Source: Lactobacillus helsingborgensis (GTDB lineage Bacteria; Bacillota; Bacilli; Lactobacillales; Lactobacillaceae). Taken from it: 64,000 nucleotides of DNA. The stretch is taken from contig NZ_KQ034046.1 of the NCBI RefSeq assembly GCF_000970855.1, positions 967,755 through 1,031,754 on the forward strand, given 5' to 3'. Below are positions 1 to 64,000 of the stretch, one piece after another. The notes beneath the pieces were generated by a model. It saw only the letters and a list, made by a program, of their open reading frames with translations. It had not been told where the DNA came from and searched no databases. Each line of letters starts with the position of its first letter. Positions within the stretch are counted from its first letter, which is position 1. The translations under genes and the position numbers were made by a program.

Positions 1-225
1 AAATGATATAAGCAAAAAAGCTAAAATACCAAAGATTAATAACCATTCTGGAACGAAACCTGCACCATTATTTTCTGTGTTTCTTGTAATCTGCCAATTA
101 GCAACATTAAAATAGGAAAAAAAAGTAATTACTAAGGCTGCAATTAGCTGAAACAAAATTATAATGTAAAAATTTTTTGTTTTTGTTTTAAAAAAACTGT
201 TAAACAGTCGGTTGAATTCTGACAT
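1..225 (-). CDS. Permease-like membrane protein, 5' part only (cut by window edge)
   Basis: The open frame starts at an ATG at 225, preceded by GGAGCTC, and runs leftward off the window. About 74 residues are visible: a short basic start, MSEFNRLFNSFFK, then a hydrophobic segment near residues 22-40 and a second one beginning near residue 62. The start resembles those of the next two genes (short polar start with LF, then KxxN and a membrane helix), so it looks like a third paralogue of the same ABC-2-like permease family. The function is inferred from these neighbours only. Confidence 0.7.
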   Translation of the reverse strand, partial: MSEFNRLFNSFFKTKTKNFYIIILFQLIAALVITFFSYFNVANWQITRNTENNGAGFVPEWLLIFGILAFLLISF

Positions 226-298
226 TTTGAGCTCCTTATTATTTATTCGGCTTATAACTTATAAAATATCGTCTTTTCCATTTGATAAAACAAGCAAC

Positions 299-1138
299 TT
301 ACCTGCTTTTTTCGTCCGCTTCATAGAAATAGTCAAATAGAAAGATATTAACTCCCAGCAGGATCAAGTTAACTATCGAAATAATGATATTAGCATATAG
401 TAAGTTACTATCATAAGCTGGCTTAAAGTTTAATAAATTAAGAATATTACCCATAATCTGGTTTGCAAAAAACATTTCCATTCTAGCAAAAAGCATAGCT
501 ATTATAATCACGATGATTAAGTGAAAAAAGCTGACAAGTAAACGGCTAGAAAAAGAGGGTAAATAATCCATGATTGCCTTGCTGGCAAAATTTAAAAAAC
601 TGATCAGAAGAGATAGGAAAAAGCAACACAACATAACCAATATGATGATGTTAATAATAAAATGTACTGTGTTTACATCAAAAGCTGGATTAAGTTGTTT
701 AATCATTTTTTGCCAACTGCTTTTGAAGTTTTGATCAATCTGATAAGAAAAATAAAATAAAATTCCTGCAACAATTATGTCAAGTACAATAAAATAGATA
801 AATGTAACAAAAGAACTTAAACTGTTTGCCAGGTAAAATTTACTATCGCTGGTTGCTGCTAAACGCCACGTCTGATTGTGGCTAAGCCTTTCATTTTTTA
901 CAGCCATATATATGAAAAAGTAAATTATGCAAAAGAAGCTTAATATTAAAAAGCCCATTAGCCAGTCTGGCAGGAGTTCAGTGTAAAGATTTAAGAACTC
1001 ATAGAAACCACCTGTACCAATTAACAAGCCACAAACAGAAAATGCCAAGGCACCAATTACTTGCAGTATTAAAAGAGAATATGCATTCTTAGCTTTTTTT
1101 ACGAAAAATCTGCCAAACAAACTATTAAACGAGGTCAT
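299..1138 (-). CDS. ABC-2-like permease subunit, paralogue of the next gene
   Basis: A 279-residue integral membrane protein with about six hydrophobic helices. It shares with the 273-residue neighbour the block NERL-x3-QTWRL near residue 83, followed by KFY and N-x-SSF, so the two are paralogues. The start follows an AGGGAG ribosome site. It probably forms the membrane part of an exporter driven by the ATPase at 2034-2738, in the style of the YtrA-regulated ABC systems of Firmicutes (known for cell-envelope stress and peptide antibiotics). The substrate cannot be told from sequence. Strand and spacing suggest one operon with 1213-3101. Confidence 0.75.
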   Translation of the reverse strand: MTSFNSLFGRFFVKKAKNAYSLLILQVIGALAFSVCGLLIGTGGFYEFLNLYTELLPDWLMGFLILSFFCIIYFFIYMAVKNERLSHNQTWRLAATSDSKFYLANSLSSFVTFIYFIVLDIIVAGILFYFSYQIDQNFKSSWQKMIKQLNPAFDVNTVHFIINIIILVMLCCFFLSLLISFLNFASKAIMDYLPSFSSRLLVSFFHLIIVIIIAMLFARMEMFFANQIMGNILNLLNFKPAYDSNLLYANIIISIVNLILLGVNIFLFDYFYEADEKSR

Positions 1139-1212
1139 GTTTTTCTCCCTAATTAAAAATATAAAACTGTCTAGCAGTTGATAAATTAACTAATTCTAGC
1201 TCCCACTCTGTA

Positions 1213-2034
1213 TTACTTTTTTTCCGGCTCAAAGAAGTGATTAATTAAAAAAAGGTTAAGCGCTAAAATTACTAAATCGATGACAAACAGTACTATCATT
1301 AAGTTTTCTAATTCAACCAAACTGTTAAGAGATGTAACTTTCAGATTGACCAAATTGAAATTTCCAGTGAAAAAATCATAAAAAGAAAATACGCTGTTTA
1401 TTTTCCAAATGAATCCGATAATAACAATAATTATTAACAAGCGTACTAAAAATAAAATAGTACGATTTGATCCTTGTGGTAGAAAATCTGAAATTGCGAT
1501 ACTAGAAAAATTTAAAAAACTGGCTATTAAAAACATAAAGAAGCAACTTAAAATTGCAACAATGATTACGTAAAAGAATTCCAAACTGGGATGGATATTT
1601 ATTCCTAAATTTTGTCGAAATTTGCTATTAAATAAAACACATATTAGTAAGAGAATAAAAACAATTATTACATTCACTAAGACAAAATAAATTAGTGAAA
1701 TAAAAGAACTGAATATATTTTCAATGTAAAACTTGCCATCTGTGATAGGAATTAAGCGCCAAGTCTGGTCTCTATTCAATCGCTCGTTTTGGGAAATGGT
1801 TAATAAAAACAAGATTAAACCAAATACGAAGAATAATGAGCCAAAACATGCGAGTATCTCCGTTAAAAAGCCTGCTGGATTAGTCAGTCTAGTATGAATC
1901 ATTCCTAAATTTATACTAAAATTGGTAAAAAAGGCAAGTGCTATTGCCGAAACGAATTGAATAGTAACAATTATATTGACTCTTTGAATTTTGCGCTTCA
2001 ATAACTCTTTAAATAAATGAGTTGCCGGGGTCAT
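1213..2034 (-). CDS. ABC-2-like permease subunit
   Basis: A 273-residue membrane protein with about six hydrophobic segments, paralogous to 299-1138 through the NERL-x3-QTWRL region near residue 83. Its start codon overlaps the stop of the ATPase gene by one base, which indicates translational coupling. A GGAGGAAG ribosome site lies within the end of the ATPase gene. It probably dimerises with a paralogue or with itself to make the transmembrane part of an exporter. No catalytic motif is visible, and the substrate is unknown. Confidence 0.75.
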   Translation of the reverse strand: MTPATHLFKELLKRKIQRVNIIVTIQFVSAIALAFFTNFSINLGMIHTRLTNPAGFLTEILACFGSLFFVFGLILFLLTISQNERLNRDQTWRLIPITDGKFYIENIFSSFISLIYFVLVNVIIVFILLLICVLFNSKFRQNLGINIHPSLEFFYVIIVAILSCFFMFLIASFLNFSSIAISDFLPQGSNRTILFLVRLLIIIVIIGFIWKINSVFSFYDFFTGNFNLVNLKVTSLNSLVELENLMIVLFVIDLVILALNLFLINHFFEPEKK

Positions 2035-2738
2035 TATTCTTCCTCCGCTTCATATAAGCCTTCATAGTAATCTTCAACGCTCTTATGATGTTCACGGATC
2101 TCCTCAGTTGATTTGTGTGTGTAAATGGTTTTGTCTTTAATAATGACGATTTCATCTAGCATACTAGCTATCTCATTGACAAAGTGATCAGAAACCAAAA
2201 TAGTAGAATTTTCTGGCTTCCACAAAATAATTGAGTTAATAATTTTCTTACGTGACATGGCGTCAATCCCAGAAAAAGGCTCATCTAATAAATAAAGATC
2301 TACTTTGCGCGAGAAAGCAAGTGCAATGATTAATTTTTCCCTCATTCCCTTGGATAGTTCCGACAAGCGCATTTCAGAATCTAGCTTCATAAATTGACGT
2401 AATTGCTCAAATTGTTTTTCATCAAAATCCTGGTAAATAACTTCATAAAAACTACTGATGTCTTTGATTTTAGTTGAGTTGCCAAAACCTGTTAGACCAT
2501 CAGTAAACGAAAGTCTAGCTTTCCTTTGGGCTACTTTGCTTTCACCAGAAATAGTCACTGTTCCGCGGTAATTTTTAGCCATACCGCTGATAATGCGCAT
2601 TAAAGTTGTCTTCCCAGCACCATTCTCACCTAGAAGGGCTACAATTTTTCCTGGTTGTAAATTTAAATTGATATTATCCAAAATTGTTTTTAAATTTTTC
2701 TTGTAAGTTAGATCTCTTATTTCCAATAGATTTTCCAT
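2034..2738 (-). CDS. ABC transporter ATP-binding protein
   Basis: A 234-residue nucleotide-binding domain. The Walker A motif GENGAGKT is at residues 37-44, followed by a variant signature LSKGM and the Walker B motif LYLLDEPFSGID. The LSKGM signature in place of LSGGQ, and the length, are typical of exporter ATPases paired with ABC-2 permeases. It would hydrolyse ATP on the cytoplasmic face for the permeases encoded just downstream. It sits 9 bases after the GntR-family gene, an arrangement common to YtrA-type regulator operons. Confidence 0.9.
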   Translation of the reverse strand: MENLLEIRDLTYKKNLKTILDNINLNLQPGKIVALLGENGAGKTTLMRIISGMAKNYRGTVTISGESKVAQRKARLSFTDGLTGFGNSTKIKDISSFYEVIYQDFDEKQFEQLRQFMKLDSEMRLSELSKGMREKLIIALAFSRKVDLYLLDEPFSGIDAMSRKKIINSIILWKPENSTILVSDHFVNEIASMLDEIVIIKDKTIYTHKSTEEIREHHKSVEDYYEGLYEAEEE

Positions 2739-2747
2739 TTTTAACTC

Positions 2748-3101
2748 CTACTTTAAGTGTTCAGTTAAAATTAAATTAAGCTGTATCGTTGAAACCCCTA
2801 GGGCTTTCATATTATGCACAAATTTACTTTGTTCAGATTTGATAATGTCTTTTTTAATTTTTTCCAGTAATTTTTTATCATTAGTCACAAAATTACCCTC
2901 TCCTCTTTTAGTAATTAAAAGCCCTGATCTAGTCATGTGTTTGAGCGCCTTTTGAATAGTGTTCACGTTGACCATTAGGTGAGCTGCTAAATTACGGACA
3001 GAGGGAATTTTCTGACTGGGTTTAAGTTTTCCGGTAATTATTTGGCGACATAAATCTTCTTGGATTTGAACATATATCGGCCTATCATCTTTAAACTTCA
3101 T
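2748..3101 (-). CDS. GntR-family regulator, YtrA subfamily
   Basis: A 117-residue protein with an N-terminal winged helix-turn-helix (about residues 10-75, with RPIYVQIQEDL and IPSVRNLAAHLMVNVNTIQKAL). The C-terminal tail is short (about 40 residues), without a large effector domain, which marks the YtrA subfamily. It is the first gene of the ABC operon and probably represses it. An inverted repeat in its promoter region (3117-3134) is a candidate autoregulatory site. The inducing signal is unknown. Confidence 0.88.
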   Translation of the reverse strand: MKFKDDRPIYVQIQEDLCRQIITGKLKPSQKIPSVRNLAAHLMVNVNTIQKALKHMTRSGLLITKRGEGNFVTNDKKLLEKIKKDIIKSEQSKFVHNMKALGVSTIQLNLILTEHLK

Positions 3102-3589
3102 ATTTTCCCTCTAACTGTATTACATATATAATACACTATAATATTACAATAAAATTAAAGTTTATGCAATTAATAGTTTAAAATCTTTTTCTGCGAAAAA
3201 TTAAATAGTCAGCATAAGTACTAACTTTATTCAGTTGTAAGATAATAATATTTTTTATTTTCACTCACCTTTCCCCAAAAATTTTTATTAGTGATATACT
3301 TTGATAATACACTAGTATAATAAAATAAATAAATGATAATGGCAAGTGCATCTTTACAAAAAATCTTAGAATTATTTAAGTGTTCCACAATACGTCCAAA
3401 AAATCTTAAAAAAGCAAAAAAAGCGGATAAAACCATTTTTGACAATGATTTATACGCTTTTTCTTGTCTTTGTATTAGTTGTGCATAATTTTACTAACTT
3501 TTTGATAGCTTAATTAACTTTATTACAGCAACTTTTAGCCCTTTATTTATTTTTAATTATGTGAGTTATAAATAGTCAGTTTTGTTTCA
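3102..3589. other. AT-rich intergenic region without a convincing gene
   Basis: This 488-base stretch lies between the GntR gene and the end of pepT. It contains the operator palindrome at its left end. The 11-base string ATAATACACTA occurs at 3128-3138 and again at 3304-3314. A 72-codon minus-strand frame (3227-3445) has no recognisable domain and no clear ribosome site, so I do not call it a gene. A decayed duplication of the promoter region is possible. Confidence 0.5.
3117..3134. promoter_or_regulatory. Inverted repeat, candidate operator of the GntR/YtrA regulator
   Basis: The arms are GTATTA and TAATAC, a perfect 6-base inverted repeat around a 6-base AT-rich centre. It lies 16 bases upstream of the regulator start codon. 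YtrA-type regulators are known to bind short palindromes in their own promoters. The assignment to this protein is inference from position. Confidence 0.5.
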
Positions 3590-4831
3590 CTACTTGTTAT
3601 CAGCAGCATTCATTTGCACCATTTTTATCATGACATCTACAGCTTTTGCCATGGATTCCAGTACTGTGTACTCGAAGCGTCCGTGCATGTTTTCTTGACC
3701 AGAGAACAGATCCGGACAAGGTAAACCTCTATAAGTCAGAAGTGAACCATCTGTCCCTCCCCTTACGGGGTCTTCATTGATGGTTAAGCCTTCAGCTTGA
3801 TATGCTTTTCTCGCTAAATTAACAATTTCCATGTGATCTTTAAGAATATCAGCCATATTGTAATATTGATCTCTCATGTTAAGCTTAATTCTTTCTGTGC
3901 CGAAATCCTTATTCATTTGATTGACAATAGCTCTGACTTTATTTTTACGATCTTCAAGACCATCTCTTTCAAAGTCACGCACGATGTATTCCATTTGTGC
4001 GTTGTCTACTGTACCAGTAAAGTTGGTCAGATGATAAAAGCCTTCTCTTCCAGCCGTCTTTTCAGGAACTTCGTTTTGCGGAAGTTGATTTTGGAAGTTA
4101 ATACCAACCTGGATAGCATTGATCATCTGATCTTTAGCCACTGAAGGATGCACATTTACTCCTTGAATATCAAGCGTGAAAGTAGCAGCAGAAAAAGTGC
4201 CCCAATCTAACTTACCTGGAGCCCCGCCATCGACTGTGAAAGCAAAATCAGCACCAAATTCTTCGATATCAAAATGCTGAGCACCCATACCGATTTCTTC
4301 ATCAGGAGTAAAACCAAACCGAATCTTGCCGTGTTTGATTTCTGGGTGGTTTAACAAATATTCTGCTACAGTAACTAATTCTGCTACTCCACATTTGTCA
4401 TCCCCGCCCAGCAAAGTGTCACCAGATGCTGTAATGATAGTCTGTCCCGCATATTTCTTTAAGTTGGGAAACTCGGCCGGATCCAAATAAAAATTAGAGT
4501 CGCCTAATTGAATTTTAGATTTGCCGTCATAATTTTCATGAACTTGCGGCTTAACATTTTCGGCATTAAAGTCTGCGGTATCACAGTGTGCTAAAAGTCC
4601 CATTACAGGAACATCATAATCTACATTAGCTGGAATTTCGGCAATAACACAGCCTGATTTCTGATTATAATGCACATCAGATAAGCCTAATTTTTCTAGG
4701 TCAGGTAGAATTACTTCTTTTTGAAAGACTTCTTGGCGTTCAGTTGAAGGGAAACGATCTGAATGTTCATCTGAGCGTGAATTGACTTTGACATATTTTA
4801 AAAATCTGGGCAATAAATTTGGATATTCCAT
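3590..4831 (-). CDS. pepT: Tripeptide aminopeptidase (peptidase T)
   Basis: A 413-residue M20-family dizinc peptidase that removes the N-terminal residue from tripeptides in the cytoplasm, part of the peptide-use system of lactic acid bacteria. Metal-site motifs are visible: LLAHCDTAD near residue 80, GGDDKCG near 140 and the glutamate pair PDEEIGMG near 175, with RGGTDGS near 357. The length fits the family (about 410). It is followed after 13 bases by the Nif3-like gene, to its left in transcription. Confidence 0.96.
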   Translation of the reverse strand: MEYPNLLPRFLKYVKVNSRSDEHSDRFPSTERQEVFQKEVILPDLEKLGLSDVHYNQKSGCVIAEIPANVDYDVPVMGLLAHCDTADFNAENVKPQVHENYDGKSKIQLGDSNFYLDPAEFPNLKKYAGQTIITASGDTLLGGDDKCGVAELVTVAEYLLNHPEIKHGKIRFGFTPDEEIGMGAQHFDIEEFGADFAFTVDGGAPGKLDWGTFSAATFTLDIQGVNVHPSVAKDQMINAIQVGINFQNQLPQNEVPEKTAGREGFYHLTNFTGTVDNAQMEYIVRDFERDGLEDRKNKVRAIVNQMNKDFGTERIKLNMRDQYYNMADILKDHMEIVNLARKAYQAEGLTINEDPVRGGTDGSLLTYRGLPCPDLFSGQENMHGRFEYTVLESMAKAVDVMIKMVQMNAADNK

Positions 4832-4844
4832 TTTTTCTCCTTAC

Positions 4845-5642
4845 CTAAAATAAATCTTGAAATGGATTGGTTGAAACTTTTGATTCTGCGACTTGGACAT
4901 CCCATGAATTTTCTTCATTCCACCGCACTAATTTCTGGTAAATTTTTTCTTTAAAAATCTTTTCAGTATAGTGTCCCGGATCAACGACTGTTAAACCCGC
5001 TGAAATCATATCATGGCCTGTATGGTAATAAACATCGCCAGTAATAAAAGCATCAATTTTTTCTGCTACAGCTTCAGGCCAGTATTTACCGCCATCGCCG
5101 CAAATAAAACAAACAGATGAAATAGTTTGCTTATTATCAGCAGTAATTAATCTTACCATTTTTACCTGCATCTTGTCTTTAACATAATAGGCAAAGTCTT
5201 GAGCAGACAATGGTTGCGGCAATCTGCCTTTGCGTCCAATTGCAATGCCATCTTCATCAGGACAAAAAGGTTCAATGTCTTTTAAGCCTAATTCTTCCGC
5301 CTGCCAATCACTAGAGCCATCATCTGCTTTATCTGAGTTAGTGTGGATAGAATAGACTGTTATTCCATGAGCAATAATTTTGCCATACATGGCATATTGC
5401 GGATTTGCAAAATTCAGATTTGGCGCCGGTCGGAACATTAGCGGATGATGACTGATAATTAAATCAACTCCATTTTGCACTGCTTCGTCTACTACTTGAG
5501 GTCTAACATCTAATGTTGTCAATATTTTAGTGACATTCTGCTCAAGAGAACCTATTTGAATACCAACTGGATCACCCTTGCTGGCAATTTCTTCAGGAAA
5601 ATGCTTTTTTAAAACGGCTACTACATCTTTAACTTTAGTCAT
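4845..5642 (-). CDS. Nif3-like dinuclear metal-centre protein
   Basis: A 265-residue member of the Nif3/YqfO/DUF34 family, which forms toroidal hexamers with two metal ions per subunit. The metal-ligand regions are visible as SHHPLMF near residue 64 and HTNSDKA near residue 100, with GDVYYHTGHD and DPGHYTE in the C-terminal half. It lacks the long CutA1-like insert found in some Bacillus members. Its stop lies downstream of trmK, overlapping it by 8 bases, the usual Firmicute arrangement. The biochemical role of this family remains uncertain. Confidence 0.9.
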   Translation of the reverse strand: MTKVKDVVAVLKKHFPEEIASKGDPVGIQIGSLEQNVTKILTTLDVRPQVVDEAVQNGVDLIISHHPLMFRPAPNLNFANPQYAMYGKIIAHGITVYSIHTNSDKADDGSSDWQAEELGLKDIEPFCPDEDGIAIGRKGRLPQPLSAQDFAYYVKDKMQVKMVRLITADNKQTISSVCFICGDGGKYWPEAVAEKIDAFITGDVYYHTGHDMISAGLTVVDPGHYTEKIFKEKIYQKLVRWNEENSWDVQVAESKVSTNPFQDLF

Positions 5643-6318
5643 TTAACTCCCCTTCAATCATTTTTATTTCATCTTCAATTTGCCTGATATGTGTCCTATC
5701 TTTTTCTTGGGCTTTATTTAAATTAGACAGCAGCCTTTGATGATAGGCTAATTGATCCTGCCATTTTTGATAAAAAACCTGATTTTTTTCTTTTAAAATT
5801 TCTGGGCCAAAAAATATTTGCCGATCAGTTAACCTGATAGTACTTTCTACCTCTTGTGCCTTGATCAGCTCATATATATGCCCGGCTTCAGCTATAATTT
5901 TTTCATCAATAATTTGATACTTATGTGTTGAAAGCCATTCACGCACACCAGGTTCGCCTACATTAGGTTCCAAAATTAAAGTCGCAAAATGAAAATTTTC
6001 TGACCAAGCTTTATCTAAAATATTGGTCATTAATTTACCACCCATACCAGCAATTATCACTGTATCAATTCTGTCTTGGGCGCTAACTGTTTCAAGACCG
6101 GATCCCAGACGGGTTTCAATTTTGTCTTTTAAGCCGGCCGCAACGATATCTTTTTCCGCATTTTGTAAGGGACCGGCTGCTACGTCACTTGCAATAGCAT
6201 AATCAACTTTACCCTCTTTTACTAATTGGATTGGTAAATAAGCGTGATCTGTTCCGATGTCAGCAATACGGGCTCCTTGATCAACCATTTGCGCTAAAGT
6301 ATTTAATCGTAAGTTCAT
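5635..6318 (-). CDS. trmK: tRNA (adenine-22-N1)-methyltransferase
   Basis: A SAM-dependent methyltransferase of about 228 residues that methylates A22 of tRNA. Motif I is ADIGTDHAYLP, and a catalytic-region loop IIAGMGGKL follows. The frame stays open to 6354, but the AGTAGG ribosome site is 6 bases from the ATG at 6318 and would abut an ATG at 6324, so 6318 is chosen. The C-terminal part (residues about 150-228) is a helical, probably coiled-coil extension typical of TrmK. The gene overlaps the following Nif3-like gene by 8 bases, a conserved pairing in Firmicutes. Confidence 0.93.
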   Translation of the reverse strand: MNLRLNTLAQMVDQGARIADIGTDHAYLPIQLVKEGKVDYAIASDVAAGPLQNAEKDIVAAGLKDKIETRLGSGLETVSAQDRIDTVIIAGMGGKLMTNILDKAWSENFHFATLILEPNVGEPGVREWLSTHKYQIIDEKIIAEAGHIYELIKAQEVESTIRLTDRQIFFGPEILKEKNQVFYQKWQDQLAYHQRLLSNLNKAQEKDRTHIRQIEDEIKMIEGELND

Positions 6319-6389
6319 CTTCATCCTACTTTCTTTATAATAGAATTTTAGCATAATGCTTTTTATAAGATAAAAATAAAATAACGAAT

Positions 6390-6974
6390 TTAGTTACTCT
6401 TATTATTAGTTTCTAAATCAATCTGGCGGTCAAACATGCTTACCTCGTCTTTAGCTATGTGATGAGCAACTTCAATCACTGTTCCGGGAAATTCTTTTAA
6501 GAAAGCGGCGTGGATTTTTTGAGACAATTTTGTGTCCAATGAGGAAGTAGCTTCGTCTGCTAACAAAATTTGTCTTCGCTTAAGCAGCGCGCGGGCAATT
6601 TCTATGCGCTGATTTTGCCCTCCTGACAAATTTTTACCTCCAAGACCAACTTGATACCGATACCTTTTTTTCTGACCAGTTCTTCTAGGCCAGCTTTAGA
6701 AACCGCCTTATTCAGCTCTTGTTGGGTAACCTTTTGCCCTAAAGTAATATTGTATTCAATCGTATCATTTAATATAAACGGTTGTTGATTGATTAAAGCA
6801 AAGAGTTCATGTAATAGCGAATATAGTTAATCCGGGCAAGTTTCCCGTAGGCTTTTGAGCAAAGGAGATGAATACTTTTAAAAGATAAGCTAAAAATACT
6901 GATTGAAATGAATAAAGAATTGAAATAAATAGAAAAAGAAAAAGTTTCCATTTCTTTGCATATTTGAGAGCCAT
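6390..6974 (-). pseudogene. Remnant of an ABC transporter permease/ATPase gene
   Basis: An ATG at 6974 behind a good GGAGGA site opens a frame reading MALKYAKKWKLFLFLF, the start of a membrane domain. It stops after about 55 codons. The next recognisable piece (about 6800-6640) encodes the Q-loop part of a nucleotide-binding domain, LINQQPFILNDTIEYN. A shift of frame near 6635 then leads into [16 protein letters not shown], Walker [12 protein letters not shown] and a C-terminus ending at 6390. Most of the membrane domain and Walker A are gone, so the gene is dead. Its C-terminal [10 protein letters not shown] resembles PGTVIDIEHN in the intact transporter at 20092-21699, which suggests a lost paralogue. 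Confidence 0.85.
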
Positions 6975-7154
6975 GTTATCCTCCTAAAACTTAAAATAGT
7001 ATTACAAGTATAATGAAACAAATTAATAAAAGCCACAAAATTTCTGATCTAATTTAAATTTGCTGGCAAAAAAGTGAGAAAAATTTTCTTTTTCTTTCTA
7101 AATCGCTATTTTATAATTGATAATAAGATTTAAAAGAAAGAGATTTTTTACTTA

Positions 7155-7595
7155 ATGGATAGAACTGAACCAGTTACTTTAACGAATATGTGTATGATTA
7201 AAAAAAACAATAATATCTTAGTTTTGGATCGCAATGACCCCTATTGGCCAGGACTTACTTTTCCAGGAGGCCATGTTGAAGATCATGAATCTTTTCATGA
7301 CTCAGTGGTGCGAGAAGTTAAGGAAGAAACAAATTTAGATATTAAGAACCCGCGTCTATGTGGTATTAAGCAATTCTATGATGAAAACGATCACCGTTAT
7401 CTCGTTCTTTTTTACATAGCGACTGAATTTACCGGTACAGTCAAAGCCTCAAGGGAAGGCGAATTGACGTGGATGACTGAAGAAGAACTTTTGCAACATA
7501 GGTTAGCTTATAATTTTGACCGCGACTTACTCGTGTATTTTAATGAAGAAATTGGTGAACATATATTAGACGGTCAGCGGGATGAATTATTCTAA
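7155..7595 (+). CDS. Nudix hydrolase (MutT-like)
   Basis: A 146-residue Nudix protein. The Nudix box spans about residues 38-62 with the pattern G-x5-E-x7-REV-x-EE, which binds Mg2+ for cleavage of a nucleoside diphosphate derivative. The sequence around it (TFPGGHVEDHE) is like 8-oxo-dGTP diphosphatases of Firmicutes, but Nudix substrate cannot be fixed by sequence alone. It is followed after 12 bases by the CPBP protease gene and probably shares its transcript. Confidence 0.88.
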   Translation: MDRTEPVTLTNMCMIKKNNNILVLDRNDPYWPGLTFPGGHVEDHESFHDSVVREVKEETNLDIKNPRLCGIKQFYDENDHRYLVLFYIATEFTGTVKASREGELTWMTEEELLQHRLAYNFDRDLLVYFNEEIGEHILDGQRDELF

Positions 7596-7607
7596 GGAGA
7601 ATTTGAA

Positions 7608-8840
7608 ATGCTTTCTGAACAAGCAATTAAGCGTTGGCATCTAGGACAAATAATAGTCCAAGAAATTCTGATCATTATGGCGCTTGTGCTATTTTTTAAA
7701 ATCAAACCCCTGGCCAAAAGTAAAATTGGGGCAATGGTAGTTCTGCCAGTTTTGTTTATACTAATACTTTTACAACTAACACTCCTACACGAAAAACATC
7801 CTGTACGAAAATTAGTCCAATTTAATCATTATTTTCAAGCTGCTAACATCCAAATATGTTTTTTAGTACTTCTCACAATCGGAGCAAGTTTTATCAAAGT
7901 TTTAAATACTAAGAACCTTATCTGGTTATTAATTCCACTTACTTTGTACGAACTAGTTATGCTAGTTCCTATGGCAGAACTGGCCTGGGGAAAGATAAGT
8001 AGTGTGATTGGGCAAATCATAACTTTATTATTATTCTCAAGTCTGATAGTTGCTATTTTAGAAATGTTGACTATGTATAGCTACCCTTCTTGGCTACAAA
8101 TGCTTAATAAAACTGAAATTACCGGGGCAATTTGCTTTGTCATCACTTCAGTAGTCGCCATGAATAAATGGGGCTATCAAACTCCCGGCCTGAGATTGAG
8201 TTCAAAAGCTAAATATGCAGTTCTGGGTTTTATCGCTTTATTTATTATTATTGACTGCTTGTTTAATGCTTTTAATGTGGCAGATAACTGGGGACAACTG
8301 CTCACGAGCTGGGATTTTCAGATTACTACAAAGCATATAATAAAGTTCATTTGCGAAGGCATAGCAGCTGGTATAGCTGAAGAATGGTTGATGCGTTTTT
8401 GTGTTTTAAATATCTTGCTTAAAACTTTTAAAAATGCGCAACATCAAATCTTATGGTCGGTTGTATTAGACGGTATAATCTTTGGAGCACTTCATATTGT
8501 TAACCTGATAGAGCAGCCAATACCGGCCACAATTTTACAAATGATTAATGCAAGTGTAGCTGGTATTACTTTTGCAGCAATTTATCTTTATACTGGGTCT
8601 TTTTTCATAAATATGGGCTATCATGCAGTTTTTGATATTCTAGCTTTCCTAGCTTCCGGTACCATGACCATGACTAATCCCACTGTTTTTGAATGGCAGT
8701 ATTTGATCTTAACAACCCTAGCTTATCTGGCTTTTTCATTTTTCTTATTGTCAGGTAAACGCAAAAATGTTGTTGAATACAACATGGAGCAATGGGGATT
8801 AGCTGATAATTATGGAGTTTACGGCTTAAACTTTAAATAA
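7608..8840 (+). CDS. CPBP-family intramembrane metalloprotease
   Basis: A 410-residue polytopic membrane protein with about ten hydrophobic helices. The C-terminal half has the three motifs of the CPBP (CAAX protease / bacteriocin-processing) family: EEWLMR near residue 257, FGALH near 291 and HAVFD near 339, which supply the glutamate and histidine metal ligands. In lactobacilli such proteins are linked to bacteriocin self-immunity or to prenyl-protein-like proteolysis, but no bacteriocin gene is nearby. The N-terminal 200 residues are an additional membrane region of unknown role. Confidence 0.85.
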   Translation: MLSEQAIKRWHLGQIIVQEILIIMALVLFFKIKPLAKSKIGAMVVLPVLFILILLQLTLLHEKHPVRKLVQFNHYFQAANIQICFLVLLTIGASFIKVLNTKNLIWLLIPLTLYELVMLVPMAELAWGKISSVIGQIITLLLFSSLIVAILEMLTMYSYPSWLQMLNKTEITGAICFVITSVVAMNKWGYQTPGLRLSSKAKYAVLGFIALFIIIDCLFNAFNVADNWGQLLTSWDFQITTKHIIKFICEGIAAGIAEEWLMRFCVLNILLKTFKNAQHQILWSVVLDGIIFGALHIVNLIEQPIPATILQMINASVAGITFAAIYLYTGSFFINMGYHAVFDILAFLASGTMTMTNPTVFEWQYLILTTLAYLAFSFFLLSGKRKNVVEYNMEQWGLADNYGVYGLNFK

Positions 8841-8843
8841 TAA

Positions 8844-8880
8844 AAAAGACAAGATTTTTTGAAATCTTGTCTTTTTGTTT
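8844..8880. terminator. Bidirectional terminator between CPBP gene and rpoD
   Basis: The hairpin arms AAGACAAGATTT and AAATCTTGTCTT are flanked by A and T runs on both sides, so it can terminate the converging plus-strand CPBP transcript and minus-strand rpoD transcript. Confidence 0.9.
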
Positions 8881-8886
8881 AGCTAT

Positions 8887-10008
8887 TTAATCTAAGAAAT
8901 CACGTAGTTGATTTGATCTACTTGGATGACGTAATTTACGCAAAGCCTTTGCTTCAATCTGACGAATTCGCTCTCTTGTAACTCCAAATACTTTTCCAAC
9001 TTCTTCTAGAGTTCTGGTGCGACCATCATCTAAGCCAAAGCGTAACCGCAAAACATTCTCCTCGCGATCAGTTAAAGTATCAAGAACTTCTTCTAATTGT
9101 TCTTTGAGCATTTCATAAGAAGCATGTTGTTCAGGACTAGTTGCATCTTTATCTTTGATAAAGTCACCTAGATGAGAGTCATCTTCTTCTCCAATAGGAG
9201 TTTCCAAAGAGACTGGTTCTTGAGCAATTTTCAAAATGTCGCGAACTTTAGCAGTAGGCATATCCATTTCGGCTCCAATTTCTTCTGGAGTTGGTTCGCG
9301 TCCTAAATCCTGCAATAGTTGTCTTTGAATCCTAATTAACTTATTGATAGTTTCAACCATGTGAACTGGAATTCTAATAGTTCTGGCTTGGTCGGCAATA
9401 GCACGTGTAATTGCTTGCCTAATCCACCAAGTGGCATAGGTTGAAAATTTGAAACCTAAACTGTAATCAAACTTGTCTACGGCTTTCATCAGTCCCATGT
9501 TGCCTTCTTGGATTAGGTCTAAAAATGACATGCCACGACCAACATAACGTTTTGCAATCGAAACTACCAAACGCAAGTTAGCTTCAGCTAATTCTTGTTT
9601 AGCTTCTTCGTCACCTTTTTCAATCCTTTTTGCCAAAGAAATTTCCTGATCAGCATTTAGTAATGGTACCCTACCAATTTCTTTAAGATACATTCTGACA
9701 GGATCATTCATTCTAACGCTCGAAGGAGCAGACATATCCTTTAATTCAGCTTTTTCAACATCTTTTTGTTTCTTCAAAGCTAAACTAGAAGGATTGCCCT
9801 TTTCATCAACGATACTAATCCCGTTATCTTCGAATTCCTGAACGAGTTGGTCGACTGCCTTTCCTTGGAGTTTATAAGGCTTAATCAATCGATCAACAAA
9901 TTCATCTTCGGTAATTGATTTATCTTTTTTAACTTCTTTAACAACTTTTTTGACCATCTTATCTAAAGATAATTGCTCGTTGTTCTCAGTCTTTTTATTC
10001 TCTGCCAC
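8887..10008 (-). CDS. rpoD: Primary sigma factor of RNA polymerase
   Basis: A 373-residue housekeeping sigma-70 factor. It has an N-terminal region 1.1-like domain, region 1.2 ([16 protein letters not shown]), region 2 with the core-binding and -10 recognition segment ([17 protein letters not shown] and [13 protein letters not shown]), region 3, and region 4 with the -35 recognition helix ([20 protein letters not shown]). The length fits short Firmicute primary sigma factors. It lies 13 bases downstream of dnaG, the standard dnaG-rpoD arrangement. The -10/-35 boxes found elsewhere in this window match this class of sigma factor. Confidence 0.97.
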
Positions 10009-10021
10009 AATAAGCCCCCCT

Positions 10022-11830
10022 TTAACCCTGAATTCTCTTTAACTGCAAAATTTTACGAGTAATACTTATTATTTCATCATTATCTGCTTTACGTTTCGCG
10101 TCTTGTAAATCACCCATCAGTTGTTGGAGCTGCACTTTAATTTTTCGCATGTTTAAAGCATTAATTTGCTCATCAATTTCGCGGTCTGAAAAATCCTGAG
10201 GCATGTCCGTCATTTCAGCATTTATTATTATACCTTGAAGTTCGTTAGGAATAAAATCTAAAAAACTATTAACTGTCGGATTTTCTTGATTTTCACTAAA
10301 ATTTAACCATAATTCCGCTAATTTTTGATAATTTGGATCAGGAAATAAAAATTGATGTGCTAAAAGATATTCTCGTGCATGATCAGAATGAATGAATAAG
10401 TATAATAAGCGCGTTTGAACTGGGTCATTTATTGTACTAGTTTGTTCATCTTCAATTGGAGCATCAGGATAATCATTAATTGGTTCAGGTTCCAGCGGAA
10501 CAGGATTACCCTGATGTCTCTTTGCCGTATTTTGCTGCCTACGATACTTTGTCAAATTAACCTTAAGCGAATCTATTGAAACACTTTGTTCTTTAGCTAC
10601 TTTGTTTAAGTACAAATCTTGTTCAACTGGATTTGATAATTGTGCAATTTCTTTGGTTGCTTCATCAAGATATGCTAATTTTTCGCGATCGTTAGCTAAA
10701 TTATATTTTTGTGCTAGTCTTTTAAGGAAGAAATCCGTTGGGGTTAGTGCACCCTTAATTTCATCTTGGTATTTCTCGATACCATATTTTTTAACATACT
10801 CGTCCGGGTCCAGTTTTTCAGGTAAAACCACAATCCCTAAATTAAAGCCGCCAACTTGATTAAACATCTTAGCAGCACGTTCTTCAGCATGGATGCCAGG
10901 ATCATCCCCGTCATAATTAATAATTATATTATTGGTAATCCTGCGTAACATATATATTTGCTGATCAGTCAGGCTGGTTCCCATTGAGGCAATACCTGAT
11001 TTAATACCGGCTTTATAAGCCGCAATGACATCCATATATCCTTCGTATAAAATCAAATGCTTTTCACTGCGAGCCGCTTTTTTAGCTTCTGCAAAATGGA
11101 AAAGTGTCTTAGACTTAGTAAATATCTTTGTTTCTGGACTGTTGATATATTTAGCTTCAGTTTTATCTGTTGAAAGACGTCTTCCCGAAAAACCAACAAC
11201 ATAGTCCCCTTCATTACAGAGAGGAAACATCAGCCTGTCTCTAAAGCGATCGAATAATTCTCCAGCTTGCGACTGGACAAACAACCCGGTATTAAGCAAG
11301 TCTTCGTCTTGATAATTATGTCCCCGTAGATATGTTAATAACAAGTTGTCTTGCTTAGGCGCATAGCCAATCCTAAAGTGATTGATAATTTCGTTATTCA
11401 AATCGCGGCTTTGCGCATATTCCAGACCGCGCTTTCCCGCATTAGTCGAAACTAGGACCCGATGATAAAAATCAGCAGCTTCTTCATTTATTTTGATCAA
11501 AATATTAGAAAAGCGAGGTCTCTTTTGAGTGTATTCTCCAATATCAATATGAGCAAAGTCGGCAACCTTTTGGACACTTTCCGGGAACGTTAAATTTTCC
11601 TTGTACATGAGGAAGGAAAACACATTTCCCCCTTTGCCACAACCAAAACACTTAAAGAACTGTTTACCTTCATTCACTGTAAAAGAAGGAGTTTTTTCTT
11701 GATGAAATGGACAAAGTCCAACATAATCTTTACCCTTCTTTTCGAGTGAAACATATTGGCTTATAACATTAACTATATTGACGTTATTACGTACTTTGGC
11801 AATTGTTTCCTCGGGAATCAGACCAGCCAT
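10022..11830 (-). CDS. dnaG: DNA primase
   Basis: A 602-residue primase that makes RNA primers at the replication fork. It has an N-terminal CHC2 zinc finger ([11 protein letters not shown] followed by CFGCGKGG), the RNA-polymerase core with TOPRIM motif ([13 protein letters not shown] and NYDGDDPG), and a C-terminal helicase-binding region. It sits between glyS and rpoD with 13-14 base spacings and probably belongs to one long operon with glyQS, recO and era. All expected core motifs are present. Confidence 0.97.
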
Positions 11831-11844
11831 ATTGCCACCTACTT

Positions 11845-13911
11845 TTATTTAATAACTAGCTTGCTTAAATCACCAAGACGATTGGCTAATTGCGCCACGC
11901 TATTCAACTGAGCCAAACGATTATTTTTAACTGCTTCGTCCTTAGCCATAATCATATTAGTATCAAAATATAAGTCAATTACGGGTTGCAATTTAACAAA
12001 ACCATCATAAAGAGCTGCAAGGTCATTGACTTTGCTTAGTTTCTTAACCCCATTAGCCAGTTCAGTTTCAGTTTCGTTATCAAACAAGTCACTCTTGACC
12101 TCATTTTGACCTTTATATTTGGCTTTCTTTAAAATATTATTGATTCTAGTCAAGCTTTCAACTACTGGTTTGAATTTATCATCATCATGATGCAATTGCA
12201 AAACTTTTGCTGCAGCGAGGATTTGAATAGGATCTTGCTGGCTTGAAGCCAAAACGGCATCAATAATATCATATTTATAATTATTTTTCTGTAAATATTG
12301 GTTAATCCGATCCCGAATAAATGATGAAATTTGTTCTTCTTGTTCGGCTGTCTTAGGCAATTTGGCAGGAGTTTTCTTTTCCAAAGCGGATACGATTTCC
12401 GGTAAGACTTCGTTAAACGGCAATGACCATTTTTGCTCTAATAAAATTCGGACAATACCATAAGCATAGCGCCGCAGTGCATAAGGATCATTTGAGGAAC
12501 TCGGGATCATTCCTGCTGCAAAGAAGGTAATGATTGTATCTAATTTATCGGCGACTGATAATAATGAGCCAACGGTAGTTGCAGGTAATTTCCCTTCTGA
12601 AGTAGTAGGCATATAGTGTTCTTCTATTGCCTCAGCCACATCATCTTTTTCACCGGCAAGCTTAGCATAATGCTTACCCATCACACCTTGAAGTTCAGCA
12701 AATTCACCCACCATTTGGGTGACAAGGTCAAATTTATACAGCTGGCTAGCGCGGTCAAAATCCTTAATCGTTTGAGCATCTATGTTCCACTTATTTGCCA
12801 AATAATCACCAATAATTTGTACTCGCTTCATTTTCTCAGACATGGAGCCGATTTTATCGTGGAATGAAACGTTATCTAACTTTTGTACAAAATGACTGAG
12901 TGGGTATTTACGATCCTCATCATAAAAGAATTGGGCATCATCTAAGCGAGCAACTAAAACTTTCTCATTGCCAGAAACCACATTTTCCAAATAGTCTTTA
13001 TTACCGTTGCGAACAGAGATAAAGTGGTTAATCAGTTCACCATTTTGATCATAAACTTCAAAGTAACGTTGGTTGTCTTTCATAGAAGTAATCAGAACTT
13101 CTTGCGGCATTTGCAAATAATTTTTAGCAAACGATCCTGCAAAGACAGTCGGGTATTCGACTAAATTCGTTACTTCTTCAAGTAAGCTCTTGTCTGGTTT
13201 AATTTGCCAGTTGTTCTTTTTAACCAGCTTATTCATTTGGTCTACGATCATATTACGACGTTTAGTAGCGTCTACAATTACAAATTGATCTTTTAAAGCA
13301 TCTTCATAATCGGAACTGTTAGCTAGAACAACACTATCTCCGAGAAAGCGGTGACCCTCAGTTTTACGACCAGCAGTAATATCAAGAATTTTTACAGGCA
13401 CTACTTCGTTGCCAAATAATGACACAAGCCAGTGAATAGGACGCACAAATTCAAAGTCGTTTGAATCCCAGCGCATTTTTGTAGGAAAAGTCATTGCTTT
13501 AACAATTTCGCTCATCCCCAAAAGAATAGAACTGGTTTTTTTACCTTCTTTCTGCACATGAACATAAGCATATTCGGTACCTTTTAATTCTTCAAAGTAA
13601 ATGTCATCTGTTGTCATTCCTTGACCACGGGCAAAGCCTTGTGCAGCCTTAGTCCAGTTTTTATCTTGATCAAGAGCTATTTTTTTTGCGGGACCTTTTT
13701 TAATTTCATCAATATCATCTTGTTTTTCAGCTAATTCTTCCACTAAGATGGTCAATCTGCGGGGCGTTGAAAAAGTCTTAATACATTTAAATTTTAAGCC
13801 ATTTTCTTTAAGAAACTTCTGCGTTCTGTCCGCCAGTTGCTTAACACTACGTTCAACAACGTGTGCCGGCATTTCCTCTGTGCCGATTTCAAATAAATAA
13901 TCTTTAGCCAT
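11845..13911 (-). CDS. glyS: Glycyl-tRNA synthetase beta subunit
   Basis: A 688-residue beta chain of the tetrameric bacterial glycyl-tRNA synthetase, needed for tRNA recognition. It has the typical start [10 protein letters not shown] and a C-terminal anticodon-binding (DALR-like) region with the HD-like segment in between. It overlaps glyQ by 8 bases, so the subunits are translationally coupled. Expression is expected to follow the glycine T-box in front of glyQ. Confidence 0.97.
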
Positions 13912-14821
13912 TTTCTAATCCCGCCTTCTTATCTTCTGCGTTCTTCAATAACGGAAATCCCCTTTTTTCACGTTCCTCTACAAAGCACACTGCTACTTCA
14001 TGAGCCAAATTTCTAATTCTGGCTAAATAGCCAGCCCGTTCGGTAACAGAAACTGCACCTCTGGCATCAAGTAAGTTAAAAGTATGAGAACATTTCAGAA
14101 TATAGTCATACGCTGGCTGAACTAAATTTAATCCAATTAATTCTTTCGCAGTTCTTTCGTAAACGTCAAAAAACTGCAATAAATCTTTTTGATTAGATTC
14201 TTCAAAAGCATATTTCGAATTCTCATATTCTGCTTCTTTAAAAATATCGCGATATAAGACTCCGTCTCCCCACTCCAAGTCAAAGACAGAATTAACGTCT
14301 TGAATGTATGAAGCAAGCCGTTCTACACCATAGGTAATTTCACTCATTGTTGGTTTAACATCAAGTTCACCCACGACTTGGAAATAAGTAAATTGACTGA
14401 CCTCCATGCCATCAAGCCAAACTTCCCAACCAACACCGGCACAGCCCATAGAAGGATTTTCCCAATTATCTTCTACAAAGCGAATATCGTGTTCAAGCGG
14501 ATTAATTCCTAGCTCTTTTAGGCTATCAAGGTAATATTGTTGAATGTCTTCAGGAGCAGGTTTGATGACTACTTGAAATTGATGGTGTTGGAATAATCTA
14601 TTAGGGTTGTCACCATACCTGCCATCAGCGGGTCGACGTGAAGGCTCAACATAACAAGCAGCCCAGGGTTCTGGTCCAACAGCACGTAAAAAGGTATAGG
14701 GACTCATAGTACCAGCGCCTTTTTCAACATCATAAGAAGGCATTACCATACAGCCCTTTGAGGACCAAAACTTTTCCAACTTAAAAATCATATCTTGAAT
14801 AGTTAATTTTTTATTTGCCAT
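13904..14821 (-). CDS. glyQ: Glycyl-tRNA synthetase alpha subunit
   Basis: A 305-residue alpha chain carrying the class II catalytic core of glycyl-tRNA synthetase, which makes Gly-tRNA. The characteristic blocks are [26 protein letters not shown] and [11 protein letters not shown] (motif 3 with the ATP-binding arginine). The length matches the family (about 300). It begins behind a GGAAGGAAA site and is preceded by a T-box leader. Confidence 0.97.
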
Positions 14822-14844
14822 TTATATTTCCTTCCTGCATTAGA

Positions 14845-15021
14845 CCATAAAAAAAGCCTATGCAAAACATGCATAGGGACGAGATTCAGTCGCGGTTCCA
14901 CCCTAATTCAGGAAATAATTCCTGCTCTTAATTCATTTAGCTAGAGGTGCCTTTTCCTAGGTGCTCTTACACTATACAGCACTCGCTTATCTAGTACTTT
15001 TTTTATCCTCATCATTGCCAA
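14845..15021 (-). promoter_or_regulatory. Glycine T-box leader of glyQS
   Basis: On the minus strand the conserved T-box core GGTGGAACCGCG lies at 14891-14902 and ends in a terminator hairpin at 14847-14878 (arms around CCTATGCA / TGCATAGG with a T run). The specifier context GAAAAGGCACC puts a GGC glycine codon at 14949-14951, aligning with the GAAA-codon-AC context of the two brnQ leaders. It is a compact form with one short stem I, as is usual for glyQS. Uncharged tRNA-Gly should favour antitermination. Confidence 0.9.
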
Positions 15022-15026
15022 AATAC

Positions 15027-15055
15027 ATTATTATTTTATCATAAAAAGCATGCAA
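15027..15055 (-). promoter_or_regulatory. Candidate promoter of glyQS leader
   Basis: On the minus strand the -35 box is TTGCAT (15050-15055) and the -10 box AATAAT (15027-15032), with a 17-base spacer. The position directly upstream of the T-box leader supports it. Confidence 0.5.
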
Positions 15056-15064
15056 CCTAAAGGC

Positions 15065-15820
15065 TTAGTCCATTAATTTCAATTCATCTAAAAATTTTTT
15101 AGTTTTAAGATTAATGTCAATTGTATCTTGATAGATACGGTCAATTGCTTTTCGTGTCGCCTTTTTAGTAGAGCTATTAATTTTAATGCTGCCTAGGCGT
15201 TCAAATGGTAGCAAAAATATTGTCCTTAAAACAGCAACTTCTTTCGGTTTTAAGTGCATGCGATCTGGATCAGTATAAAAATGTTTTTTACACAAAATAC
15301 CGCCATTTTTAATTGAGTAATCAAACTCTCCTTGATCTTGACCGCAAATAACACAATGCCGCAATTCAGGTTCAACTCCAAATGCTGCTAAAAGCTGCAT
15401 CTGGACTATTTGGGTAATCATTTCAGGATCGGTACCACTTGCAATTTTTTGCAATGCGAATTTGGTCAAATCATAATACTTACCCAAATTTTGATATTCC
15501 ATAAAAGCGTGGTCAACCAAATCTAAAATAAAGGAAGCATAAGCATTTTTAATCAGATCATCGTACAGCCCGTCAAACTGCTCAACATTTTTATAAGTTC
15601 TTAAAGTACTTAATCCGTGCCCAGAAAAGTATACAACATAAGTTCCATAAGAAAAATTGAGTAATGCAGCTCCTAATTTAGACTTCGGCTTAAGAGCACC
15701 ATGTGCAAGCATAGTAAATATACCATTTTTTTCTGTTATGATTTTTGCTAACAAGTCTGCATCATGATATTTTTGTCTCTTAAAAATTATGCCTTCTACT
15801 TCCTTTAGCTCACGCACCAT
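15065..15820 (-). CDS. recO: DNA repair protein RecO
   Basis: A 251-residue protein with an N-terminal OB fold (start EVEGIIFKRQKYHDADLLAKI) and a C-terminal helical domain with a cysteine cluster CVICG followed about 20 residues later by CKKH, a probable zinc site. RecO works with RecR to load RecA at gaps in DNA. It starts one base after the era stop, a normal Firmicute pairing. Confidence 0.95.
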   Translation of the reverse strand: MVRELKEVEGIIFKRQKYHDADLLAKIITEKNGIFTMLAHGALKPKSKLGAALLNFSYGTYVVYFSGHGLSTLRTYKNVEQFDGLYDDLIKNAYASFILDLVDHAFMEYQNLGKYYDLTKFALQKIASGTDPEMITQIVQMQLLAAFGVEPELRHCVICGQDQGEFDYSIKNGGILCKKHFYTDPDRMHLKPKEVAVLRTIFLLPFERLGSIKINSSTKKATRKAIDRIYQDTIDINLKTKKFLDELKLMD

Positions 15821-16726
15821 TTACGTAAAATCCTTTGGATTGTAGCCAATTCGCCTTAAAAATTGCGGGTCTGAACGCCAATTACGTTGGACTTTAACCC
15901 ATAAGTGCAGATTGACCTTCTCACCCAATAAATCTTCAATTTGACGTCGTGAATTAATACCAATCTGCTTGAGCATTTTGCCGCCTTTGCCGATAATAAT
16001 CCCCTTTTGACCACTTTTTTCGACATAAATAGTAGCCTCAATTTGAAGTTTATTATTCTCGTGCTTATTCATTTGCTCAACCCAAACCGCTGCTGCGTGT
16101 GGTACTTCTTCTGCAGTTAATTTTAAAATTTGTTCGCGAATTAACTCAGCAACCATGAAATATTCTGGACGATCTGTTATTTGATCAGAACCAAAGTACT
16201 TTGGTCCTTCTGGCAAATATTGATGCAATACTTGCATTAAGTCGCTAATGCCAACACCCTGAGTTGCTGAAACAGGGAGAAATTCTTTAAAAATATTCAA
16301 ATTGCGGTATTGATCAATAATTGGTAATAGTTCATTAGGATTTACTTGGTCTACTTTATTAATAAGAAGTAAAACTGGTACTTTAACATCCTTTAGCATA
16401 TCTGCTATGTAAGCATCACCTTTACCCATTTCTTCAGGTTCTACCATGAACAAAATGAGGTCAACATCTTTTAAGCTAGACAAGCTGGCTTTATCCATGT
16501 ATTCATCTAAATTTAGGTGGGGCTTAAAAATTCCTGGAGTATCGACAAAAACTGCTTGCATATCGTCAGTAGTCAAAATTCCTGAAATTTTATTACGAGT
16601 AGTTTGTGGTTTATTAGAAGTTATAGCAACTTTTTGACCAACCAAATAATTCATTAAAGTGGATTTACCAACATTAGGTCGACCTAATAATGCCACAAAA
16701 CCAGATTTATTGTTATTTTCAACCAT
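15821..16726 (-). CDS. era: Ribosome-biogenesis GTPase Era
   Basis: A 301-residue GTPase that binds the 3' end of 16S rRNA during 30S assembly. The G domain has G1 GRPNVGKST (residues 15-23), G3 DTPG and G4 NKVD. The C-terminal KH domain contains [11 protein letters not shown]. The length matches the family. Its start overlaps the ybeY stop by one base and the spacing to recO is nil, so the four genes phoH-ybeY-era-recO form one unit. Confidence 0.97.
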
Positions 16727-17250
16727 TATTTTCCTCTACCTTCATCAAGTTGGTTTGAATATAAGGGCAAGCCATATTCTTCTAATACCTGACCCTGAAT
16801 TTTAAACATTTCTTTTGCTTCAATAGGTTCAATATGGTCAAAACCATTGAGGTGCAAAAAGCCATGTACTAAGGTATAGCCAAATTCGCGATCCCAACCG
16901 GTACCATATTCTTTGCTATGACGCTCAATTACGTCTGGACACATGAACAAATCGCCTATATCTTCATAAAAATCAGGATCGGATTCAAAGGAACTAAAAT
17001 CAATTAGTTCCTCACCATCTTCAATTGCAAAAGAAATAACATCAGTAGGTCTATCTTTACCGCGATATTTTTTATTAATTTCATTACTATGCTTTTCATC
17101 AACGAAATTAATGCTCAATTCCAGATTATTTTTCTTATTAATCTTATCTTTAGCAAGTAATAACAGCTGAAAGATCCAGTCTTTCCAATCACGGTCTTGG
17201 TTTGTTAAAAAACCAACATCATCATTATAGGTAATATCAATTGGGGCCAT
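16726..17250 (-). CDS. ybeY: Endoribonuclease YbeY
   Basis: A 174-residue zinc metalloprotein for 16S rRNA 3'-end processing and ribosome quality control. The zinc motif [11 protein letters not shown] (H-x3-H-x5-H) lies near residues 131-141. The conserved RPTDVISF block is also present. Single-base overlaps with phoH and era indicate coupling. Confidence 0.96.
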
Positions 17251-18206
17251 TAATTCTGTTTTTCTTCCTTTTCATACGCGTTAATAATTTTGGCAACTAC
17301 AGGGTGACGCACAACATCATTTGCTGAGAACCAAATAAACTTAATCTGCTCAATCTTTTTCAGAATACGTTCGGCATCAATTAGGCCGCTACGCTGTCTT
17401 CCTGGCAGGTCAACTTGCGTCATATCGCCATTAACAATCATTTTGGAATTAAAACCAAGTCTGGTCAAAAACATTTTCATCTGAGCATCAGTGGTATTTT
17501 GCGCTTCATCTAAGATAACAAAAGCATCATCTAAAGTACGCCCCCGCATATAAGCTAAAGGAGCAACTTCAATTACACCACGTTCCATTAGATGGTCAGT
17601 AGTGTTAGTTCCCAGTATGGCATAGAGCGAATCATAAATAGGCCTTAAATAAGGATCAACTTTCTCTTTTAAATCACCGGGTAAAAAGCCCAAGGATTCC
17701 CCGGCTTCAACAGCAGGACGAGTTAAAATTATCCTAGAAACTTCACCTTTTTTAAAAGCAGCAACTGCGCAGACTACCGCTATGAATGTTTTACCGGTAC
17801 CAGCAGGACCAATACCAAATACCACATCATTTTTTTCAATTGCTTCAACATATCTTTTCTGTCCCATGTTTTTAACTCTAATCGGTTTGCCTTTAGCATC
17901 CCGAATTAAAATCTTTTTGTACAAGTCAGGAAAATATTCTGTTGTTCCCTTATCTGCCATTTTCATTGCACTTACAACATCGGCAGGACCGATATTAATA
18001 TTTGCATTAACGACATTATCAAGAGCTTTTAAAACAGCTGAAATTTTTTTAATGTTGCCGTCTTCACCTTGAATAGCAATACTATTACCGGTGTCAACAA
18101 CACTGGCATTATAGCCGGTTGACAAAAGATTTAAATTGTTATCATTAATACCAACTAATTTTTGGATATTCTCAGGATTTGTAGGTATAAAATTGGTTTG
18201 GGCCAA
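17250..18206 (-). CDS. phoH: PhoH-family ATPase
   Basis: A 318-residue P-loop NTPase (YlxR/PhoH family, PhoL type). Walker A is GPAGTGKT near residue 136 and Walker B is FVILDEAQNTT. An N-terminal KH-like segment precedes the NTPase domain. It is linked to RNA metabolism by its universal neighbourhood with ybeY. The exact reaction is unsettled for the family. Confidence 0.94.
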   Translation of the reverse strand: MAQTNFIPTNPENIQKLVGINDNNLNLLSTGYNASVVDTGNSIAIQGEDGNIKKISAVLKALDNVVNANINIGPADVVSAMKMADKGTTEYFPDLYKKILIRDAKGKPIRVKNMGQKRYVEAIEKNDVVFGIGPAGTGKTFIAVVCAVAAFKKGEVSRIILTRPAVEAGESLGFLPGDLKEKVDPYLRPIYDSLYAILGTNTTDHLMERGVIEVAPLAYMRGRTLDDAFVILDEAQNTTDAQMKMFLTRLGFNSKMIVNGDMTQVDLPGRQRSGLIDAERILKKIEQIKFIWFSANDVVRHPVVAKIINAYEKEEKQN

Positions 18207-18230
18207 ATAACTCTGCTCCTTTTCTTGCGC

Positions 18231-18674
18231 TTAACTTAGCTGATCACGCACTGCGGCCGAAGCTGCTTTTCCATCAGCCTTGCCCTTAATTTTAGGCATT
18301 AAAACTTTCATTACTTTGCCAAAATCTGACTTATCATGAGCGTTAACTTCAGCAATCGCTGAAGCCGCTGCTTCATTAATTTCTTCCTTTGAAAGCTGCT
18401 TAGGTAAATAATCCTCAACAATTGCAAGCTCTTGCTTAGTTTCAGCAACTAAATCGTTTCTGTTTGCCTTGGCAAATTCTTCAATCGATTCTTCTCGTTG
18501 CTTCTTTTCACGGCTTAAAACTGTTAGTTCTTCTTCAGGAGTCAGATCATGACCTGCTTTAATTTTTTCATTCATTAATGCAGATTTAATCATACGCACG
18601 GTGTTCAATTTGACTTTGTCACGTGCTTTCATTGCTTCTTTCATATCTGACATTATTTGTTCAGACAGACTCAA
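18231..18674 (-). CDS. GatB/YqeY domain protein
   Basis: A 147-residue helical protein of the GatB/YqeY family, resembling the tRNA-binding tail domain of Asp/Glu-tRNA amidotransferase subunit B. The start MSLSEQIMSDMKEAMKARDK and the block DFGKVMKVLMPKIKGKADGK are typical. The role of the free-standing form is not established. It sits between rpsU and phoH, as in many Firmicutes. Confidence 0.93.
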   Translation of the reverse strand: MSLSEQIMSDMKEAMKARDKVKLNTVRMIKSALMNEKIKAGHDLTPEEELTVLSREKKQREESIEEFAKANRNDLVAETKQELAIVEDYLPKQLSKEEINEAAASAIAEVNAHDKSDFGKVMKVLMPKIKGKADGKAASAAVRDQLS

Positions 18675-18774
18675 AAAAATTCCTTCTTTCTCAACAAAAT
18701 CTAGCTAAATTATATCAAATTTGAGAGTGAGTTTAAATTAAATAAAACATTAAAATCAATTAATTGGACTAAAT

Positions 18775-18808
18775 AAAAACGACTCCTATCTCAACGATAA
18801 AAGTCGCT
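18775..18808 (-). terminator. Hairpin downstream of rpsU
   Basis: On the minus strand CGACTTTTATC pairs with GATAGGAGTCG, allowing G-U pairs, and is followed by a T run. It could reduce read-through from the abundant rpsU message into yqeY. Confidence 0.65.
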
Positions 18809-18814
18809 TATAAA

Positions 18815-18991
18815 TTAATAATGTCTACGTTTGCGAGCTGCTTCGGATTTTAGTTTCCTACGAACGCTAGGTTTTTCATAAAACTCGCGCTTGCGGTATT
18901 CCTGTAAAGTACCACTTCTAGAAACGGAACGTTTAAAACGACGAAGAGCATCATCAATAGACTCGTTTTCGTGAACGACTGTCTTGGCCAT
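18815..18991 (-). CDS. rpsU: 30S ribosomal protein S21
   Basis: A 58-residue basic protein of the small subunit, with the family block [18 protein letters not shown] and a highly basic C-terminus ending RKRRHY. The frame remains open upstream to 19033, but the AAGGAGGGATC site just before the ATG at 18991 and the usual length fix the start there. Confidence 0.97.
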
Positions 18992-19168
18992 ATGTGATCC
19001 CTCCTTCCATTTCTTGACGTTACCGTCATACATTTAACTAAATTATATCAAACATCAACAATCGGTCAATACAAACGTACAATATTTTTTAAAAAATCAT
19101 TCAGGAAAAAGTTAATCTGTAAATGATTTTGGTTAAATTGTATAATTAAAGAAAAAAAGGAGCATACT

Positions 19169-19996
19169 ATGGCTGAAGAAACACCAAAAAAAGAAGTTAA
19201 CATTATTATAATTTCAGATTCTGCTGGAGATACCGCCTTTAACAATGCTGTAGCCGCCGCTGCTCAATTTCCTGATGCGCAAATTAATTATCGCAGATAT
19301 CCTTTTATAATTAATAAAGAAAAATTAGAAGAAACATTTGCAGAAATTATAAAATATCCTAATCTATTAATTATTTACAGCTTGGTCAAGGATGAAATGC
19401 AGATTCCGGTTATTCGTTTTGTAAGAGAACACCAAGTTAAAAGCGTGGATATTCTATCACCAGCGATTGAATCCATCCAAGAATTGACTGGTCTTAAGCC
19501 GCAACAAAGAATTGGTGCCCAGCACAAAATGAACCAAAAGTACTTTGATCGCATTTCTGCAATGGAATTTGCGGTCATGTATGATGATGGCAAAGACCCT
19601 AAGGGCTTTTTAGAGGCTGATGTGGTACTTTTAGGAGTTTCGAGAACTTCCAAAACCCCCTTATCGCTTTTTTTAGCAAACAAAAATTTAAAAGTGGCTA
19701 ATTTACCTTTGGTACCAGACACCCATATTCCTAAAGAAATTTATCAAATTGACCCTAAAAAAATTATTGGTCTGACAAATGACATTTCAGTATTAAATGA
19801 AATCAGGCGTGAAAGAATGATTTCTTATGGTCTAAATCCCGATACTTCCTATTCCAATGTTGATGCGATTAAAAAAGAATTGGATTCGGCCCAAAAGCTT
19901 TATGATCAACTTGGCTGTTTTGTAATAAACGTTGCTCACCGCTCAATTGAGGAAACTGCAGCAATTATTATGAATCATTTAGGTGTTCAAAGTTAA
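19169..19996 (+). CDS. ppsR: PPDK/PPS regulatory protein (bifunctional kinase/pyrophosphorylase)
   Basis: A 275-residue DUF299 protein. Members use ADP to phosphorylate, and phosphate to dephosphorylate, a threonine of pyruvate phosphate dikinase or PEP synthase. The start IIISDSAGDTA and the P-loop GVSRTSKT at residues 156-163 are diagnostic. No ppdK or ppsA gene is in the window, so its partner must lie elsewhere or its role has changed. It is monocistronic as far as can be seen, divergent from rpsU. Confidence 0.93.
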   Translation: MAEETPKKEVNIIIISDSAGDTAFNNAVAAAAQFPDAQINYRRYPFIINKEKLEETFAEIIKYPNLLIIYSLVKDEMQIPVIRFVREHQVKSVDILSPAIESIQELTGLKPQQRIGAQHKMNQKYFDRISAMEFAVMYDDGKDPKGFLEADVVLLGVSRTSKTPLSLFLANKNLKVANLPLVPDTHIPKEIYQIDPKKIIGLTNDISVLNEIRRERMISYGLNPDTSYSNVDAIKKELDSAQKLYDQLGCFVINVAHRSIEETAAIIMNHLGVQS

Positions 19997-20091
19997 TTTT
20001 TTCTTTATATGTATTGTTTTCATTATTTAACTTCCATATAATTAATTTAATATTAAAAAATTAAATAGTTGCAATCGGTTGAGGCAAAATA

Positions 20092-21699
20092 ATGACAAAC
20101 AAACAGGAAATTCAACGAGAAAATAAATCAATCAAAAAAATGGTTGCTTTCAGGCTGATCTTAATCGCTATTTTTGGCGGGATCACTGCCTTAGATGGCA
20201 TTATCAGCCCAATCTTAATTGGTAAATTAATGGACAACATCAGTAAAAAAGAATTTTCCACTTCTTTTATCTTATTAGTGGTGTTTTTACTGTGCTTTGT
20301 TTTAGTTAATACTTCTTTTTGGATTTGGCGCTTATTGAGCCTGAATATTAGGAAAATTATTAACAAATGGTTGCGCAGCCAGGCAGTAGCCAGCTACAAT
20401 AATCATCCGCAACTACAGTCAAGTAAAATTTTAAATTTTATCAACGTCACGATCAAACAATTTGAGAACCAGATTATTGATTCGGTAATAATGTTGATCT
20501 ACTGCATCGAGCAAGCAGTAATCACTTTATTCTTTGTAATTAAGATTAACCCTATATTAGGTCTAACCTATTTAATATTAGGATTTATACCAGCAGTAGT
20601 TCCCTTTGTTTTTAAAAAATGGCTGAGCAAATCAACTGACAGGTGGAACAAGTCATACCAGCGCTACTCACTGCACACCACTGAATATTTTAACGGCTTC
20701 TATACCATCAAAAGATTTGAAAGCTTGTTAATCTTTAAGGATAAGCTGAACAATCTCTTAAATGATTCAGAAAATAAATATTATCAAATGGATGCGGACA
20801 AGGAGCATTCACGGTTTGTTTCTAACTTGCTCTATTCATTATCTACCATTCTTTCTTTGGGTTTGGGCGTTTACTTTGTCAGCATTGGTCAATTGACCGC
20901 TGGTGCGTTAATGTCTTTATATTTAGCAGCAGACAGGGTTACAAGTCCTATAATTAGTTCTATTCAATTCACTAACCAGTTACTTTCAAGTCGCCCATTA
21001 ATTGATTCATGTCAAAAAATTATTTCTACCAAAGAAAAACCAATTAACAATATCGAACCCCAAAAATTTAGAGATGACACGGTACTTAAAATTGATGATG
21101 GCTCATTTGGTTATGATAAAGCTATTATCCATAATCTTTCTTTTAGTGCCAGTAGTGGTGAAAAAATTTTAATTTCTGGCAGATCCGGCATCGGTAAAAC
21201 AACGATTGTAAAAACAATGTTGAACGAGCTCAAATTATTGGGTGGAACAATTAAATACAGCAAGGAATTATATGCTAAACCAATTTATGACAATATCGGT
21301 GTCTTAGCCCAAGAAACTACCATTTTTACCGGTACCCTGCTTTTTAACTTGTGTCTTGGTCAAAATTATCCGACTACTTCAATTTTACAAGTTTTACATG
21401 AAGTCGGATTAACCAAATTTGCTAATGAGAATGCACTGAATATGAGCCTTGGTGAAGGTGCCAATGCCTTATCTGGAGGAGAAAAAAGAAAGTTAGAATT
21501 GGCCAGATTGCTACTGCGTAATAAAAAGTTATTACTGGTTGATGAAGCATTATCGGGTTTAGATAAAGAAAGCTATGGTCAAGTCTTTAACTTGATTCTC
21601 AATTTCCCGGGCACAGTAATTGATATTGAACACAATGTGCAACCTGCATTTGCTAAAAAATATGATAAAGTAATAGAACTTGATCAGTATGCTTTATGA
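20092..21699 (+). CDS. ABC transporter, fused permease and ATPase
   Basis: A 535-residue half-transporter. Residues about 15-290 form a six-helix exporter membrane domain. The nucleotide-binding domain has Walker A GRSGIGKT near residue 365, signature LSGGEKRKLELARLLL and Walker B LLLVDEALSGLD. The C-terminus replaces the usual H-loop histidine region with VIDIEHN. It stands alone, so it probably works as a homodimer or with an unlinked partner. The decayed gene at 6390-6974 resembles its C-terminal end. The substrate is unknown; peptide or lipid export is possible. Confidence 0.88.
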   Translation: MTNKQEIQRENKSIKKMVAFRLILIAIFGGITALDGIISPILIGKLMDNISKKEFSTSFILLVVFLLCFVLVNTSFWIWRLLSLNIRKIINKWLRSQAVASYNNHPQLQSSKILNFINVTIKQFENQIIDSVIMLIYCIEQAVITLFFVIKINPILGLTYLILGFIPAVVPFVFKKWLSKSTDRWNKSYQRYSLHTTEYFNGFYTIKRFESLLIFKDKLNNLLNDSENKYYQMDADKEHSRFVSNLLYSLSTILSLGLGVYFVSIGQLTAGALMSLYLAADRVTSPIISSIQFTNQLLSSRPLIDSCQKIISTKEKPINNIEPQKFRDDTVLKIDDGSFGYDKAIIHNLSFSASSGEKILISGRSGIGKTTIVKTMLNELKLLGGTIKYSKELYAKPIYDNIGVLAQETTIFTGTLLFNLCLGQNYPTTSILQVLHEVGLTKFANENALNMSLGEGANALSGGEKRKLELARLLLRNKKLLLVDEALSGLDKESYGQVFNLILNFPGTVIDIEHNVQPAFAKKYDKVIELDQYAL

Positions 21700-21832
21700 T
21701 AAAGAAACAGATTTAAGTTAATTATTTACTAAGTTTAATAATTTTAAGCTCATCAATTGCAGTAAACTACTAGGCAAAATAAAATGGAGTAAAACAGTAA
21801 TCTAATCTAGCAATAGAAAGCGTGTAGAGTTT

Positions 21833-22369
21833 ATGTATGAAAATAAAGAAAAATTAGATACAGCTATTTTCGCTGGTGGTTGCTTTTGGTGCATGGTTAA
21901 ACCGTTTGACTCTTTACCGGGAATTAAAAAGGTGATTTCCGGTTACACTGGTGGTAGTGTTCCTAATCCAACCTATGAACAGGTCTGCACAGGAATGACG
22001 GGACATACTGAAGCAGTAGAAATTACTTACAATCCTGAAGTTATGCCTTATGAAAAGTTGCTTGACTATTATTGGCAAGTAACTGATCCGACTGACGCAT
22101 CTGGACAATTTCAAGATCGTGGTGATAATTATCGTCCCGTAATTTTTTATAATTCAGATGCGCAAAAAGAAGCAGCAGAAAAGTCCAGAGCAGCTTTGCA
22201 AAATAGTGGCAGATTTGATGAGCCAATAGTTACTAAAATTGAACCAGCGAAGCCATTTTATCCTGCAGAAGATTATCACCAAGATTTTTACAAGAAAAAT
22301 CCAAGACGCTATGCTCTTGAAGAATCAGGTGGTAGAGAGGAATTTATTAAAAAGCACTGGCAAAATTAA
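21833..22369 (+). CDS. msrA: Peptide methionine (S)-S-oxide reductase
   Basis: A 178-residue enzyme that repairs the S epimer of methionine sulfoxide using thioredoxin. The catalytic motif GGCFWC is at residues 15-20, with the active cysteine at 17. The downstream blocks [14 protein letters not shown] and the tyrosine/aspartate region [18 protein letters not shown] are typical. The partner msrB lies 1.2 kb away on the other strand. Confidence 0.96.
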
Positions 22370-22490
22370 AACAATTTTCAAGGAATTTAGCTTAAAAATC
22401 GTGCTGATTGTGTTAGTATATTTTAAATTGAATATTATCCCAGTCAGATTTCACGATTAATAAGTTGCCTAAAAGTCTAATAATTTAATT

Positions 22491-22522
22491 AAGCAATCTG
22501 TCTTCGACTGATTGCTTTTGTT
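22491..22522 (+). terminator. Terminator downstream of msrA
   Basis: The arms AAGCAATC and GATTGCTT enclose a loop and are followed by a T-rich stretch. It lies 120 bases after the msrA stop. Confidence 0.7.
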
Positions 22523-22622
22523 TGCAGAAAATTACTTATTTCTCATTTATTTATTGGACACAGCAGATTAATTTGTTAGACTGACATCTAGATTAAATAA
22601 ATTGATAAAAGGATAAAAATAA

Positions 22623-23501
22623 ATGGATCAGCTTGATGCCTTTAACCGACGTTATAATCTACTTTCAAAAATTTCAGCTTCATTTTTCTACTCGTTGGCT
22701 GTAGCCGTTGCCCTAAACTTCTTTTGGACGCCGGGACACATGTATTCTTCAGGAATCACTGGATTTGCGCAGTTAATTAATACCATGAGTGAACGATTTT
22801 TACCTGTTGAACTGCCAACTTCTGTTTTATATTTGGTATTAAATTTGCCCCTTTTATTGCTTGCTTGGCTAAAAATAGGTCATAAATTTACGTTTTTTAC
22901 CATTATTACGGTTATATTGGGTTCAATCATGATGCGGGTAATCCAACCTGTCAATATGCATATTGATCCTTTAGTCTGTGCTATTTTTGGTGGAATGATC
23001 AATGGACTCGGGACAGGTTTTGCTTTAAAAAACGGCATTTCTACCGGTGGACTTGACATTATTGGCATTGTGATCCAGAGAAAAACGGGTACAAGTTACG
23101 GCAAAATCAGCATTTTGATCAACTTATTAATTATCGCGGCTGCCGGTTTAGCTTTTGGATGGACACGAGCTTTATATTCGGCTTTAACTATTTTTATTAA
23201 CGGACGAGTAATTGATGCAGTTTACACCCAGCACCAAAAGCTGCAAGTGACGATTGTGACTGAACAACCCCACGCTATTATAGATGGCATTCAAGAGAAA
23301 ATGCACCGCGGTATTACCATTTTTCATGATGTTGAGGGCGCATACAGTCATAACGAGAAAAAAGTCCTAATCACCGTGATCGACCGTTATGATATGTACG
23401 ATATAGTCCACATTGTTAAAAAAAGCGATCCCTACGCCTTCATGAGCGTTACCGAAGTTGAGCGTGTTTACGGCAGCTTTAAGGAACAAGAAATTGTCTA
23501 A
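22623..23501 (+). CDS. YitT-family membrane protein
   Basis: A 292-residue protein with five to six membrane helices (YitT/DUF161) and a cytoplasmic C-terminal DUF2179 domain (about residues 215-285). Conserved glycine-rich blocks FGGMINGLGTGFALK and STGGLDIIG are visible. The family is widespread in Firmicutes and its transport role is not established. A GGATAAA site precedes the start. It converges on msrB and shares a bidirectional terminator with it. Confidence 0.9.
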   Translation: MDQLDAFNRRYNLLSKISASFFYSLAVAVALNFFWTPGHMYSSGITGFAQLINTMSERFLPVELPTSVLYLVLNLPLLLLAWLKIGHKFTFFTIITVILGSIMMRVIQPVNMHIDPLVCAIFGGMINGLGTGFALKNGISTGGLDIIGIVIQRKTGTSYGKISILINLLIIAAAGLAFGWTRALYSALTIFINGRVIDAVYTQHQKLQVTIVTEQPHAIIDGIQEKMHRGITIFHDVEGAYSHNEKKVLITVIDRYDMYDIVHIVKKSDPYAFMSVTEVERVYGSFKEQEIV

Positions 23502-23510
23502 ATCAGAACA

Positions 23511-23545
23511 CAAAAAAACATGATCCTCTTGGGTCATGTTTTTTA
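23511..23545. terminator. Bidirectional terminator between YitT gene and msrB
   Basis: The arms AAAAAACATGA and TCATGTTTTTT surround a short loop. The symmetric A and T runs allow termination from either side, and the flanking genes converge here. Confidence 0.9.
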
Positions 23546-23556
23546 CATAATTTTTA

Positions 23557-23988
23557 TTATTTAAAAAGTTTTTTATATTCACCGTAGCCTCTTTTATCTA
23601 AGTCTGCATACGGGATAAAATCTAAAGACGAAGAATTAATACAATATCTCAATCCACCCTGGTCAGCTGGTCCATCGTCAAATACGTGCCCTAAATGCGA
23701 ATCTGCATCTGGGCTCTTGACCTCAGTTCTTTCCATATTATGTGATTGATCACGATGATAAACCAATTTCTTAATCGGTCGGGTAAAGCTAGGCCAACCA
23801 CAACCCGCATCATATTTATCTTCACTAGAAAATAAAGGTTCACCGGAAACTATATCTACATAAAGTCCTTTTTGGTAAAAGTCATCGTATTTTCCTTTAA
23901 ATGGATAATCAGTTGCCGCCTGTTGCGTTACTTGATATTGATCAGGTGTCAGCTCTTTTAATCTTTGCTCTTTTTTGTTTTGGTCCAT
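23557..23988 (-). CDS. msrB: Peptide methionine (R)-S-oxide reductase
   Basis: A 143-residue enzyme that repairs the R epimer of methionine sulfoxide. The blocks GCGWPSF and [10 protein letters not shown] are typical, and the catalytic cysteine is in RYCINS. The zinc-binding CxxC pairs found in many MsrB proteins are absent, as in other lactobacilli (for example the [12 protein letters not shown] segment). The start follows a GGAGGGTG site. Confidence 0.96.
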
Positions 23989-24133
23989 TTTGCATCACCC
24001 TCCTTTCTTAACTATAACAAAATTTGCATTAGCATACTAAAATAAAACTTAATAAAATAATGCTATTCTTATTTTCAAACAGATTAATACTGGGTTATAA
24101 TATGGTTTCAATCAAAATAGGAAGGTTCTTTTT

Positions 24134-25318
24134 ATGCCAAAATTAGCAAAAAGCTTAAATGCAAAAATAAATACTAAAATCAAAAATTTGCCTAATTCTG
24201 CGATTCGCTCTTTTAACCAAAGAATTTCTACGATCCCAGGAATAATTAAATTAACTATCGGAGAGCCAGACTTAAATACACCTGAACATATTAAACAAGC
24301 GGCAATTAATGATATTACTAATGATGATTCTCATTATGCCCCAGAAGCTGGTAAAAAGAAGTACCTTAAAGCAGTGAACAAGTATCTAAACCAAAGTTTA
24401 GGCGTAAATTATGATCCTGCAACCGAATTGTGTGCGACTGTTGGAGTTTCCGAAGGCCTGAACATTGCCGCCATGGCCCTTTTAAATCCAGGAGAGAAGA
24501 TCATAGTTCCTACTCCGGTTTGGGGAGTTTACTTTGGCATTATCGAGATGGCTGGTGGCATTCCAATTCAGGTAGATACTTCTGCCGATAATTTTTTATT
24601 AACGCCAGCCAAATTAAAGGAAACACTGGAAAATGAAGGCAAAGGAGCGAAGGCAGTTGTCATTACTGACCCTTCAAATCCTACTGGACGCGTCTACTCT
24701 AAAGAAAACTTAGCAGAATTAGCCCAAGTCATTACTGACTACGACATGTTTGCGGTTAGTGACGAAATTTATGCAGAGTTGATATATGGTGATAAGAAAC
24801 ATTATTCATTGACCCAAATCATTCCTGAAAGAACAGTTTTACTTTCGGGATTATCCAAAAGTTTTGCTATGACTGGTTGGCGAATCGGCTATATTGCTGG
24901 ACCAGCCGAATTAATGAAGTCAATGATCAAAATTAACTCATTTTTAATTTCTTCTGTAACTGATAATGTCCAAATTGGTGCGGCTGAAGCTTTGGAAAAC
25001 GGCGAACAAGACTATATTGCAGCGCGTGCTAAATACCAGCGGCGCCTGCAAATTTTACAAGAGGGCCTGGAGAAAAACGGCTATACGTTAGCTACACCTG
25101 AAGGTGCCTTTTACATTTTTGCCAAAATTCCAGCTAAGTTCGGCTGTGACGATGTGGCTTTTGCTAATGATCTAGCTGAAAAAGTCAAAGTGGGCGCAAC
25201 ACCGGGTAGCTATTTTGGAGCAGGTGGCCAAGGGTATGTCCGCTTTTCCTATGCTTCTTCTGAAGAAAATATTAAAGAAGCTATCAAACGTATTACTTCA
25301 TACACTGAAAATAATTAA
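24134..25318 (+). CDS. Class I/II pyridoxal-phosphate aminotransferase
   Basis: A 394-residue fold-type I aminotransferase. The PLP lysine is in SGLSKSFAMTGWRIGY, the ring-stacking and phosphate-binding region is near VGVSEGLN, and DPSNPTGRVY carries the conserved asparagine. It resembles the AraT/PatA group of lactic acid bacteria, which act on aromatic amino acids or on N-acetyl-diaminopimelate, and sequence alone does not separate these. The start follows GGAAGG. It is 85 bases upstream of tpx, with no clear terminator between. Confidence 0.9.
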   Translation: MPKLAKSLNAKINTKIKNLPNSAIRSFNQRISTIPGIIKLTIGEPDLNTPEHIKQAAINDITNDDSHYAPEAGKKKYLKAVNKYLNQSLGVNYDPATELCATVGVSEGLNIAAMALLNPGEKIIVPTPVWGVYFGIIEMAGGIPIQVDTSADNFLLTPAKLKETLENEGKGAKAVVITDPSNPTGRVYSKENLAELAQVITDYDMFAVSDEIYAELIYGDKKHYSLTQIIPERTVLLSGLSKSFAMTGWRIGYIAGPAELMKSMIKINSFLISSVTDNVQIGAAEALENGEQDYIAARAKYQRRLQILQEGLEKNGYTLATPEGAFYIFAKIPAKFGCDDVAFANDLAEKVKVGATPGSYFGAGGQGYVRFSYASSEENIKEAIKRITSYTENN

Positions 25319-25403
25319 AAAGCTAATTTCTTGGGCTTGTACACAATTGTAGTTTAAACTGGATTGTGGAAAGATTTTTATTTATAAAAGAAAGGGTTAA
25401 ATT

Positions 25404-25898
25404 ATGCAAGTAACAATGAAAAACGAACCACTGTCAACTAACGGAGAGCCACCTAAAATTGGTGAACAATTGCCTAACTTTAAGGTAAAACAGGCTGACG
25501 GTTCATTTGCCACAGTAGACGAACTGATTGATAAGCCAACTTTAATTAGTGTTGTGCCAAATATTAATACCAGTGTTTGCAGCATTTCTACTAAACACTT
25601 TAACGGCGAAGTTGACAAATTCGCTGGTATTAACTTCTATACTATCTCTACCAATACACCTGAAGAACAAAAAAATTGGTGTGCAGCTGAAGACGTTACT
25701 AAAATGAAACTTTTATCTGATGAAGAATTTGATTTTGGTAAAAATATGGGCTTATTTATTGCAGATACCAAATTTGACTCTAGAAGCATTTGGATTGTTG
25801 ATGCAAACAAGAAAGTTTTATATCGAGAATTAATTTCTGAATTAACTAATGAGCCTAACTACGCAGAGGCATTAGCATTTTTACAAGATTTAAAGTAG
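25404..25898 (+). CDS. tpx: Thiol peroxidase
   Basis: A 164-residue atypical 2-Cys peroxiredoxin that reduces hydrogen and organic peroxides with thioredoxin. The peroxidatic cysteine is C59 in NTSVCSIST. The resolving cysteine is C93 in EEQKNWC, with the family spacing of 34 residues. It differs from the common DTxVCxxQT form at flanking positions (N for D, ST for QT). Confidence 0.92.
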   Translation: MQVTMKNEPLSTNGEPPKIGEQLPNFKVKQADGSFATVDELIDKPTLISVVPNINTSVCSISTKHFNGEVDKFAGINFYTISTNTPEEQKNWCAAEDVTKMKLLSDEEFDFGKNMGLFIADTKFDSRSIWIVDANKKVLYRELISELTNEPNYAEALAFLQDLK

Positions 25899-25902
25899 TT
25901 TA

Positions 25903-25943
25903 ACGAAAAAGCGATTAAGTAAAAACTTAGTCGCTTTTTTTGT
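25903..25943. terminator. Bidirectional terminator between tpx and the Nudix pseudogene
   Basis: The hairpin arms AAAAAGCGATTAAGT and ACTTAGTCGCTTTTT form an almost perfect stem with A and T runs at each end. The flanking genes converge. Confidence 0.9.
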
Positions 25944-26442
25944 TAAAAAACTGGTTTATCTAAAACCTGCCACGTTTTAAAAGTTTGATCGGTTAAATCA
26001 AATGAAGCTGGTTCTAATAAAATTTCTTTTGCTTTTAGTACTAAAGGTGAAGAATTTGCAATAGTCAATTTGGTTAATGGAACTGAAAGTGCTCCTAAAG
26101 AATCTTGACCAGTAAACTGCTCTACTTCATTTTTTATGTTACCTTTAACCTCATTGATGCGGTAAAAAACACAAATATGTTGGTTGAAATGCCATTGCTG
26201 ATAATCCCAGGGATATTTAAATGAGGTTATGCCAATTTGAGCGCAATCCTCTACGACTAACCCCGTTTCTTCGTTTACTTCTCTTTTCACAGCGTCCAGC
26301 AGTTTTTCACCGTCTTCTAAACTGCCTCCAGGCAGATCGAAGCGATTAATATAGGGGCCACCATTTTTTTAATTACAACTAAACTGTTTGAATTGCCAAT
26401 AATACCATAACAACCAAACGCGCGATGAAATTTAACTGTCAT
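25943..26442 (-). pseudogene. Nudix hydrolase with a single-base frameshift
   Basis: From an ATG at 26442, behind an AAGGAG site, the frame reads MTVKFHRAFGCYGIIGNSNS and on to a run of seven A bases (minus strand, about 26374-26380). There the frame is lost. Adding one A restores NGGPYINRFDLPGGSLEDGE and a full Nudix box ending REVNEETGL, then the rest of a hydrolase to 25943. The open part alone (from 26290) lacks the first half of the Nudix box. The shift could be a true mutation, phase variation in the homopolymer, ribosomal slippage or a sequencing error. Confidence 0.85.
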
Positions 26443-26495
26443 CCATTACTCCTTTATCTACAAATATTGACCAATAATTAAATAGTAAAATGGAA

Positions 26496-26536
26496 AAAAA
26501 GAAGCATGAAGTACTTACACTTCGTGCTTCTTTTTT
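26496..26536 (-). terminator. Terminator of the hisS-aspS operon
   Basis: The hairpin arms GAAGCATGAAGT and ACTTCGTGCTTC (one G-T type mismatch) are followed by a T run on the minus strand, just after the aspS stop. Confidence 0.85.
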
Positions 26537-26550
26537 TATTTTGCCAATTT

Positions 26551-28401
26551 TTAATCCCAAGTAGTATTTCTTGCTGCATCTTTTTCAGCTTGAATCTTCA
26601 AATTGTTTTCAATCTTGGCAACACTATCCTGATATTGTTCTTCAACTTCAATACCCAAGTCTGAAAGTTGTTGGTCAGACACTGGTGCTGGAGCATGCAT
26701 CATCGGCTCTGAGGCGTTGGCATTTTTCGGAAAGGCTAAAACATCGCGAATATTATCTTTTTCAGCCAAAAGCATTGCAAACCGATCAAGACCAATAGCA
26801 AGACCAGCATGTGGTGGAAAGCCCATGTCTAGAGCGTCAAGCAAGTAGCCAAATTGTTCATAAGCACGTTTTTTCGAAAAGCCCAGTGCTTTAAGCATTT
26901 TTTCTTGAATGCAGCGCTTATGAATACGAATAGAGCCACCGCCAAGCTCATCCCCGTTCATAACTATATCATAACTACGGGCGTGAGCCTTATGCGGATC
27001 AGTATCTAGTAATTTAATCCCTTCATCATCAGGCATTGTAAACGGATGGTGCGCCGCAATCCATCTGCCAAAGCCCTCATCATATTCAAATAATGGCCAA
27101 TCAACTACCCATACAAAGTCAAATTCATGTTGAGGAATAATGGCGGTTTCTTTTGCAAATTCCCGTCTTAAATGATCAAGAGAATCACAGCAGACTTTCC
27201 ATTTGTCGGCAATAAATACTAGTAATTCTCCACCCTGCAAACCAAATTCAGCGATTAAAGCAGACTTGTTTTCAGCAGTTAAAAAGCGGGAAACAGGTCC
27301 AGAAAATTCACCATCTTCATACTTGACCCAGGCCAAGCCCTTTGCATGGTAGCGTTTGATATAGTCTTGTTTTTGCTCAATTTGCTTACGAGAATACTTG
27401 TGTGCCCCATCTTTGACCGCAATACCTTTAACAAAGCCGCCATCTGCGATTGCTCCAGAGAAGACTTTGAAGTCACTGTCTTTAAAAATACTGCTTAAAT
27501 CATGAATAAGCATTCCAAACCGGGTATCAGGCTTGTCAGTACCATATTTATTCATAGCATCAGTCCAAGAAATACGAGGAATTGGTGTTTTTAAATCAAT
27601 ATTCATGACATCTTTCATGATTTTCTTCAGCAAGCCCTCGGTATAATCTTGTACTTGTTGTTCATCAGTAAAAGAAGTTTCCATATCAATTTGAGTAAAT
27701 TCCGGTTGTCTGTCACCACGCAAATCTTCATCACGGAAGCATCTTGCTAATTGATAATATTTATCAAAGCCAGCACCCATCAATAGTTGCTTAAAAAGCT
27801 GCGGTGATTGTGGCAAAGCATAAAAGCTGCCTGGATAAATTCTTGAAGGTACTAAATAGTCACGGGCACCTTCTGGGGAGGACTTACCTAAAATAGGAGT
27901 CTCGATGTCAATAAAACCATTTTGATCAAAAAATTCATGTGTTGCGCGTAATATTTTTGAACGCAAAATAATTGCTTTTTGTAATGCAGGCCTGCGTAAA
28001 TCTAAGTAACGGTATTTTAGCCTGGTCTGTTCAGCTATTTCAACATTATCTTTTATTTCAAAAGGAGGGTTTTGCGATTTATTTAGAATTATGATTTCTT
28101 TAGCATCAACTTCGACTTCGCCCGTTTTCATATCAGGATTAATGCTAGAACGCTTAACCACCTTACCCTTAACTTGGATAACATATTCGTTTCCCAGAGA
28201 ATCAGCCATTGCCATTAAGCTTTGACCAGAGTCATGATTTACTACTACCTGAACAATACCTTCACGATCGCGCAAATCAATGAATACTAGGTTACCCAAA
28301 TTACGTACACGTTGAACCCAACCATAGAGATTTACTTCTTGATTAAGGTAAGCGGTCGTGATGTTGCCACAGTAATCAGTTCTTTTTTCCATTTGTTCCA
28401 T
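26551..28401 (-). CDS. aspS: Aspartyl-tRNA synthetase
   Basis: A 616-residue class IIb synthetase. The N-terminal OB anticodon-binding domain ([20 protein letters not shown]) precedes the catalytic core with motif 2 ([18 protein letters not shown]), a GAD insertion domain around residues 300-420, and motif 3 [13 protein letters not shown]. It is 4 bases downstream of hisS. The first ATG is preferred over the one 3 codons in because of its AAGGAATAA site. Confidence 0.97.
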
Positions 28402-28405
28402 TTTA

Positions 28406-29692
28406 TTATTCCTTCAATTTTTTCATGACAGCAGTCATATTTTCAAGATCAGTTAATTCTAACTTAAATGTTTTTGCATCAGCAAGCCTTTTGACATTCA
28501 GTATTCCTGCCGCCATTTCTTTGGCACCCAATGTGATCACGTATTTTGCTTCAGCTCTATCAGCTTTTTTAAATTGTGCTTTCAATTTCTTCTGGTCAAC
28601 ATCGTATTGCACTTTCAAGCCCTGACTGCGAAGTAAACGAGCAATTTCAACTGCTTTTATTGCTGCTTTTTCACCAATATTTGTGATAAAGAAGTCGATT
28701 CCTTGATCTTCAAAAAGTGCAGGATTTTGCTTGTGCAATACCAGCATTAAGCGTTCTTCTCCTATACCGAAACCAACAGCTGGAGTTTTTGGTCCGTCAA
28801 ATTCTTCAACCAAATTATCATAGCGTCCGCCACCTAAAATGGTTGATGCTGATTCCCAAATGCTTTTATCTTCGACCATAAATTCAAAAATTACACCCGT
28901 ATAATAATCAAGGCCACGAACGAGATCATTATCAATCACATATTTAATATCCAGTTGATCAAGCATCATCAATATCTGATCAAAGTTTCCCTTTGATTCT
29001 TCATCTAGATAATCAACTATCTTAGGTGCATTTGGTAAGAACTTCTTATCTTGTTCATCTTTAGAATCCAAAATACGCAAAGGATTTTTCTCTAAACGTC
29101 TCTTAGAGTCATCTGAAAGTTGATCTCTAACGGGCATAAAATAATTTACCAATGCATCATGATAATCTTGGCGCACCTGAGCATTACCCAAAGTGTTAAT
29201 GTGCAACTCGTATTTCTTAACACCCAGTTTGGCTAAAAGATCATGAGCTAAAACTATTGTTTCTACATCTGCTAACGGATTAGCTGAGCCGAAACTTTCA
29301 ATGCCAATTTGGTGAAATTCCCGTTGACGTCCAGCTTGAGGTCTTTCATAACGAAATGTTGATTCTATGTAATAAACATTTAACGGCTTGGCTACCTCTG
29401 GTGCATAGAGCTTATCTTCAACATAAGCACGAACGACGCCAGCAGTCCCTTCAGGACGTAAAGCAATGTGTCTGCCACCTTTATCGTTAAAATCATACAT
29501 TTCTTTTTCGACTACATCAGACGTTTCACCGCTTGAACGTGAAAAAACATTATAGTTTTCAAAACTTGGTGTCCGAATTTCCCGGTAATTTGCCTGCTTA
29601 AAAAAATCACGCAGAATCTGCTCTACTTTTTCCCATGAACCAGATTCATCTGGCAAAATGTCAACTGTTCCTTTTGGTCTTTGCACTCTCAT
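28406..29692 (-). CDS. hisS: Histidyl-tRNA synthetase
   Basis: A 428-residue class IIa synthetase. Motif 2 ([22 protein letters not shown]), the histidine-specific block [12 protein letters not shown] and the C-terminal anticodon domain (about residues 330-428) are all visible. It forms a two-gene operon with aspS behind a T-box leader. Confidence 0.97.
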
Positions 29693-29710
29693 TTAATCAT
29701 CCTTTTAATT

Positions 29711-29905
29711 AAAAAACGTCCTTGAATAAATCAAGGGCGCTCTGAATTAGCACGGTACCACCTTTTACCTGCTGCGAATAACGCTCGCGAAGCGAATATT
29801 ATCTGGTAAAGGGGTCACAGTTAGTTTTTTCCGCCTTTTCAGCGTAATTAGCGGTCTCTGTATAAAAAATACTAAACTTCAGTCTTTGTCATTGATAATT
29901 CTTTT
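29711..29905 (-). promoter_or_regulatory. T-box leader of hisS-aspS
   Basis: On the minus strand the T-box core GGTGGTACCGTG lies at 29751-29762, followed by a terminator hairpin (arms 29717-29725 and 29731-29739) and a T run. The upstream stem is short and I could not place the specifier loop with confidence. A GAC (Asp) triplet at 29814-29816 is a candidate; no histidine CAC is seen in a typical context. Confidence 0.85.
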
Positions 29906-29963
29906 TTTAGCTTATAGTTTTCAAGACAAAAAGTCAACCTATACTAGCATTGCGGCTTATTTT

Positions 29964-30401
29964 TTACAAATCAAGTACTATCGTGAATGGTCCATCATTT
30001 TGTAAATCTACTTTCATATCAGCCCCAAATTCACCAGTTTTAACTGTTAAGCCTAGTTTGACGAGTTCTTGATTAAAATCTTGCCATAATTCCTGGGACT
30101 TTGGCGGTTTCATAGCTTTAATGAAACTTGGTCTATTGCCTTTTTTAGTATCAGCTAACAAGGTAAATTGGCTCACGCTTAATATTTGTCCGCCAACATC
30201 TTTAATTGCCAAATTGGTTTTGCCATCTTCATCTTCAAAAATGCGCATTTTGGCTATTTTTGCAGCCGCCTTTTTGACTACATCAGAATCGTCTCCGTCT
30301 TTTAAACCGACTAAAAGCAGGAGTCCCTTGTTAATTTCTCCTACTACCTTGCCAGCAATATTGACGCCGGCATGATTTACTCTTTGAATGACAATCCGCA
30401 T
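29964..30401 (-). CDS. dtd: D-aminoacyl-tRNA deacylase
   Basis: A 145-residue enzyme that removes D-amino acids from tRNA. The catalytic-site blocks [11 protein letters not shown] (near residue 77) and the Gly-cisPro motif region [11 protein letters not shown] at the C-terminus are present. The stop of rel overlaps its start by one base, and the rel-dtd order is standard in Firmicutes. Confidence 0.96.
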
Positions 30402-32641
30402 TAATTATCTGCTCTCCTTGTTTGATATATATCCGGAATATCGCGTAACATAGTTAAAATACCATCTAATTGCGCCGAATTATTAACAGCTACTGTGGCG
30501 TAAATGTGAGCAATATTATCCTCATTAACCTTACCAGAAATATTATTAATATTAGGAGTTAATGTGTTTAATTTGGTAATGACATCAGTCAGCAGTTTTC
30601 CTCTGTTATAGCCAAAAACTTCAATGTTAGCGTTAAAAGCTTGGGCACTGTTTTCTTCAACGTTTTCCCACTGAACTTCGATCAATCTGCCCTTGCTTTC
30701 GTCATTATTGACTATATTGCGACAATCTGCACGATGAATTGTAACGCCGCGTCCTTTAGTCACATAGCCCACAATTTCGTCGCCCGGAACAGGGTTACAA
30801 CATTTAGCCAAATGAAGCATCAAGTCACTAATTCCTTGAATCATAACCCCATTTTTGTGCTTGATCTTCATTGCCTTAGAATCTTTTTTATGGGGTTGAG
30901 GCTCCGAAACAGATTTCTGACCTGAATTTAATATTTCTTCTTCAAGCTGCTTTTGCTTTTTTCTTTCATCTTCACGCCGCAAGTCTGCTGTTAATCTGTT
31001 AACCACGCCAATAGCTGAAAGATCACCGAAACCAATTGAAGCATACATTTCATCAGCGTTGTGGTAATTTAGCTGGTCTAAAAGCGGCTCGATATGCTCT
31101 TTTGACATAAACTCTTTAGGCGCAAGACCTTGATCGCGGAGTTTCTCAGCAACCATTTGTTCACCCTGTTCGATGCTGTGGTCACGATCTTGGTTTCTAA
31201 AGTAACGGCGAATTTTATTGCGGGCGCGTGAAGTTTTGACCATGTCCACCCAATCACGAGAAGGACTGGCATTAGATTGGGTCATGATTTCAATTACGTC
31301 GCCATTTTTAAGTTTATAATCCAACGGTACCAATTTACCATTTACCTTAGCTCCAACCGAATGGCTGCCGACTTGAGTATGAATTTCATAGGCGAAATCG
31401 AGAGTCACTGAGCCTTTAGGTAATTCGTAAACTTCACCCTTAGGCGTAAAGACATAAACCCGATCTGAAAAGATTTCACTCTTAACGCTTTTCATAAATT
31501 CATCGGCGTCTGAAGTTTCATCTTTTAATTCTAAAATTTCACGGACCATGTCCAATTTTTCATTAGAGCTAGTCTGCTCTACGCCCTTTAAATTACCTCT
31601 TTTATAAGCCCAGTGGGCAGCCACACCGTATTCAGCCACTTCATGCATTTGTTCAGTTCTAATCTGAATTTCCAGCGGTCGACCCCCGGGGCCAATAATT
31701 GTAGTGTGGAGTGACTGGTAACCATTTACTTTAGGTACAGCAATATAATCTTTAAAACGACCTGGCATTGGTTTCCATTTAGTATGGACAGCACCTAAAA
31801 CCGCATAGCAATCTTTCACCGTTTTGACTATCACGCGTACGGCTAACAAGTCATAAATTTCATTAAAGTCTTTATGCTTATTGACCATTTTTTTGTAAAT
31901 GGAATAAATATGCTTTGGCCGACCGTATATTTCGTATTTAATACCTAGGCTATCTAAACTGTCTTTGAGTGTCTTAATCGCATCTTGGATATAATTTTCT
32001 CTTTGACTACGTTTAAGACTCATTAAATTAACAATGCGATAGTATGCTTTAGGGTTCAAATAATGAAAACTCATGTCTTCAAGTTCCCATTTGATCGTAC
32101 CAATACCTAACCGATCCGCCAAAGGCGCATAAATATCCATTGTTTCAGATGCAATTCGGCGCTGCTTATCAGGACGCAAATGTTCTAAAGTGTGCATGTT
32201 GTGCAGTCTATCAGCCAACTTGACCATAATCACACGGATATCTTTAGCCATTGCGATCAACATTTTCCTGTGATTTTCAGCTAAAAATTCTTGGTGTGAC
32301 TTATACTGATATTTATTTAATTTTGTTACGCCATCAACAATAAAAGCTACATCTTTACCAAACTTTTCTTTGATATCATCATTAGTTACTGGTGTATCTT
32401 CAACAGTATCATGTAAAAAACCTGCCGCTATAGTATCAGGGTCAAGACTTAATTTGGCAAGAGTTCCAGCTACTTGGGTGGGATGAACAATATAAGGCTG
32501 TCCGGAAGCTCTCTTTTGCTCACTGTGCGCATTTTTAGCAAATTCGTAAGCTTCTTCAACAAAAGCAATTTGCTTATCGTTCATATACTTCTTGCAGGTA
32601 TCTATCACCTGCTCGTGCGTCATCTCAATGTACTTAGACAT
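30401..32641 (-). CDS. rel: Bifunctional (p)ppGpp synthetase/hydrolase
   Basis: A 746-residue Rel/SpoT protein controlling the stringent response. The hydrolase HD motif is HDTVEDT near residue 78. The synthetase domain covers about residues 230-400 with [11 protein letters not shown], then a TGS domain ([16 protein letters not shown]), a zinc-finger region ([17 protein letters not shown]) and a C-terminal ACT domain. Both catalytic domains look complete. Confidence 0.97.
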
Positions 32642-32661
32642 ATAAACCGACCCTTCTAATA

Positions 32662-33015
32662 TTACCCGTATATTTGGTTATCCATTACACCAAAAATCTC
32701 TAAAATAAGATAAATTAGTCCAAACAAAAAGTTATAATTAGCATATTTGAATAAAACAATTAGGCAAAAACAGCCTGGCATAAATAGCAGCCAGTAGTGT
32801 TTAAGATTAATTGTTTTAATCAACTTACCAATATGATAGCTGATTATACTGTTAAGGAGTATAAAAAGTAATCCTACCCGCCAAATAGTCCCTATTCTTA
32901 ATAGACTGAAAATAAGGGGTAAGATAACAACTAAAATGCTCCACCATATTACTGGCATTACCTTATAACTATTTAATTTGCTAATTAAAGGTATGTTTTT
33001 TAGTTTATCAATCAA
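32662..33015 (-). CDS. Small membrane protein of unknown function
   Basis: A 117-residue protein with three or four hydrophobic segments (about residues 21-41, 46-66 and 72-110) and a basic N-terminus. I do not recognise the family. It is encoded between prmA and rel on the same strand, 20 bases upstream of rel and 43 bases after prmA, so it is probably co-transcribed with one of them. There are no catalytic motifs or cysteine pairs. Confidence 0.7.
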   Translation of the reverse strand: MIDKLKNIPLISKLNSYKVMPVIWWSILVVILPLIFSLLRIGTIWRVGLLFILLNSIISYHIGKLIKTINLKHYWLLFMPGCFCLIVLFKYANYNFLFGLIYLILEIFGVMDNQIYG

Positions 33016-33058
33016 CTTGCCAATTCCTTACTAATTTAATTATCTATTATAACTCTTT

Positions 33059-34003
33059 TTAGTTATCTTTTCTTTCTATAATTAATCCAACCCAGCGCCC
33101 ATGCTCGATTGTCAAATCAATTTTAAAATCATGCTTTGTCAAAGCGGCTTTGATTTTATCCAGCTGAGTATAATCTATTCCCGAAAAAATCACTTTACCA
33201 CCTGCATTTAAGTGTTCATTTAATTCAGGAATTAGCTCAAGCAGAATTTCCGCCAAAATATTAGCAATAATAATGTCATATTTGCCTTCTACACCATTAA
33301 GCAAACTAGCCTTTTCCACCTTGATATTTGCCAAATGATTAAGAGCGATATTCTCTTTTGCCGCTGTGACAGCTTCATCCGAGATGTCGGTAGCCACAAC
33401 AGAACTGGCTCCCAATAATGAAGAAGCAATGGCCAAAATACCAGAACCTGTCCCCACGTCACAGACAGTCTTTGGCTCAGTTAGTGCTTGTTCTAGTCCC
33501 ATTAATGCTATTTGCGTTGTCTTATGTGTGCCAGTGCCAAATGCCAAACCAGGATCAAGTTTGATTAACTGCTGATCTTTAAAAGCTGGTTGATAATCTT
33601 CCCATTCTGGCACAATTGCCAAATGCCGCGAAAAGTTTATGACATGATAAAATTTTTGCCAAACTGTGTTCCAATCTTCGTCTTTAATATAAGAAGTGGT
33701 TATTTTTGCTTTGCCAATTTGCAAGCCATAACTTTTTAACTCAGCTAATTTCTTCTGGTACTTTTCAACCAGTTCAGCTTTATCTTGTTCAATATCAAAA
33801 TATGCTAAAAATTGTAAATCTTGTGGTAAGTCGTTTATCTCACTGAGGTTAACAATCGTGGAGTCTGATTCCCAGCCAGCCTGCTCAAAATCAGAGCGTT
33901 TGCGTGATTCAGTCCCTAAACAGTGCAATACATCTTGACTGTAGATATTTAAAGCATCTTCAACTTCATGGCTGGTTTCAATTTTAATAATTAATAATTT
34001 CAT
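33059..34003 (-). CDS. prmA: Ribosomal protein L11 methyltransferase
   Basis: A 314-residue SAM-dependent enzyme that trimethylates ribosomal protein L11. The N-terminal substrate-recognition domain is followed by a Rossmann domain with motif I VCDVGTGSGILAIAS and the NILAEILLEL block that holds the catalytic NPPY-like position in this family. The length matches the family. Confidence 0.95.
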   Translation of the reverse strand: MKLLIIKIETSHEVEDALNIYSQDVLHCLGTESRKRSDFEQAGWESDSTIVNLSEINDLPQDLQFLAYFDIEQDKAELVEKYQKKLAELKSYGLQIGKAKITTSYIKDEDWNTVWQKFYHVINFSRHLAIVPEWEDYQPAFKDQQLIKLDPGLAFGTGTHKTTQIALMGLEQALTEPKTVCDVGTGSGILAIASSLLGASSVVATDISDEAVTAAKENIALNHLANIKVEKASLLNGVEGKYDIIIANILAEILLELIPELNEHLNAGGKVIFSGIDYTQLDKIKAALTKHDFKIDLTIEHGRWVGLIIERKDN

Positions 34004-34066
34004 TATTTTTTTAACTCCCTTTTTATTTTCCTTTTTATCAATGCTATCATTAAAAAGGTGATATTA

Positions 34067-34567
34067 ATGTCAAAAAAGAAAAATAAGATTGAAAAAACTC
34101 TAGTAGAAAAAATATTGGATAGAGATAAGATTCAGTACCGGCAAGCCGAATTTGCTACACATGAAGATTCAGGTGGTGTAGCCCAAATGGATACATCCAT
34201 TTTAAACGAGAATGAACATTTGGTCTATAAAACACTTGTGTGTTCTGGCAATAAAATCCCAACTGTTGTTGGTGTAATCCCCGTGACTGAACATTTAAGC
34301 TTGAAAAAACTGGCTAAAATTTCAGGAAATAAAAAGTGTGAAATGCTTCCTTTAAAAGATTTAGCAAAAACAACTGGCTATGTTCATGGTGCAAATACTC
34401 CAATTGGGATTTACTTTAAACACCACATTCCTATTTTTCTTGATAAAAGTATGCTCCAAGAACAAGAAATTGCAGTTTCGAGTGGTAAAGTTGGTCGGAG
34501 CGTTTTTTTAAAACCGCAGGATTTGCAAAAAGTAACTAATGCCAAATTTGGTGATTTGCTAGAATAA
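34067..34567 (+). CDS. ybaK: Cys-tRNA(Pro) deacylase (YbaK/EbsC)
   Basis: A protein of about 166 residues that hydrolyses mischarged Cys-tRNA(Pro). The fold signature includes KTLVCSGNK near residue 55 and GYVHGANTPIG near residue 102. The frame can be read from a GTG at 34058, but that GTG is part of the AAGGTGAT ribosome site, so the ATG at 34067 is preferred. It is transcribed divergently from prmA. Confidence 0.9.
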   Translation: MSKKKNKIEKTLVEKILDRDKIQYRQAEFATHEDSGGVAQMDTSILNENEHLVYKTLVCSGNKIPTVVGVIPVTEHLSLKKLAKISGNKKCEMLPLKDLAKTTGYVHGANTPIGIYFKHHIPIFLDKSMLQEQEIAVSSGKVGRSVFLKPQDLQKVTNAKFGDLLE

Positions 34568-34606
34568 AAGAATATTTAGACAATAACACTCCCTTTGAGA
34601 ATTATT

Positions 34607-34622
34607 ATCTTTTAAAATATTG
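34607..34622 (+). promoter_or_regulatory. AT-rich motif upstream of the regulator gene (candidate CitI site)
   Basis: The 13-base string TTTTAAAATATTG lies at 34610-34622. It also occurs exactly at the promoter of fumC (minus strand, 47353-47365), and a one-base-shorter form occurs at the promoter of the malate dehydrogenase gene. Its place 75 bases upstream of the regulator start suits autoregulation. Confidence 0.5.
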
Positions 34623-34698
34623 TTTTGGTCATAGTAATAAAGCGCTTTTTCTAATATAATTAAAACAAATACCAAGTAGACAGAATAGGAATAAATAA

Positions 34699-35643
34699 AT
34701 GACATTATTAACAGATGAACAGCTTGCAAATATTGCACATGACTACTTCTTGAGCAAACTGAATATTGCTGAAATCTCAAAGAAGTATAACCTTTCCCGT
34801 TATCTGATAGCCAAGGCAATTGATGAAGCTGAAAATAAAGGGATTGTTAAGATTAGCATTTATCAAAGCCCCAAACGAGCACAAAATTTGGAACGAAAAT
34901 TCCAAAGCCTTTTTGATCTGAAAGAAGTTTATATCTTAGAAGATAAAGAAACTAAAAACCAAGACAATGAAATGATTGTCAATTTTGCGGCAAAACAAAT
35001 TCAAAATTATATTACGTCTGCCAATGTTGTTGGTCTTACTTGGGGAACACTTTTAAGGGATATTATTGATGATTTTTCAACAGAAACTCGCCCTGACCTG
35101 ACAGTTGTTCAACTATTGGGTCAGGTGGTTAATGCTAGCAAACGCAAGCAGCCACTTATTCAACATGCTGCTGACAAATTTAATGCAAAAAGTCTAACTT
35201 TTCCCGCTCCTCTTTATGCCATTGATCCGGGACTAGTCAAAAAAATTCAGCAAGAGCCCTATTATCAATATATTGAAAAGTATTTTTCAAAACTTGATCT
35301 GGTGTTTGCAAGCATCGGTACCATGCAATCGCTGGAATCTGGACAATTTTTTATGGATTATTACGCTGACAAGCTATTTACAGGGATTAAAAAAAATCAG
35401 TTAGCAGGGATTATTTTTGGCAGACCGTATGATATTAAAGGTCGCTTTTACAGTCCGATTGAACCCCACATATCTGGCATCAGTCTTTCAGACATTTTAG
35501 CAGTTCCTGATCGATTTGTAATTGTTAAAAACCGGTTTAAGGAAGATGCGCTTTTGGGGGCTCTCAGATCTGGCGTAATAACACATTTAATAACCACTTC
35601 AGGTATAGCTGAAAGAGTTCTACGCAAAAACGAGGCACTTTAA
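34699..35643 (+). CDS. citI: SorC-family regulator, CitI-like activator of citrate genes
   Basis: A 314-residue SorC/DeoR-like regulator. The N-terminal helix-turn-helix is about residues 19-45 (NIAEISKKYNLSRYLIAKAI). The C-terminal sugar/acid-binding domain spans about residues 60-314, with VVGLTWGTLL and LVFASIGTM. Its gene converges with citX (4-base overlap) at the end of the citrate lyase operon. CitI of Weissella is the best known relative and activates citrate genes when citrate is present. The name is given by family and neighbourhood. Confidence 0.85.
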   Translation: MTLLTDEQLANIAHDYFLSKLNIAEISKKYNLSRYLIAKAIDEAENKGIVKISIYQSPKRAQNLERKFQSLFDLKEVYILEDKETKNQDNEMIVNFAAKQIQNYITSANVVGLTWGTLLRDIIDDFSTETRPDLTVVQLLGQVVNASKRKQPLIQHAADKFNAKSLTFPAPLYAIDPGLVKKIQQEPYYQYIEKYFSKLDLVFASIGTMQSLESGQFFMDYYADKLFTGIKKNQLAGIIFGRPYDIKGRFYSPIEPHISGISLSDILAVPDRFVIVKNRFKEDALLGALRSGVITHLITTSGIAERVLRKNEAL

Positions 35644-36197
35644 TTGGCGGATTTTTTACAGAACTTCTCATTATATAAGCTAGTAATATAATTTTGCAGA
35701 TCTGCAACTGAATGTGTTCTTGAACGAGCGCATTCTTTAGCAGGTTTTGAACATAAAAAGCATTTGCGAACAGGCAAGCCTAGATCTTTGCGGGATATTG
35801 CCTGTTTTTGTTTTCTAATTAATACATCGGCATCAAATAACCGATTAATTTTTTGCTTATTCTCAAATTCAACTGCCTTTTGTTTAACGGAACGATAATT
35901 AGCATCAACAAGATAAAAATTCTCTGAACCTGTAGCTCTCTCCCAATGTTTATACAAAGTAAAAGGTAACTGGCTATTTTGCAAAATTTCTTCCAAATTT
36001 AGAATACCTGAAGCAAAAATTTCTTTTAAATAGTGATTGTTTTTGATAGGGCCAGGAATGTTTAATTTAACATCCAGTAGCGTACATTCAGGAAACTTTT
36101 GAAATGTTGTTTGTTGCAACTCTGCTCTTTCATCTTTATTTGCTAATACCTCTGTAATACTCTGTGGTTCTCCTTCAGCAAATATTGTTTTTACCAT
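35640..36197 (-). CDS. citX: Apo-citrate lyase phosphoribosyl-dephospho-CoA transferase
   Basis: A 185-residue protein that attaches the dephospho-CoA-derived prosthetic group to the CitD acyl carrier. The block LDVKLNIPGPIKN and the site RLFDADVL match CitX. It also has a cysteine-bearing tail RKCFLCSKPAKECARSR. It is separated from citF by a strong terminator (36231-36275) but is on the same strand. A TATAAT-like box (about 36224-36229) just before its ribosome site may give it its own promoter. citG, which makes the prosthetic-group precursor, is not in the window. Confidence 0.88.
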   Translation of the reverse strand: MVKTIFAEGEPQSITEVLANKDERAELQQTTFQKFPECTLLDVKLNIPGPIKNNHYLKEIFASGILNLEEILQNSQLPFTLYKHWERATGSENFYLVDANYRSVKQKAVEFENKQKINRLFDADVLIRKQKQAISRKDLGLPVRKCFLCSKPAKECARSRTHSVADLQNYITSLYNEKFCKKSAN

Positions 36198-36230
36198 TTT
36201 ATCATCTTCTTTCTATTTTTATATTATAAC

Positions 36231-36275
36231 TAAAAAGTGTGAGAACAAGTCTTAGCCTCATTCTCACACTTTATT
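36231..36275 (-). terminator. Terminator between citF and citX
   Basis: The arms AAAGTGTGAGAA and TTCTCACACTTT form a perfect 12-base stem with a 15-base loop. On the minus strand it is followed by TTTAG, so termination is likely but perhaps partial, leaving some read-through to citX. Confidence 0.8.
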
Positions 36276-36286
36276 AAAATAATTAG

Positions 36287-37825
36287 TTAATCTTTTACTT
36301 GCTTAATTGTATCAATAATAGTGCCATCCCGATATTGAATTAAAGCAACAACACGATCAGTATATTCTAGAGGCTTGGGAATTCCAACCTGTTTTTGCGC
36401 CATTTCTTGAAGTTCTTTGATGTCAACAATATTGAGCTCAGGAACTTTAGCAAAAGCAGCTATTAAGTCTTTACGGCGGGGATTAATCGCAATTCCTCTT
36501 TCGGTCACTAAAACATCAATTGAATCTCCTGGTGTAACAACTGTTTCCACTTCTGGTACTACTGTAGCATTGCGTCCACGTACTAGCGGAGCAGTGATAA
36601 TAGTCATTTTTGCTGCAGCCGCATCCTGGTGACCACCTATGGCACCACGAATAACACCATCGGAACCTGTCATTACGTTAACGTTAAAATTGGTATCAAT
36701 TTGCAAAGCTGAAAGAATAGCCACATCTAAGTTATTTACTACAGCTCCTTTATTATGAGGATCAGCGTACCAAGAAGCATCAATTTCCTGTTGGTTTTTA
36801 TTTTGGGCCATTGAAGCTGCAGCACCCTTGTCAAAGTCCTGAACATCCATGATTTTCTTGACCAGGCCTTCCTCAAGAAGATCAGTCGTAGGCTTAGTTA
36901 TACCGCCTAGCGCGAATGATGCCTTAATCCCATCCTTTAGCATAGATTCTCTTAGGTATCTGGTCACTGCCAATGCAGCTCCACCAGATCCAGTTTGGAA
37001 TGAAAATCCTTGTTTATAATAGGGTGAATTTGTAATCACCTGATTAACAGTTTGTGCAATTTTCAGTTCTTTAGGATCTTTGGTGAAACGAGTTGCCCCT
37101 GAACCAATCTTATCAGCATCACCAATTTGATCAACCTGCACAACATAATCGACTTGAGTTTGTTTAATTGAGGCAGGCGTATTCGGATAATCAACAATAT
37201 TGTCAGTCAACAAAACTACTTTATCCGCATATTGTGCATCAATCAAAGCATAGCCCAAGGATCCAAAAACTGCGTCCCCTTCTTGACCATTAGCATTACC
37301 AGCTGGGTCAGCATTTGGGACTCCTAAAAATGCCACGTCAATTTTGATCTCACCTTCTTCAATAGAACGGGCTCTATTGCCGTGAGAACGGAAAATTACT
37401 GGGTTTTCTAGACCACCATGGGAAACAAAATCACCTAAACTACCTCTCATTCCAGAGGATGTAATATTGGTAATGACACCCTTTTTTATTGCTTCAATTA
37501 CAGTGTCATTCATAACACCAGTTAAGGAAGATGGGGCTAAAGTTAAGTTTTGATAACCCATTTTAATAATTAAATTCATTACTTTATTAAAAGCAAAATC
37601 ACCATTTCTAAAATGATGGTGGAACGAAATGGTCATACCGTCTTTTAGAGTTTTCTTAATAACATCTTCTAAAGAATCTACCACTTTTGATTCGCCCGTA
37701 GTAACTTGTACTTTAGGAGCCACTCTCTTTACTTCAGGATTACCTATTTCCACAGATTCGAATGGTTTAAGATTCATTTTTGTCATCAAATCATCAGGCA
37801 AATTGCGTTTTACTTTATTCTCCAA
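36287..37825 (-). CDS. citF: Citrate lyase alpha subunit (citrate CoA-transferase)
   Basis: The alpha chain exchanges the acetyl group on CitD for citrate. It has 512 residues from the start chosen here. Typical blocks include [38 protein letters not shown] and a glycine-rich [17 protein letters not shown] at 37825 lies 9 bases after AGGAGGG and gives an N-terminus [12 protein letters not shown]. The ATG 6 codons upstream has no ribosome site. The start overlaps the end of citE by 11 bases. Confidence 0.95.
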
Positions 37826-38729
37826 TGTAATTACCCTCCTCATCAATTAAATTCGATGCTTTAGCTGTTTCAATAACACGGTTAGCTTTCTCAACAACTG
37901 GTTTGTCGACCATTTTACCGTTCATTGAAATAACGCCTGAGCCTTTTGCCTTTGCTTCTTGAATAGCATTTTGGACAGAAAGAGCATTTTCAATTTCTTC
38001 TTTAGTAGGGTTAAATACCTTGTTAACCATAGGTATTTGTCTTGGATTAACTAAAGACTTGCCATCATAACCAAGCTCATAAATATATTTTGTTTCGCGG
38101 TAGAATCCTTCAGTATCATTCATATTTGAAAATACAGTATCGAAGGCATAAACATCGGCTGCTCTAGCGGCTTGCAAGACCATGTTGCGGGCAAATTCAA
38201 GTTCACGCCCATCTGGATATCGGTGTGTGTGCATATCGGCAGTATAGTCTTCACCGGAAACAGCTAAGCCCATCATTAATGGGGTTGCAGTTGCAATTTC
38301 TGGAGCATTGAGAACACCTTTTGCACTCTCAATCGCTGCCATAACACCAATAGAGCCTTTTTGAATACCGTATTCTTCTTCCGCTTTTTCCATATCCGCC
38401 ACTAATTTTTTAATCATGGCGGCCGATTCAGTTTTAGGAAGACGAATAACATCTACTCCAGCGCGAACCATAGCTTTGACATCTTGGTCATAAAAGGGAG
38501 TGTCTTGACCATTAATTCTAACGACAATTTCAGCACCGCCAAAGTCAACTGTTTTAATAGCCTTAAATACTAACATTCTGGCTGCGTCTTTTTCAGTTAA
38601 TGAAACTGCATCTTCTAAATCCAGCATAATAGAGTCCGCTCCATAAATACCAGCGTCTTTAACCATTGCAGGATTATTACCTGGTACGAACATCATTGTT
38701 CGACGCAAACGATTTTTAACATAAGTCAT
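37815..38729 (-). CDS. citE: Citrate lyase beta subunit (citryl-CoA lyase)
   Basis: A 304-residue TIM-barrel of the HpcH/HpaI type that cleaves the citryl thioester into acetyl-CitD and oxaloacetate. The motifs [22 protein letters not shown] (metal site), [10 protein letters not shown] and [12 protein letters not shown] (catalytic glutamate) are clear. It is adjacent to citD without a gap. Confidence 0.97.
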
Positions 38730-39026
38730 TTATTGCAATACCTCCATTCTTGGTGCATCAGTAGTTTCAGTTGCTCTTTGCGCAGCCGCTAATGTTCTTG
38801 CAGCAATCACGCAGTCAAGCGCTCCTTTGTCAGTAGCCTTAACTTTTGCGTTAGTAATACCAAATTTATTAAGTGTTTCAGTTATCACCTTTTTAATTTG
38901 ATCACCGTATGATTTAGCTACCTCTGAATCCAGATCAACTTCAATCCCATTTTGACCAGCAGAGATCATAATCTGAATATCTGAAGATTCTAGTGTTCCT
39001 GCTACTCCAACAGTTTTAATTTCCAT
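38730..39026 (-). CDS. citD: Citrate lyase gamma subunit (acyl carrier)
   Basis: A 98-residue acyl carrier protein bearing the phosphoribosyl-dephospho-CoA group on a serine of the AGTLESSD motif (Ser14 by the usual numbering). The ATG at 39026 is used; a TTG 3 bases upstream is possible. It overlaps the end of citC by 11 bases. Confidence 0.95.
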   Translation of the reverse strand: MEIKTVGVAGTLESSDIQIMISAGQNGIEVDLDSEVAKSYGDQIKKVITETLNKFGITNAKVKATDKGALDCVIAARTLAAAQRATETTDAPRMEVLQ

Positions 39027-40071
39027 CAATGTTCATTCCTTTCTTGATTCTTTCTTGTAAAATTTGATAATTTTCATTTATAAAATTCATTGTAGTTGGT
39101 GGAACTAGAGTGGAAATATCTTTTAAATCACTATTTTTGATCAATTGGCGCACACTAGTTGCCGTAATTATTTTCTCGTTATCACGAAAGCGGTGCACGA
39201 TTTTAACAGCAATACTGGGACTAAGTATTTTTTGTAAACTTTGATTATAGAAATTAGTTGTCCTTGAAAATGGCTCAGTACCTAGATATCGTTTCTTAAT
39301 AGTTAATTCGGGTGCAATAATATTTTTAAAAATTAAAGCGTCAATCTCTGTTTGCGTTGTAATTAGTTCATCAGGTGACTTTAAAAAATAAGCTGGAAAT
39401 GTCGAGCGTGAAACTAGGTAATCTCCACCACTAACTACCACCACATTTTTAAATTTGGCAGTTCCTTTTTTTACCAAATCTATTCTTTCTGATGTTTTAA
39501 ATAAAGAAGCATCTGTAGCTACTACAAAAACATAAACTAAATCATTTTCACTACTTGCCAGTTGTACTAACTTTTGGTGGCCCAAAGTAAATGGATTAGC
39601 ATTCATAACAATTGCTGCAACTTCTTTTTGATTTTGGTTTTCAATTCTAGGTATTTTTGCTAAAAAGTCTTGAATACTTGGTGTTCCACTTTCTAAAAAA
39701 GCCGCAGTATCAGTATGAGCCAATTCATTAAAACCTAAATGGGCGAAACTAGAAGAATATTTTGCTTTGGTAAATACGAATGAATGATAAATTTTCTGAC
39801 TAAAAAGGTATTCTTGCAGAGCCGAAACTATTTGATTAAAACGTGCCCCGTGAACAGAATTATCATTTGACACAGCTATATATTTAAGAACTTTGCCTGC
39901 AATACTACCAGTTCCTACCAAATGGCCATCTTCATCTATTAAGCCAACAGTATGATCGAGGACGTCAACTTCGCGGGAGCTGAAATCTTTAATACCTTGA
40001 TTAATTAAGAAGTTTTCCCATCTTGCCTTCGTGTCTGGAAAAGTTAAATTAAGGTCTATAGTTTTATCCAT
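39016..40071 (-). CDS. citC: Citrate lyase ligase
   Basis: A 351-residue enzyme that acetylates the CitD prosthetic group with acetate and ATP to activate citrate lyase. An N-terminal GNAT-like segment (about residues 20-135) is followed by a cytidylyltransferase-like domain with NPFTLGHQKLV near residue 160. It is part of the run citC-D-E-F with overlaps or short gaps. Confidence 0.95.
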   Translation of the reverse strand: MDKTIDLNLTFPDTKARWENFLINQGIKDFSSREVDVLDHTVGLIDEDGHLVGTGSIAGKVLKYIAVSNDNSVHGARFNQIVSALQEYLFSQKIYHSFVFTKAKYSSSFAHLGFNELAHTDTAAFLESGTPSIQDFLAKIPRIENQNQKEVAAIVMNANPFTLGHQKLVQLASSENDLVYVFVVATDASLFKTSERIDLVKKGTAKFKNVVVVSGGDYLVSRSTFPAYFLKSPDELITTQTEIDALIFKNIIAPELTIKKRYLGTEPFSRTTNFYNQSLQKILSPSIAVKIVHRFRDNEKIITATSVRQLIKNSDLKDISTLVPPTTMNFINENYQILQERIKKGMNIDGN

Positions 40072-40091
40072 TTATTTGGTTCTCACTTTAG

Positions 40092-40886
40092 CTAAAATTT
40101 TTGCAAAAATTTCATAATTTCTTTATACATTTTCAAAGGCTGTTCCGCCTGAATTAAGTGACCACAGTTTGCTATTATTCCTGCGTAAATTTTAGGATTC
40201 AGTTCACTCATAGCATAGGCAAAATGATAATCAAAAAAGGGTGAATTTTGTCCTGCTAAAACGAGCATAGGAACTTTCAAGCTAATTAAAATGTCCCGCC
40301 AATCCTGCTCAGCATGATCTATTCGACAAAGATAATTTTCTTCAGCATTATACGGATATTTTTGGGCTTCAATTTTGGCCTTTTTAAACATCTCATCATT
40401 GATATGAGCAAAAATACCATTGCCCAGATCTGCCTTTAAATAATCCGGATAATTTTTCCAAGTTAGATCTTTAAATCCATAGTGCCAGGTGCTGTCTTGA
40501 ATCATTTTGGGAGGTTGATCTAAGTCAACAATTGCCTGCAATCTTTGAAAGCCAAATAGTGAAACATAAGCCCAAATGTTTGCGGCTCCCATGGAATTAC
40601 CAACAGCAATAATATTTTTTAAATCTAATCTGCTAATGAGCTCGGCTAAATCAGCTGCATGGCGACTAATACGTTGCCCCTTAAACGTTCTTTGAGAACG
40701 TCCCTGATTTCGAGGATCAATTATTATAAAGCGGTAATCTTCTGTGAAAAGCTTTACAGCCTCTTGCCATAATGTTGCAGAACTACCTATACCAGGAACT
40801 GCTAAAATAGGCTGACCACTTTTTAATGTATCGTAATAAGTTATTCGAATACCATCATTAGTTATAAAATTGCTTGCCTTAAGCAT
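40092..40886 (-). CDS. Alpha/beta hydrolase of unknown substrate in the cit operon
   Basis: A 264-residue alpha/beta-fold hydrolase. The nucleophile elbow is GNSMGA near residue 96, the oxyanion region LAVPGIGSSATLW, and the likely base histidine is in NCGHLIQAEQP near residue 247. An aspartate of the triad is probable in the LVLAGQNSPFFD region. It is embedded between citC (20-base gap) and the DASS transporter (no gap), so it is co-expressed with citrate genes. No citrate pathway step calls for such an enzyme. It could be an esterase or lactonase, and the substrate is unknown. Confidence 0.85.
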   Translation of the reverse strand: MLKASNFITNDGIRITYYDTLKSGQPILAVPGIGSSATLWQEAVKLFTEDYRFIIIDPRNQGRSQRTFKGQRISRHAADLAELISRLDLKNIIAVGNSMGAANIWAYVSLFGFQRLQAIVDLDQPPKMIQDSTWHYGFKDLTWKNYPDYLKADLGNGIFAHINDEMFKKAKIEAQKYPYNAEENYLCRIDHAEQDWRDILISLKVPMLVLAGQNSPFFDYHFAYAMSELNPKIYAGIIANCGHLIQAEQPLKMYKEIMKFLQKF

Positions 40887-42353
40887 TTACCAAATTCCAA
40901 TAACTTTCATCCATAAAGTGCCTATTACGCCGAAAATCAGTAAATAGAGAATTCCTAAAATAAAGTTATATTTCCACCATTCACTCTGCTTAATGTAACC
41001 AGTTGTAGCTAATATAGAGGCCGGTCCGTTAGCGTAGTGAGTGGTTGAAGCATTAATTGCCCCGGTAAACGCCAAGAGCATAGCTGATAATCCTAATGGA
41101 GCTCCTGTAGCAACAGCAACAGATAAAAATGGCAGGTATAATGCTGTTATATGTGCAGTACCACTGGCAAAGAAGTAGTGGGTGTAAAACATCAATATCA
41201 CTAAAACAGCTAATACTATTTGCCAGCTTATTCCGTGAAGACTAGTCTGAATAGTCTTGGAGAACCAGTCAATGAAGCCAAAGGAAATAAGTTTACTTGC
41301 CATAAATATTAAAATTGATAGCCAAATTAGAATGTTCCAAGCTCCAGTTTGGTTTAAAGCATCTTTCATAGTTAAGACGCCTGTTAATAGCAACAAGCCG
41401 ACAGCTAAAAAGGCTACAAAAGTAGAATCTAATTGAGGAATTTTGAAGATTCCGGATAAAACCCATAAAATAATAGCCAGCAAAAATACTATTGACATAA
41501 TCATTTCAGGCTTTGTCACTGGTCCCATTTTTGCTAAACGGTCACTGGCCCATTTTTTAGCATTGGGAGTTTCTTTAATTTCTGGAGGAAAAATTTTATA
41601 AATCACAACCGGAATAATAACAGTTGCAACTAGAACAGGAACTATTGCTGCTGTAAACCAGCTGATCCAGGTCATATTATAATTTTTCTGTGCCGCCATT
41701 TGAGAAGCAACCATATTAGGAGCAGCACCTGTAATAAACAGAGCAGTTGACAGAATGTTGGCATGGAAGGCAGTAAAACTAAGATAAGCTCCGATTTTCT
41801 TTCTTGAAGGATCGTTAGGATGAGAATCATAATCTTTAGAGATTGATTCAGTCACCGGCCAAACTACACCACCTGTACGTGCACTGTTTGATGGTATTAA
41901 AGCTCCTAAAACTAATTCCAAACCGGTAATTGCATAGCCGATACCAATGGACTTTTTACCAAATTTTTTAATCATCCAATACGCTATCCGATTACCTAAA
42001 CCGGTTTTACTAATACCATATGCCATGATAAAAGCCATAGCAATTAGCCAAGAAGCAGAATTACTAAAGGCGCTAAGAATACCAGTGGTTACTTTACCAG
42101 TTTTTGGATCTACAACATCTTTGATTGGAGCTAAACCAACTAAAACTGTCACTATCAGTCCAATCAAAGTAGTACCGCCTATGGGCAAAGGCTTTGTAAT
42201 ACAGCCAACAATAGTTGCTACAAAAACGGCAAACATCTCCCATGCGGGAGCAGACAAGCCAGCCGGACGCAAAGGCGTGATGCACCAAAGGATAACGCCA
42301 ATCACTAAAGGTAAAATAAAGCCCTTATAATTAACTTTTTCAAGTGTTTTCAT
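40887..42353 (-). CDS. DASS-family anion transporter, likely citrate/succinate antiporter
   Basis: A 488-residue membrane protein with 12 or so helices, of the divalent anion:Na+ symporter (DASS/CitT) family. Family signatures include SNSARTGG (first SNT-like motif, near residue 156) and a second half with the region around NASTTHYANGPA. CitT of Escherichia coli (487 residues) exchanges citrate for succinate. The surrounding genes make succinate from citrate, so the same exchange is inferred here. It overlaps neither neighbour but abuts the hydrolase gene. Confidence 0.88.
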   Translation of the reverse strand: MKTLEKVNYKGFILPLVIGVILWCITPLRPAGLSAPAWEMFAVFVATIVGCITKPLPIGGTTLIGLIVTVLVGLAPIKDVVDPKTGKVTTGILSAFSNSASWLIAMAFIMAYGISKTGLGNRIAYWMIKKFGKKSIGIGYAITGLELVLGALIPSNSARTGGVVWPVTESISKDYDSHPNDPSRKKIGAYLSFTAFHANILSTALFITGAAPNMVASQMAAQKNYNMTWISWFTAAIVPVLVATVIIPVVIYKIFPPEIKETPNAKKWASDRLAKMGPVTKPEMIMSIVFLLAIILWVLSGIFKIPQLDSTFVAFLAVGLLLLTGVLTMKDALNQTGAWNILIWLSILIFMASKLISFGFIDWFSKTIQTSLHGISWQIVLAVLVILMFYTHYFFASGTAHITALYLPFLSVAVATGAPLGLSAMLLAFTGAINASTTHYANGPASILATTGYIKQSEWWKYNFILGILYLLIFGVIGTLWMKVIGIW

Positions 42354-42371
42354 AGTAATTACCTATAATTT

Positions 42372-43076
42372 TTAATTTTCCGGACGATAAAAATCGTCGA
42401 TAATTTCATAATTCTTATTCTTTAATTCCTCATCAAGCCAATCTATATTTCCTGAACCATCATGAAAACTAGCAGCTTTTGCTTCATCTTTTTCATGAAA
42501 TTCCTGAACAATCGGCAACAATTCAGATGCTTCTTCCAAAGCGATTTTGATAACACCGTCAGCGTCACCTAAAATGACGTCACCGGGGTTAACACTGACG
42601 TTACCACAAGAAACCGGTACATTTATTTCTCCTGGACCTTCCTTGTAGGGACCGTCCGGAGTTGTACTTACAGCATAAATAGGCAAATCCCAGTTGCTTA
42701 AACTATCAATGTCTCGTATAGGTCCGTCAACAACTACACCAGCTACATGTCTTTGATCGCGCAGCCATGTCATCATTACTTCACCAATAACCGCCCTAGT
42801 ATTGTCATTTTCATTATCAATGACAACCACGTCGCCTTCGTGGCAATACTTTAAAGCCGCATAAATAGTTAAGTTATCACCGGGACGATTATGAACTGTG
42901 AAAGCTGGACCACACATTTCTTCATGTGGGTGCGACATCAGTCTGATTCTAGGCGCCATTGCACCTGTCCTATTCATACAGTCAGCTACATTTGATGAGG
43001 GCAGCTTTTTATATGCAGCAATTAATTCCTTTTGCGGAAGATTCCTTTGTAAAAAAATTCTTTTTCCAACCTGCAT
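42372..43076 (-). CDS. RraA-family protein, candidate oxaloacetate decarboxylase
   Basis: A 234-residue protein of the RraA / HMG-CHA aldolase family. The metal and substrate residues are in VVVDGPIRDID near residue 115-125 (catalytic Arg-Asp pair), with GEVMM earlier and GDVILGDADGV later. Class II pyruvate aldolases of this family also decarboxylate oxaloacetate. Its place between the dehydrogenase and the citrate carrier suggests it turns part of the oxaloacetate into pyruvate and CO2, in place of the usual mae or oad genes, which are absent. Confidence 0.85.
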   Translation of the reverse strand: MQVGKRIFLQRNLPQKELIAAYKKLPSSNVADCMNRTGAMAPRIRLMSHPHEEMCGPAFTVHNRPGDNLTIYAALKYCHEGDVVVIDNENDNTRAVIGEVMMTWLRDQRHVAGVVVDGPIRDIDSLSNWDLPIYAVSTTPDGPYKEGPGEINVPVSCGNVSVNPGDVILGDADGVIKIALEEASELLPIVQEFHEKDEAKAASFHDGSGNIDWLDEELKNKNYEIIDDFYRPEN

Positions 43077-43096
43077 TATTTATGCCTTCTTTTTAA

Positions 43097-44026
43097 TTAA
43101 TCTAAAGTGATATTATCTAGCACTTCCTGCATTTTGGTAGCCGAGTTCACCATCTTTGCCTTTTCAGGTTCTGAAAGTTCAGTTTCAATCACCTGACTGA
43201 CTCCAGACCCGTCGATTACTGCAGGAGTGCCTAAATAAAGATTGCTTTTAATACCATACTCACCATTAATTGGTGCAGATAGAGGCAAAGCAATTGAACG
43301 ATTAGTCAATATTGCAGTAACAATTTGCGTTAACATCATCGCAATGCCGTAAAATGTTGCACCCTTATTTTCAATGATTTTTCCACCTTTTTGACGAATA
43401 TTCAGTTCCACTTGGTCCAGAATATGATCATCAATATTAGCAAATTCTTTTAGTGATTTACCGCTAACAGTTGATTCATCAAAATTTTCAAAAGATGTAT
43501 CACCATGTTCGCCTAATACCATAGAATTAATTTCAGCTACAGGAACATTTAATCTCTTAGCTAAGTCTACTTTTAAACGAGCAGTGTCAAGCGAAGTTCC
43601 CGTACCTATTACCTTATTTTTAGGAAAGCCGGATAGTTTTTGGGTTAAAGTTGTCAATATATCAACTGGATTAGCAGAAACTAGGAAAATACCATCAAAG
43701 CCAGATTCGACTACTGGTTGAATGATACTTTTCAAGATGCTAACATTTTTATTCACAAGATCAAGCCGACTTTCTCCTGGCTTGCGGGGAACGCCTGCTG
43801 TAATCACAACCACAGCAGCATCTTTTGCATCGGAGTATTCACCAGAATGAATATTACACTCGCCTGTAAAAGGCAGTATATCTTCCAAATCCATTGAATC
43901 TCCCACCGGACGTTTCTTGAGCACATCACAGATTACTAACTCGTCAACACTAGTATGTTGCAGCAAATCATTTGCAAAAGTTGAACCTACAGCTCCGTCT
44001 CCAACCAATAATACTTTTTTATTCAT
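43097..44026 (-). CDS. mdh: Malate dehydrogenase (lactate/malate dehydrogenase fold)
   Basis: A 309-residue NAD-dependent enzyme. NAD motif GDGAVGS is at residues 9-15; catalytic residues D147, R150 and H174 (in GEHGDT) are in place. The loop VPRKPGESR has arginine at residue 81 where lactate dehydrogenases have glutamine (Gln102 in the usual numbering). That exchange is the classical switch to oxaloacetate. It therefore probably reduces oxaloacetate to malate. The ATG at 44026, with GAAAGGAAA 6 bases before, is preferred to an upstream start at 44065. First gene of the cit operon. Confidence 0.85.
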   Translation of the reverse strand: MNKKVLLVGDGAVGSTFANDLLQHTSVDELVICDVLKKRPVGDSMDLEDILPFTGECNIHSGEYSDAKDAAVVVITAGVPRKPGESRLDLVNKNVSILKSIIQPVVESGFDGIFLVSANPVDILTTLTQKLSGFPKNKVIGTGTSLDTARLKVDLAKRLNVPVAEINSMVLGEHGDTSFENFDESTVSGKSLKEFANIDDHILDQVELNIRQKGGKIIENKGATFYGIAMMLTQIVTAILTNRSIALPLSAPINGEYGIKSNLYLGTPAVIDGSGVSQVIETELSEPEKAKMVNSATKMQEVLDNITLD

Positions 44027-44056
44027 TAAGTCATTTCCTTTCGAATTTTTTAAAAA

Positions 44057-44070
44057 TGTAATCACTTACA
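44057..44070. promoter_or_regulatory. cre-like palindrome over the cit operon start region
   Basis: TGTAA and TTACA arms flank a 4-base centre. It fits the outer part of the CcpA cre consensus but lacks the central CG. It is 6 bases downstream of the -10 box, a place where CcpA binding would block transcription. This is a candidate only. Confidence 0.4.
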
Positions 44071-44075
44071 TCAAT

Positions 44076-44104
44076 ATTATAAATTTTATTCCCGTTATTT
44101 GCAA
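44076..44104 (-). promoter_or_regulatory. Promoter of the mdh-cit operon
   Basis: On the minus strand the -35 box is TTGCAA (44099-44104) and the -10 box TATAAT (44076-44081), with a 17-base spacer. It lies about 50 bases before the mdh start. The AT-rich repeats at 44095-44148 overlap the -35 box and extend upstream, as expected for an activated promoter. Confidence 0.75.
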
Positions 44105-44148
44105 TATTTAAAATAAATAATTTATTTTTTCAATTTTTTAAAATAAAA
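44095..44148 (-). promoter_or_regulatory. AT-rich repeated motif upstream of the cit promoter (candidate CitI sites)
   Basis: Two copies of CAAT-(A/T)TTT-AAAATAAA lie 29-30 bases apart (cores at 44102-44118 and 44131-44148). The same motif is found at the fumC promoter and, in part, upstream of citI. The right-hand copy has TTTATTTT and AAAATAAA arms, so it is an inverted repeat. Confidence 0.5.
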
Positions 44149-44149
44149 A

Positions 44150-44433
44150 CAGTCTTACATATTTAAAATTCGGTTTGTCAATAATGCAAAAATTAGTATT
44201 TTCGACATAGCGCTTATTTAGGAACCAAAAATAATAAAAAAAGCCCTTCGCCGATGCTAAACGACAAAGAACTTAAAATTTATTAAATATAATCTTATTT
44301 ATATAAAGCTATAATTTTAATAGACACATCAGTGCAAAACCACAGCTTACAAAAGTGGAATCTAGCAAAATACCTAACAATATTGCCAATGGCTGACAAT
44401 TCTTTTTCAAACACTAATTTAGTTAAATTATAG
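44150..44433. other. Intergenic region between mdh promoter and frdA
   Basis: It contains the frdA terminator (44234-44274). The remainder (44275-44433 and 44150-44233) is AT-rich and shows no open frame or recognisable RNA element. Confidence 0.5.
44234..44274 (-). terminator. Terminator of the fumC-frdA operon
   Basis: On the minus strand AAGTTCTTTGTCG can pair over 13 bases with CGGCGAAGGGCTT, counting G-U pairs, and is followed by seven T. It separates the fumC-frdA transcript from the mdh-cit promoter. Confidence 0.85.
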
Positions 44434-45828
44434 TTATTGGTTTTTGACGAACTTGCTCATTTGTATTCCTGCTTGCCTACCAAAAATGACTGTTTCAGCA
44501 ATCGAGTTGCCACCAATTCGGTTATTTCCGTGTAATCCACCTGAAACTTCTCCCGCAGCATAGAGTCCTTTAATTATGTTGCCATCTGTATCATAAACTT
44601 CGGTTTGGGGATTTATATGGATACCACCCATAGTATAGTGAATGGCCGGGTTAATATGAATTGCAAAGAATGGTCCCTGCGCAATTTTATGCTCCATTCC
44701 CGTTGATCTGCCAAATTCTTTATCTGTTTTATTTGTGACAGACTCATTCCAATTAGTAATAGTTTCGTTCAAGTTGGAAGCTGTGACACCAATATTTTGA
44801 GCTAGATCAGAAATTGATTCTCCATGACTAACCAATCCTACGTGATCATAAAATTCAACAGCAGTAAAGTTATTTCTAATACCTTGATCGAAAATCAAAA
44901 AAGCGCCGTTTTCATTTAAGTTGCTAATTGCGTCAGAAACAATTTTACGTGTACTTAACTCGTTGACGAATCTTTTACCAGATTTGTTAACTAGGATAGC
45001 TCCTTCTCCTCTTAAGCCTTCTCCTATCAAGTAGACGTGGTCACTATCAGTTTGTGCAGTTGGATGTACTTGAATAAAATCCATTTGCTCCAGCTGTGCA
45101 TCAATTTGACCGGCAAGCTTTAAACCATCGCCAGTAGCACCGGGCTGATTCGTAGTCTTATAATTTACAAGGTCAGGACGATATTTTTTAATTAATTCTT
45201 TAGATGAACCAAAGCCACCTGAAGCTAAAAGAATAGCGCTTGCACTCACTTTTACTTGTCCATTCAGAGTATCAACCTGAACACCAGTTACTTGCTGTTT
45301 GTTATCTTGTAAAAGCTTAGTTACTTTTGCATTATTAAAAACTGGTATTTTATCTTCTTGTATTTGCTTTAAGGCTCCAGTTACTAAATAATTGCCTACC
45401 GGTTCCATTGAAGCAGGACGATGAGCTCTCTTTTTGCCCATCCCACCAGTAATAGTTAAATTAGTTAGCTCTATACCGTGATCCATTAGCCAATCTATTG
45501 CAAGAGCAGAATGATCGACAAAATAGCGTAGAAGTTCACGGTCATTCATCAATCCTCCGCCTTTGAGAGTTTCACGGTAAAAATCTTCTTTATCATCTAT
45601 GATTCCCTGTTTTAGTTGAACAAGACTTTCAGAAGCATTCATTCCAGAAGAAGCCCTGTTTGTGTTTCCACCTAAATCAGAATTCTTTTCAAAGACAGCA
45701 ACATTCAATCCTAATTCATGAGCCTGAATAGCTGCAGTTAAGCCGGCACCCCCTGCACCGATTATAATTGCGTCGTAACTTTCTTGTATTTCAGAAGCCT
45801 TATTAGGCGTAAAAACGAATTTACCCAT
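44434..45828 (-). CDS. frdA: Soluble fumarate reductase flavoprotein
   Basis: A 464-residue FAD protein of the flavocytochrome c fumarate reductase family. The FAD motif GAGGAGLTAA is near residue 22. Catalytic positions known from Shewanella Fcc3 are kept: histidine in QVHPT, arginine in ELSTRKI (proton donor), histidine in HYTMGGI and arginine in NNRIGGN. There is no signal peptide, haem domain or FMN-binding domain, so it is cytoplasmic. It would reduce fumarate to succinate, with an electron donor not evident here. It is 30 bases downstream of fumC. Confidence 0.93.
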   Translation of the reverse strand: MGKFVFTPNKASEIQESYDAIIIGAGGAGLTAAIQAHELGLNVAVFEKNSDLGGNTNRASSGMNASESLVQLKQGIIDDKEDFYRETLKGGGLMNDRELLRYFVDHSALAIDWLMDHGIELTNLTITGGMGKKRAHRPASMEPVGNYLVTGALKQIQEDKIPVFNNAKVTKLLQDNKQQVTGVQVDTLNGQVKVSASAILLASGGFGSSKELIKKYRPDLVNYKTTNQPGATGDGLKLAGQIDAQLEQMDFIQVHPTAQTDSDHVYLIGEGLRGEGAILVNKSGKRFVNELSTRKIVSDAISNLNENGAFLIFDQGIRNNFTAVEFYDHVGLVSHGESISDLAQNIGVTASNLNETITNWNESVTNKTDKEFGRSTGMEHKIAQGPFFAIHINPAIHYTMGGIHINPQTEVYDTDGNIIKGLYAAGEVSGGLHGNNRIGGNSIAETVIFGRQAGIQMSKFVKNQ

Positions 45829-45858
45829 TGATTTCTCCTCTACAGAAATTTAAAAGAT

Positions 45859-47262
45859 TTATTTTTCAGGATTAGTCTGAGATATATTGGTCATTTCCAT
45901 ATAATCCATCCATTCATCATATTCCTTTTCAGTTAATTTGCCACTTTTGAGTGCTGCTTCTTTAAGCGTTGTTCCTTCTTTATCCGCAGTCTGTGCAATC
46001 TTAGCAGCTGCGTGATAGCCAATATGAGGTGACAAGGCAGTCACTGTCATCAAAGAACTCTCAAGCAGATCGTCCATTTTTGCAGCATTAACAGTCAAAC
46101 CAGCAATCATTTTATCAGCAAAGCCTGTAATAGTTCCAGTTAAAATATCACATGAATCTAAAAACGCGGTGATCATAACTGTTTTGTAGACATTCATTTC
46201 AAAATTTCCTTGTGAACAGGCAAAAGTAATTGTAGTATCATTGCCAAAGACTTTCGCAGCGGCCATTGTTACCGCCTCAGCCTGAGTAGGATTAACTTTG
46301 CCAGGCATAATCGAAGAACCTGGTTCATTAGCGGGGATATTAAGTTCGTGATAGCCTGCTCTGGGACCTGATGCCAAGAATCTTATATCTTGGGCTATCT
46401 TAAACATGTCAGCAGCCAAGGTTTTTAAAGCACCATGGACAACATCTATGCCAGAATGGTGAGCTAAACCCCAAAACTTATTGGTATTAACTTTAAAATC
46501 ATGGCCGTAGACTTTAGACAGTTTGTCAGCAATTTTGACAGTCATTCCCGGTGCAGCATTGAGGCCTGTCCCAACAGCTGTGCCACCAATTGCAAGTTCA
46601 TATAATGTTGGCTTAAGTTCTTTGATATAGGATAAATCATGTTTTAAAGCTGAAATATAGCCAGAAACCTCTTGACCGAAAGTTATCGGAGTAGCATCTT
46701 GTAAATGAGTACGGCCAACTTTGACGGTTTTCCAATACTTGTCCTGCTTAATTTTTAGTTCGTCAATTAAGTGTTGCACGGCAGGTTCAAGCTTATCTAA
46801 AGCTTCAACTGCAACAATATTCATTGCTGTGGGATATGTATCGTTTGAAGATTGTCCTCTGTTAACGTCATCATTGGGTAAAATATCCAAATTTGGATGC
46901 ATCTTGTTAGCTAGGTTAGCTACTACTTCGTTAACGTTCATATTGCTCTGAGTACCAGAACCGGTTTGTAATACGTGTAAAGGAAAATCTTGACGCAATT
47001 CATGATCATCTAATTTTAATAGTTGATCAATCGCTTCCTCAATAGCTTGCCCTTTTTCTACTGGTTCATCGCCGACTTCTACATTCGATTCAGCTGCAGC
47101 TTTTTTTAAATGTAAAAAAGCACGAATAATTGCAAGGGGCATTAATTCACCACTGGGAAAATTGTTACGACTTCTTTCAGTTTGCGGACCCCACAGTGCA
47201 TCTTTAGGAATTTTAACAGGGCCAATTGTATCACTTTCAACACGATATTCTTCTTTACTCAT
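45859..47262 (-). CDS. fumC: Fumarase, class II
   Basis: A 467-residue fumarase that interconverts malate and fumarate. The family signature GSSIMPGKVNPTQAE is present, as are QTGSGTQSNMNVNEV and GRTHLQDATP. The start at 47262 follows AAGGAGATC at good spacing; an upstream ATG at 47280 lies before that site. Here it would run from malate to fumarate to feed the fumarate reductase next to it. Confidence 0.96.
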   Translation of the reverse strand: MSKEEYRVESDTIGPVKIPKDALWGPQTERSRNNFPSGELMPLAIIRAFLHLKKAAAESNVEVGDEPVEKGQAIEEAIDQLLKLDDHELRQDFPLHVLQTGSGTQSNMNVNEVVANLANKMHPNLDILPNDDVNRGQSSNDTYPTAMNIVAVEALDKLEPAVQHLIDELKIKQDKYWKTVKVGRTHLQDATPITFGQEVSGYISALKHDLSYIKELKPTLYELAIGGTAVGTGLNAAPGMTVKIADKLSKVYGHDFKVNTNKFWGLAHHSGIDVVHGALKTLAADMFKIAQDIRFLASGPRAGYHELNIPANEPGSSIMPGKVNPTQAEAVTMAAAKVFGNDTTITFACSQGNFEMNVYKTVMITAFLDSCDILTGTITGFADKMIAGLTVNAAKMDDLLESSLMTVTALSPHIGYHAAAKIAQTADKEGTTLKEAALKSGKLTEKEYDEWMDYMEMTNISQTNPEK

Positions 47263-47326
47263 ACTAGATCTCCTTTTCAAATGTTAGTATTTTAGCTATT
47301 AAAAGCAGTAATATTCTCTTGCACTC

Positions 47327-47355
47327 ATAATACAGATTTTTAGTTTTATTTTCAA
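47327..47355 (-). promoter_or_regulatory. Promoter of fumC-frdA
   Basis: On the minus strand the -35 box is TTGAAA (47350-47355) and the -10 box TATTAT (47327-47332), with a 17-base spacer. It lies about 65 bases before the fumC start and has the same relation to the AT-rich motif as the mdh promoter. Confidence 0.7.
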
Positions 47356-47370
47356 TATTTTAAAATAAAA
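47344..47370 (-). promoter_or_regulatory. AT-rich inverted repeat at the fumC promoter (candidate CitI site)
   Basis: The arms TTTTATTTT (47344-47352) and AAAATAAAA (47362-47370) are a perfect 9-base inverted repeat around 9 bases. The centre includes the string shared with the citI and mdh upstream regions. It overlaps the -35 box. Confidence 0.55.
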
Positions 47371-47410
47371 GGGCTATCATTTTAAAATTTTAAAATTTAT
47401 TTTATTTTAG

Positions 47411-47436
47411 CAAAAAAGCACTCTTATTGAGTGCCT
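47411..47436 (-). terminator. Terminator of copB
   Basis: On the minus strand GCACTC and GAGTGC enclose a 5-base loop, followed by TTTTTT. It lies just after the copB stop. Confidence 0.8.
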
Positions 47437-47447
47437 TAATCAAATTT

Positions 47448-49508
47448 TTATATTTTTAGTGTTTCAGCATTAATAGCTACTATTACAGTTGAGAGCGACA
47501 TTAAGATCGCACCGACTGCTGGGGAAAGTAAAATCCCCCATGGAGCTAGGATACCAGCAGCAAGTGGTAGTGCCACAATATTGTAGCCAGCACCCCACCA
47601 TAAATTTTGGACAGTTTTTCTTTGGGTATGCTGCGCTAGTTTCAAAAAACTAATGATATCCAGTGGTTCACTATTAACTAAGACCACGTCAGCTGAATCC
47701 ACCGCAACATCAGTACCTGCACCAATGGCTACACCAATATCAGCTTTAGCCAAACTAGGAGCATCATTGATACCGTCACCGACCATCATTACCTTTTGAC
47801 CTTTATCTTGTAATTCAGCCACAATTTTTTGCTTGTCTTGCGGCATTAAACCTGAGTGAACTTCTGTAATTCCAAGTTTTTGGGCAATGTTTTGGGCAAC
47901 ATTTTCATTATCCCCAGTTAGCATCACGGGCGTGATATTCAAAGCTTTAATTTGTTTAATTAGTTCAGCAGCGTTAGTCTTAATCTCATCTCCCACGGCA
48001 ACGTAACCTAAAAGTTCATTGCCCGCAATCAAGTAACTCGAGGTGTAGTTTAAAGCATCAACTTGTGGAAAATTATTGACAATACTTCTAGCTGTTTTTT
48101 CATTTACTAACTGGTAATCTTTACTGTTTAAAGTTCCAGCAACGCCTTTGCCGTCAAGTGTTTTACTATTTGACAATGGATAGAGCTCAATATTTTTTTC
48201 CTTAGCAAACTGTAAAATGCTTTGCGCAATCGGGTGATTAGAATCTTGCTCAAGTGAAGCGATCAGTTTAATTACTTCATCTGCACTGTACGACTTATTC
48301 AAGCTGTCACATTTGCGCACTTGAAACTTGCCTTCCGTCAGAGTGCCAGTTTTATCTAAAAGCAAATAATTAATTTTAGAGCTGACGCTGATCACGTTGC
48401 GATTTCTGATCAATAAGCCATTTTTAGCACCGATTGAGGTACTCTTAGCATTTACCAGCGGAATTGCCAACCCTAAAGCATGCGGACAAGCAATTACTAA
48501 AACGGTAACCATCCGTTCTAGCCCACCTGCTATTCCCCGCAAACTAGTCCAGACAATTAGAGCAATAATACCGAAAATTAACGCAGCGTAAAACAGCCAG
48601 CTTGAAACTCGATCAGCCAAATTTTGTAATTTTGACTTGTTCATTTGTGAAGACTCAACAAGTTTATTGACGTTTGCTAAAAAGCCGGAGTTAGCTGAAT
48701 TGGTGACCTTGACAGTTAATGTGCCAGAACCATTAATAGAGCCGCCAATTACTTTATCACCTTTTTTACGAGTAATTTCGCGTGATTCACCAGTCACTAA
48801 TGATTCATTAACTTGGCTTGAACCGGTGATGATGACACCGTCTAATGGAATACTTTCACCAGCTTTTACCAATATAACTGCATCTTTTTGTACATCATTG
48901 ATTGCCGTATCTTTAACTTGATCACCTGATTGTACGTGAACTTTATCAGGTAAAAGTTTTGCTAAATCATGAACAGAACTATTGGCATTCATGACAGATG
49001 TCATCTCTATCCAATGTCCTAAAAGCATAATTAAAATTAACGTTGCCAGCTCCCAGAAAAAGTCCATTACATGAACTTTACTGTTTAGCAAATCATTTTT
49101 TACAAAAGCATACAGGCTATAAATATAAGCCGTAGTGATACCCAAGGAAATAAGGGTCATCATTTCGGGCTTTTTATCTTTTATTTCATAATACGCCCCG
49201 GATAAGAAAGGTTCTCCCCCATAGAAATACAGCACAGTTGCGAAGATCACCACTACCCATTCAGAACCCGGAAAAGAGAACTGAAAAGGCAAATGGACTC
49301 CCATCGCTGGTGATAAAAATATAATCGGTAAAGATAAAATCACAGAAACCCAGAACTTTTTCTTCAAATTGCCCATATGCATCATGTGCCCGCCATGCAT
49401 CATCATATCATGGCCACCCATTTGCATGGATGAATCATTGTTATTCATTGAATGATTCATATTATGATTGTCGTTCATATCCATATTGTTCAAATTGCTC
49501 AGTCCCAT
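47448..49508 (-). CDS. copB: Copper-translocating P-type ATPase, CopB type
   Basis: A 686-residue P1B ATPase for copper export. The N-terminus (residues 1-50) is rich in His, Met and Asn, as in CopB proteins, instead of CxxC metal-binding domains. The membrane metal site is CPHALGLAIP (CPH class). TGES, the phosphorylation site DKTGTLTEG and GDGINDAPSLAKAD are intact. The start is uncertain because no good ribosome site precedes the first ATG or the ATG 8 codons in. No copY-like regulator is adjacent. Confidence 0.92.
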   Translation of the reverse strand: MGLSNLNNMDMNDNHNMNHSMNNNDSSMQMGGHDMMMHGGHMMHMGNLKKKFWVSVILSLPIIFLSPAMGVHLPFQFSFPGSEWVVVIFATVLYFYGGEPFLSGAYYEIKDKKPEMMTLISLGITTAYIYSLYAFVKNDLLNSKVHVMDFFWELATLILIMLLGHWIEMTSVMNANSSVHDLAKLLPDKVHVQSGDQVKDTAINDVQKDAVILVKAGESIPLDGVIITGSSQVNESLVTGESREITRKKGDKVIGGSINGSGTLTVKVTNSANSGFLANVNKLVESSQMNKSKLQNLADRVSSWLFYAALIFGIIALIVWTSLRGIAGGLERMVTVLVIACPHALGLAIPLVNAKSTSIGAKNGLLIRNRNVISVSSKINYLLLDKTGTLTEGKFQVRKCDSLNKSYSADEVIKLIASLEQDSNHPIAQSILQFAKEKNIELYPLSNSKTLDGKGVAGTLNSKDYQLVNEKTARSIVNNFPQVDALNYTSSYLIAGNELLGYVAVGDEIKTNAAELIKQIKALNITPVMLTGDNENVAQNIAQKLGITEVHSGLMPQDKQKIVAELQDKGQKVMMVGDGINDAPSLAKADIGVAIGAGTDVAVDSADVVLVNSEPLDIISFLKLAQHTQRKTVQNLWWGAGYNIVALPLAAGILAPWGILLSPAVGAILMSLSTVIVAINAETLKI

Positions 49509-49602
49509 CTATTTAAACCAAATTTTGCTCTTTAGTTTAATCTACTTTTATAAACAGATGGTGTCAAAAAATTAGCTTTAATAACATGAACTATATGTTG
49601 AG

Positions 49603-50976
49603 CTATTTGTTTTTGGCTGCGTGATAAAAATGGATGGCAAAACCTATTGCCAAACCCACAATAGCTGGAAATACCCAGTCCATTCCGATATCTGCAAAGG
49701 GTAAAAAGCGCATTTGAAATGATTTTAACTGCAGTGCCCACGGCTGCTTGCTAACAACAGGGGGAAAAGAGGCGATCATATCCAAGATAGCTGGAATAAA
49801 GGTTAAAGCAATCCCCCAGAAATAGACAATTGGGTCACGGTCAAAAAGAGAGCCGGAAATAGATAAAATAATCAAGACCATTGCTATAGGATATAAAAAC
49901 ATCAGCATTGGTGTTGACCACGAAATAATAGTATCTAGACCAAAATTAGCAGTAATAAAAGAAACGAACGTCATTATTGTCAACCAACCATGATAGCTGA
50001 TTTTATTAAAACTACGGTGAAAATCTTGGGCAAACGCTGCAATCAAGCCAACTGCGGTTGTTAGACAGGTCAAGGTAACCAATGTAGCCAGCAAAGCATG
50101 ACCAAAGTTACCTAAATAATAAGTCACGATTTGATTAAAAACAGTGCCGCCTTCTGCTGAAACTTTAAAATGGTTTAAAGTAGTTGCTCCTAACCAAATT
50201 AAGCCCACATAAATTACTCCTATAGCACCGGTCGCAATGACTCCTGCCCTAGCTGTAACTTCAGCGTTGCTTTTAGCCGAGGTTTTTCCCAGCTGTCTGA
50301 CAGCAGAAACGATTGTATAACCGAAAGCTAAGCCCGCTAATGCATCCATCGTGTTATAGCCTTCTAAAAAGCCATTAAAAAATGGAGCAGTTTGGTAAGC
50401 AGCAGTTACGTTTTGCTGCTTTGCCGCACCCATAGGTGAAAAAGCTGCTAATAAAAAGACGGAAAACAGCAACAACAAAAATAATGGATTTAGAATACGA
50501 CCTATACTATCCAAAATGGTGGATTGCTGGTATGAAATAATAAATGCCAATATAAAAAAGATTGCAGAAAACACCAGTAATGCCGGTTTCGCCACAGATT
50601 TGGGCAAGACCGGTTGCAAGCCCACTGAAAATGAAATACTAGCAGTCCGCGGCGTTGCAAATAATGGTCCTAAAGTTAAATGAATCAAAACCATAAAAGA
50701 CAGGGCAAAAATTTTACCTAATGGTTTACCAATGTCGTAAACACCTTTGGCATGACTGGCACTGATTGCGAGTACAGCTAAAAGTGGTAATAAAACTGCA
50801 GTCACTAAGAAGCCAAAAGTAGCCATCCCCCAATTAGCTCCTGCAAGCTGCCCCAAATGAATAGGAAAAATCAAGTTACCAGCACCAAAAAATAATCCGA
50901 ATAACAAAGAAGCAACAACTAAATATTGTTTCCAAGTTAAGGGTTTGGTATTCACATCTTGTTCAATTTCTTCCAT
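49603..50976 (-). CDS. brnQ: Branched-chain amino acid carrier BrnQ (valine-type T-box)
   Basis: A 457-residue LIVCS-family symporter with about 12 helices. It has the typical start region FGAGNLIFPIHLGQLAGANW and GYNTMDALAGLAFG. The ATG at 50976 lies 7 bases after AGGAGG, better spaced than the ATG at 50979, and the frame further upstream has no site. It is a close paralogue of the gene at 51404-52789. Its leader reads GTA as specifier, pointing to valine limitation as its signal. Confidence 0.94.
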   Translation of the reverse strand: MEEIEQDVNTKPLTWKQYLVVASLLFGLFFGAGNLIFPIHLGQLAGANWGMATFGFLVTAVLLPLLAVLAISASHAKGVYDIGKPLGKIFALSFMVLIHLTLGPLFATPRTASISFSVGLQPVLPKSVAKPALLVFSAIFFILAFIISYQQSTILDSIGRILNPLFLLLLFSVFLLAAFSPMGAAKQQNVTAAYQTAPFFNGFLEGYNTMDALAGLAFGYTIVSAVRQLGKTSAKSNAEVTARAGVIATGAIGVIYVGLIWLGATTLNHFKVSAEGGTVFNQIVTYYLGNFGHALLATLVTLTCLTTAVGLIAAFAQDFHRSFNKISYHGWLTIMTFVSFITANFGLDTIISWSTPMLMFLYPIAMVLIILSISGSLFDRDPIVYFWGIALTFIPAILDMIASFPPVVSKQPWALQLKSFQMRFLPFADIGMDWVFPAIVGLAIGFAIHFYHAAKNK

Positions 50977-51051
50977 CATGATTCCTCCTAAACAGAAAAT
51001 CAAACACAAATTAATATGATAAAAAACTTTGATAAATAATAGGGCAATAAA

Positions 51052-51330
51052 AAAGCACCCTTGATTTAATCAAGGGTGCTGTCAGCACGGTACCACCTAT
51101 ATTACTGTAAACATTTTTACTGCTAAAAAATCTCACAGTCACTTCACGTACGGTAAAAATTACGATACGCTAACACGTTAATGGGTGTCACCAATATAAG
51201 CTACTAATCATTCACCATATAGCTCAAAGTTACTTTCAGTTTGCCATCACGGTCCATTTTCAGCTACAGGACTCTCTAAAACGCTACATGCAAACTTACT
51301 TATCTTTTCATCGCTTTATCAATATTAATG
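51052..51330 (-). promoter_or_regulatory. T-box leader, valine specifier GTA
   Basis: On the minus strand the T-box core GGTGGTACCGTG is at 51086-51097 and the terminator stem arms are at 51054-51064 and 51070-51080. The specifier loop reads ACTGAAA-GTA-ACTTTGAGC, putting GTA (Val) at 51231-51233. This context aligns with ACTGAAA-ATC in the leader at 52862. Confidence 0.88.
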
Positions 51331-51332
51331 AT

Positions 51333-51361
51333 ATTTTAATCAATGCCTTTTTTCATGTCAA
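51333..51361 (-). promoter_or_regulatory. Promoter of the valine T-box brnQ
   Basis: On the minus strand the -35 box is TTGACA (51356-51361) and the -10 box TAAAAT (51333-51338), with a 17-base spacer. This is a near-consensus promoter placed just upstream of the T-box. Confidence 0.8.
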
Positions 51362-51403
51362 CTATAATTTTAAAAACACCGTTAAAATTTAGATGGTACA
51401 TTA

Positions 51404-52789
51404 CTAATTTTGTAAAGATTTGACTTTTCTTGTTACCACATAATGACATGCTAAACCAATTGTTAATCCTAGTAAGGCTGGAATAATCCAATCCATTCCA
51501 ATTGCCGCAAAAGGCAGGAATTTCATTTGCACACCTTTTAAGGCCAGTGCCCACGAACTTTGGCTTACTACAGGTGGAAAAGCAGCGATCATATCTAAAA
51601 ATGCAGGAACAAGTGTGAACAGTACAGTCCAGAAATATACCACTCTATCTTTGTTAAATAAATTCGCAGTAATTGAAAGCAGAATTAAAACCATTGCAAA
51701 AGGATAGAGAAACATCAACATTGGTGTGGACCAGGCAATAATAGTGTCCAGACCAAAATTAGCAGTCAAAAATGAAGCTAATGTCATTAAAAATAACCAG
51801 GTATGATAACTAACTTTAGGGAAGCTCCGGTGAAAATCTTGAGCAAAAGCAGCGATTAAACCGACCGCAGTAGTTAAGCACGTCACTGTAATCAGACTAG
51901 CTAGAAGCGCATGCCCCACATTGCCCAAATAATAAGTCACTATTTGATTGAAAGTAGTGCCACCATCTGCAGCAATTCGATAATGTTGCAAGGTGGTTGC
52001 ACCCAGCCAGATCAAAGCTACATAGATGACACCAATAGTTAAAGTTGCCAGTATACCCGCTTTGGCAGTGACTTTAGCATTGCTTTTGGCAGTGGTTTTG
52101 CCCATTTGTCTGACAGCAGTCACAACGGTTACCCCAAATGCTAATCCAGCCAGCGCATCCATCGTATTATAGCCTTGCAGAAAGCCGTTAAAAAAGGGAG
52201 CCTGTTGGTATGCTAAAGTTACTTTTTGAGCTGCAGCTCTACCCATCGGCGAAAAGAAACCCATCAGAAATACGATAAATAACAGTAACAAGAATAATGG
52301 ATTTAGCACTTTGCCAATGCTGGTTAAAATGTTTGATTCTTCATAAGCAACCACAAACGCACATACAAAAAATATAGTTGAAAAAATTAGCAGACCAATT
52401 TGAGCCATGTTCTGCGGCAACATGGGCTCAATTCCTACTTTAAAAGAAATACTAGCTGTACGGGGTGTACCAAAAAGAGGTCCGATAGTAAGGTGAATTA
52501 AGATCATAAAAACTAAGGCAAATGTCGAACCCAGAGGCAGTCCAATGTCATATACGCCTTGGGCATGCGTTACACTAATAGCCAAAACCGATAATAAAGG
52601 CAATAGAACAGCAGTTACCAAAAAACCTAAAGTAGCAACCAGCCAATTTGCGCCCGCCATTTGTCCCAAGTGAATGGGAAAAATGAGGTTTCCTGCTCCA
52701 AAAAATAATCCAAATAATAAAGATGCTACAACTAAATATTGTTTCCAAGTTAGTGGTTGCTGGTTAACATCTTGCTCAAGTTCGTTCAT
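51404..52789 (-). CDS. brnQ: Branched-chain amino acid carrier BrnQ (isoleucine-type T-box)
   Basis: A 461-residue LIVCS symporter, closely similar over its whole length to the gene at 49603-50976 (for example the shared blocks QPLTWKQYLVVASLLFGLFF at the start and FAQDFHRSF later). It begins behind GGAGGTTTATGC. The two probably arose by tandem duplication that included the leader. Its specifier is ATC, so isoleucine starvation should raise its expression. Confidence 0.94.
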   Translation of the reverse strand: MNELEQDVNQQPLTWKQYLVVASLLFGLFFGAGNLIFPIHLGQMAGANWLVATLGFLVTAVLLPLLSVLAISVTHAQGVYDIGLPLGSTFALVFMILIHLTIGPLFGTPRTASISFKVGIEPMLPQNMAQIGLLIFSTIFFVCAFVVAYEESNILTSIGKVLNPLFLLLLFIVFLMGFFSPMGRAAAQKVTLAYQQAPFFNGFLQGYNTMDALAGLAFGVTVVTAVRQMGKTTAKSNAKVTAKAGILATLTIGVIYVALIWLGATTLQHYRIAADGGTTFNQIVTYYLGNVGHALLASLITVTCLTTAVGLIAAFAQDFHRSFPKVSYHTWLFLMTLASFLTANFGLDTIIAWSTPMLMFLYPFAMVLILLSITANLFNKDRVVYFWTVLFTLVPAFLDMIAAFPPVVSQSSWALALKGVQMKFLPFAAIGMDWIIPALLGLTIGLACHYVVTRKVKSLQN

Positions 52790-52865
52790 GCATAAACCTC
52801 CAATTATAATAAAAATTGTTATTGCTCATTTTTTCTTCCAGTGAATTTTTTGCCATTTGAAATAA

Positions 52866-53140
52866 AAAAAGCACCCTGAATTTAATGAATTCAGGGTGCT
52901 TCAATTGGCACGGTACCACCTTTTTTACTGGCAAATTATCTCAAATTAATTTAACCAATCACTTCACGTACGGCAATATGCGATACGCTAACACAATAAT
53001 GGGTGTTACCAATAATGGTTACTTTAATTCACCATATAGCTCCAAGTGATTTTCAGTTTGCTTTTGCGGCTCTATTTCAGTCTCCAGAGCTCTCTGTACG
53101 TTACCAGTAAACTTACTTTTCTCTTCATCGCTTTTAAGAT
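52866..53140 (-). promoter_or_regulatory. T-box leader, isoleucine specifier ATC
   Basis: On the minus strand the T-box core GGTGGTACCGTG is at 52909-52920 and the terminator stem arms are at 52871-52882 and 52888-52899. The specifier loop reads ACTGAAA-ATC-ACTTGGAGC, placing ATC (Ile) at 53048-53050. Large parts of the leader are shared with the valine leader (for example GAGCTATATGGTGAAT and GTGTTAGCGTATCG). Confidence 0.9.
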
Positions 53141-53149
53141 ATTAAAGGT

Positions 53150-53178
53150 ATTTTAGTTTTTAATTAAAATATTGTCAA
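53150..53178 (-). promoter_or_regulatory. Promoter of the isoleucine T-box brnQ
   Basis: On the minus strand the boxes are TTGACA (53173-53178) and TAAAAT (53150-53155) with a 17-base spacer, identical to those of the other brnQ leader. Confidence 0.8.
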
Positions 53179-53192
53179 GTTTTCCTCAAAAA

Positions 53193-53831
53193 TCAAGCCA
53201 CTATTTTTGTGCCATGAACTTGTTGTACGTTTAATTTTTCAGCAATAAAATCACAATTTGTGCTTGTAATACCACCACCGGGTAAAATCTCTATCTGTCC
53301 TTTTGCCCAAGAAATAATTTCCTTAAGGTGGGAAATATTAGCCAAGATAGGTTTGCTCAGCTCACCGCCATGCGTCAAAATTCTTTTAACACCCTGTTCA
53401 GCCAACCAGCTTAGCTCTGCCTTTTGGATTCTTTGGGGAATTTCGTCAAAAGCCATGTGCATGACTACTTCAATGTTCAAAGAATGAGCCAAACTAAGCA
53501 GCTGTTTCATTTGTAACTTATTTAAATGGTTTTGGGAATTTAAGCAGCCAAATGCTACCCCCTGTGCTCCTAATTTGGCTGCTATTGTTAGATCACTAGC
53601 CATAATCTCAATTTCACTTGCACTATAAACAAAATTGCCACCACGCGGTCTAATCATTACTACAACTGGAATATTGCAGCTTTTAGTATAAGCGAGGGCT
53701 TTTTTCATTACACCGTATGTGGGAGTTGTCCCCCCTAACGCCAAGTCATTATTTAATTCAATTCTTTGAGCGCCATTTTTTATTACACGAGCAATATCGG
53801 TAAAATTTTCTACACAGGCTTCTTTTAACAT
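53193..53831 (-). CDS. cutC: CutC-family copper homeostasis protein
   Basis: A 212-residue TIM-barrel of the CutC family. The blocks RIELNNDLALGGTTP, VVMIRPRGGNFVYS and the histidine in VMHMAFDEIP are typical. CutC proteins have been tied to copper tolerance, but the mechanism is not firm. It is close to, but not in an operon with, copB. The length matches compact bacterial members. Confidence 0.9.
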   Translation of the reverse strand: MLKEACVENFTDIARVIKNGAQRIELNNDLALGGTTPTYGVMKKALAYTKSCNIPVVVMIRPRGGNFVYSASEIEIMASDLTIAAKLGAQGVAFGCLNSQNHLNKLQMKQLLSLAHSLNIEVVMHMAFDEIPQRIQKAELSWLAEQGVKRILTHGGELSKPILANISHLKEIISWAKGQIEILPGGGITSTNCDFIAEKLNVQQVHGTKIVA

Positions 53832-53889
53832 TTAAATTCCTTTCTCAAAAGTTAGTAAAAATAGCACAAGCAGACAATTTTATCATTAT

Positions 53890-54798
53890 TTAGTTAAAAG
53901 CTGAAATTTGGGTTTTATTATTTGGTGCAGGGTTAGCAGTAAATATCTGGGCTTTGTGCTTATTATCAGCAACACAAAAAGTAAATTCAACATTAGTTGC
54001 GACACCCCATTCCCCCTTATTATTCAGGGCAATTAATGAAATCTCACCAACTTGGCCATAGCGCTGTTTTAATTTTTTACAAAAAGAATAAACAGCTGAG
54101 TCACATGCTTCTTGCGGGCTTCTACCTGCAGACATTTGCCGCACAATTTCATAAGATAAACAACCTTTCATAATATCTTCACCAAGACCAGTAGCAGCCG
54201 CTGCTCCTATATCACTGTCAGCATAAAAACCTGAACCTGATAAAGGAGAATCACCAATCCGACCATTTTTCTTCATAAATAAACCAGATGTTGAAGTTGC
54301 TACCGTAACAGCACCATTTTGATCTAAAGTGATTGCGCCAACAGTGTCGTGACCAGCATAGGGGTGAACATCATGCTCATGAGTCTCTTTAACTTTTTGC
54401 TGCCATGTTTTCTTAGCATTAGCAGTAAGCATGTTAGTCATTTCAAAACCATTTTTCATCGCGTAATTGCTAGCACCTTCACCTACTAAAAAACTATTGG
54501 TTTTGTTTGAACTCAATTTGCGCGCCACAGAAACCGCATGCTTGACATTTTCAATAGCGGCTACAGAACCTTGTGCGAGTGTATTACCATCCATAAAGGC
54601 AGCATCCATTTGCACGATGCCGTTTTCGTTGGGCAATCCGCCATAACCAACAGAAGTATACTCGGCATTAGATTCAACCTGATTAATTAGTTTTTCAACT
54701 GCGTCTTTGGCATCTGTACCCTTTTTTAACAAGTCTGCTGAGGTTTTTAGGCCCTCATAAGACATATTCCACGTTGAAATTACCGCCCAATTATTCAT
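53890..54798 (-). CDS. N4-(beta-N-acetylglucosaminyl)-L-asparaginase (glycosylasparaginase)
   Basis: A 302-residue Ntn-hydrolase of the family that cleaves the GlcNAc-Asn bond of glycoprotein breakdown products. Autoprocessing should occur between D151 and T152 in HDTVGAI, making T152 the nucleophile. RIGDSPLSGSG and ATGLGED match the substrate site, and STW near residue 10 matches the conserved tryptophan of human and Flavobacterium enzymes. There is no signal peptide, unlike the Flavobacterium form, so it acts in the cytoplasm. Plain isoaspartyl peptidase activity is a less likely alternative. Confidence 0.87.
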   Translation of the reverse strand: MNNWAVISTWNMSYEGLKTSADLLKKGTDAKDAVEKLINQVESNAEYTSVGYGGLPNENGIVQMDAAFMDGNTLAQGSVAAIENVKHAVSVARKLSSNKTNSFLVGEGASNYAMKNGFEMTNMLTANAKKTWQQKVKETHEHDVHPYAGHDTVGAITLDQNGAVTVATSTSGLFMKKNGRIGDSPLSGSGFYADSDIGAAAATGLGEDIMKGCLSYEIVRQMSAGRSPQEACDSAVYSFCKKLKQRYGQVGEISLIALNNKGEWGVATNVEFTFCVADNKHKAQIFTANPAPNNKTQISAFN

Positions 54799-54887
54799 TT
54801 TTAATCTTCCTTTTAAATTAGTATAGTAATAATACTAAACTAGAGCAGAAGAAGTAACAAGTGCCATCATAAAAATCTTTGGCGGGC

Positions 54888-54927
54888 AAAATAAAAAAGC
54901 TTTGAATACTACTATTCAAAGCTTTTT
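54888..54927 (-). terminator. Terminator of the DASS/flavoprotein operon
   Basis: On the minus strand AAAAGCTTTGAATA pairs with TATTCAAAGCTTTT around a short loop, followed by T run. It lies 4 bases after the DASS transporter stop. Confidence 0.88.
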
Positions 54928-54930
54928 TGA

Positions 54931-56346
54931 TTACCACATGCCGATAACTTTAGTCCAAACCAGACCGCCGCCTAACCAGATGATGTTAAGTACAACACCA
55001 ATTATGGCGCTTAGTTTCCACCAATCTTTGTTAGAAACATAGCCTGTTGAAGAAAGCAAAGCGGCAGGACCTGCCGAATAGCTTGAAGTTGACAAGTATA
55101 AAGAACCGTCCAAAGCTAGCATTAACGCTGCCATCATAGGTGGCACTCCGGCGCCGATCGCAATTGAGAGAAATCCTGCATATAGAGCAGAAATTTGTGT
55201 AGAAACACTTGGGAATAAATAGTGGAGGTAGAAGTAAACCAAGAATAAGATTACCAGTACTAAAACCCAGTTCATACCATGAAGTGCACTACCTAAAGTC
55301 TTTGAGAACCAAGGGAAAAAGCCCAAAGTCATTAATTTTTGAGACATCAACATGATAATTGAAAGCCAAGTTAAGATGTTCCAAGCAAAACTTTGACCTA
55401 AAATATCCTTAACATTGATGACGCCAAATACCAATAGTAATGCAACTGCAATAAAGCTGACTAAAGTAGCGTCAATGCCAAACTTAGAGCCTACTAACCA
55501 TAATGCAACTGACAGGACAAAAACCACACCCATAATTTTTTCTGCAGCTGTCATTTTGCCTAATTCTTGTAATTTTTTGTCTGCCCAAGCATGAGCATTA
55601 GGTGTTTCTTTGATCTTAGGAGGGTAAATTTTATATAGAATAAAAGGTACTAATATTAAGGAAATTATGCCTGGTACGATTGCAGCTACAAACCATTGCA
55701 TCCAGGAAATAGTAACGTTTTGGGTCTTTGCTATTCCTAATGCCACCATGTTACCGGCTAAACCAGTTAGAAACATGGTGGATGTAACGATGTTAACTTC
55801 GTATTCTGTAAAGACCAGGAATGAACCCATGTCACGCTCAGTTCCCTTTTTAGGATCTGAACCCATTTCTCTTGATAAGTTATCAATAATTGGGTACATA
55901 ATACCGTTAACACGAGCGTTGTTACTTGGGATACCAACTGCCAGAACAGTCTCCACTAGGGATAAGGCATAAGCCAAACCTAAAGTTCTCTTGCCAAAAG
56001 TTTTGACAAAGAAGTAGGCAATTCTTTTACCAAGACCCGATTTAATAAAGCCGGCCGCCATAAACATACACATAGCGACCATCCATGCCGTGGAATTACC
56101 AAAGCCGGCAGTGACTTCTTCCATCTTAAAAATACCGGTTAATGTAGCAATTACCACCGCTATTATTGTAGTTGCCATCATTGGTAATGGTTTAGTTACA
56201 CAGGCAATTATAGTTGCAATAAATATGGCGAATAGGTGCCAGGCTTGAACGTTAATTGCCGCTGGTTTTAATGGAGTTAACAGCCATAAGCCAATGCCAA
56301 TAGCTAGTGGTAAAACCCACTTTTTCCATTGAATTTTATCTGACAT
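54931..56346 (-). CDS. DASS-family anion transporter (second copy)
   Basis: A 471-residue membrane protein of the DASS/CitT family, paralogous to 40887-42353 (shared KWVLPLAIGIGLWLLTPLKP-like start, SNNARVNG signature, and a TSSYSAGPA region in place of TTHYANGPA). The ATG at 56346 follows AAGGAGAATAAAGAA; an upstream frame to 56394 lacks a site. It starts 4 bases after the flavoprotein stop. The differing second signature suggests a different dicarboxylate or other anion, probably the substrate or product of the two reductases. Confidence 0.9.
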   Translation of the reverse strand: MSDKIQWKKWVLPLAIGIGLWLLTPLKPAAINVQAWHLFAIFIATIIACVTKPLPMMATTIIAVVIATLTGIFKMEEVTAGFGNSTAWMVAMCMFMAAGFIKSGLGKRIAYFFVKTFGKRTLGLAYALSLVETVLAVGIPSNNARVNGIMYPIIDNLSREMGSDPKKGTERDMGSFLVFTEYEVNIVTSTMFLTGLAGNMVALGIAKTQNVTISWMQWFVAAIVPGIISLILVPFILYKIYPPKIKETPNAHAWADKKLQELGKMTAAEKIMGVVFVLSVALWLVGSKFGIDATLVSFIAVALLLVFGVINVKDILGQSFAWNILTWLSIIMLMSQKLMTLGFFPWFSKTLGSALHGMNWVLVLVILFLVYFYLHYLFPSVSTQISALYAGFLSIAIGAGVPPMMAALMLALDGSLYLSTSSYSAGPAALLSSTGYVSNKDWWKLSAIIGVVLNIIWLGGGLVWTKVIGMW

Positions 56347-56350
56347 TTCT

Positions 56351-58186
56351 TTATTCTCCTTTAGAGCTATTTTGTGCTTTCTTAATCGCCGCATTCACGG
56401 CTTCCTTTAAAGCATTAGTTGTGGTAGAAGCTCCTGAAACTGCATCAACATTCGTAGAATTATTACTTACCATTTCCTGGGGTATACGGTCAATGGCTAC
56501 AGCGCCAATTCCTTCCGTTTCATGATTTTCTAGTACTTCAATTTTTTTGATTTCATTATCAAAATAGGTCACGCGAACCAAAATCCTACCGCCAATACCT
56601 GCTTCAGAAGATCCTAGAAACTGATTTTGTCCCAGCTCAATTTGATCGTCCTTTTCACCATCCAAAAGATCATTAATTCGCGGCAACTTCTTCGTTAAAT
56701 TAATCGAATCTTCAATTGGCTCTAACTTGGCAGCATTTTCTCCAGCAATTTTGCCAAAAATCAAGCATTCAGCTAAGTTGCCACCGCCCTGATAACGATT
56801 GACGCACATTCCGCCAAGCTCACCAGCTGTGTAGAGACGTTTGATTGGTTGATTGTTGACATCAAGTACACGGGCTAACTCATCATGTTCTGGTCCACCT
56901 TGGGTATTAAGCACTGCGGGAGCCAATTTAACTGCATGGACGTCATCTTTTAAATCGAAACTAGTCATTGACTCAGGTGCACGACCAAATTCCATATCCT
57001 TGCCGTTAGTGGCAAACTCGTTAAATTGCGAAACAGTATTTTCCAGATTTGCGGTCGGTACATTCATTTTTTGAGCTAATTCAGCCAGTGAACCGGCACT
57101 AACAACCTTGTCAAAGAACTTACCGTACTTGAGTTTTCCTTGTTTCTGTTCTAAGACAAACTTTTGATATTGCTGATTATCAAAGACCAACCAAGCATTG
57201 TCGTAAGCGTGAGGCAATAGATAGTCTCCATGTTCAGCGATATGACCATGTCTGAATTTGGCATCTTCACGCATAAAGCGAGTGCCGTCGTCTGCCACCG
57301 CAAAAATCGCACCTGATTTGACATTTTGCCAGCCGCTAACTTGCCGACCACGCTCATTTTCACCTTCAGCAATTACATAGCTGGGGACGATGCCTAATGA
57401 CTCATAATTGCTCATGTGCCACATTTTTGCTCCAACTTCAGCAGTCATTTTAATCCCGTCACCCTTATTATAGAGAGTGCCCAGCGGAGTTAATTTAGTG
57501 ACGTGCAGGTAATCTTGCTGCATCTGCTCATTATTTTCAAATCCACCTGTAGCAACAATTACTCCTTTGCGAGCATGAATATAATATTGTTTCTTATTAC
57601 GATTAATAATTACTCCAGCTATTTCACCAGTTGCCTCGTCCTGCAATAAATGCTCTGCTTTAGAATTAAGCCAGACATCAATGTTGGCAGCATTTTTGAC
57701 TACTTGAGCACGAATTACTTTCCATAGTTCAGCATCAAAGTCTTGATTATGAACCAGAGCAAAATCAAAGGTTTCAGAGCCGCGATATTCAGGATACTCA
57801 CATAAATTCTTTTTCTTTGCTAAATGGTCACCCGGTTGATTATCACGTGACCAGATAAAAGGATCAATACCAAAATACTTCTTAAAATATTGCGGCATAT
57901 TAACAAAGCCATCAAGATAAACAGCCATTGTTTTCTGATCAAAATTATATGGCGCTGCCAGCTGCTCATAATATTCAGCAATCTTCTTTCTATCATGTGC
58001 CATAGCAACATGCTGTGCTGAATAACGGGTGTTACCACCCTCATGACCATAAGGAGCAGCGTCAACTAATAAGACTTGAGCACCATTTTCTGCCGCAAAA
58101 CGAGCTGCCGTGCCTCCGGCTCCACCGAAACCTAAAACGACTACATCATACACACCATTCCACTTAGTTTTTTCGTTGATTTTCAT
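56351..58186 (-). CDS. FAD- and FMN-binding reductase of unknown acceptor
   Basis: A 611-residue two-domain flavoprotein. The N-terminal FAD domain has GFGGAGGTAARFAAENGA near residue 18. The C-terminal FMN-binding domain (about residues 520-600) ends with DAVSGAST, the site where ApbE attaches FMN to a Thr/Ser. The fumarate-reductase HYTMGG and NRIGGN segments are replaced by LNTQGG and RYQGGG, so fumarate is an unlikely acceptor. There is no signal peptide. It is 12 bases downstream of its paralogue and next to the DASS carrier. Confidence 0.9.
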   Translation of the reverse strand: MKINEKTKWNGVYDVVVLGFGGAGGTAARFAAENGAQVLLVDAAPYGHEGGNTRYSAQHVAMAHDRKKIAEYYEQLAAPYNFDQKTMAVYLDGFVNMPQYFKKYFGIDPFIWSRDNQPGDHLAKKKNLCEYPEYRGSETFDFALVHNQDFDAELWKVIRAQVVKNAANIDVWLNSKAEHLLQDEATGEIAGVIINRNKKQYYIHARKGVIVATGGFENNEQMQQDYLHVTKLTPLGTLYNKGDGIKMTAEVGAKMWHMSNYESLGIVPSYVIAEGENERGRQVSGWQNVKSGAIFAVADDGTRFMREDAKFRHGHIAEHGDYLLPHAYDNAWLVFDNQQYQKFVLEQKQGKLKYGKFFDKVVSAGSLAELAQKMNVPTANLENTVSQFNEFATNGKDMEFGRAPESMTSFDLKDDVHAVKLAPAVLNTQGGPEHDELARVLDVNNQPIKRLYTAGELGGMCVNRYQGGGNLAECLIFGKIAGENAAKLEPIEDSINLTKKLPRINDLLDGEKDDQIELGQNQFLGSSEAGIGGRILVRVTYFDNEIKKIEVLENHETEGIGAVAIDRIPQEMVSNNSTNVDAVSGASTTTNALKEAVNAAIKKAQNSSKGE

Positions 58187-58198
58187 TTTTGCACTTCT

Positions 58199-59995
58199 TT
58201 ACTGCTTTTCAGCGTTCTCAATTGCTTGGTTGACCGCTTCTTTAAAAGCAGCACTAGTTGTACTTGCGCCACTGACCGCATCAACCTCTGTAGTTTGTTT
58301 TTCAATCATTTCATTAGTTAGAACGGGAATTGCTTTACCTCCCAAATAAGGCGTTTCTTTTTCTTGCAGTGTTTCAATTTGAGAAATCTTATCACCTGAC
58401 ATCGTGACGCGTACCACAATTGGGACATCATTAATGCCATTTTCACTTATTCCAATCCCCTGATTAGGTCCAGATTCAAAATCGGTTGAAGAAGCATGAG
58501 CATCAGATTTTAGATCAGGGTTTTCTGAAGCACCTGTAACTACATCAACTTCAGCCATTTTTCTTTTTGGCCACGCAGCATTTTCTCCTGCAATTTTGCC
58601 AGAAATTAACAAATCAGCAATACTGTTTGCACCAATATATTTGGTAGCAAAAATATCTCCTAATTCACCGGCTTCATATAAATGAGGAATAACATTATTC
58701 TCCATGTCCAAAACTTCGCAATTTTCATTACGACGAGCGCCACCATGCGTGTGCAGAATGTTGTGGCGAATTGGGATAGCATAATATGGGCCTGCACCAA
58801 AAGCACGCATTGTTTCAATTTTGCGATTTAAAAACATATCGCGCTTTTTTTCATTGACTAAAAAGTTAAAATCACTGACAGCTTCGGCCAATTTTGGTGC
58901 GGCAATCTTGTCAGCTAATTCGGCAATAGTTTCAGCTTTTATTGCATAGGTAATCAGGCTCTTAATTTGTTCAGCCTTATCTGAGTCATCATGAGCTAGT
59001 TGCTCAAATTGCCTTTGATCCATGATGATATGTGGATGATTTTGATTAGGCTGCATAATCCAGTTGCCGTGGTTATATTTGTAACCATGACGGTCTTCTT
59101 CGTCTTCACGGTAATACCGCGTGCCGTCATCGCCAGCAACGAAAATACTACCATTAAATAAGCTTTTCCAGTTGATCATATAGGCAAATTTTTCTCTTGG
59201 CGCGCCTTCTCTTAAAGAAAAACCATGTGAATCATAGTTAGACATATGCCACAGTCTAGCGCCAGCTTCAACTGCCAAATCAATTCCTTTACCTTGATTA
59301 TACAAAGTACCAATTGGAGCTAAAGAACCTTGACCTAAAAATGTTTGAACCATATCTTGGTTATTTTCAAAGCCGCCACATGATAGAACTACACCATTTC
59401 TGGCAGCCACATTTCTATTTATACCTTGATGTTTAATTTGCACACCTAAAATGGTTTTAGTGTTAGGATCCTGAATTAAGTGTTGTGCGGGACTTTCAAA
59501 CCAAACATCAATTTTGTCTAAACGCTCGTAAACTTTTTTACGTAATAATTTCCAGAATCCGCCATTATACATACCAGCAGTCATGCTTTGTGAGCGCATT
59601 GTTTCTGCATGCTTGTATTCCGGATATTCTCCTTGAGGTCTTCTCCCAGTATATTGTGCTTCAATGCCAAAATATTTTTGAGAGTACTCCTTCATCTTCA
59701 AAACATTATTGACAAAAGCGTCTAAATCTTTTGGATCATACTTAAAGGGATAATAAGTTTGCTTATAATATTCACGGAGATCAGCAAAATTATCGCTCCA
59801 AGCAAAAGCACCACCAGCATACCTGGTATTGCCACCTTCATGACCTTCGGGAGCTGAGTCAATGAGGAGAACGTGCGCATTATTATCTGCCGCAAATCTT
59901 GCTGCACCGGCACCAGCTCCGCCGAATCCGACGACAATTACGTCGTAAACGGCGTCCCATTTGAGAGTTGAATCGTAGATCAAATTTTTCACCAT
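58199..59995 (-). CDS. FAD- and FMN-binding reductase of unknown acceptor (paralogue)
   Basis: A 598-residue paralogue of the previous gene. FAD motif GFGGAGAGAARFAADNNA lies near residue 22; FMN attachment motif DAVSGAST lies near residue 580. The fumarate-type histidine and arginine are not kept (LHTHGG and KYIGAN). The start is uncertain (GTG, ATG or GTG within 9 bases). First gene of the operon, divergent from the LysR gene. Hydroxycinnamate and urocanate reductases have a similar architecture; no specific substrate can be named. Confidence 0.9.
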   Translation of the reverse strand: MVKNLIYDSTLKWDAVYDVIVVGFGGAGAGAARFAADNNAHVLLIDSAPEGHEGGNTRYAGGAFAWSDNFADLREYYKQTYYPFKYDPKDLDAFVNNVLKMKEYSQKYFGIEAQYTGRRPQGEYPEYKHAETMRSQSMTAGMYNGGFWKLLRKKVYERLDKIDVWFESPAQHLIQDPNTKTILGVQIKHQGINRNVAARNGVVLSCGGFENNQDMVQTFLGQGSLAPIGTLYNQGKGIDLAVEAGARLWHMSNYDSHGFSLREGAPREKFAYMINWKSLFNGSIFVAGDDGTRYYREDEEDRHGYKYNHGNWIMQPNQNHPHIIMDQRQFEQLAHDDSDKAEQIKSLITYAIKAETIAELADKIAAPKLAEAVSDFNFLVNEKKRDMFLNRKIETMRAFGAGPYYAIPIRHNILHTHGGARRNENCEVLDMENNVIPHLYEAGELGDIFATKYIGANSIADLLISGKIAGENAAWPKRKMAEVDVVTGASENPDLKSDAHASSTDFESGPNQGIGISENGINDVPIVVRVTMSGDKISQIETLQEKETPYLGGKAIPVLTNEMIEKQTTEVDAVSGASTTSAAFKEAVNQAIENAEKQ

Positions 59996-60087
59996 CACTT
60001 TCTTATAAACTATTCTTAACCCAAATATATCCTCACCAACTTTTTAAGTCTAATTAAATTTTTTGAAAAAATATTCTAGTTTCATAA

Positions 60088-60104
60088 TACAAAATACTAT
60101 TGTA
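60088..60104. promoter_or_regulatory. Inverted repeat in the divergent LysR/reductase intergenic region
   Basis: TACAA and TTGTA arms are spaced by 7 bases, a size suited to a LysR-type site. It is near the middle of the 193-base gap between the divergent genes. Candidate only. Confidence 0.35.
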
Positions 60105-60188
60105 GCAACTTGTTATTGTACATTAAAGTTAAATTTAATATAATTTAATCAGATATATTTATAAATTTTATTTATTTAGGAAGTACTC

Positions 60189-61082
60189 ATGAATGAAAAA
60201 GACTTATTATATTTTTGTAAATTAGTCGAAACTGGTAACTATACCACTACAGCCGCATTCTTTGACGTTACCCAGCCCACAATTTCCATGGCAGTGAAGC
60301 GGTTGGCAGATAAGTTCGATGATCCACTAATATTGCAAAAAAATCGCAAAAGTAAAATAACTTTGACTGATGCCGGCGACTTACTTTATAAAAGAGCAAA
60401 AATTCTATTGCAAGATATCGCCAGCATCAATTATGATGTGATGCATGCCAGTGACAAAAAAATTCGGCTTGCCTTTTCTGGGGAAGCCGGTAGCCTTTAC
60501 ATCGCCGATATTATACAAAAATTTTATCAAGCAAATATTGCTAATTTAATTGAATCTAGAATCGAAAGATCGGCTAACGCATTCTCTGATTTAACTGATG
60601 GCACTGTAGATGTGGCGATATATTCGTGGATGGTTCCTATTAATGATCCCGAATATTTTATTCATAACCTGCAAAGAACTGAACTAGTCATTATTACCAG
60701 TACGAGCGACAAGTGGCGGGATGTCCACCAAATTAATGCATCCGACTTACGCAACCGCAAGTTTGTGGCTCGTAAAAGAGGCTATTTAACTAGAGAATGC
60801 CTGGAACAGGAAGCAAAATTAGGCGATTTTACGCCACAGATTTCATACACAGCTACTACAATGAGAATGATGATTGAATTAGTTAAACGCAATGTAGGGA
60901 TTGCTCTTGCTATGGAAAGCAGTCTAAAAGAGGTTTCTGATATTCACGTCATTCGGTTAAAACCAGGGCAAAAATTGTGGGCATACATGCAGATAGCAAT
61001 GAGAAAGAGCTTTATACCTAACAAATATCAGCGCAAAGGGATCGAAATACTGCGACATTTTAAACCAGATGAATATCAATAA
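60189..61082 (+). CDS. LysR-family transcriptional regulator
   Basis: A 297-residue regulator. The N-terminal winged helix (about residues 1-60) contains YTTTAAFFDVTQPTISMAVK. The periplasmic-binding-like effector domain covers about residues 85-290. It is divergent from the two-reductase operon, so it probably controls it in response to the substrate. A GGAAG site precedes the start. Confidence 0.93.
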   Translation: MNEKDLLYFCKLVETGNYTTTAAFFDVTQPTISMAVKRLADKFDDPLILQKNRKSKITLTDAGDLLYKRAKILLQDIASINYDVMHASDKKIRLAFSGEAGSLYIADIIQKFYQANIANLIESRIERSANAFSDLTDGTVDVAIYSWMVPINDPEYFIHNLQRTELVIITSTSDKWRDVHQINASDLRNRKFVARKRGYLTRECLEQEAKLGDFTPQISYTATTMRMMIELVKRNVGIALAMESSLKEVSDIHVIRLKPGQKLWAYMQIAMRKSFIPNKYQRKGIEILRHFKPDEYQ

Positions 61083-61089
61083 TTTGGGC

Positions 61090-61128
61090 ATAAAAAAACT
61101 CATGACTTTTCAGTCATGAGTTTTTGAT
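61090..61128. terminator. Bidirectional terminator between LysR gene and glpF
   Basis: AAAAAACTCATGACT and AGTCATGAGTTTTT form a stem with A and T runs on both sides, between converging genes. Confidence 0.9.
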
Positions 61129-61142
61129 ATTACAGTTGAACT

Positions 61143-61862
61143 TTATGATAAAAGATTAAACAATAATGCAGCTAATGTACCACCAAGAAACGGACCAAAG
61201 ACTGGAACCCAACTATAAGACCAATCTGAGTCTCCTTTGTTAGCTATTGGCATAAATTGATGTGCTAGTCTTGGACCAAGGTCACGAGCCGGGTTAATAG
61301 CGATTCCAGTAGGTCCTCCCAAGGAAAGACAGATTGCTGTAATCAAAAATCCGGCTAATAGTGGATTCAATCCAGGAGCCAACTTAATATTGGTCAATCC
61401 GAGTAAACCGTAAACTAAGACAAATGTTGCAATCATTTCAGTAAAGAAATTCCAACCATAGCTCCTAATTGCCGGTTCCGTAGCGAAAGAACCTAAAATT
61501 CCTCCTTTATCAGTTGTTTTTGCCCAATGTGGGTAGTATGTCAACCAAACTAGGATACCACCAATAAAGCCGCCGGCTATTTGTGCCACAATATATGGCA
61601 AAACTGAAGACCAAGGTAATTTATTTGCAATTGCCATACCTAATGACACTGCTGGGTTAAAATGCCCTGGACAAAGCCAACTGACACAGAACACGCCAAA
61701 TGTTACAGCGAAGCCCCAGCCAAAAGAAATTGCGACCCAGCCGCTGCCTTCAGCTTTTGACTTTTTTAGATTGACACCGGCGCAAACGCCATCTCCTAGC
61801 AATACTAAGATGATAGTTCCGAAAAACTCACCCATTAATTGCATTGTTAAGTTACTATTCAT
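61143..61862 (-). CDS. glpF: Glycerol facilitator / aquaglyceroporin
   Basis: A 239-residue MIP-family channel with six helices. The two pore motifs are GHFNPAVSLG and INPARDLGPR, the second containing the selectivity-filter arginine. It would admit glycerol and perhaps dihydroxyacetone. It lies 130 bases downstream of dhaM, with its own promoter (61938-61966). Confidence 0.93.
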   Translation of the reverse strand: MNSNLTMQLMGEFFGTIILVLLGDGVCAGVNLKKSKAEGSGWVAISFGWGFAVTFGVFCVSWLCPGHFNPAVSLGMAIANKLPWSSVLPYIVAQIAGGFIGGILVWLTYYPHWAKTTDKGGILGSFATEPAIRSYGWNFFTEMIATFVLVYGLLGLTNIKLAPGLNPLLAGFLITAICLSLGGPTGIAINPARDLGPRLAHQFMPIANKGDSDWSYSWVPVFGPFLGGTLAALLFNLLS

Positions 61863-61937
61863 TTTTATCTCCTACTATGATTATTGAGCCCTTTAAAGTC
61901 TCAAAATAATTATTAGTAGTAAACTGTCCCCATTTAG

Positions 61938-61966
61938 AATATATTACTTTATTAGTTTAATGTAAA
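61938..61966 (-). promoter_or_regulatory. Promoter of glpF
   Basis: On the minus strand TTTACA (61961-61966) and TATATT (61938-61943) have a 17-base spacer. A cre-like AGAAAGGGTTTACA at 61961-61974 overlaps the -35 box, which would fit catabolite repression but lacks the central CG. Confidence 0.6.
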
Positions 61967-61995
61967 CCCTTTCTGCAATAAAAAATATTGTGAGC

Positions 61996-62367
61996 TCACT
62001 TTTTAATTTTTAATGGTTCTAGTTGCTGTTCAATCTCAGACAGATCAACTCCAGCTTCTACCAAAGCTGCTGCCGTATATGCTCCTTCAATAAAAGAGAC
62101 ATCATACACATGTATTTTCTTAGAAGTCATTTCTTGCGCCAGTTCCAAATTCATTTTGGCACTACCTAAATCATAAAAGGCCAGAATTTCGCTTGTTTGA
62201 TTATCACTAAATGCTTGCAAAATTTTATCCATACTGGTACCGATGTCTTGATCATTTGTACCACCAGCAATCGTAATAGGAACATCTTTAGCTACTTGCT
62301 TTAAGAGCTGGTTCAAACCTTTTGTAATTTCTGGGACGTGTGAAACTAGTGTAATTCCTAAATTCAT
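61996..62367 (-). CDS. dhaM: Dihydroxyacetone kinase phosphotransfer subunit
   Basis: A 123-residue EIIA-mannose-like domain that passes phosphate from HPr to the ADP held by DhaL. The phosphorylated histidine is H10 in LVSHVPEI. GGTNDQDIGTSMDKIL is typical. This is the short Gram-positive DhaM without fused HPr or EI domains. It overlaps dhaL by 4 bases. Confidence 0.92.
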   Translation of the reverse strand: MNLGITLVSHVPEITKGLNQLLKQVAKDVPITIAGGTNDQDIGTSMDKILQAFSDNQTSEILAFYDLGSAKMNLELAQEMTSKKIHVYDVSFIEGAYTAAALVEAGVDLSEIEQQLEPLKIKK

Positions 62368-62948
62368 AGAATACCCTCAGTTTCTAATAATGCCTTAAAA
62401 AGATAGCCGCTTGATTGAGAACCGGGGTCAATATGACCCTTCGATCTTTCTCCTAAATATGATGCCCGCCCTTTTTTAGCCACCATTTCTTTAGTATGAG
62501 CTACTGCTTCATCGATTTTAGCGGCTGTTAAAGAATGGTCTTTTACTTCAGGAACTAATTCTGTCCAAACATCAACCATAGTTTTATCACCAGGAACAGC
62601 TCCACCACGCTTTTTTATTCCAGTTAATGCTGCTTCTAATAACTCACCGATATCACTGGTGGAGCTGCTTTTTTTAGCCATTTCTAAAAAAGCAGTACCG
62701 TAAAGTGGTCCCGAAGCACCACCAACAGTAGAAATTAAAGTCATAGCAATTTGCTTAAAAGCATCTGTAATAGAATCTGGCATCGTACTTAATTTTTGAC
62801 TAACAGCGCTCATACCGCGGCTCATATTAAAGCCGTGATCACCATCACCAATTGCAGTGTCAAGATCACTTAAATATTGTTTATTTTGCTCAATTTTAGT
62901 GGCAAAATTATTCATCCATTCAACTAAGTTATTAACAGTTAACCCCAT
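62364..62948 (-). CDS. dhaL: Dihydroxyacetone kinase ADP-binding subunit
   Basis: A 194-residue DhaL subunit that holds ADP/ATP as a cofactor and transfers phosphate to dihydroxyacetone. The metal-binding aspartates are in TAIGDGDHGFNMSRG, and the phosphate-contacting loop GGASGPLYGT follows. It works with DhaK and DhaM in the PTS-dependent pathway. Confidence 0.95.
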   Translation of the reverse strand: MGLTVNNLVEWMNNFATKIEQNKQYLSDLDTAIGDGDHGFNMSRGMSAVSQKLSTMPDSITDAFKQIAMTLISTVGGASGPLYGTAFLEMAKKSSSTSDIGELLEAALTGIKKRGGAVPGDKTMVDVWTELVPEVKDHSLTAAKIDEAVAHTKEMVAKKGRASYLGERSKGHIDPGSQSSGYLFKALLETEGIL

Positions 62949-62967
62949 ATTACAAACTCCTTTGTGA

Positions 62968-63963
62968 TTACCAAGCTATTGTTTCAACCGGCTTATTCAA
63001 ATACTCCAGCCATTTCTCATCTGCTAATTCAAAAATAGTAAGAGAAATACCAGCCATATCTAAAGAAGTCATATAATTGCCGACTTTCATAAATGACGGA
63101 TTGACGTTAAACTCATTTAGTTTATCAAGTAAATCATTACTAAAAATGTACTGTTCCATTAAAGGAGTCGCACCCATGCCATTAACTAAAACCGCATATT
63201 TTTTGTGCCCTTCTAAGTGCATCTCATCGTTCAATTTTCCAACTAATTCTGTGACTAGATCTTTTGCCGGTCTAATTTTTTCACGACGATAACCTGGTTC
63301 AGAGTGAATGCCAACGCCATATTCAATTTCATCATCTTTTAAAACAAAACCTGGTTTGCCAGTTTCTGGATTGGTTGCAGCTGAAAGGGCAACAGCAATA
63401 GTCTTAATATTCGGCAAGACCTTTTTAGCAGTAGCATCAATTTCGTCTAAACTAGCACCTTCTTGAGCTAATGCCCCTACAATTTTATGCATGAAAATTG
63501 TCCCTGCAACACCGCGTCTTCCTTGAGTAAAAGTACTATTTTCAACAGCAATATCATCATCAACGACAATGGATTTAACTTTGATATTATCCATATCAGC
63601 CATATCTTTTGCCATATCAAAGTTCATGACATCTCCGGAATAGTTCTTAATAACTAAGAAAACTCCTTTACCTTGATCAACAGCTTTAATTGCTTCATAA
63701 ATTTGATCTGGGGTTGGCGATGTAAAGACTTGTCCGCAAACAGCTGCACTTAGCATACCTTTACCAACAAAACCAGCGTGAGTAGGCTCATGACCTGAAC
63801 CGCCCCCGCTGACAATGCCGACTTTGCCGCTCATTGAGTCTTTATCTGCTCTTACAACTGCTGCAGTATCTTTTATTTTTTCAAGATATTGCGGGTAGGA
63901 TCTCACCATACCATCAACCATTTCTGGTACAACATTAGCAGGATCATTAATAATTTTCTTCAT
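62968..63963 (-). CDS. dhaK: Dihydroxyacetone kinase substrate-binding subunit
   Basis: A 331-residue DhaK subunit. It holds dihydroxyacetone covalently as a hemiaminal on a histidine near residue 219 (GVGIHSEPG). The start region IINDPANVVPEMVDGMVRSY and GIVSGGGSGHEPTHAG are typical. It begins behind AAGGAGTATAAGTC and is the first gene of the dha operon, as far as visible. Its promoter lies at or beyond the window edge. Confidence 0.96.
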   Translation of the reverse strand: MKKIINDPANVVPEMVDGMVRSYPQYLEKIKDTAAVVRADKDSMSGKVGIVSGGGSGHEPTHAGFVGKGMLSAAVCGQVFTSPTPDQIYEAIKAVDQGKGVFLVIKNYSGDVMNFDMAKDMADMDNIKVKSIVVDDDIAVENSTFTQGRRGVAGTIFMHKIVGALAQEGASLDEIDATAKKVLPNIKTIAVALSAATNPETGKPGFVLKDDEIEYGVGIHSEPGYRREKIRPAKDLVTELVGKLNDEMHLEGHKKYAVLVNGMGATPLMEQYIFSNDLLDKLNEFNVNPSFMKVGNYMTSLDMAGISLTIFELADEKWLEYLNKPVETIAW

Positions 63964-64000
63964 GACTTATACTCCTTAAACAAACTGAAAAAACAATTTA

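Follow-up and report, generated by a model that had tools for sequence, protein, structure and literature searches.

A locus in the genome of a bee-gut-type Lactobacillus, within a 64,000-nucleotide stretch of DNA (hereafter the window), raises the question of which substrate is served by a unit joining two flavoproteins, an anion carrier, and a divergent regulator. Among named species, Lactobacillus laiwuensis is the nearest relative. The coordinates, strands, and gene types given in a first-pass annotation were borne out by Pfam and NCBIfam. Specifically, the minus strand encodes a DASS-family carrier, predicted to be of the exchanger (DASS-E) type (54931..56346; 471 amino acids), which matches TIGR00785 at 362 bits (cut-off 199); comparison with relatives places its start at 56346, and the reading frame as listed begins at 56394. 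The same strand carries FR1 (56351..58186; 611 amino acids) and FR2 (58199..59998; up to 599 amino acids), the latter starting either with GTG at 59998 or with the TTG at 59983 that relatives use, while a LysR-type regulator with Pfam LysR_substrate and HTH_1 domains is encoded divergently on the plus strand (60189..61082). Pfam, AF2 models, fold searches with Foldseek, and tree analysis indicate that FR1 and FR2 are probable ene-reductases; each consists of a FAD_binding_2 domain (E-values of 1.2e-35 and 1.5e-29, respectively) followed by a C-terminal FMN_bind domain (2.5e-15 and 2.4e-15). Their identity of 38.5% over 589 positions agrees with the earlier view of them as paralogues, and their description as cytoplasmic would follow from the lack of any signal sequence apparent by eye. 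No RNA family was found at Rfam gathering thresholds between positions 53000 and 62000. Glycerol genes (aquaporin, DhaMLK) adjoin the unit but lie near it in some relatives only (L080, L085, L107, L111), and are taken as neighbours rather than parts of it.

With moderate confidence, we propose an electron sink under LysR control, fed by NAD(P)H, in which FR1 and FR2 reduce one or more unsaturated acids other than fumarate that are imported by the exchanger-type DASS carrier. This proposal draws on the gene set, the conserved carrier pairing, the domains, the active-site changes, the exchanger residues, and the FMN_red fusions of relatives, all of them read from sequence.

That the acceptors are unsaturated acids other than fumarate, as the first-pass annotation suggested, is supported both by the active sites and by a separate citrate-fumarate cluster in the window. 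In both FR1 and FR2, the alignment has Leu in place of the substrate His of fumarate reductase (the leading H of HYTMGG/HHTMGG) and Tyr in place of the Arg (NRIGGN), and the flanking residues differ (LNTQGG..YQGGGN in FR1, LHTHGG..YIGANS in FR2). The claim that both positions are altered therefore holds, whereas the claim that they are altered differently in each protein does not, as only the neighbours differ; a reading by eye of the FR1 Arg column as Gln was dropped, the column holding Tyr in both proteins. Leu is present in 80 of 86 aligned rows and Tyr in all 86, making the pair the signature of a wide family rather than a trait unique to FR1 and FR2, and both changes are found in 35/35 rows of the FR1 and FR2 clades. 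Both proteins carry an R-H-G motif alongside Leu/Tyr, and R312 (81/86 rows) is a candidate for the catalytic Arg402 of flavocytochrome c3. That it aligns one residue later rather than exactly counts against the proposal, and its position is not decided by the models, which have stretches of pLDDT under 50. His and Arg are kept in HcrB, in L099, and in a canonical HYTMGG/NRIGGN fumarate reductase of the window (44434-45828), which lies 9 kb from the unit in a cluster with citrate lyase, a fumarase-like gene, and this genome's orthologue of LaINDY (40887-42353; 80% identical). It is very unlikely that FR1 and FR2 serve as further fumarate reductases, supplied by an exchanger of C4-dicarboxylates that brings fumarate in and succinate out. 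Such a role would accord with the superfamily and fold common to FR1, FR2, and fumarate reductases, and with the exchange of succinate and alpha-ketoglutarate described for LaINDY in passages of PMC7553777, but it is rejected as the main reading given the loss of His and Arg throughout both clades, the canonical enzyme, fumarase-like protein, and LaINDY orthologue housed in a separate cluster, and the changed substrate motifs of the unit's DASS carrier.

These motifs are best viewed against LaINDY itself, the DASS-E dicarboxylate exchanger of L. acidophilus, which is the closest solved structure (6wtw) and is 44% identical to the unit's carrier over 469 positions, the two falling in separate clades. 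The exchanger residues of LaINDY named in passages of PMC7553777 are kept in the unit's DASS clade, where R159 and H392, the cationic residues in two Na+ sites that mark the DASS-E type, are found in 27/27 rows, as is E or D at position 146. In contrast, the LaINDY substrate motifs SNS and SGT plus His401 are not those of the clade: S157 is replaced by N (24 rows) or I (3), G398 by V (20) or I (7), and H401 by Q in all 27, while position 399, T in LaINDY, holds S (17), A (6), T (3), or L (1). Together these comparisons suggest a carrier of the exchanger type whose substrate site differs from that of LaINDY.

The arrangement of carrier and reductase is conserved well beyond this genome. Among the matches listed from 397 genomes of the family, with up to four candidates scored in each, 32 of 34 close DASS homologues (71% identity or more) have an FR1- or FR2-like gene no further than 1.5 kb away, which argues that the layout is not due to chance; the remaining two are on contigs for which no such gene is listed. 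One comparison used 120 rows of at least 540 amino acids. The tree was built from rows sharing at least 33% identity with FR1 or FR2, together with two outgroups; near-copies (93% or more) and a single broken row, L171_8407, were removed, leaving 88. Of the 53 rows that fall in neither the FR1 nor the FR2 clade, 51 lack DASS, indicating that the pairing with the carrier is specific, the DASS label here using a 5.5-kb limit such that L082_3977, another paralogue near the unit, is labelled as DASS-bearing. FR1 and FR2 fall as separate lineages, and their origin by a recent tandem duplication is rejected (AU p = 0.00015, from a quick tree with the clade named after the tree had been seen). As DASS copies linked to FR1, to FR2, or to both are intermixed in one clade, the carrier appears to be the common element. 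The LysR-FR2-DASS arrangement is also present on L. plantarum plasmids, and only the FR2 module was seen there, the best plasmid match to FR1 among those listed being 46% identical. Counting against the electron sink is locus L086, in which an FR2 orthologue (66%) adjoins a CitMHS-type permease rather than DASS.

A literature search found nothing on a DASS carrier accompanying these reductases, nor on the conserved unit, most subscription journals lying outside its scope. While the kind of enzyme is known, the carrier pairing and the substrate appear to be undescribed. The earlier suggestion of an undescribed anion-fed electron sink may thus stand as regards the unit, which is conserved and on which the searched literature is silent, but not as regards the enzymes.

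How electrons would reach the substrate is suggested by the cofactor domains. The sequence V-D-A-V-S-G-A-S is found within FMN_bind of both proteins, and covalent FMN attachment is predicted from this motif at D581-A-V-S-G-A-S-T588 of FR1 (56423..56446, minus strand) and V572-D-A-V-S-G-A-S579 of FR2 (58262..58285, minus strand), the former on the basis of row conservation (D581, G585, and A586 in 86/86 rows, with S or T at position 587 in all 86) and the latter of Pfam and alignment. Both predicted sites, together with ApbE in the same genome, are features of ApbE-flavinylated proteins; of the two ApbE genes of the host, one (L106) lacks an evident signal sequence by eye and is close to two FMN_red genes. 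Among the 78 loci listed, 17 have an FMN_red fusion and 10 have ApbE no more than three genes away, the FMN_red domain being confirmed by Pfam in 3/3 fused relatives tested. HcrB, which combines domains of the FMN_red, FMN_bind, and FAD_binding_2 types, needs NADH and FMN according to passages of a review (PMC10295242). Electrons may pass from NAD(P)H through an FMN reductase, provided by FMN_red proteins encoded elsewhere in the genome, to the FMN that a cytosolic ApbE would attach covalently to the C-terminal domain, and thence to FAD and the substrate. No electron-donor gene is present in the unit, which counts against this explanation.

The fold leaves room for the opposite direction. AF2 models of FR1 (mean pLDDT 84; residues 262-266 under 50) and FR2 (mean pLDDT 76; residues 298-300 and 305-312 under 50) have urocanate reductase and flavocytochrome c3 as their first Foldseek matches, yet VIA places ketosteroid and cyclohexanone dehydrogenases level with the reductases, and TcuA is the top NCBIfam match of FR2 and the third of FR1, all below cut-off. 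The fold common to dehydrogenases and the TcuA match mean that the physiological direction could be oxidation, FR1 and FR2 forming a catabolic unit that oxidises a saturated acid, as TcuA does tricarballylate, and passes electrons through FMN and FMN_red to NAD+. We regard such a unit as highly improbable, since an FMN domain with fusion to an NAD(P)H:FMN reductase is the arrangement of NADH-driven HcrB, no catabolic gene was recognised in the unit, and lactobacilli are fermenters needing electron acceptors.

Under the electron-sink proposal, the DASS carrier would bring in an unsaturated organic anion and probably release the reduced product in return, and FR1 and FR2 would reduce C=C bonds of one anion, or of two related anions sharing the carrier, with regeneration of NAD+ during fermentation as the gain. 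As substrates, we rank small unsaturated dicarboxylates or tricarboxylates (fumarate excepted) first and hydroxycinnamate-like acids second. More tentatively, two or more ene-reductase lineages, probably three, may each have become associated separately with an exchanger of new specificity for precursor and product. The outcome in lactobacilli would be a small module resembling respiration, carried in part on plasmids, that takes up the unsaturated acid, releases the reduced one, and oxidises NADH within the cell. Where both reductases accompany one carrier, their targets could be two isomers of a single imported acid or two of its double bonds in succession.

The unit would presumably be induced by its substrate. 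Intergenic alignment reveals a candidate LysR operator, the palindrome ATAAA-N5-TTTATAA (60159..60175, no strand assigned), which is present in 8/8 aligned LysR/FR2 intergenic regions and in at most 2/8 in 2000 Markov-shuffled sets, the motif having been chosen after the alignment was seen. A candidate lysR promoter, TGTACA-16-TATAAT (60117..60144, plus strand; 10/12 matches), has -10 columns that are invariant in 8/8 intergenic regions, with promoter-type matches in the region no commoner (18) than in shuffled sequence (mean 19).

Many of the FAD/FMN reductases in lactobacilli lack an assigned substrate, and for one subgroup the unit offers a firm point of entry: its dedicated carrier has a specificity open to separate measurement, which both reductase lineages must suit, its regulator comes with a candidate operator, and a version of it is found on plasmids. 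Identifying the anion would reveal the compound, from plant or host, that serves these bacteria as an electron acceptor.

Comparison with known systems places FR1 and FR2 among several relatives. With flavocytochrome c3 and urocanate reductase they have the fold of the FAD domain in common, but Leu and Tyr replace the substrate His and Arg, FMN_bind is at the C-terminus, and no haem domain is among the Pfam matches. With HcrB, represented by a locus (L191) that we take to be the L. plantarum HcrAB locus (lp_1424/lp_1425) from its HcrA-HcrB-small-gene layout, they have the three domain types in common, and a LysR-like gene adjoins, by eye, as in the unit. However, the order in HcrB is FMN_red-FMN_bind-FAD rather than FAD-FMN_bind, identity is 24%, and HcrB keeps canonical HHTMGG/NRLGGN; membership of FR1 and FR2 in the HcrB group is rejected on these three grounds. 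The first-pass annotation described hydroxycinnamate reductase genes as unpaired with DASS, which holds for L191 (no DASS in 15 kb) but not for L194 of the same genome, where an FR1 relative (54%) adjoins DASS at a position that we infer to be near the record of lp_0055.

Another close system is Par1 of Furfurilactobacillus, after which we name the wide Leu/Tyr family Par1-like by inference. L118, a relative from F. milii with 48% identity to FR1, has FAD_binding_2 then C-terminal FMN_bind, as do FR1 and FR2, and the same LNTQGG/YQGGGN/RHGH signature as FR1; deletion of par1 in F. rossiae is reported to abolish hydroxycinnamate reduction (review, PMC10295242, in part). Three pollen phenolamides were, in passages of PMC5726620, depleted only with bee-gut Firm-5 bacteria. 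FR1 and FR2 might accordingly convert p-coumaric, caffeic, ferulic, or pollen phenolamide-derived acids to phenylpropionic acids, as Par1, with DASS exchanging these aromatic acids. We consider this unlikely, if with an appreciable chance of being correct: the same passages of the review report the L. plantarum par1 homologues lp_0055 and lp_0952 as unresponsive to p-coumarate, and those of two other strains as unresponsive to other hydroxycinnamates; DASS adjoins none of the 12 rows that surround F. milii in the tree; and the solved carriers of this DASS branch are, in passages of PMC7553777, dicarboxylate carriers. Identification of Par1 by elimination in F. milii FUA3583 failed, three FMN_bind proteins being present there. 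Unlike the unit, L118 and its neighbour L119 have no DASS within three genes, the nearest F. milii DASS (G061:C35; 51% identical) being about 9 kb off on apparently the same contig. FR1 and FR2 probably belong to the same family as Par1, FR2 bearing its own signature (LHTHGG/KYxGANS) in place of the LNTQGG/YQGGGN of L118 and FR1.

The unit comprises three minus-strand genes separated by small gaps, encoding the probable ene-reductases FR2 (58199-59998) and FR1 (56351-58186) and a carrier of the DASS anion family (54931-56346), together with a divergent LysR gene (60189-61082), and resides in a 2.02 Mb genome of the Lactobacillaceae. Both flavoproteins carry FAD_binding_2 and C-terminal FMN_bind domains (Pfam), while among the best 25 of their 36 NCBIfam matches none reaches its own cut-off. 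Of the named genomes among the matches listed, that of the bee gut species Lactobacillus laiwuensis (strain F551-2) carries the most similar unit, with identities of 96% (FR1), 98% (DASS), 98% (FR2) and 99% (LysR). Eight LysR/FR2 intergenic regions each contain a single copy of the palindrome ATAAA-N5-TTTATAA (60159-60175 in the window), a candidate LysR operator, which in 2000 Markov-shuffled sets is present in at most two of eight regions, a comparison in which the pattern was picked after inspection of the alignment and the eight relatives are non-independent.

The gene unit and its pairing with a carrier are real and conserved, and the enzyme type is already known. When 397 family genomes were queried with the DASS sequence, scoring at most four candidates per genome, 34 of the matches listed showed 71-100% identity, the next reaching at most 54%, and an FR1- or FR2-like gene lies within 1.5 kb of 32 of these 34. 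Among 20 chosen loci examined at full length for gene content, FR1, FR2 and DASS occur together in seven, FR2 with DASS in five and an FR1-type gene with DASS in five; one combines FR2 with a CitMHS-type permease, and two are without DASS. At locus L086 (5594-8733), an FR2 orthologue (66%) is partnered by a CitMHS/Na_H_antiporter-type permease, with no DASS gene. Where FR1 is separate from FR2 it frequently has its own LysR gene, 27-32% identical to that of the window (loci L082-L085, L087 and L091).

FR1 and FR2 are 38.5% identical to one another, and each shares about 25% identity with the fumarate reductase encoded in the window and 24% with HcrB, the hydroxycinnamate reductase of L. plantarum. 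In a quick tree of 88 rows they fall into different supported clades (35 rows, 33 with DASS), and a tree constrained to unite these rows is rejected (p-AU 0.00015). Beyond these clades 51 of 53 rows are without DASS, one of the two exceptions being L153_2111, a third reductase lineage that adjoins an 83% identical DASS gene. The carrier tree does not separate DASS copies by partner, those found with FR1, with FR2 or with both being interspersed, so a single carrier clade has joined different reductases.

AlphaFold models of FR1 and FR2 (mean pLDDT 84 and 76, respectively) yielded urocanate reductase and flavocytochrome c3 as top Foldseek matches, and in VIA on the FR1 model ketosteroid and cyclohexanone dehydrogenases tie with the reductases in Z score. 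Because reductases and dehydrogenases share it, the predicted fold points to a flavin carbon-carbon redox enzyme whose exact kind it does not distinguish. The active site was aligned across 86 family rows with three references, namely the window's fumarate reductase (44434-45828; HYTMGG/NRIGGN), the canonical His/Arg row L099, and HcrB; the roles of the substrate His and Arg are those of the flavocytochrome c3 literature. In FR1, Leu426 and Tyr465 replace these residues, and the alignment reveals the identical exchange in FR2, with Leu at the His column in 80/86 family rows and Tyr at the Arg column in all 86. The first-pass annotation had both positions changed, and differently in each protein; the change stands, but the exchange is the same, and it is the clade motifs that differ, L-N-T-Q and Y-Q (19/19 FR1-clade rows) versus L-H-T-H and Y-[ILV] (16/16 FR2-clade rows). 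PDB titles among the Foldseek matches name His505, His365, Arg402, Glu378 and Arg381. Trp286, present in 35/35 FR1- and FR2-clade rows and 65/86 family rows, may replace Glu378 when anchored on the shared G-A-I, the alignment placing it one position off. R312, H313 and G314 are conserved in 81, 82 and 86 of the 86 family rows, and R312, which aligns one residue from Arg402, is a candidate proton donor.

The nearest solved structure to the unit's carrier is LaINDY, the DASS exchanger of L. acidophilus (6wtw). According to the available text of PMC7553777, Arg159 and His392 occupy the sodium sites in DASS exchangers, and both are kept in 27/27 rows of the unit's clade, in which position 146 is Glu (19/27) or Asp (8/27). 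Unlike LaINDY, these 27 carriers have Asn (24) or Ile (3) for Ser157, Val (20) or Ile (7) for Gly398, and Gln (27) for His401. A second DASS gene of the window (40887-42353), 80% identical to LaINDY and with the identical residue at 10/10 compared positions, lies within a citrate-to-succinate cluster (36287-47280) that also includes citF, a citE-like gene (barely under cut-off), a citrate lyase ligase gene, RraA/oxaloacetate-decarboxylase-like and lactate/malate dehydrogenase-like genes, the canonical, flavocytochrome c-type fumarate reductase gene and a fumarase-like gene. The genome thus has two carrier-reductase sets, one serving the citrate-fumarate branch and a second in which carrier and reductases are altered; that the unit handles a different substrate, and does so by exchange, is argued mainly from this contrast.

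Small unsaturated di- or tricarboxylates are favoured as substrate by the predicted dicarboxylate-type exchanger, and aromatic enoic acids by the proposed family link to Par1, the phenolic acid reductase of Furfurilactobacillus. Three pollen phenolamides are reported to be depleted only with Firm-5 bacteria of the bee gut (PMC5726620); four bee Lactobacillus species are reported to consume citrate and malate, and on pollen citrate lyase genes are raised in two species and glycerol genes in three (PMC8456714); the available portions of both papers contain no mention of the FR1/FR2/DASS unit. On comparative evidence, the best fit is a non-fumarate, exchanger-fed electron sink, much as first proposed.

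The unit itself contains no electron donor gene. Among the matches listed, loci of named relatives show an FMN_red fusion in 17/78 and ApbE at most three genes away in 10/78, and FMN_red is N-terminal in 3/3 fused relatives examined from other genomes (Pfam). Two ApbE genes are present in the host genome. At L105 (4175-8396), an ApbE lipoprotein accompanies a double FMN_bind lipoprotein and what we take to be an NDH-2-like protein, the lipoprotein names and extracellular-electron-transfer-like character of the locus likewise being presumed; at L106, an FMN_red gene pair is followed, after one intervening gene, by an ApbE gene whose product shows no evident signal sequence on inspection by eye. 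Electrons would thereby pass from NAD(P)H via FMN_red to the FMN domain, FAD and substrate.

The LysR-FR2-DASS module is also found on L. plantarum plasmids, FR2 being about 60% identical in 14 of the best 15 rows (241 records matched). Two such plasmids, L228 (NZ_CP116402.1) and L229 (NC_021226.2), both with FR2 at about 60%, are typed as mobilizable; transposase genes lie on either side of the module in one, and an IS256 transposase gene follows it in the other.

Other flavoproteins occur in the same genomes. In the host (L100:4817-8316), an FMN_bind and FAD protein is encoded next to genes for shikimate dehydrogenase and 3-dehydroquinate dehydratase, and is similarly placed, with ApbE, in L. 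plantarum (L192:5743-10706), possibly as a reductase for a quinate/shikimate-derived acid. The host further has a FAD_binding_2 flavoprotein cluster (L101-L102, C3:308000-336000; at least five matches in C3:314980-331460), whose gene order resembles that of other bee-type Lactobacillus loci (e.g., L128, L131, L133-L135, L137).

For comparison with characterized systems, the L. plantarum locus L191 was taken as hcr because its gene set (a 210-aa FMN_red protein, an 812-aa FMN_red-FMN_bind-FAD protein and a 202-aa protein) resembles the lp_1422 to lp_1426 list in the available text of PMC10295242; its LysR-like gene (by eye) is upstream and divergent, a mismatch with the placement of hcrR downstream of hcrB in that source. 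The proposal that hydroxycinnamate reductase genes are not paired with DASS agrees with L191, where no DASS match was found at the locus, and is qualified by L194 in the same genome, at which an FR1 relative (54%) with FMN_red fused in front is divergent from DASS and a LysR gene truncated at the contig end. As the same text reports, deletion of par1 in F. rossiae abolishes hydroxycinnamate reduction, and the par1 homologues lp_0055 and lp_0952 are unresponsive to p-coumarate (PMC10295242). We infer that the L194 protein is lp_0055, and that FR1 and FR2 belong to a Par1-like family.
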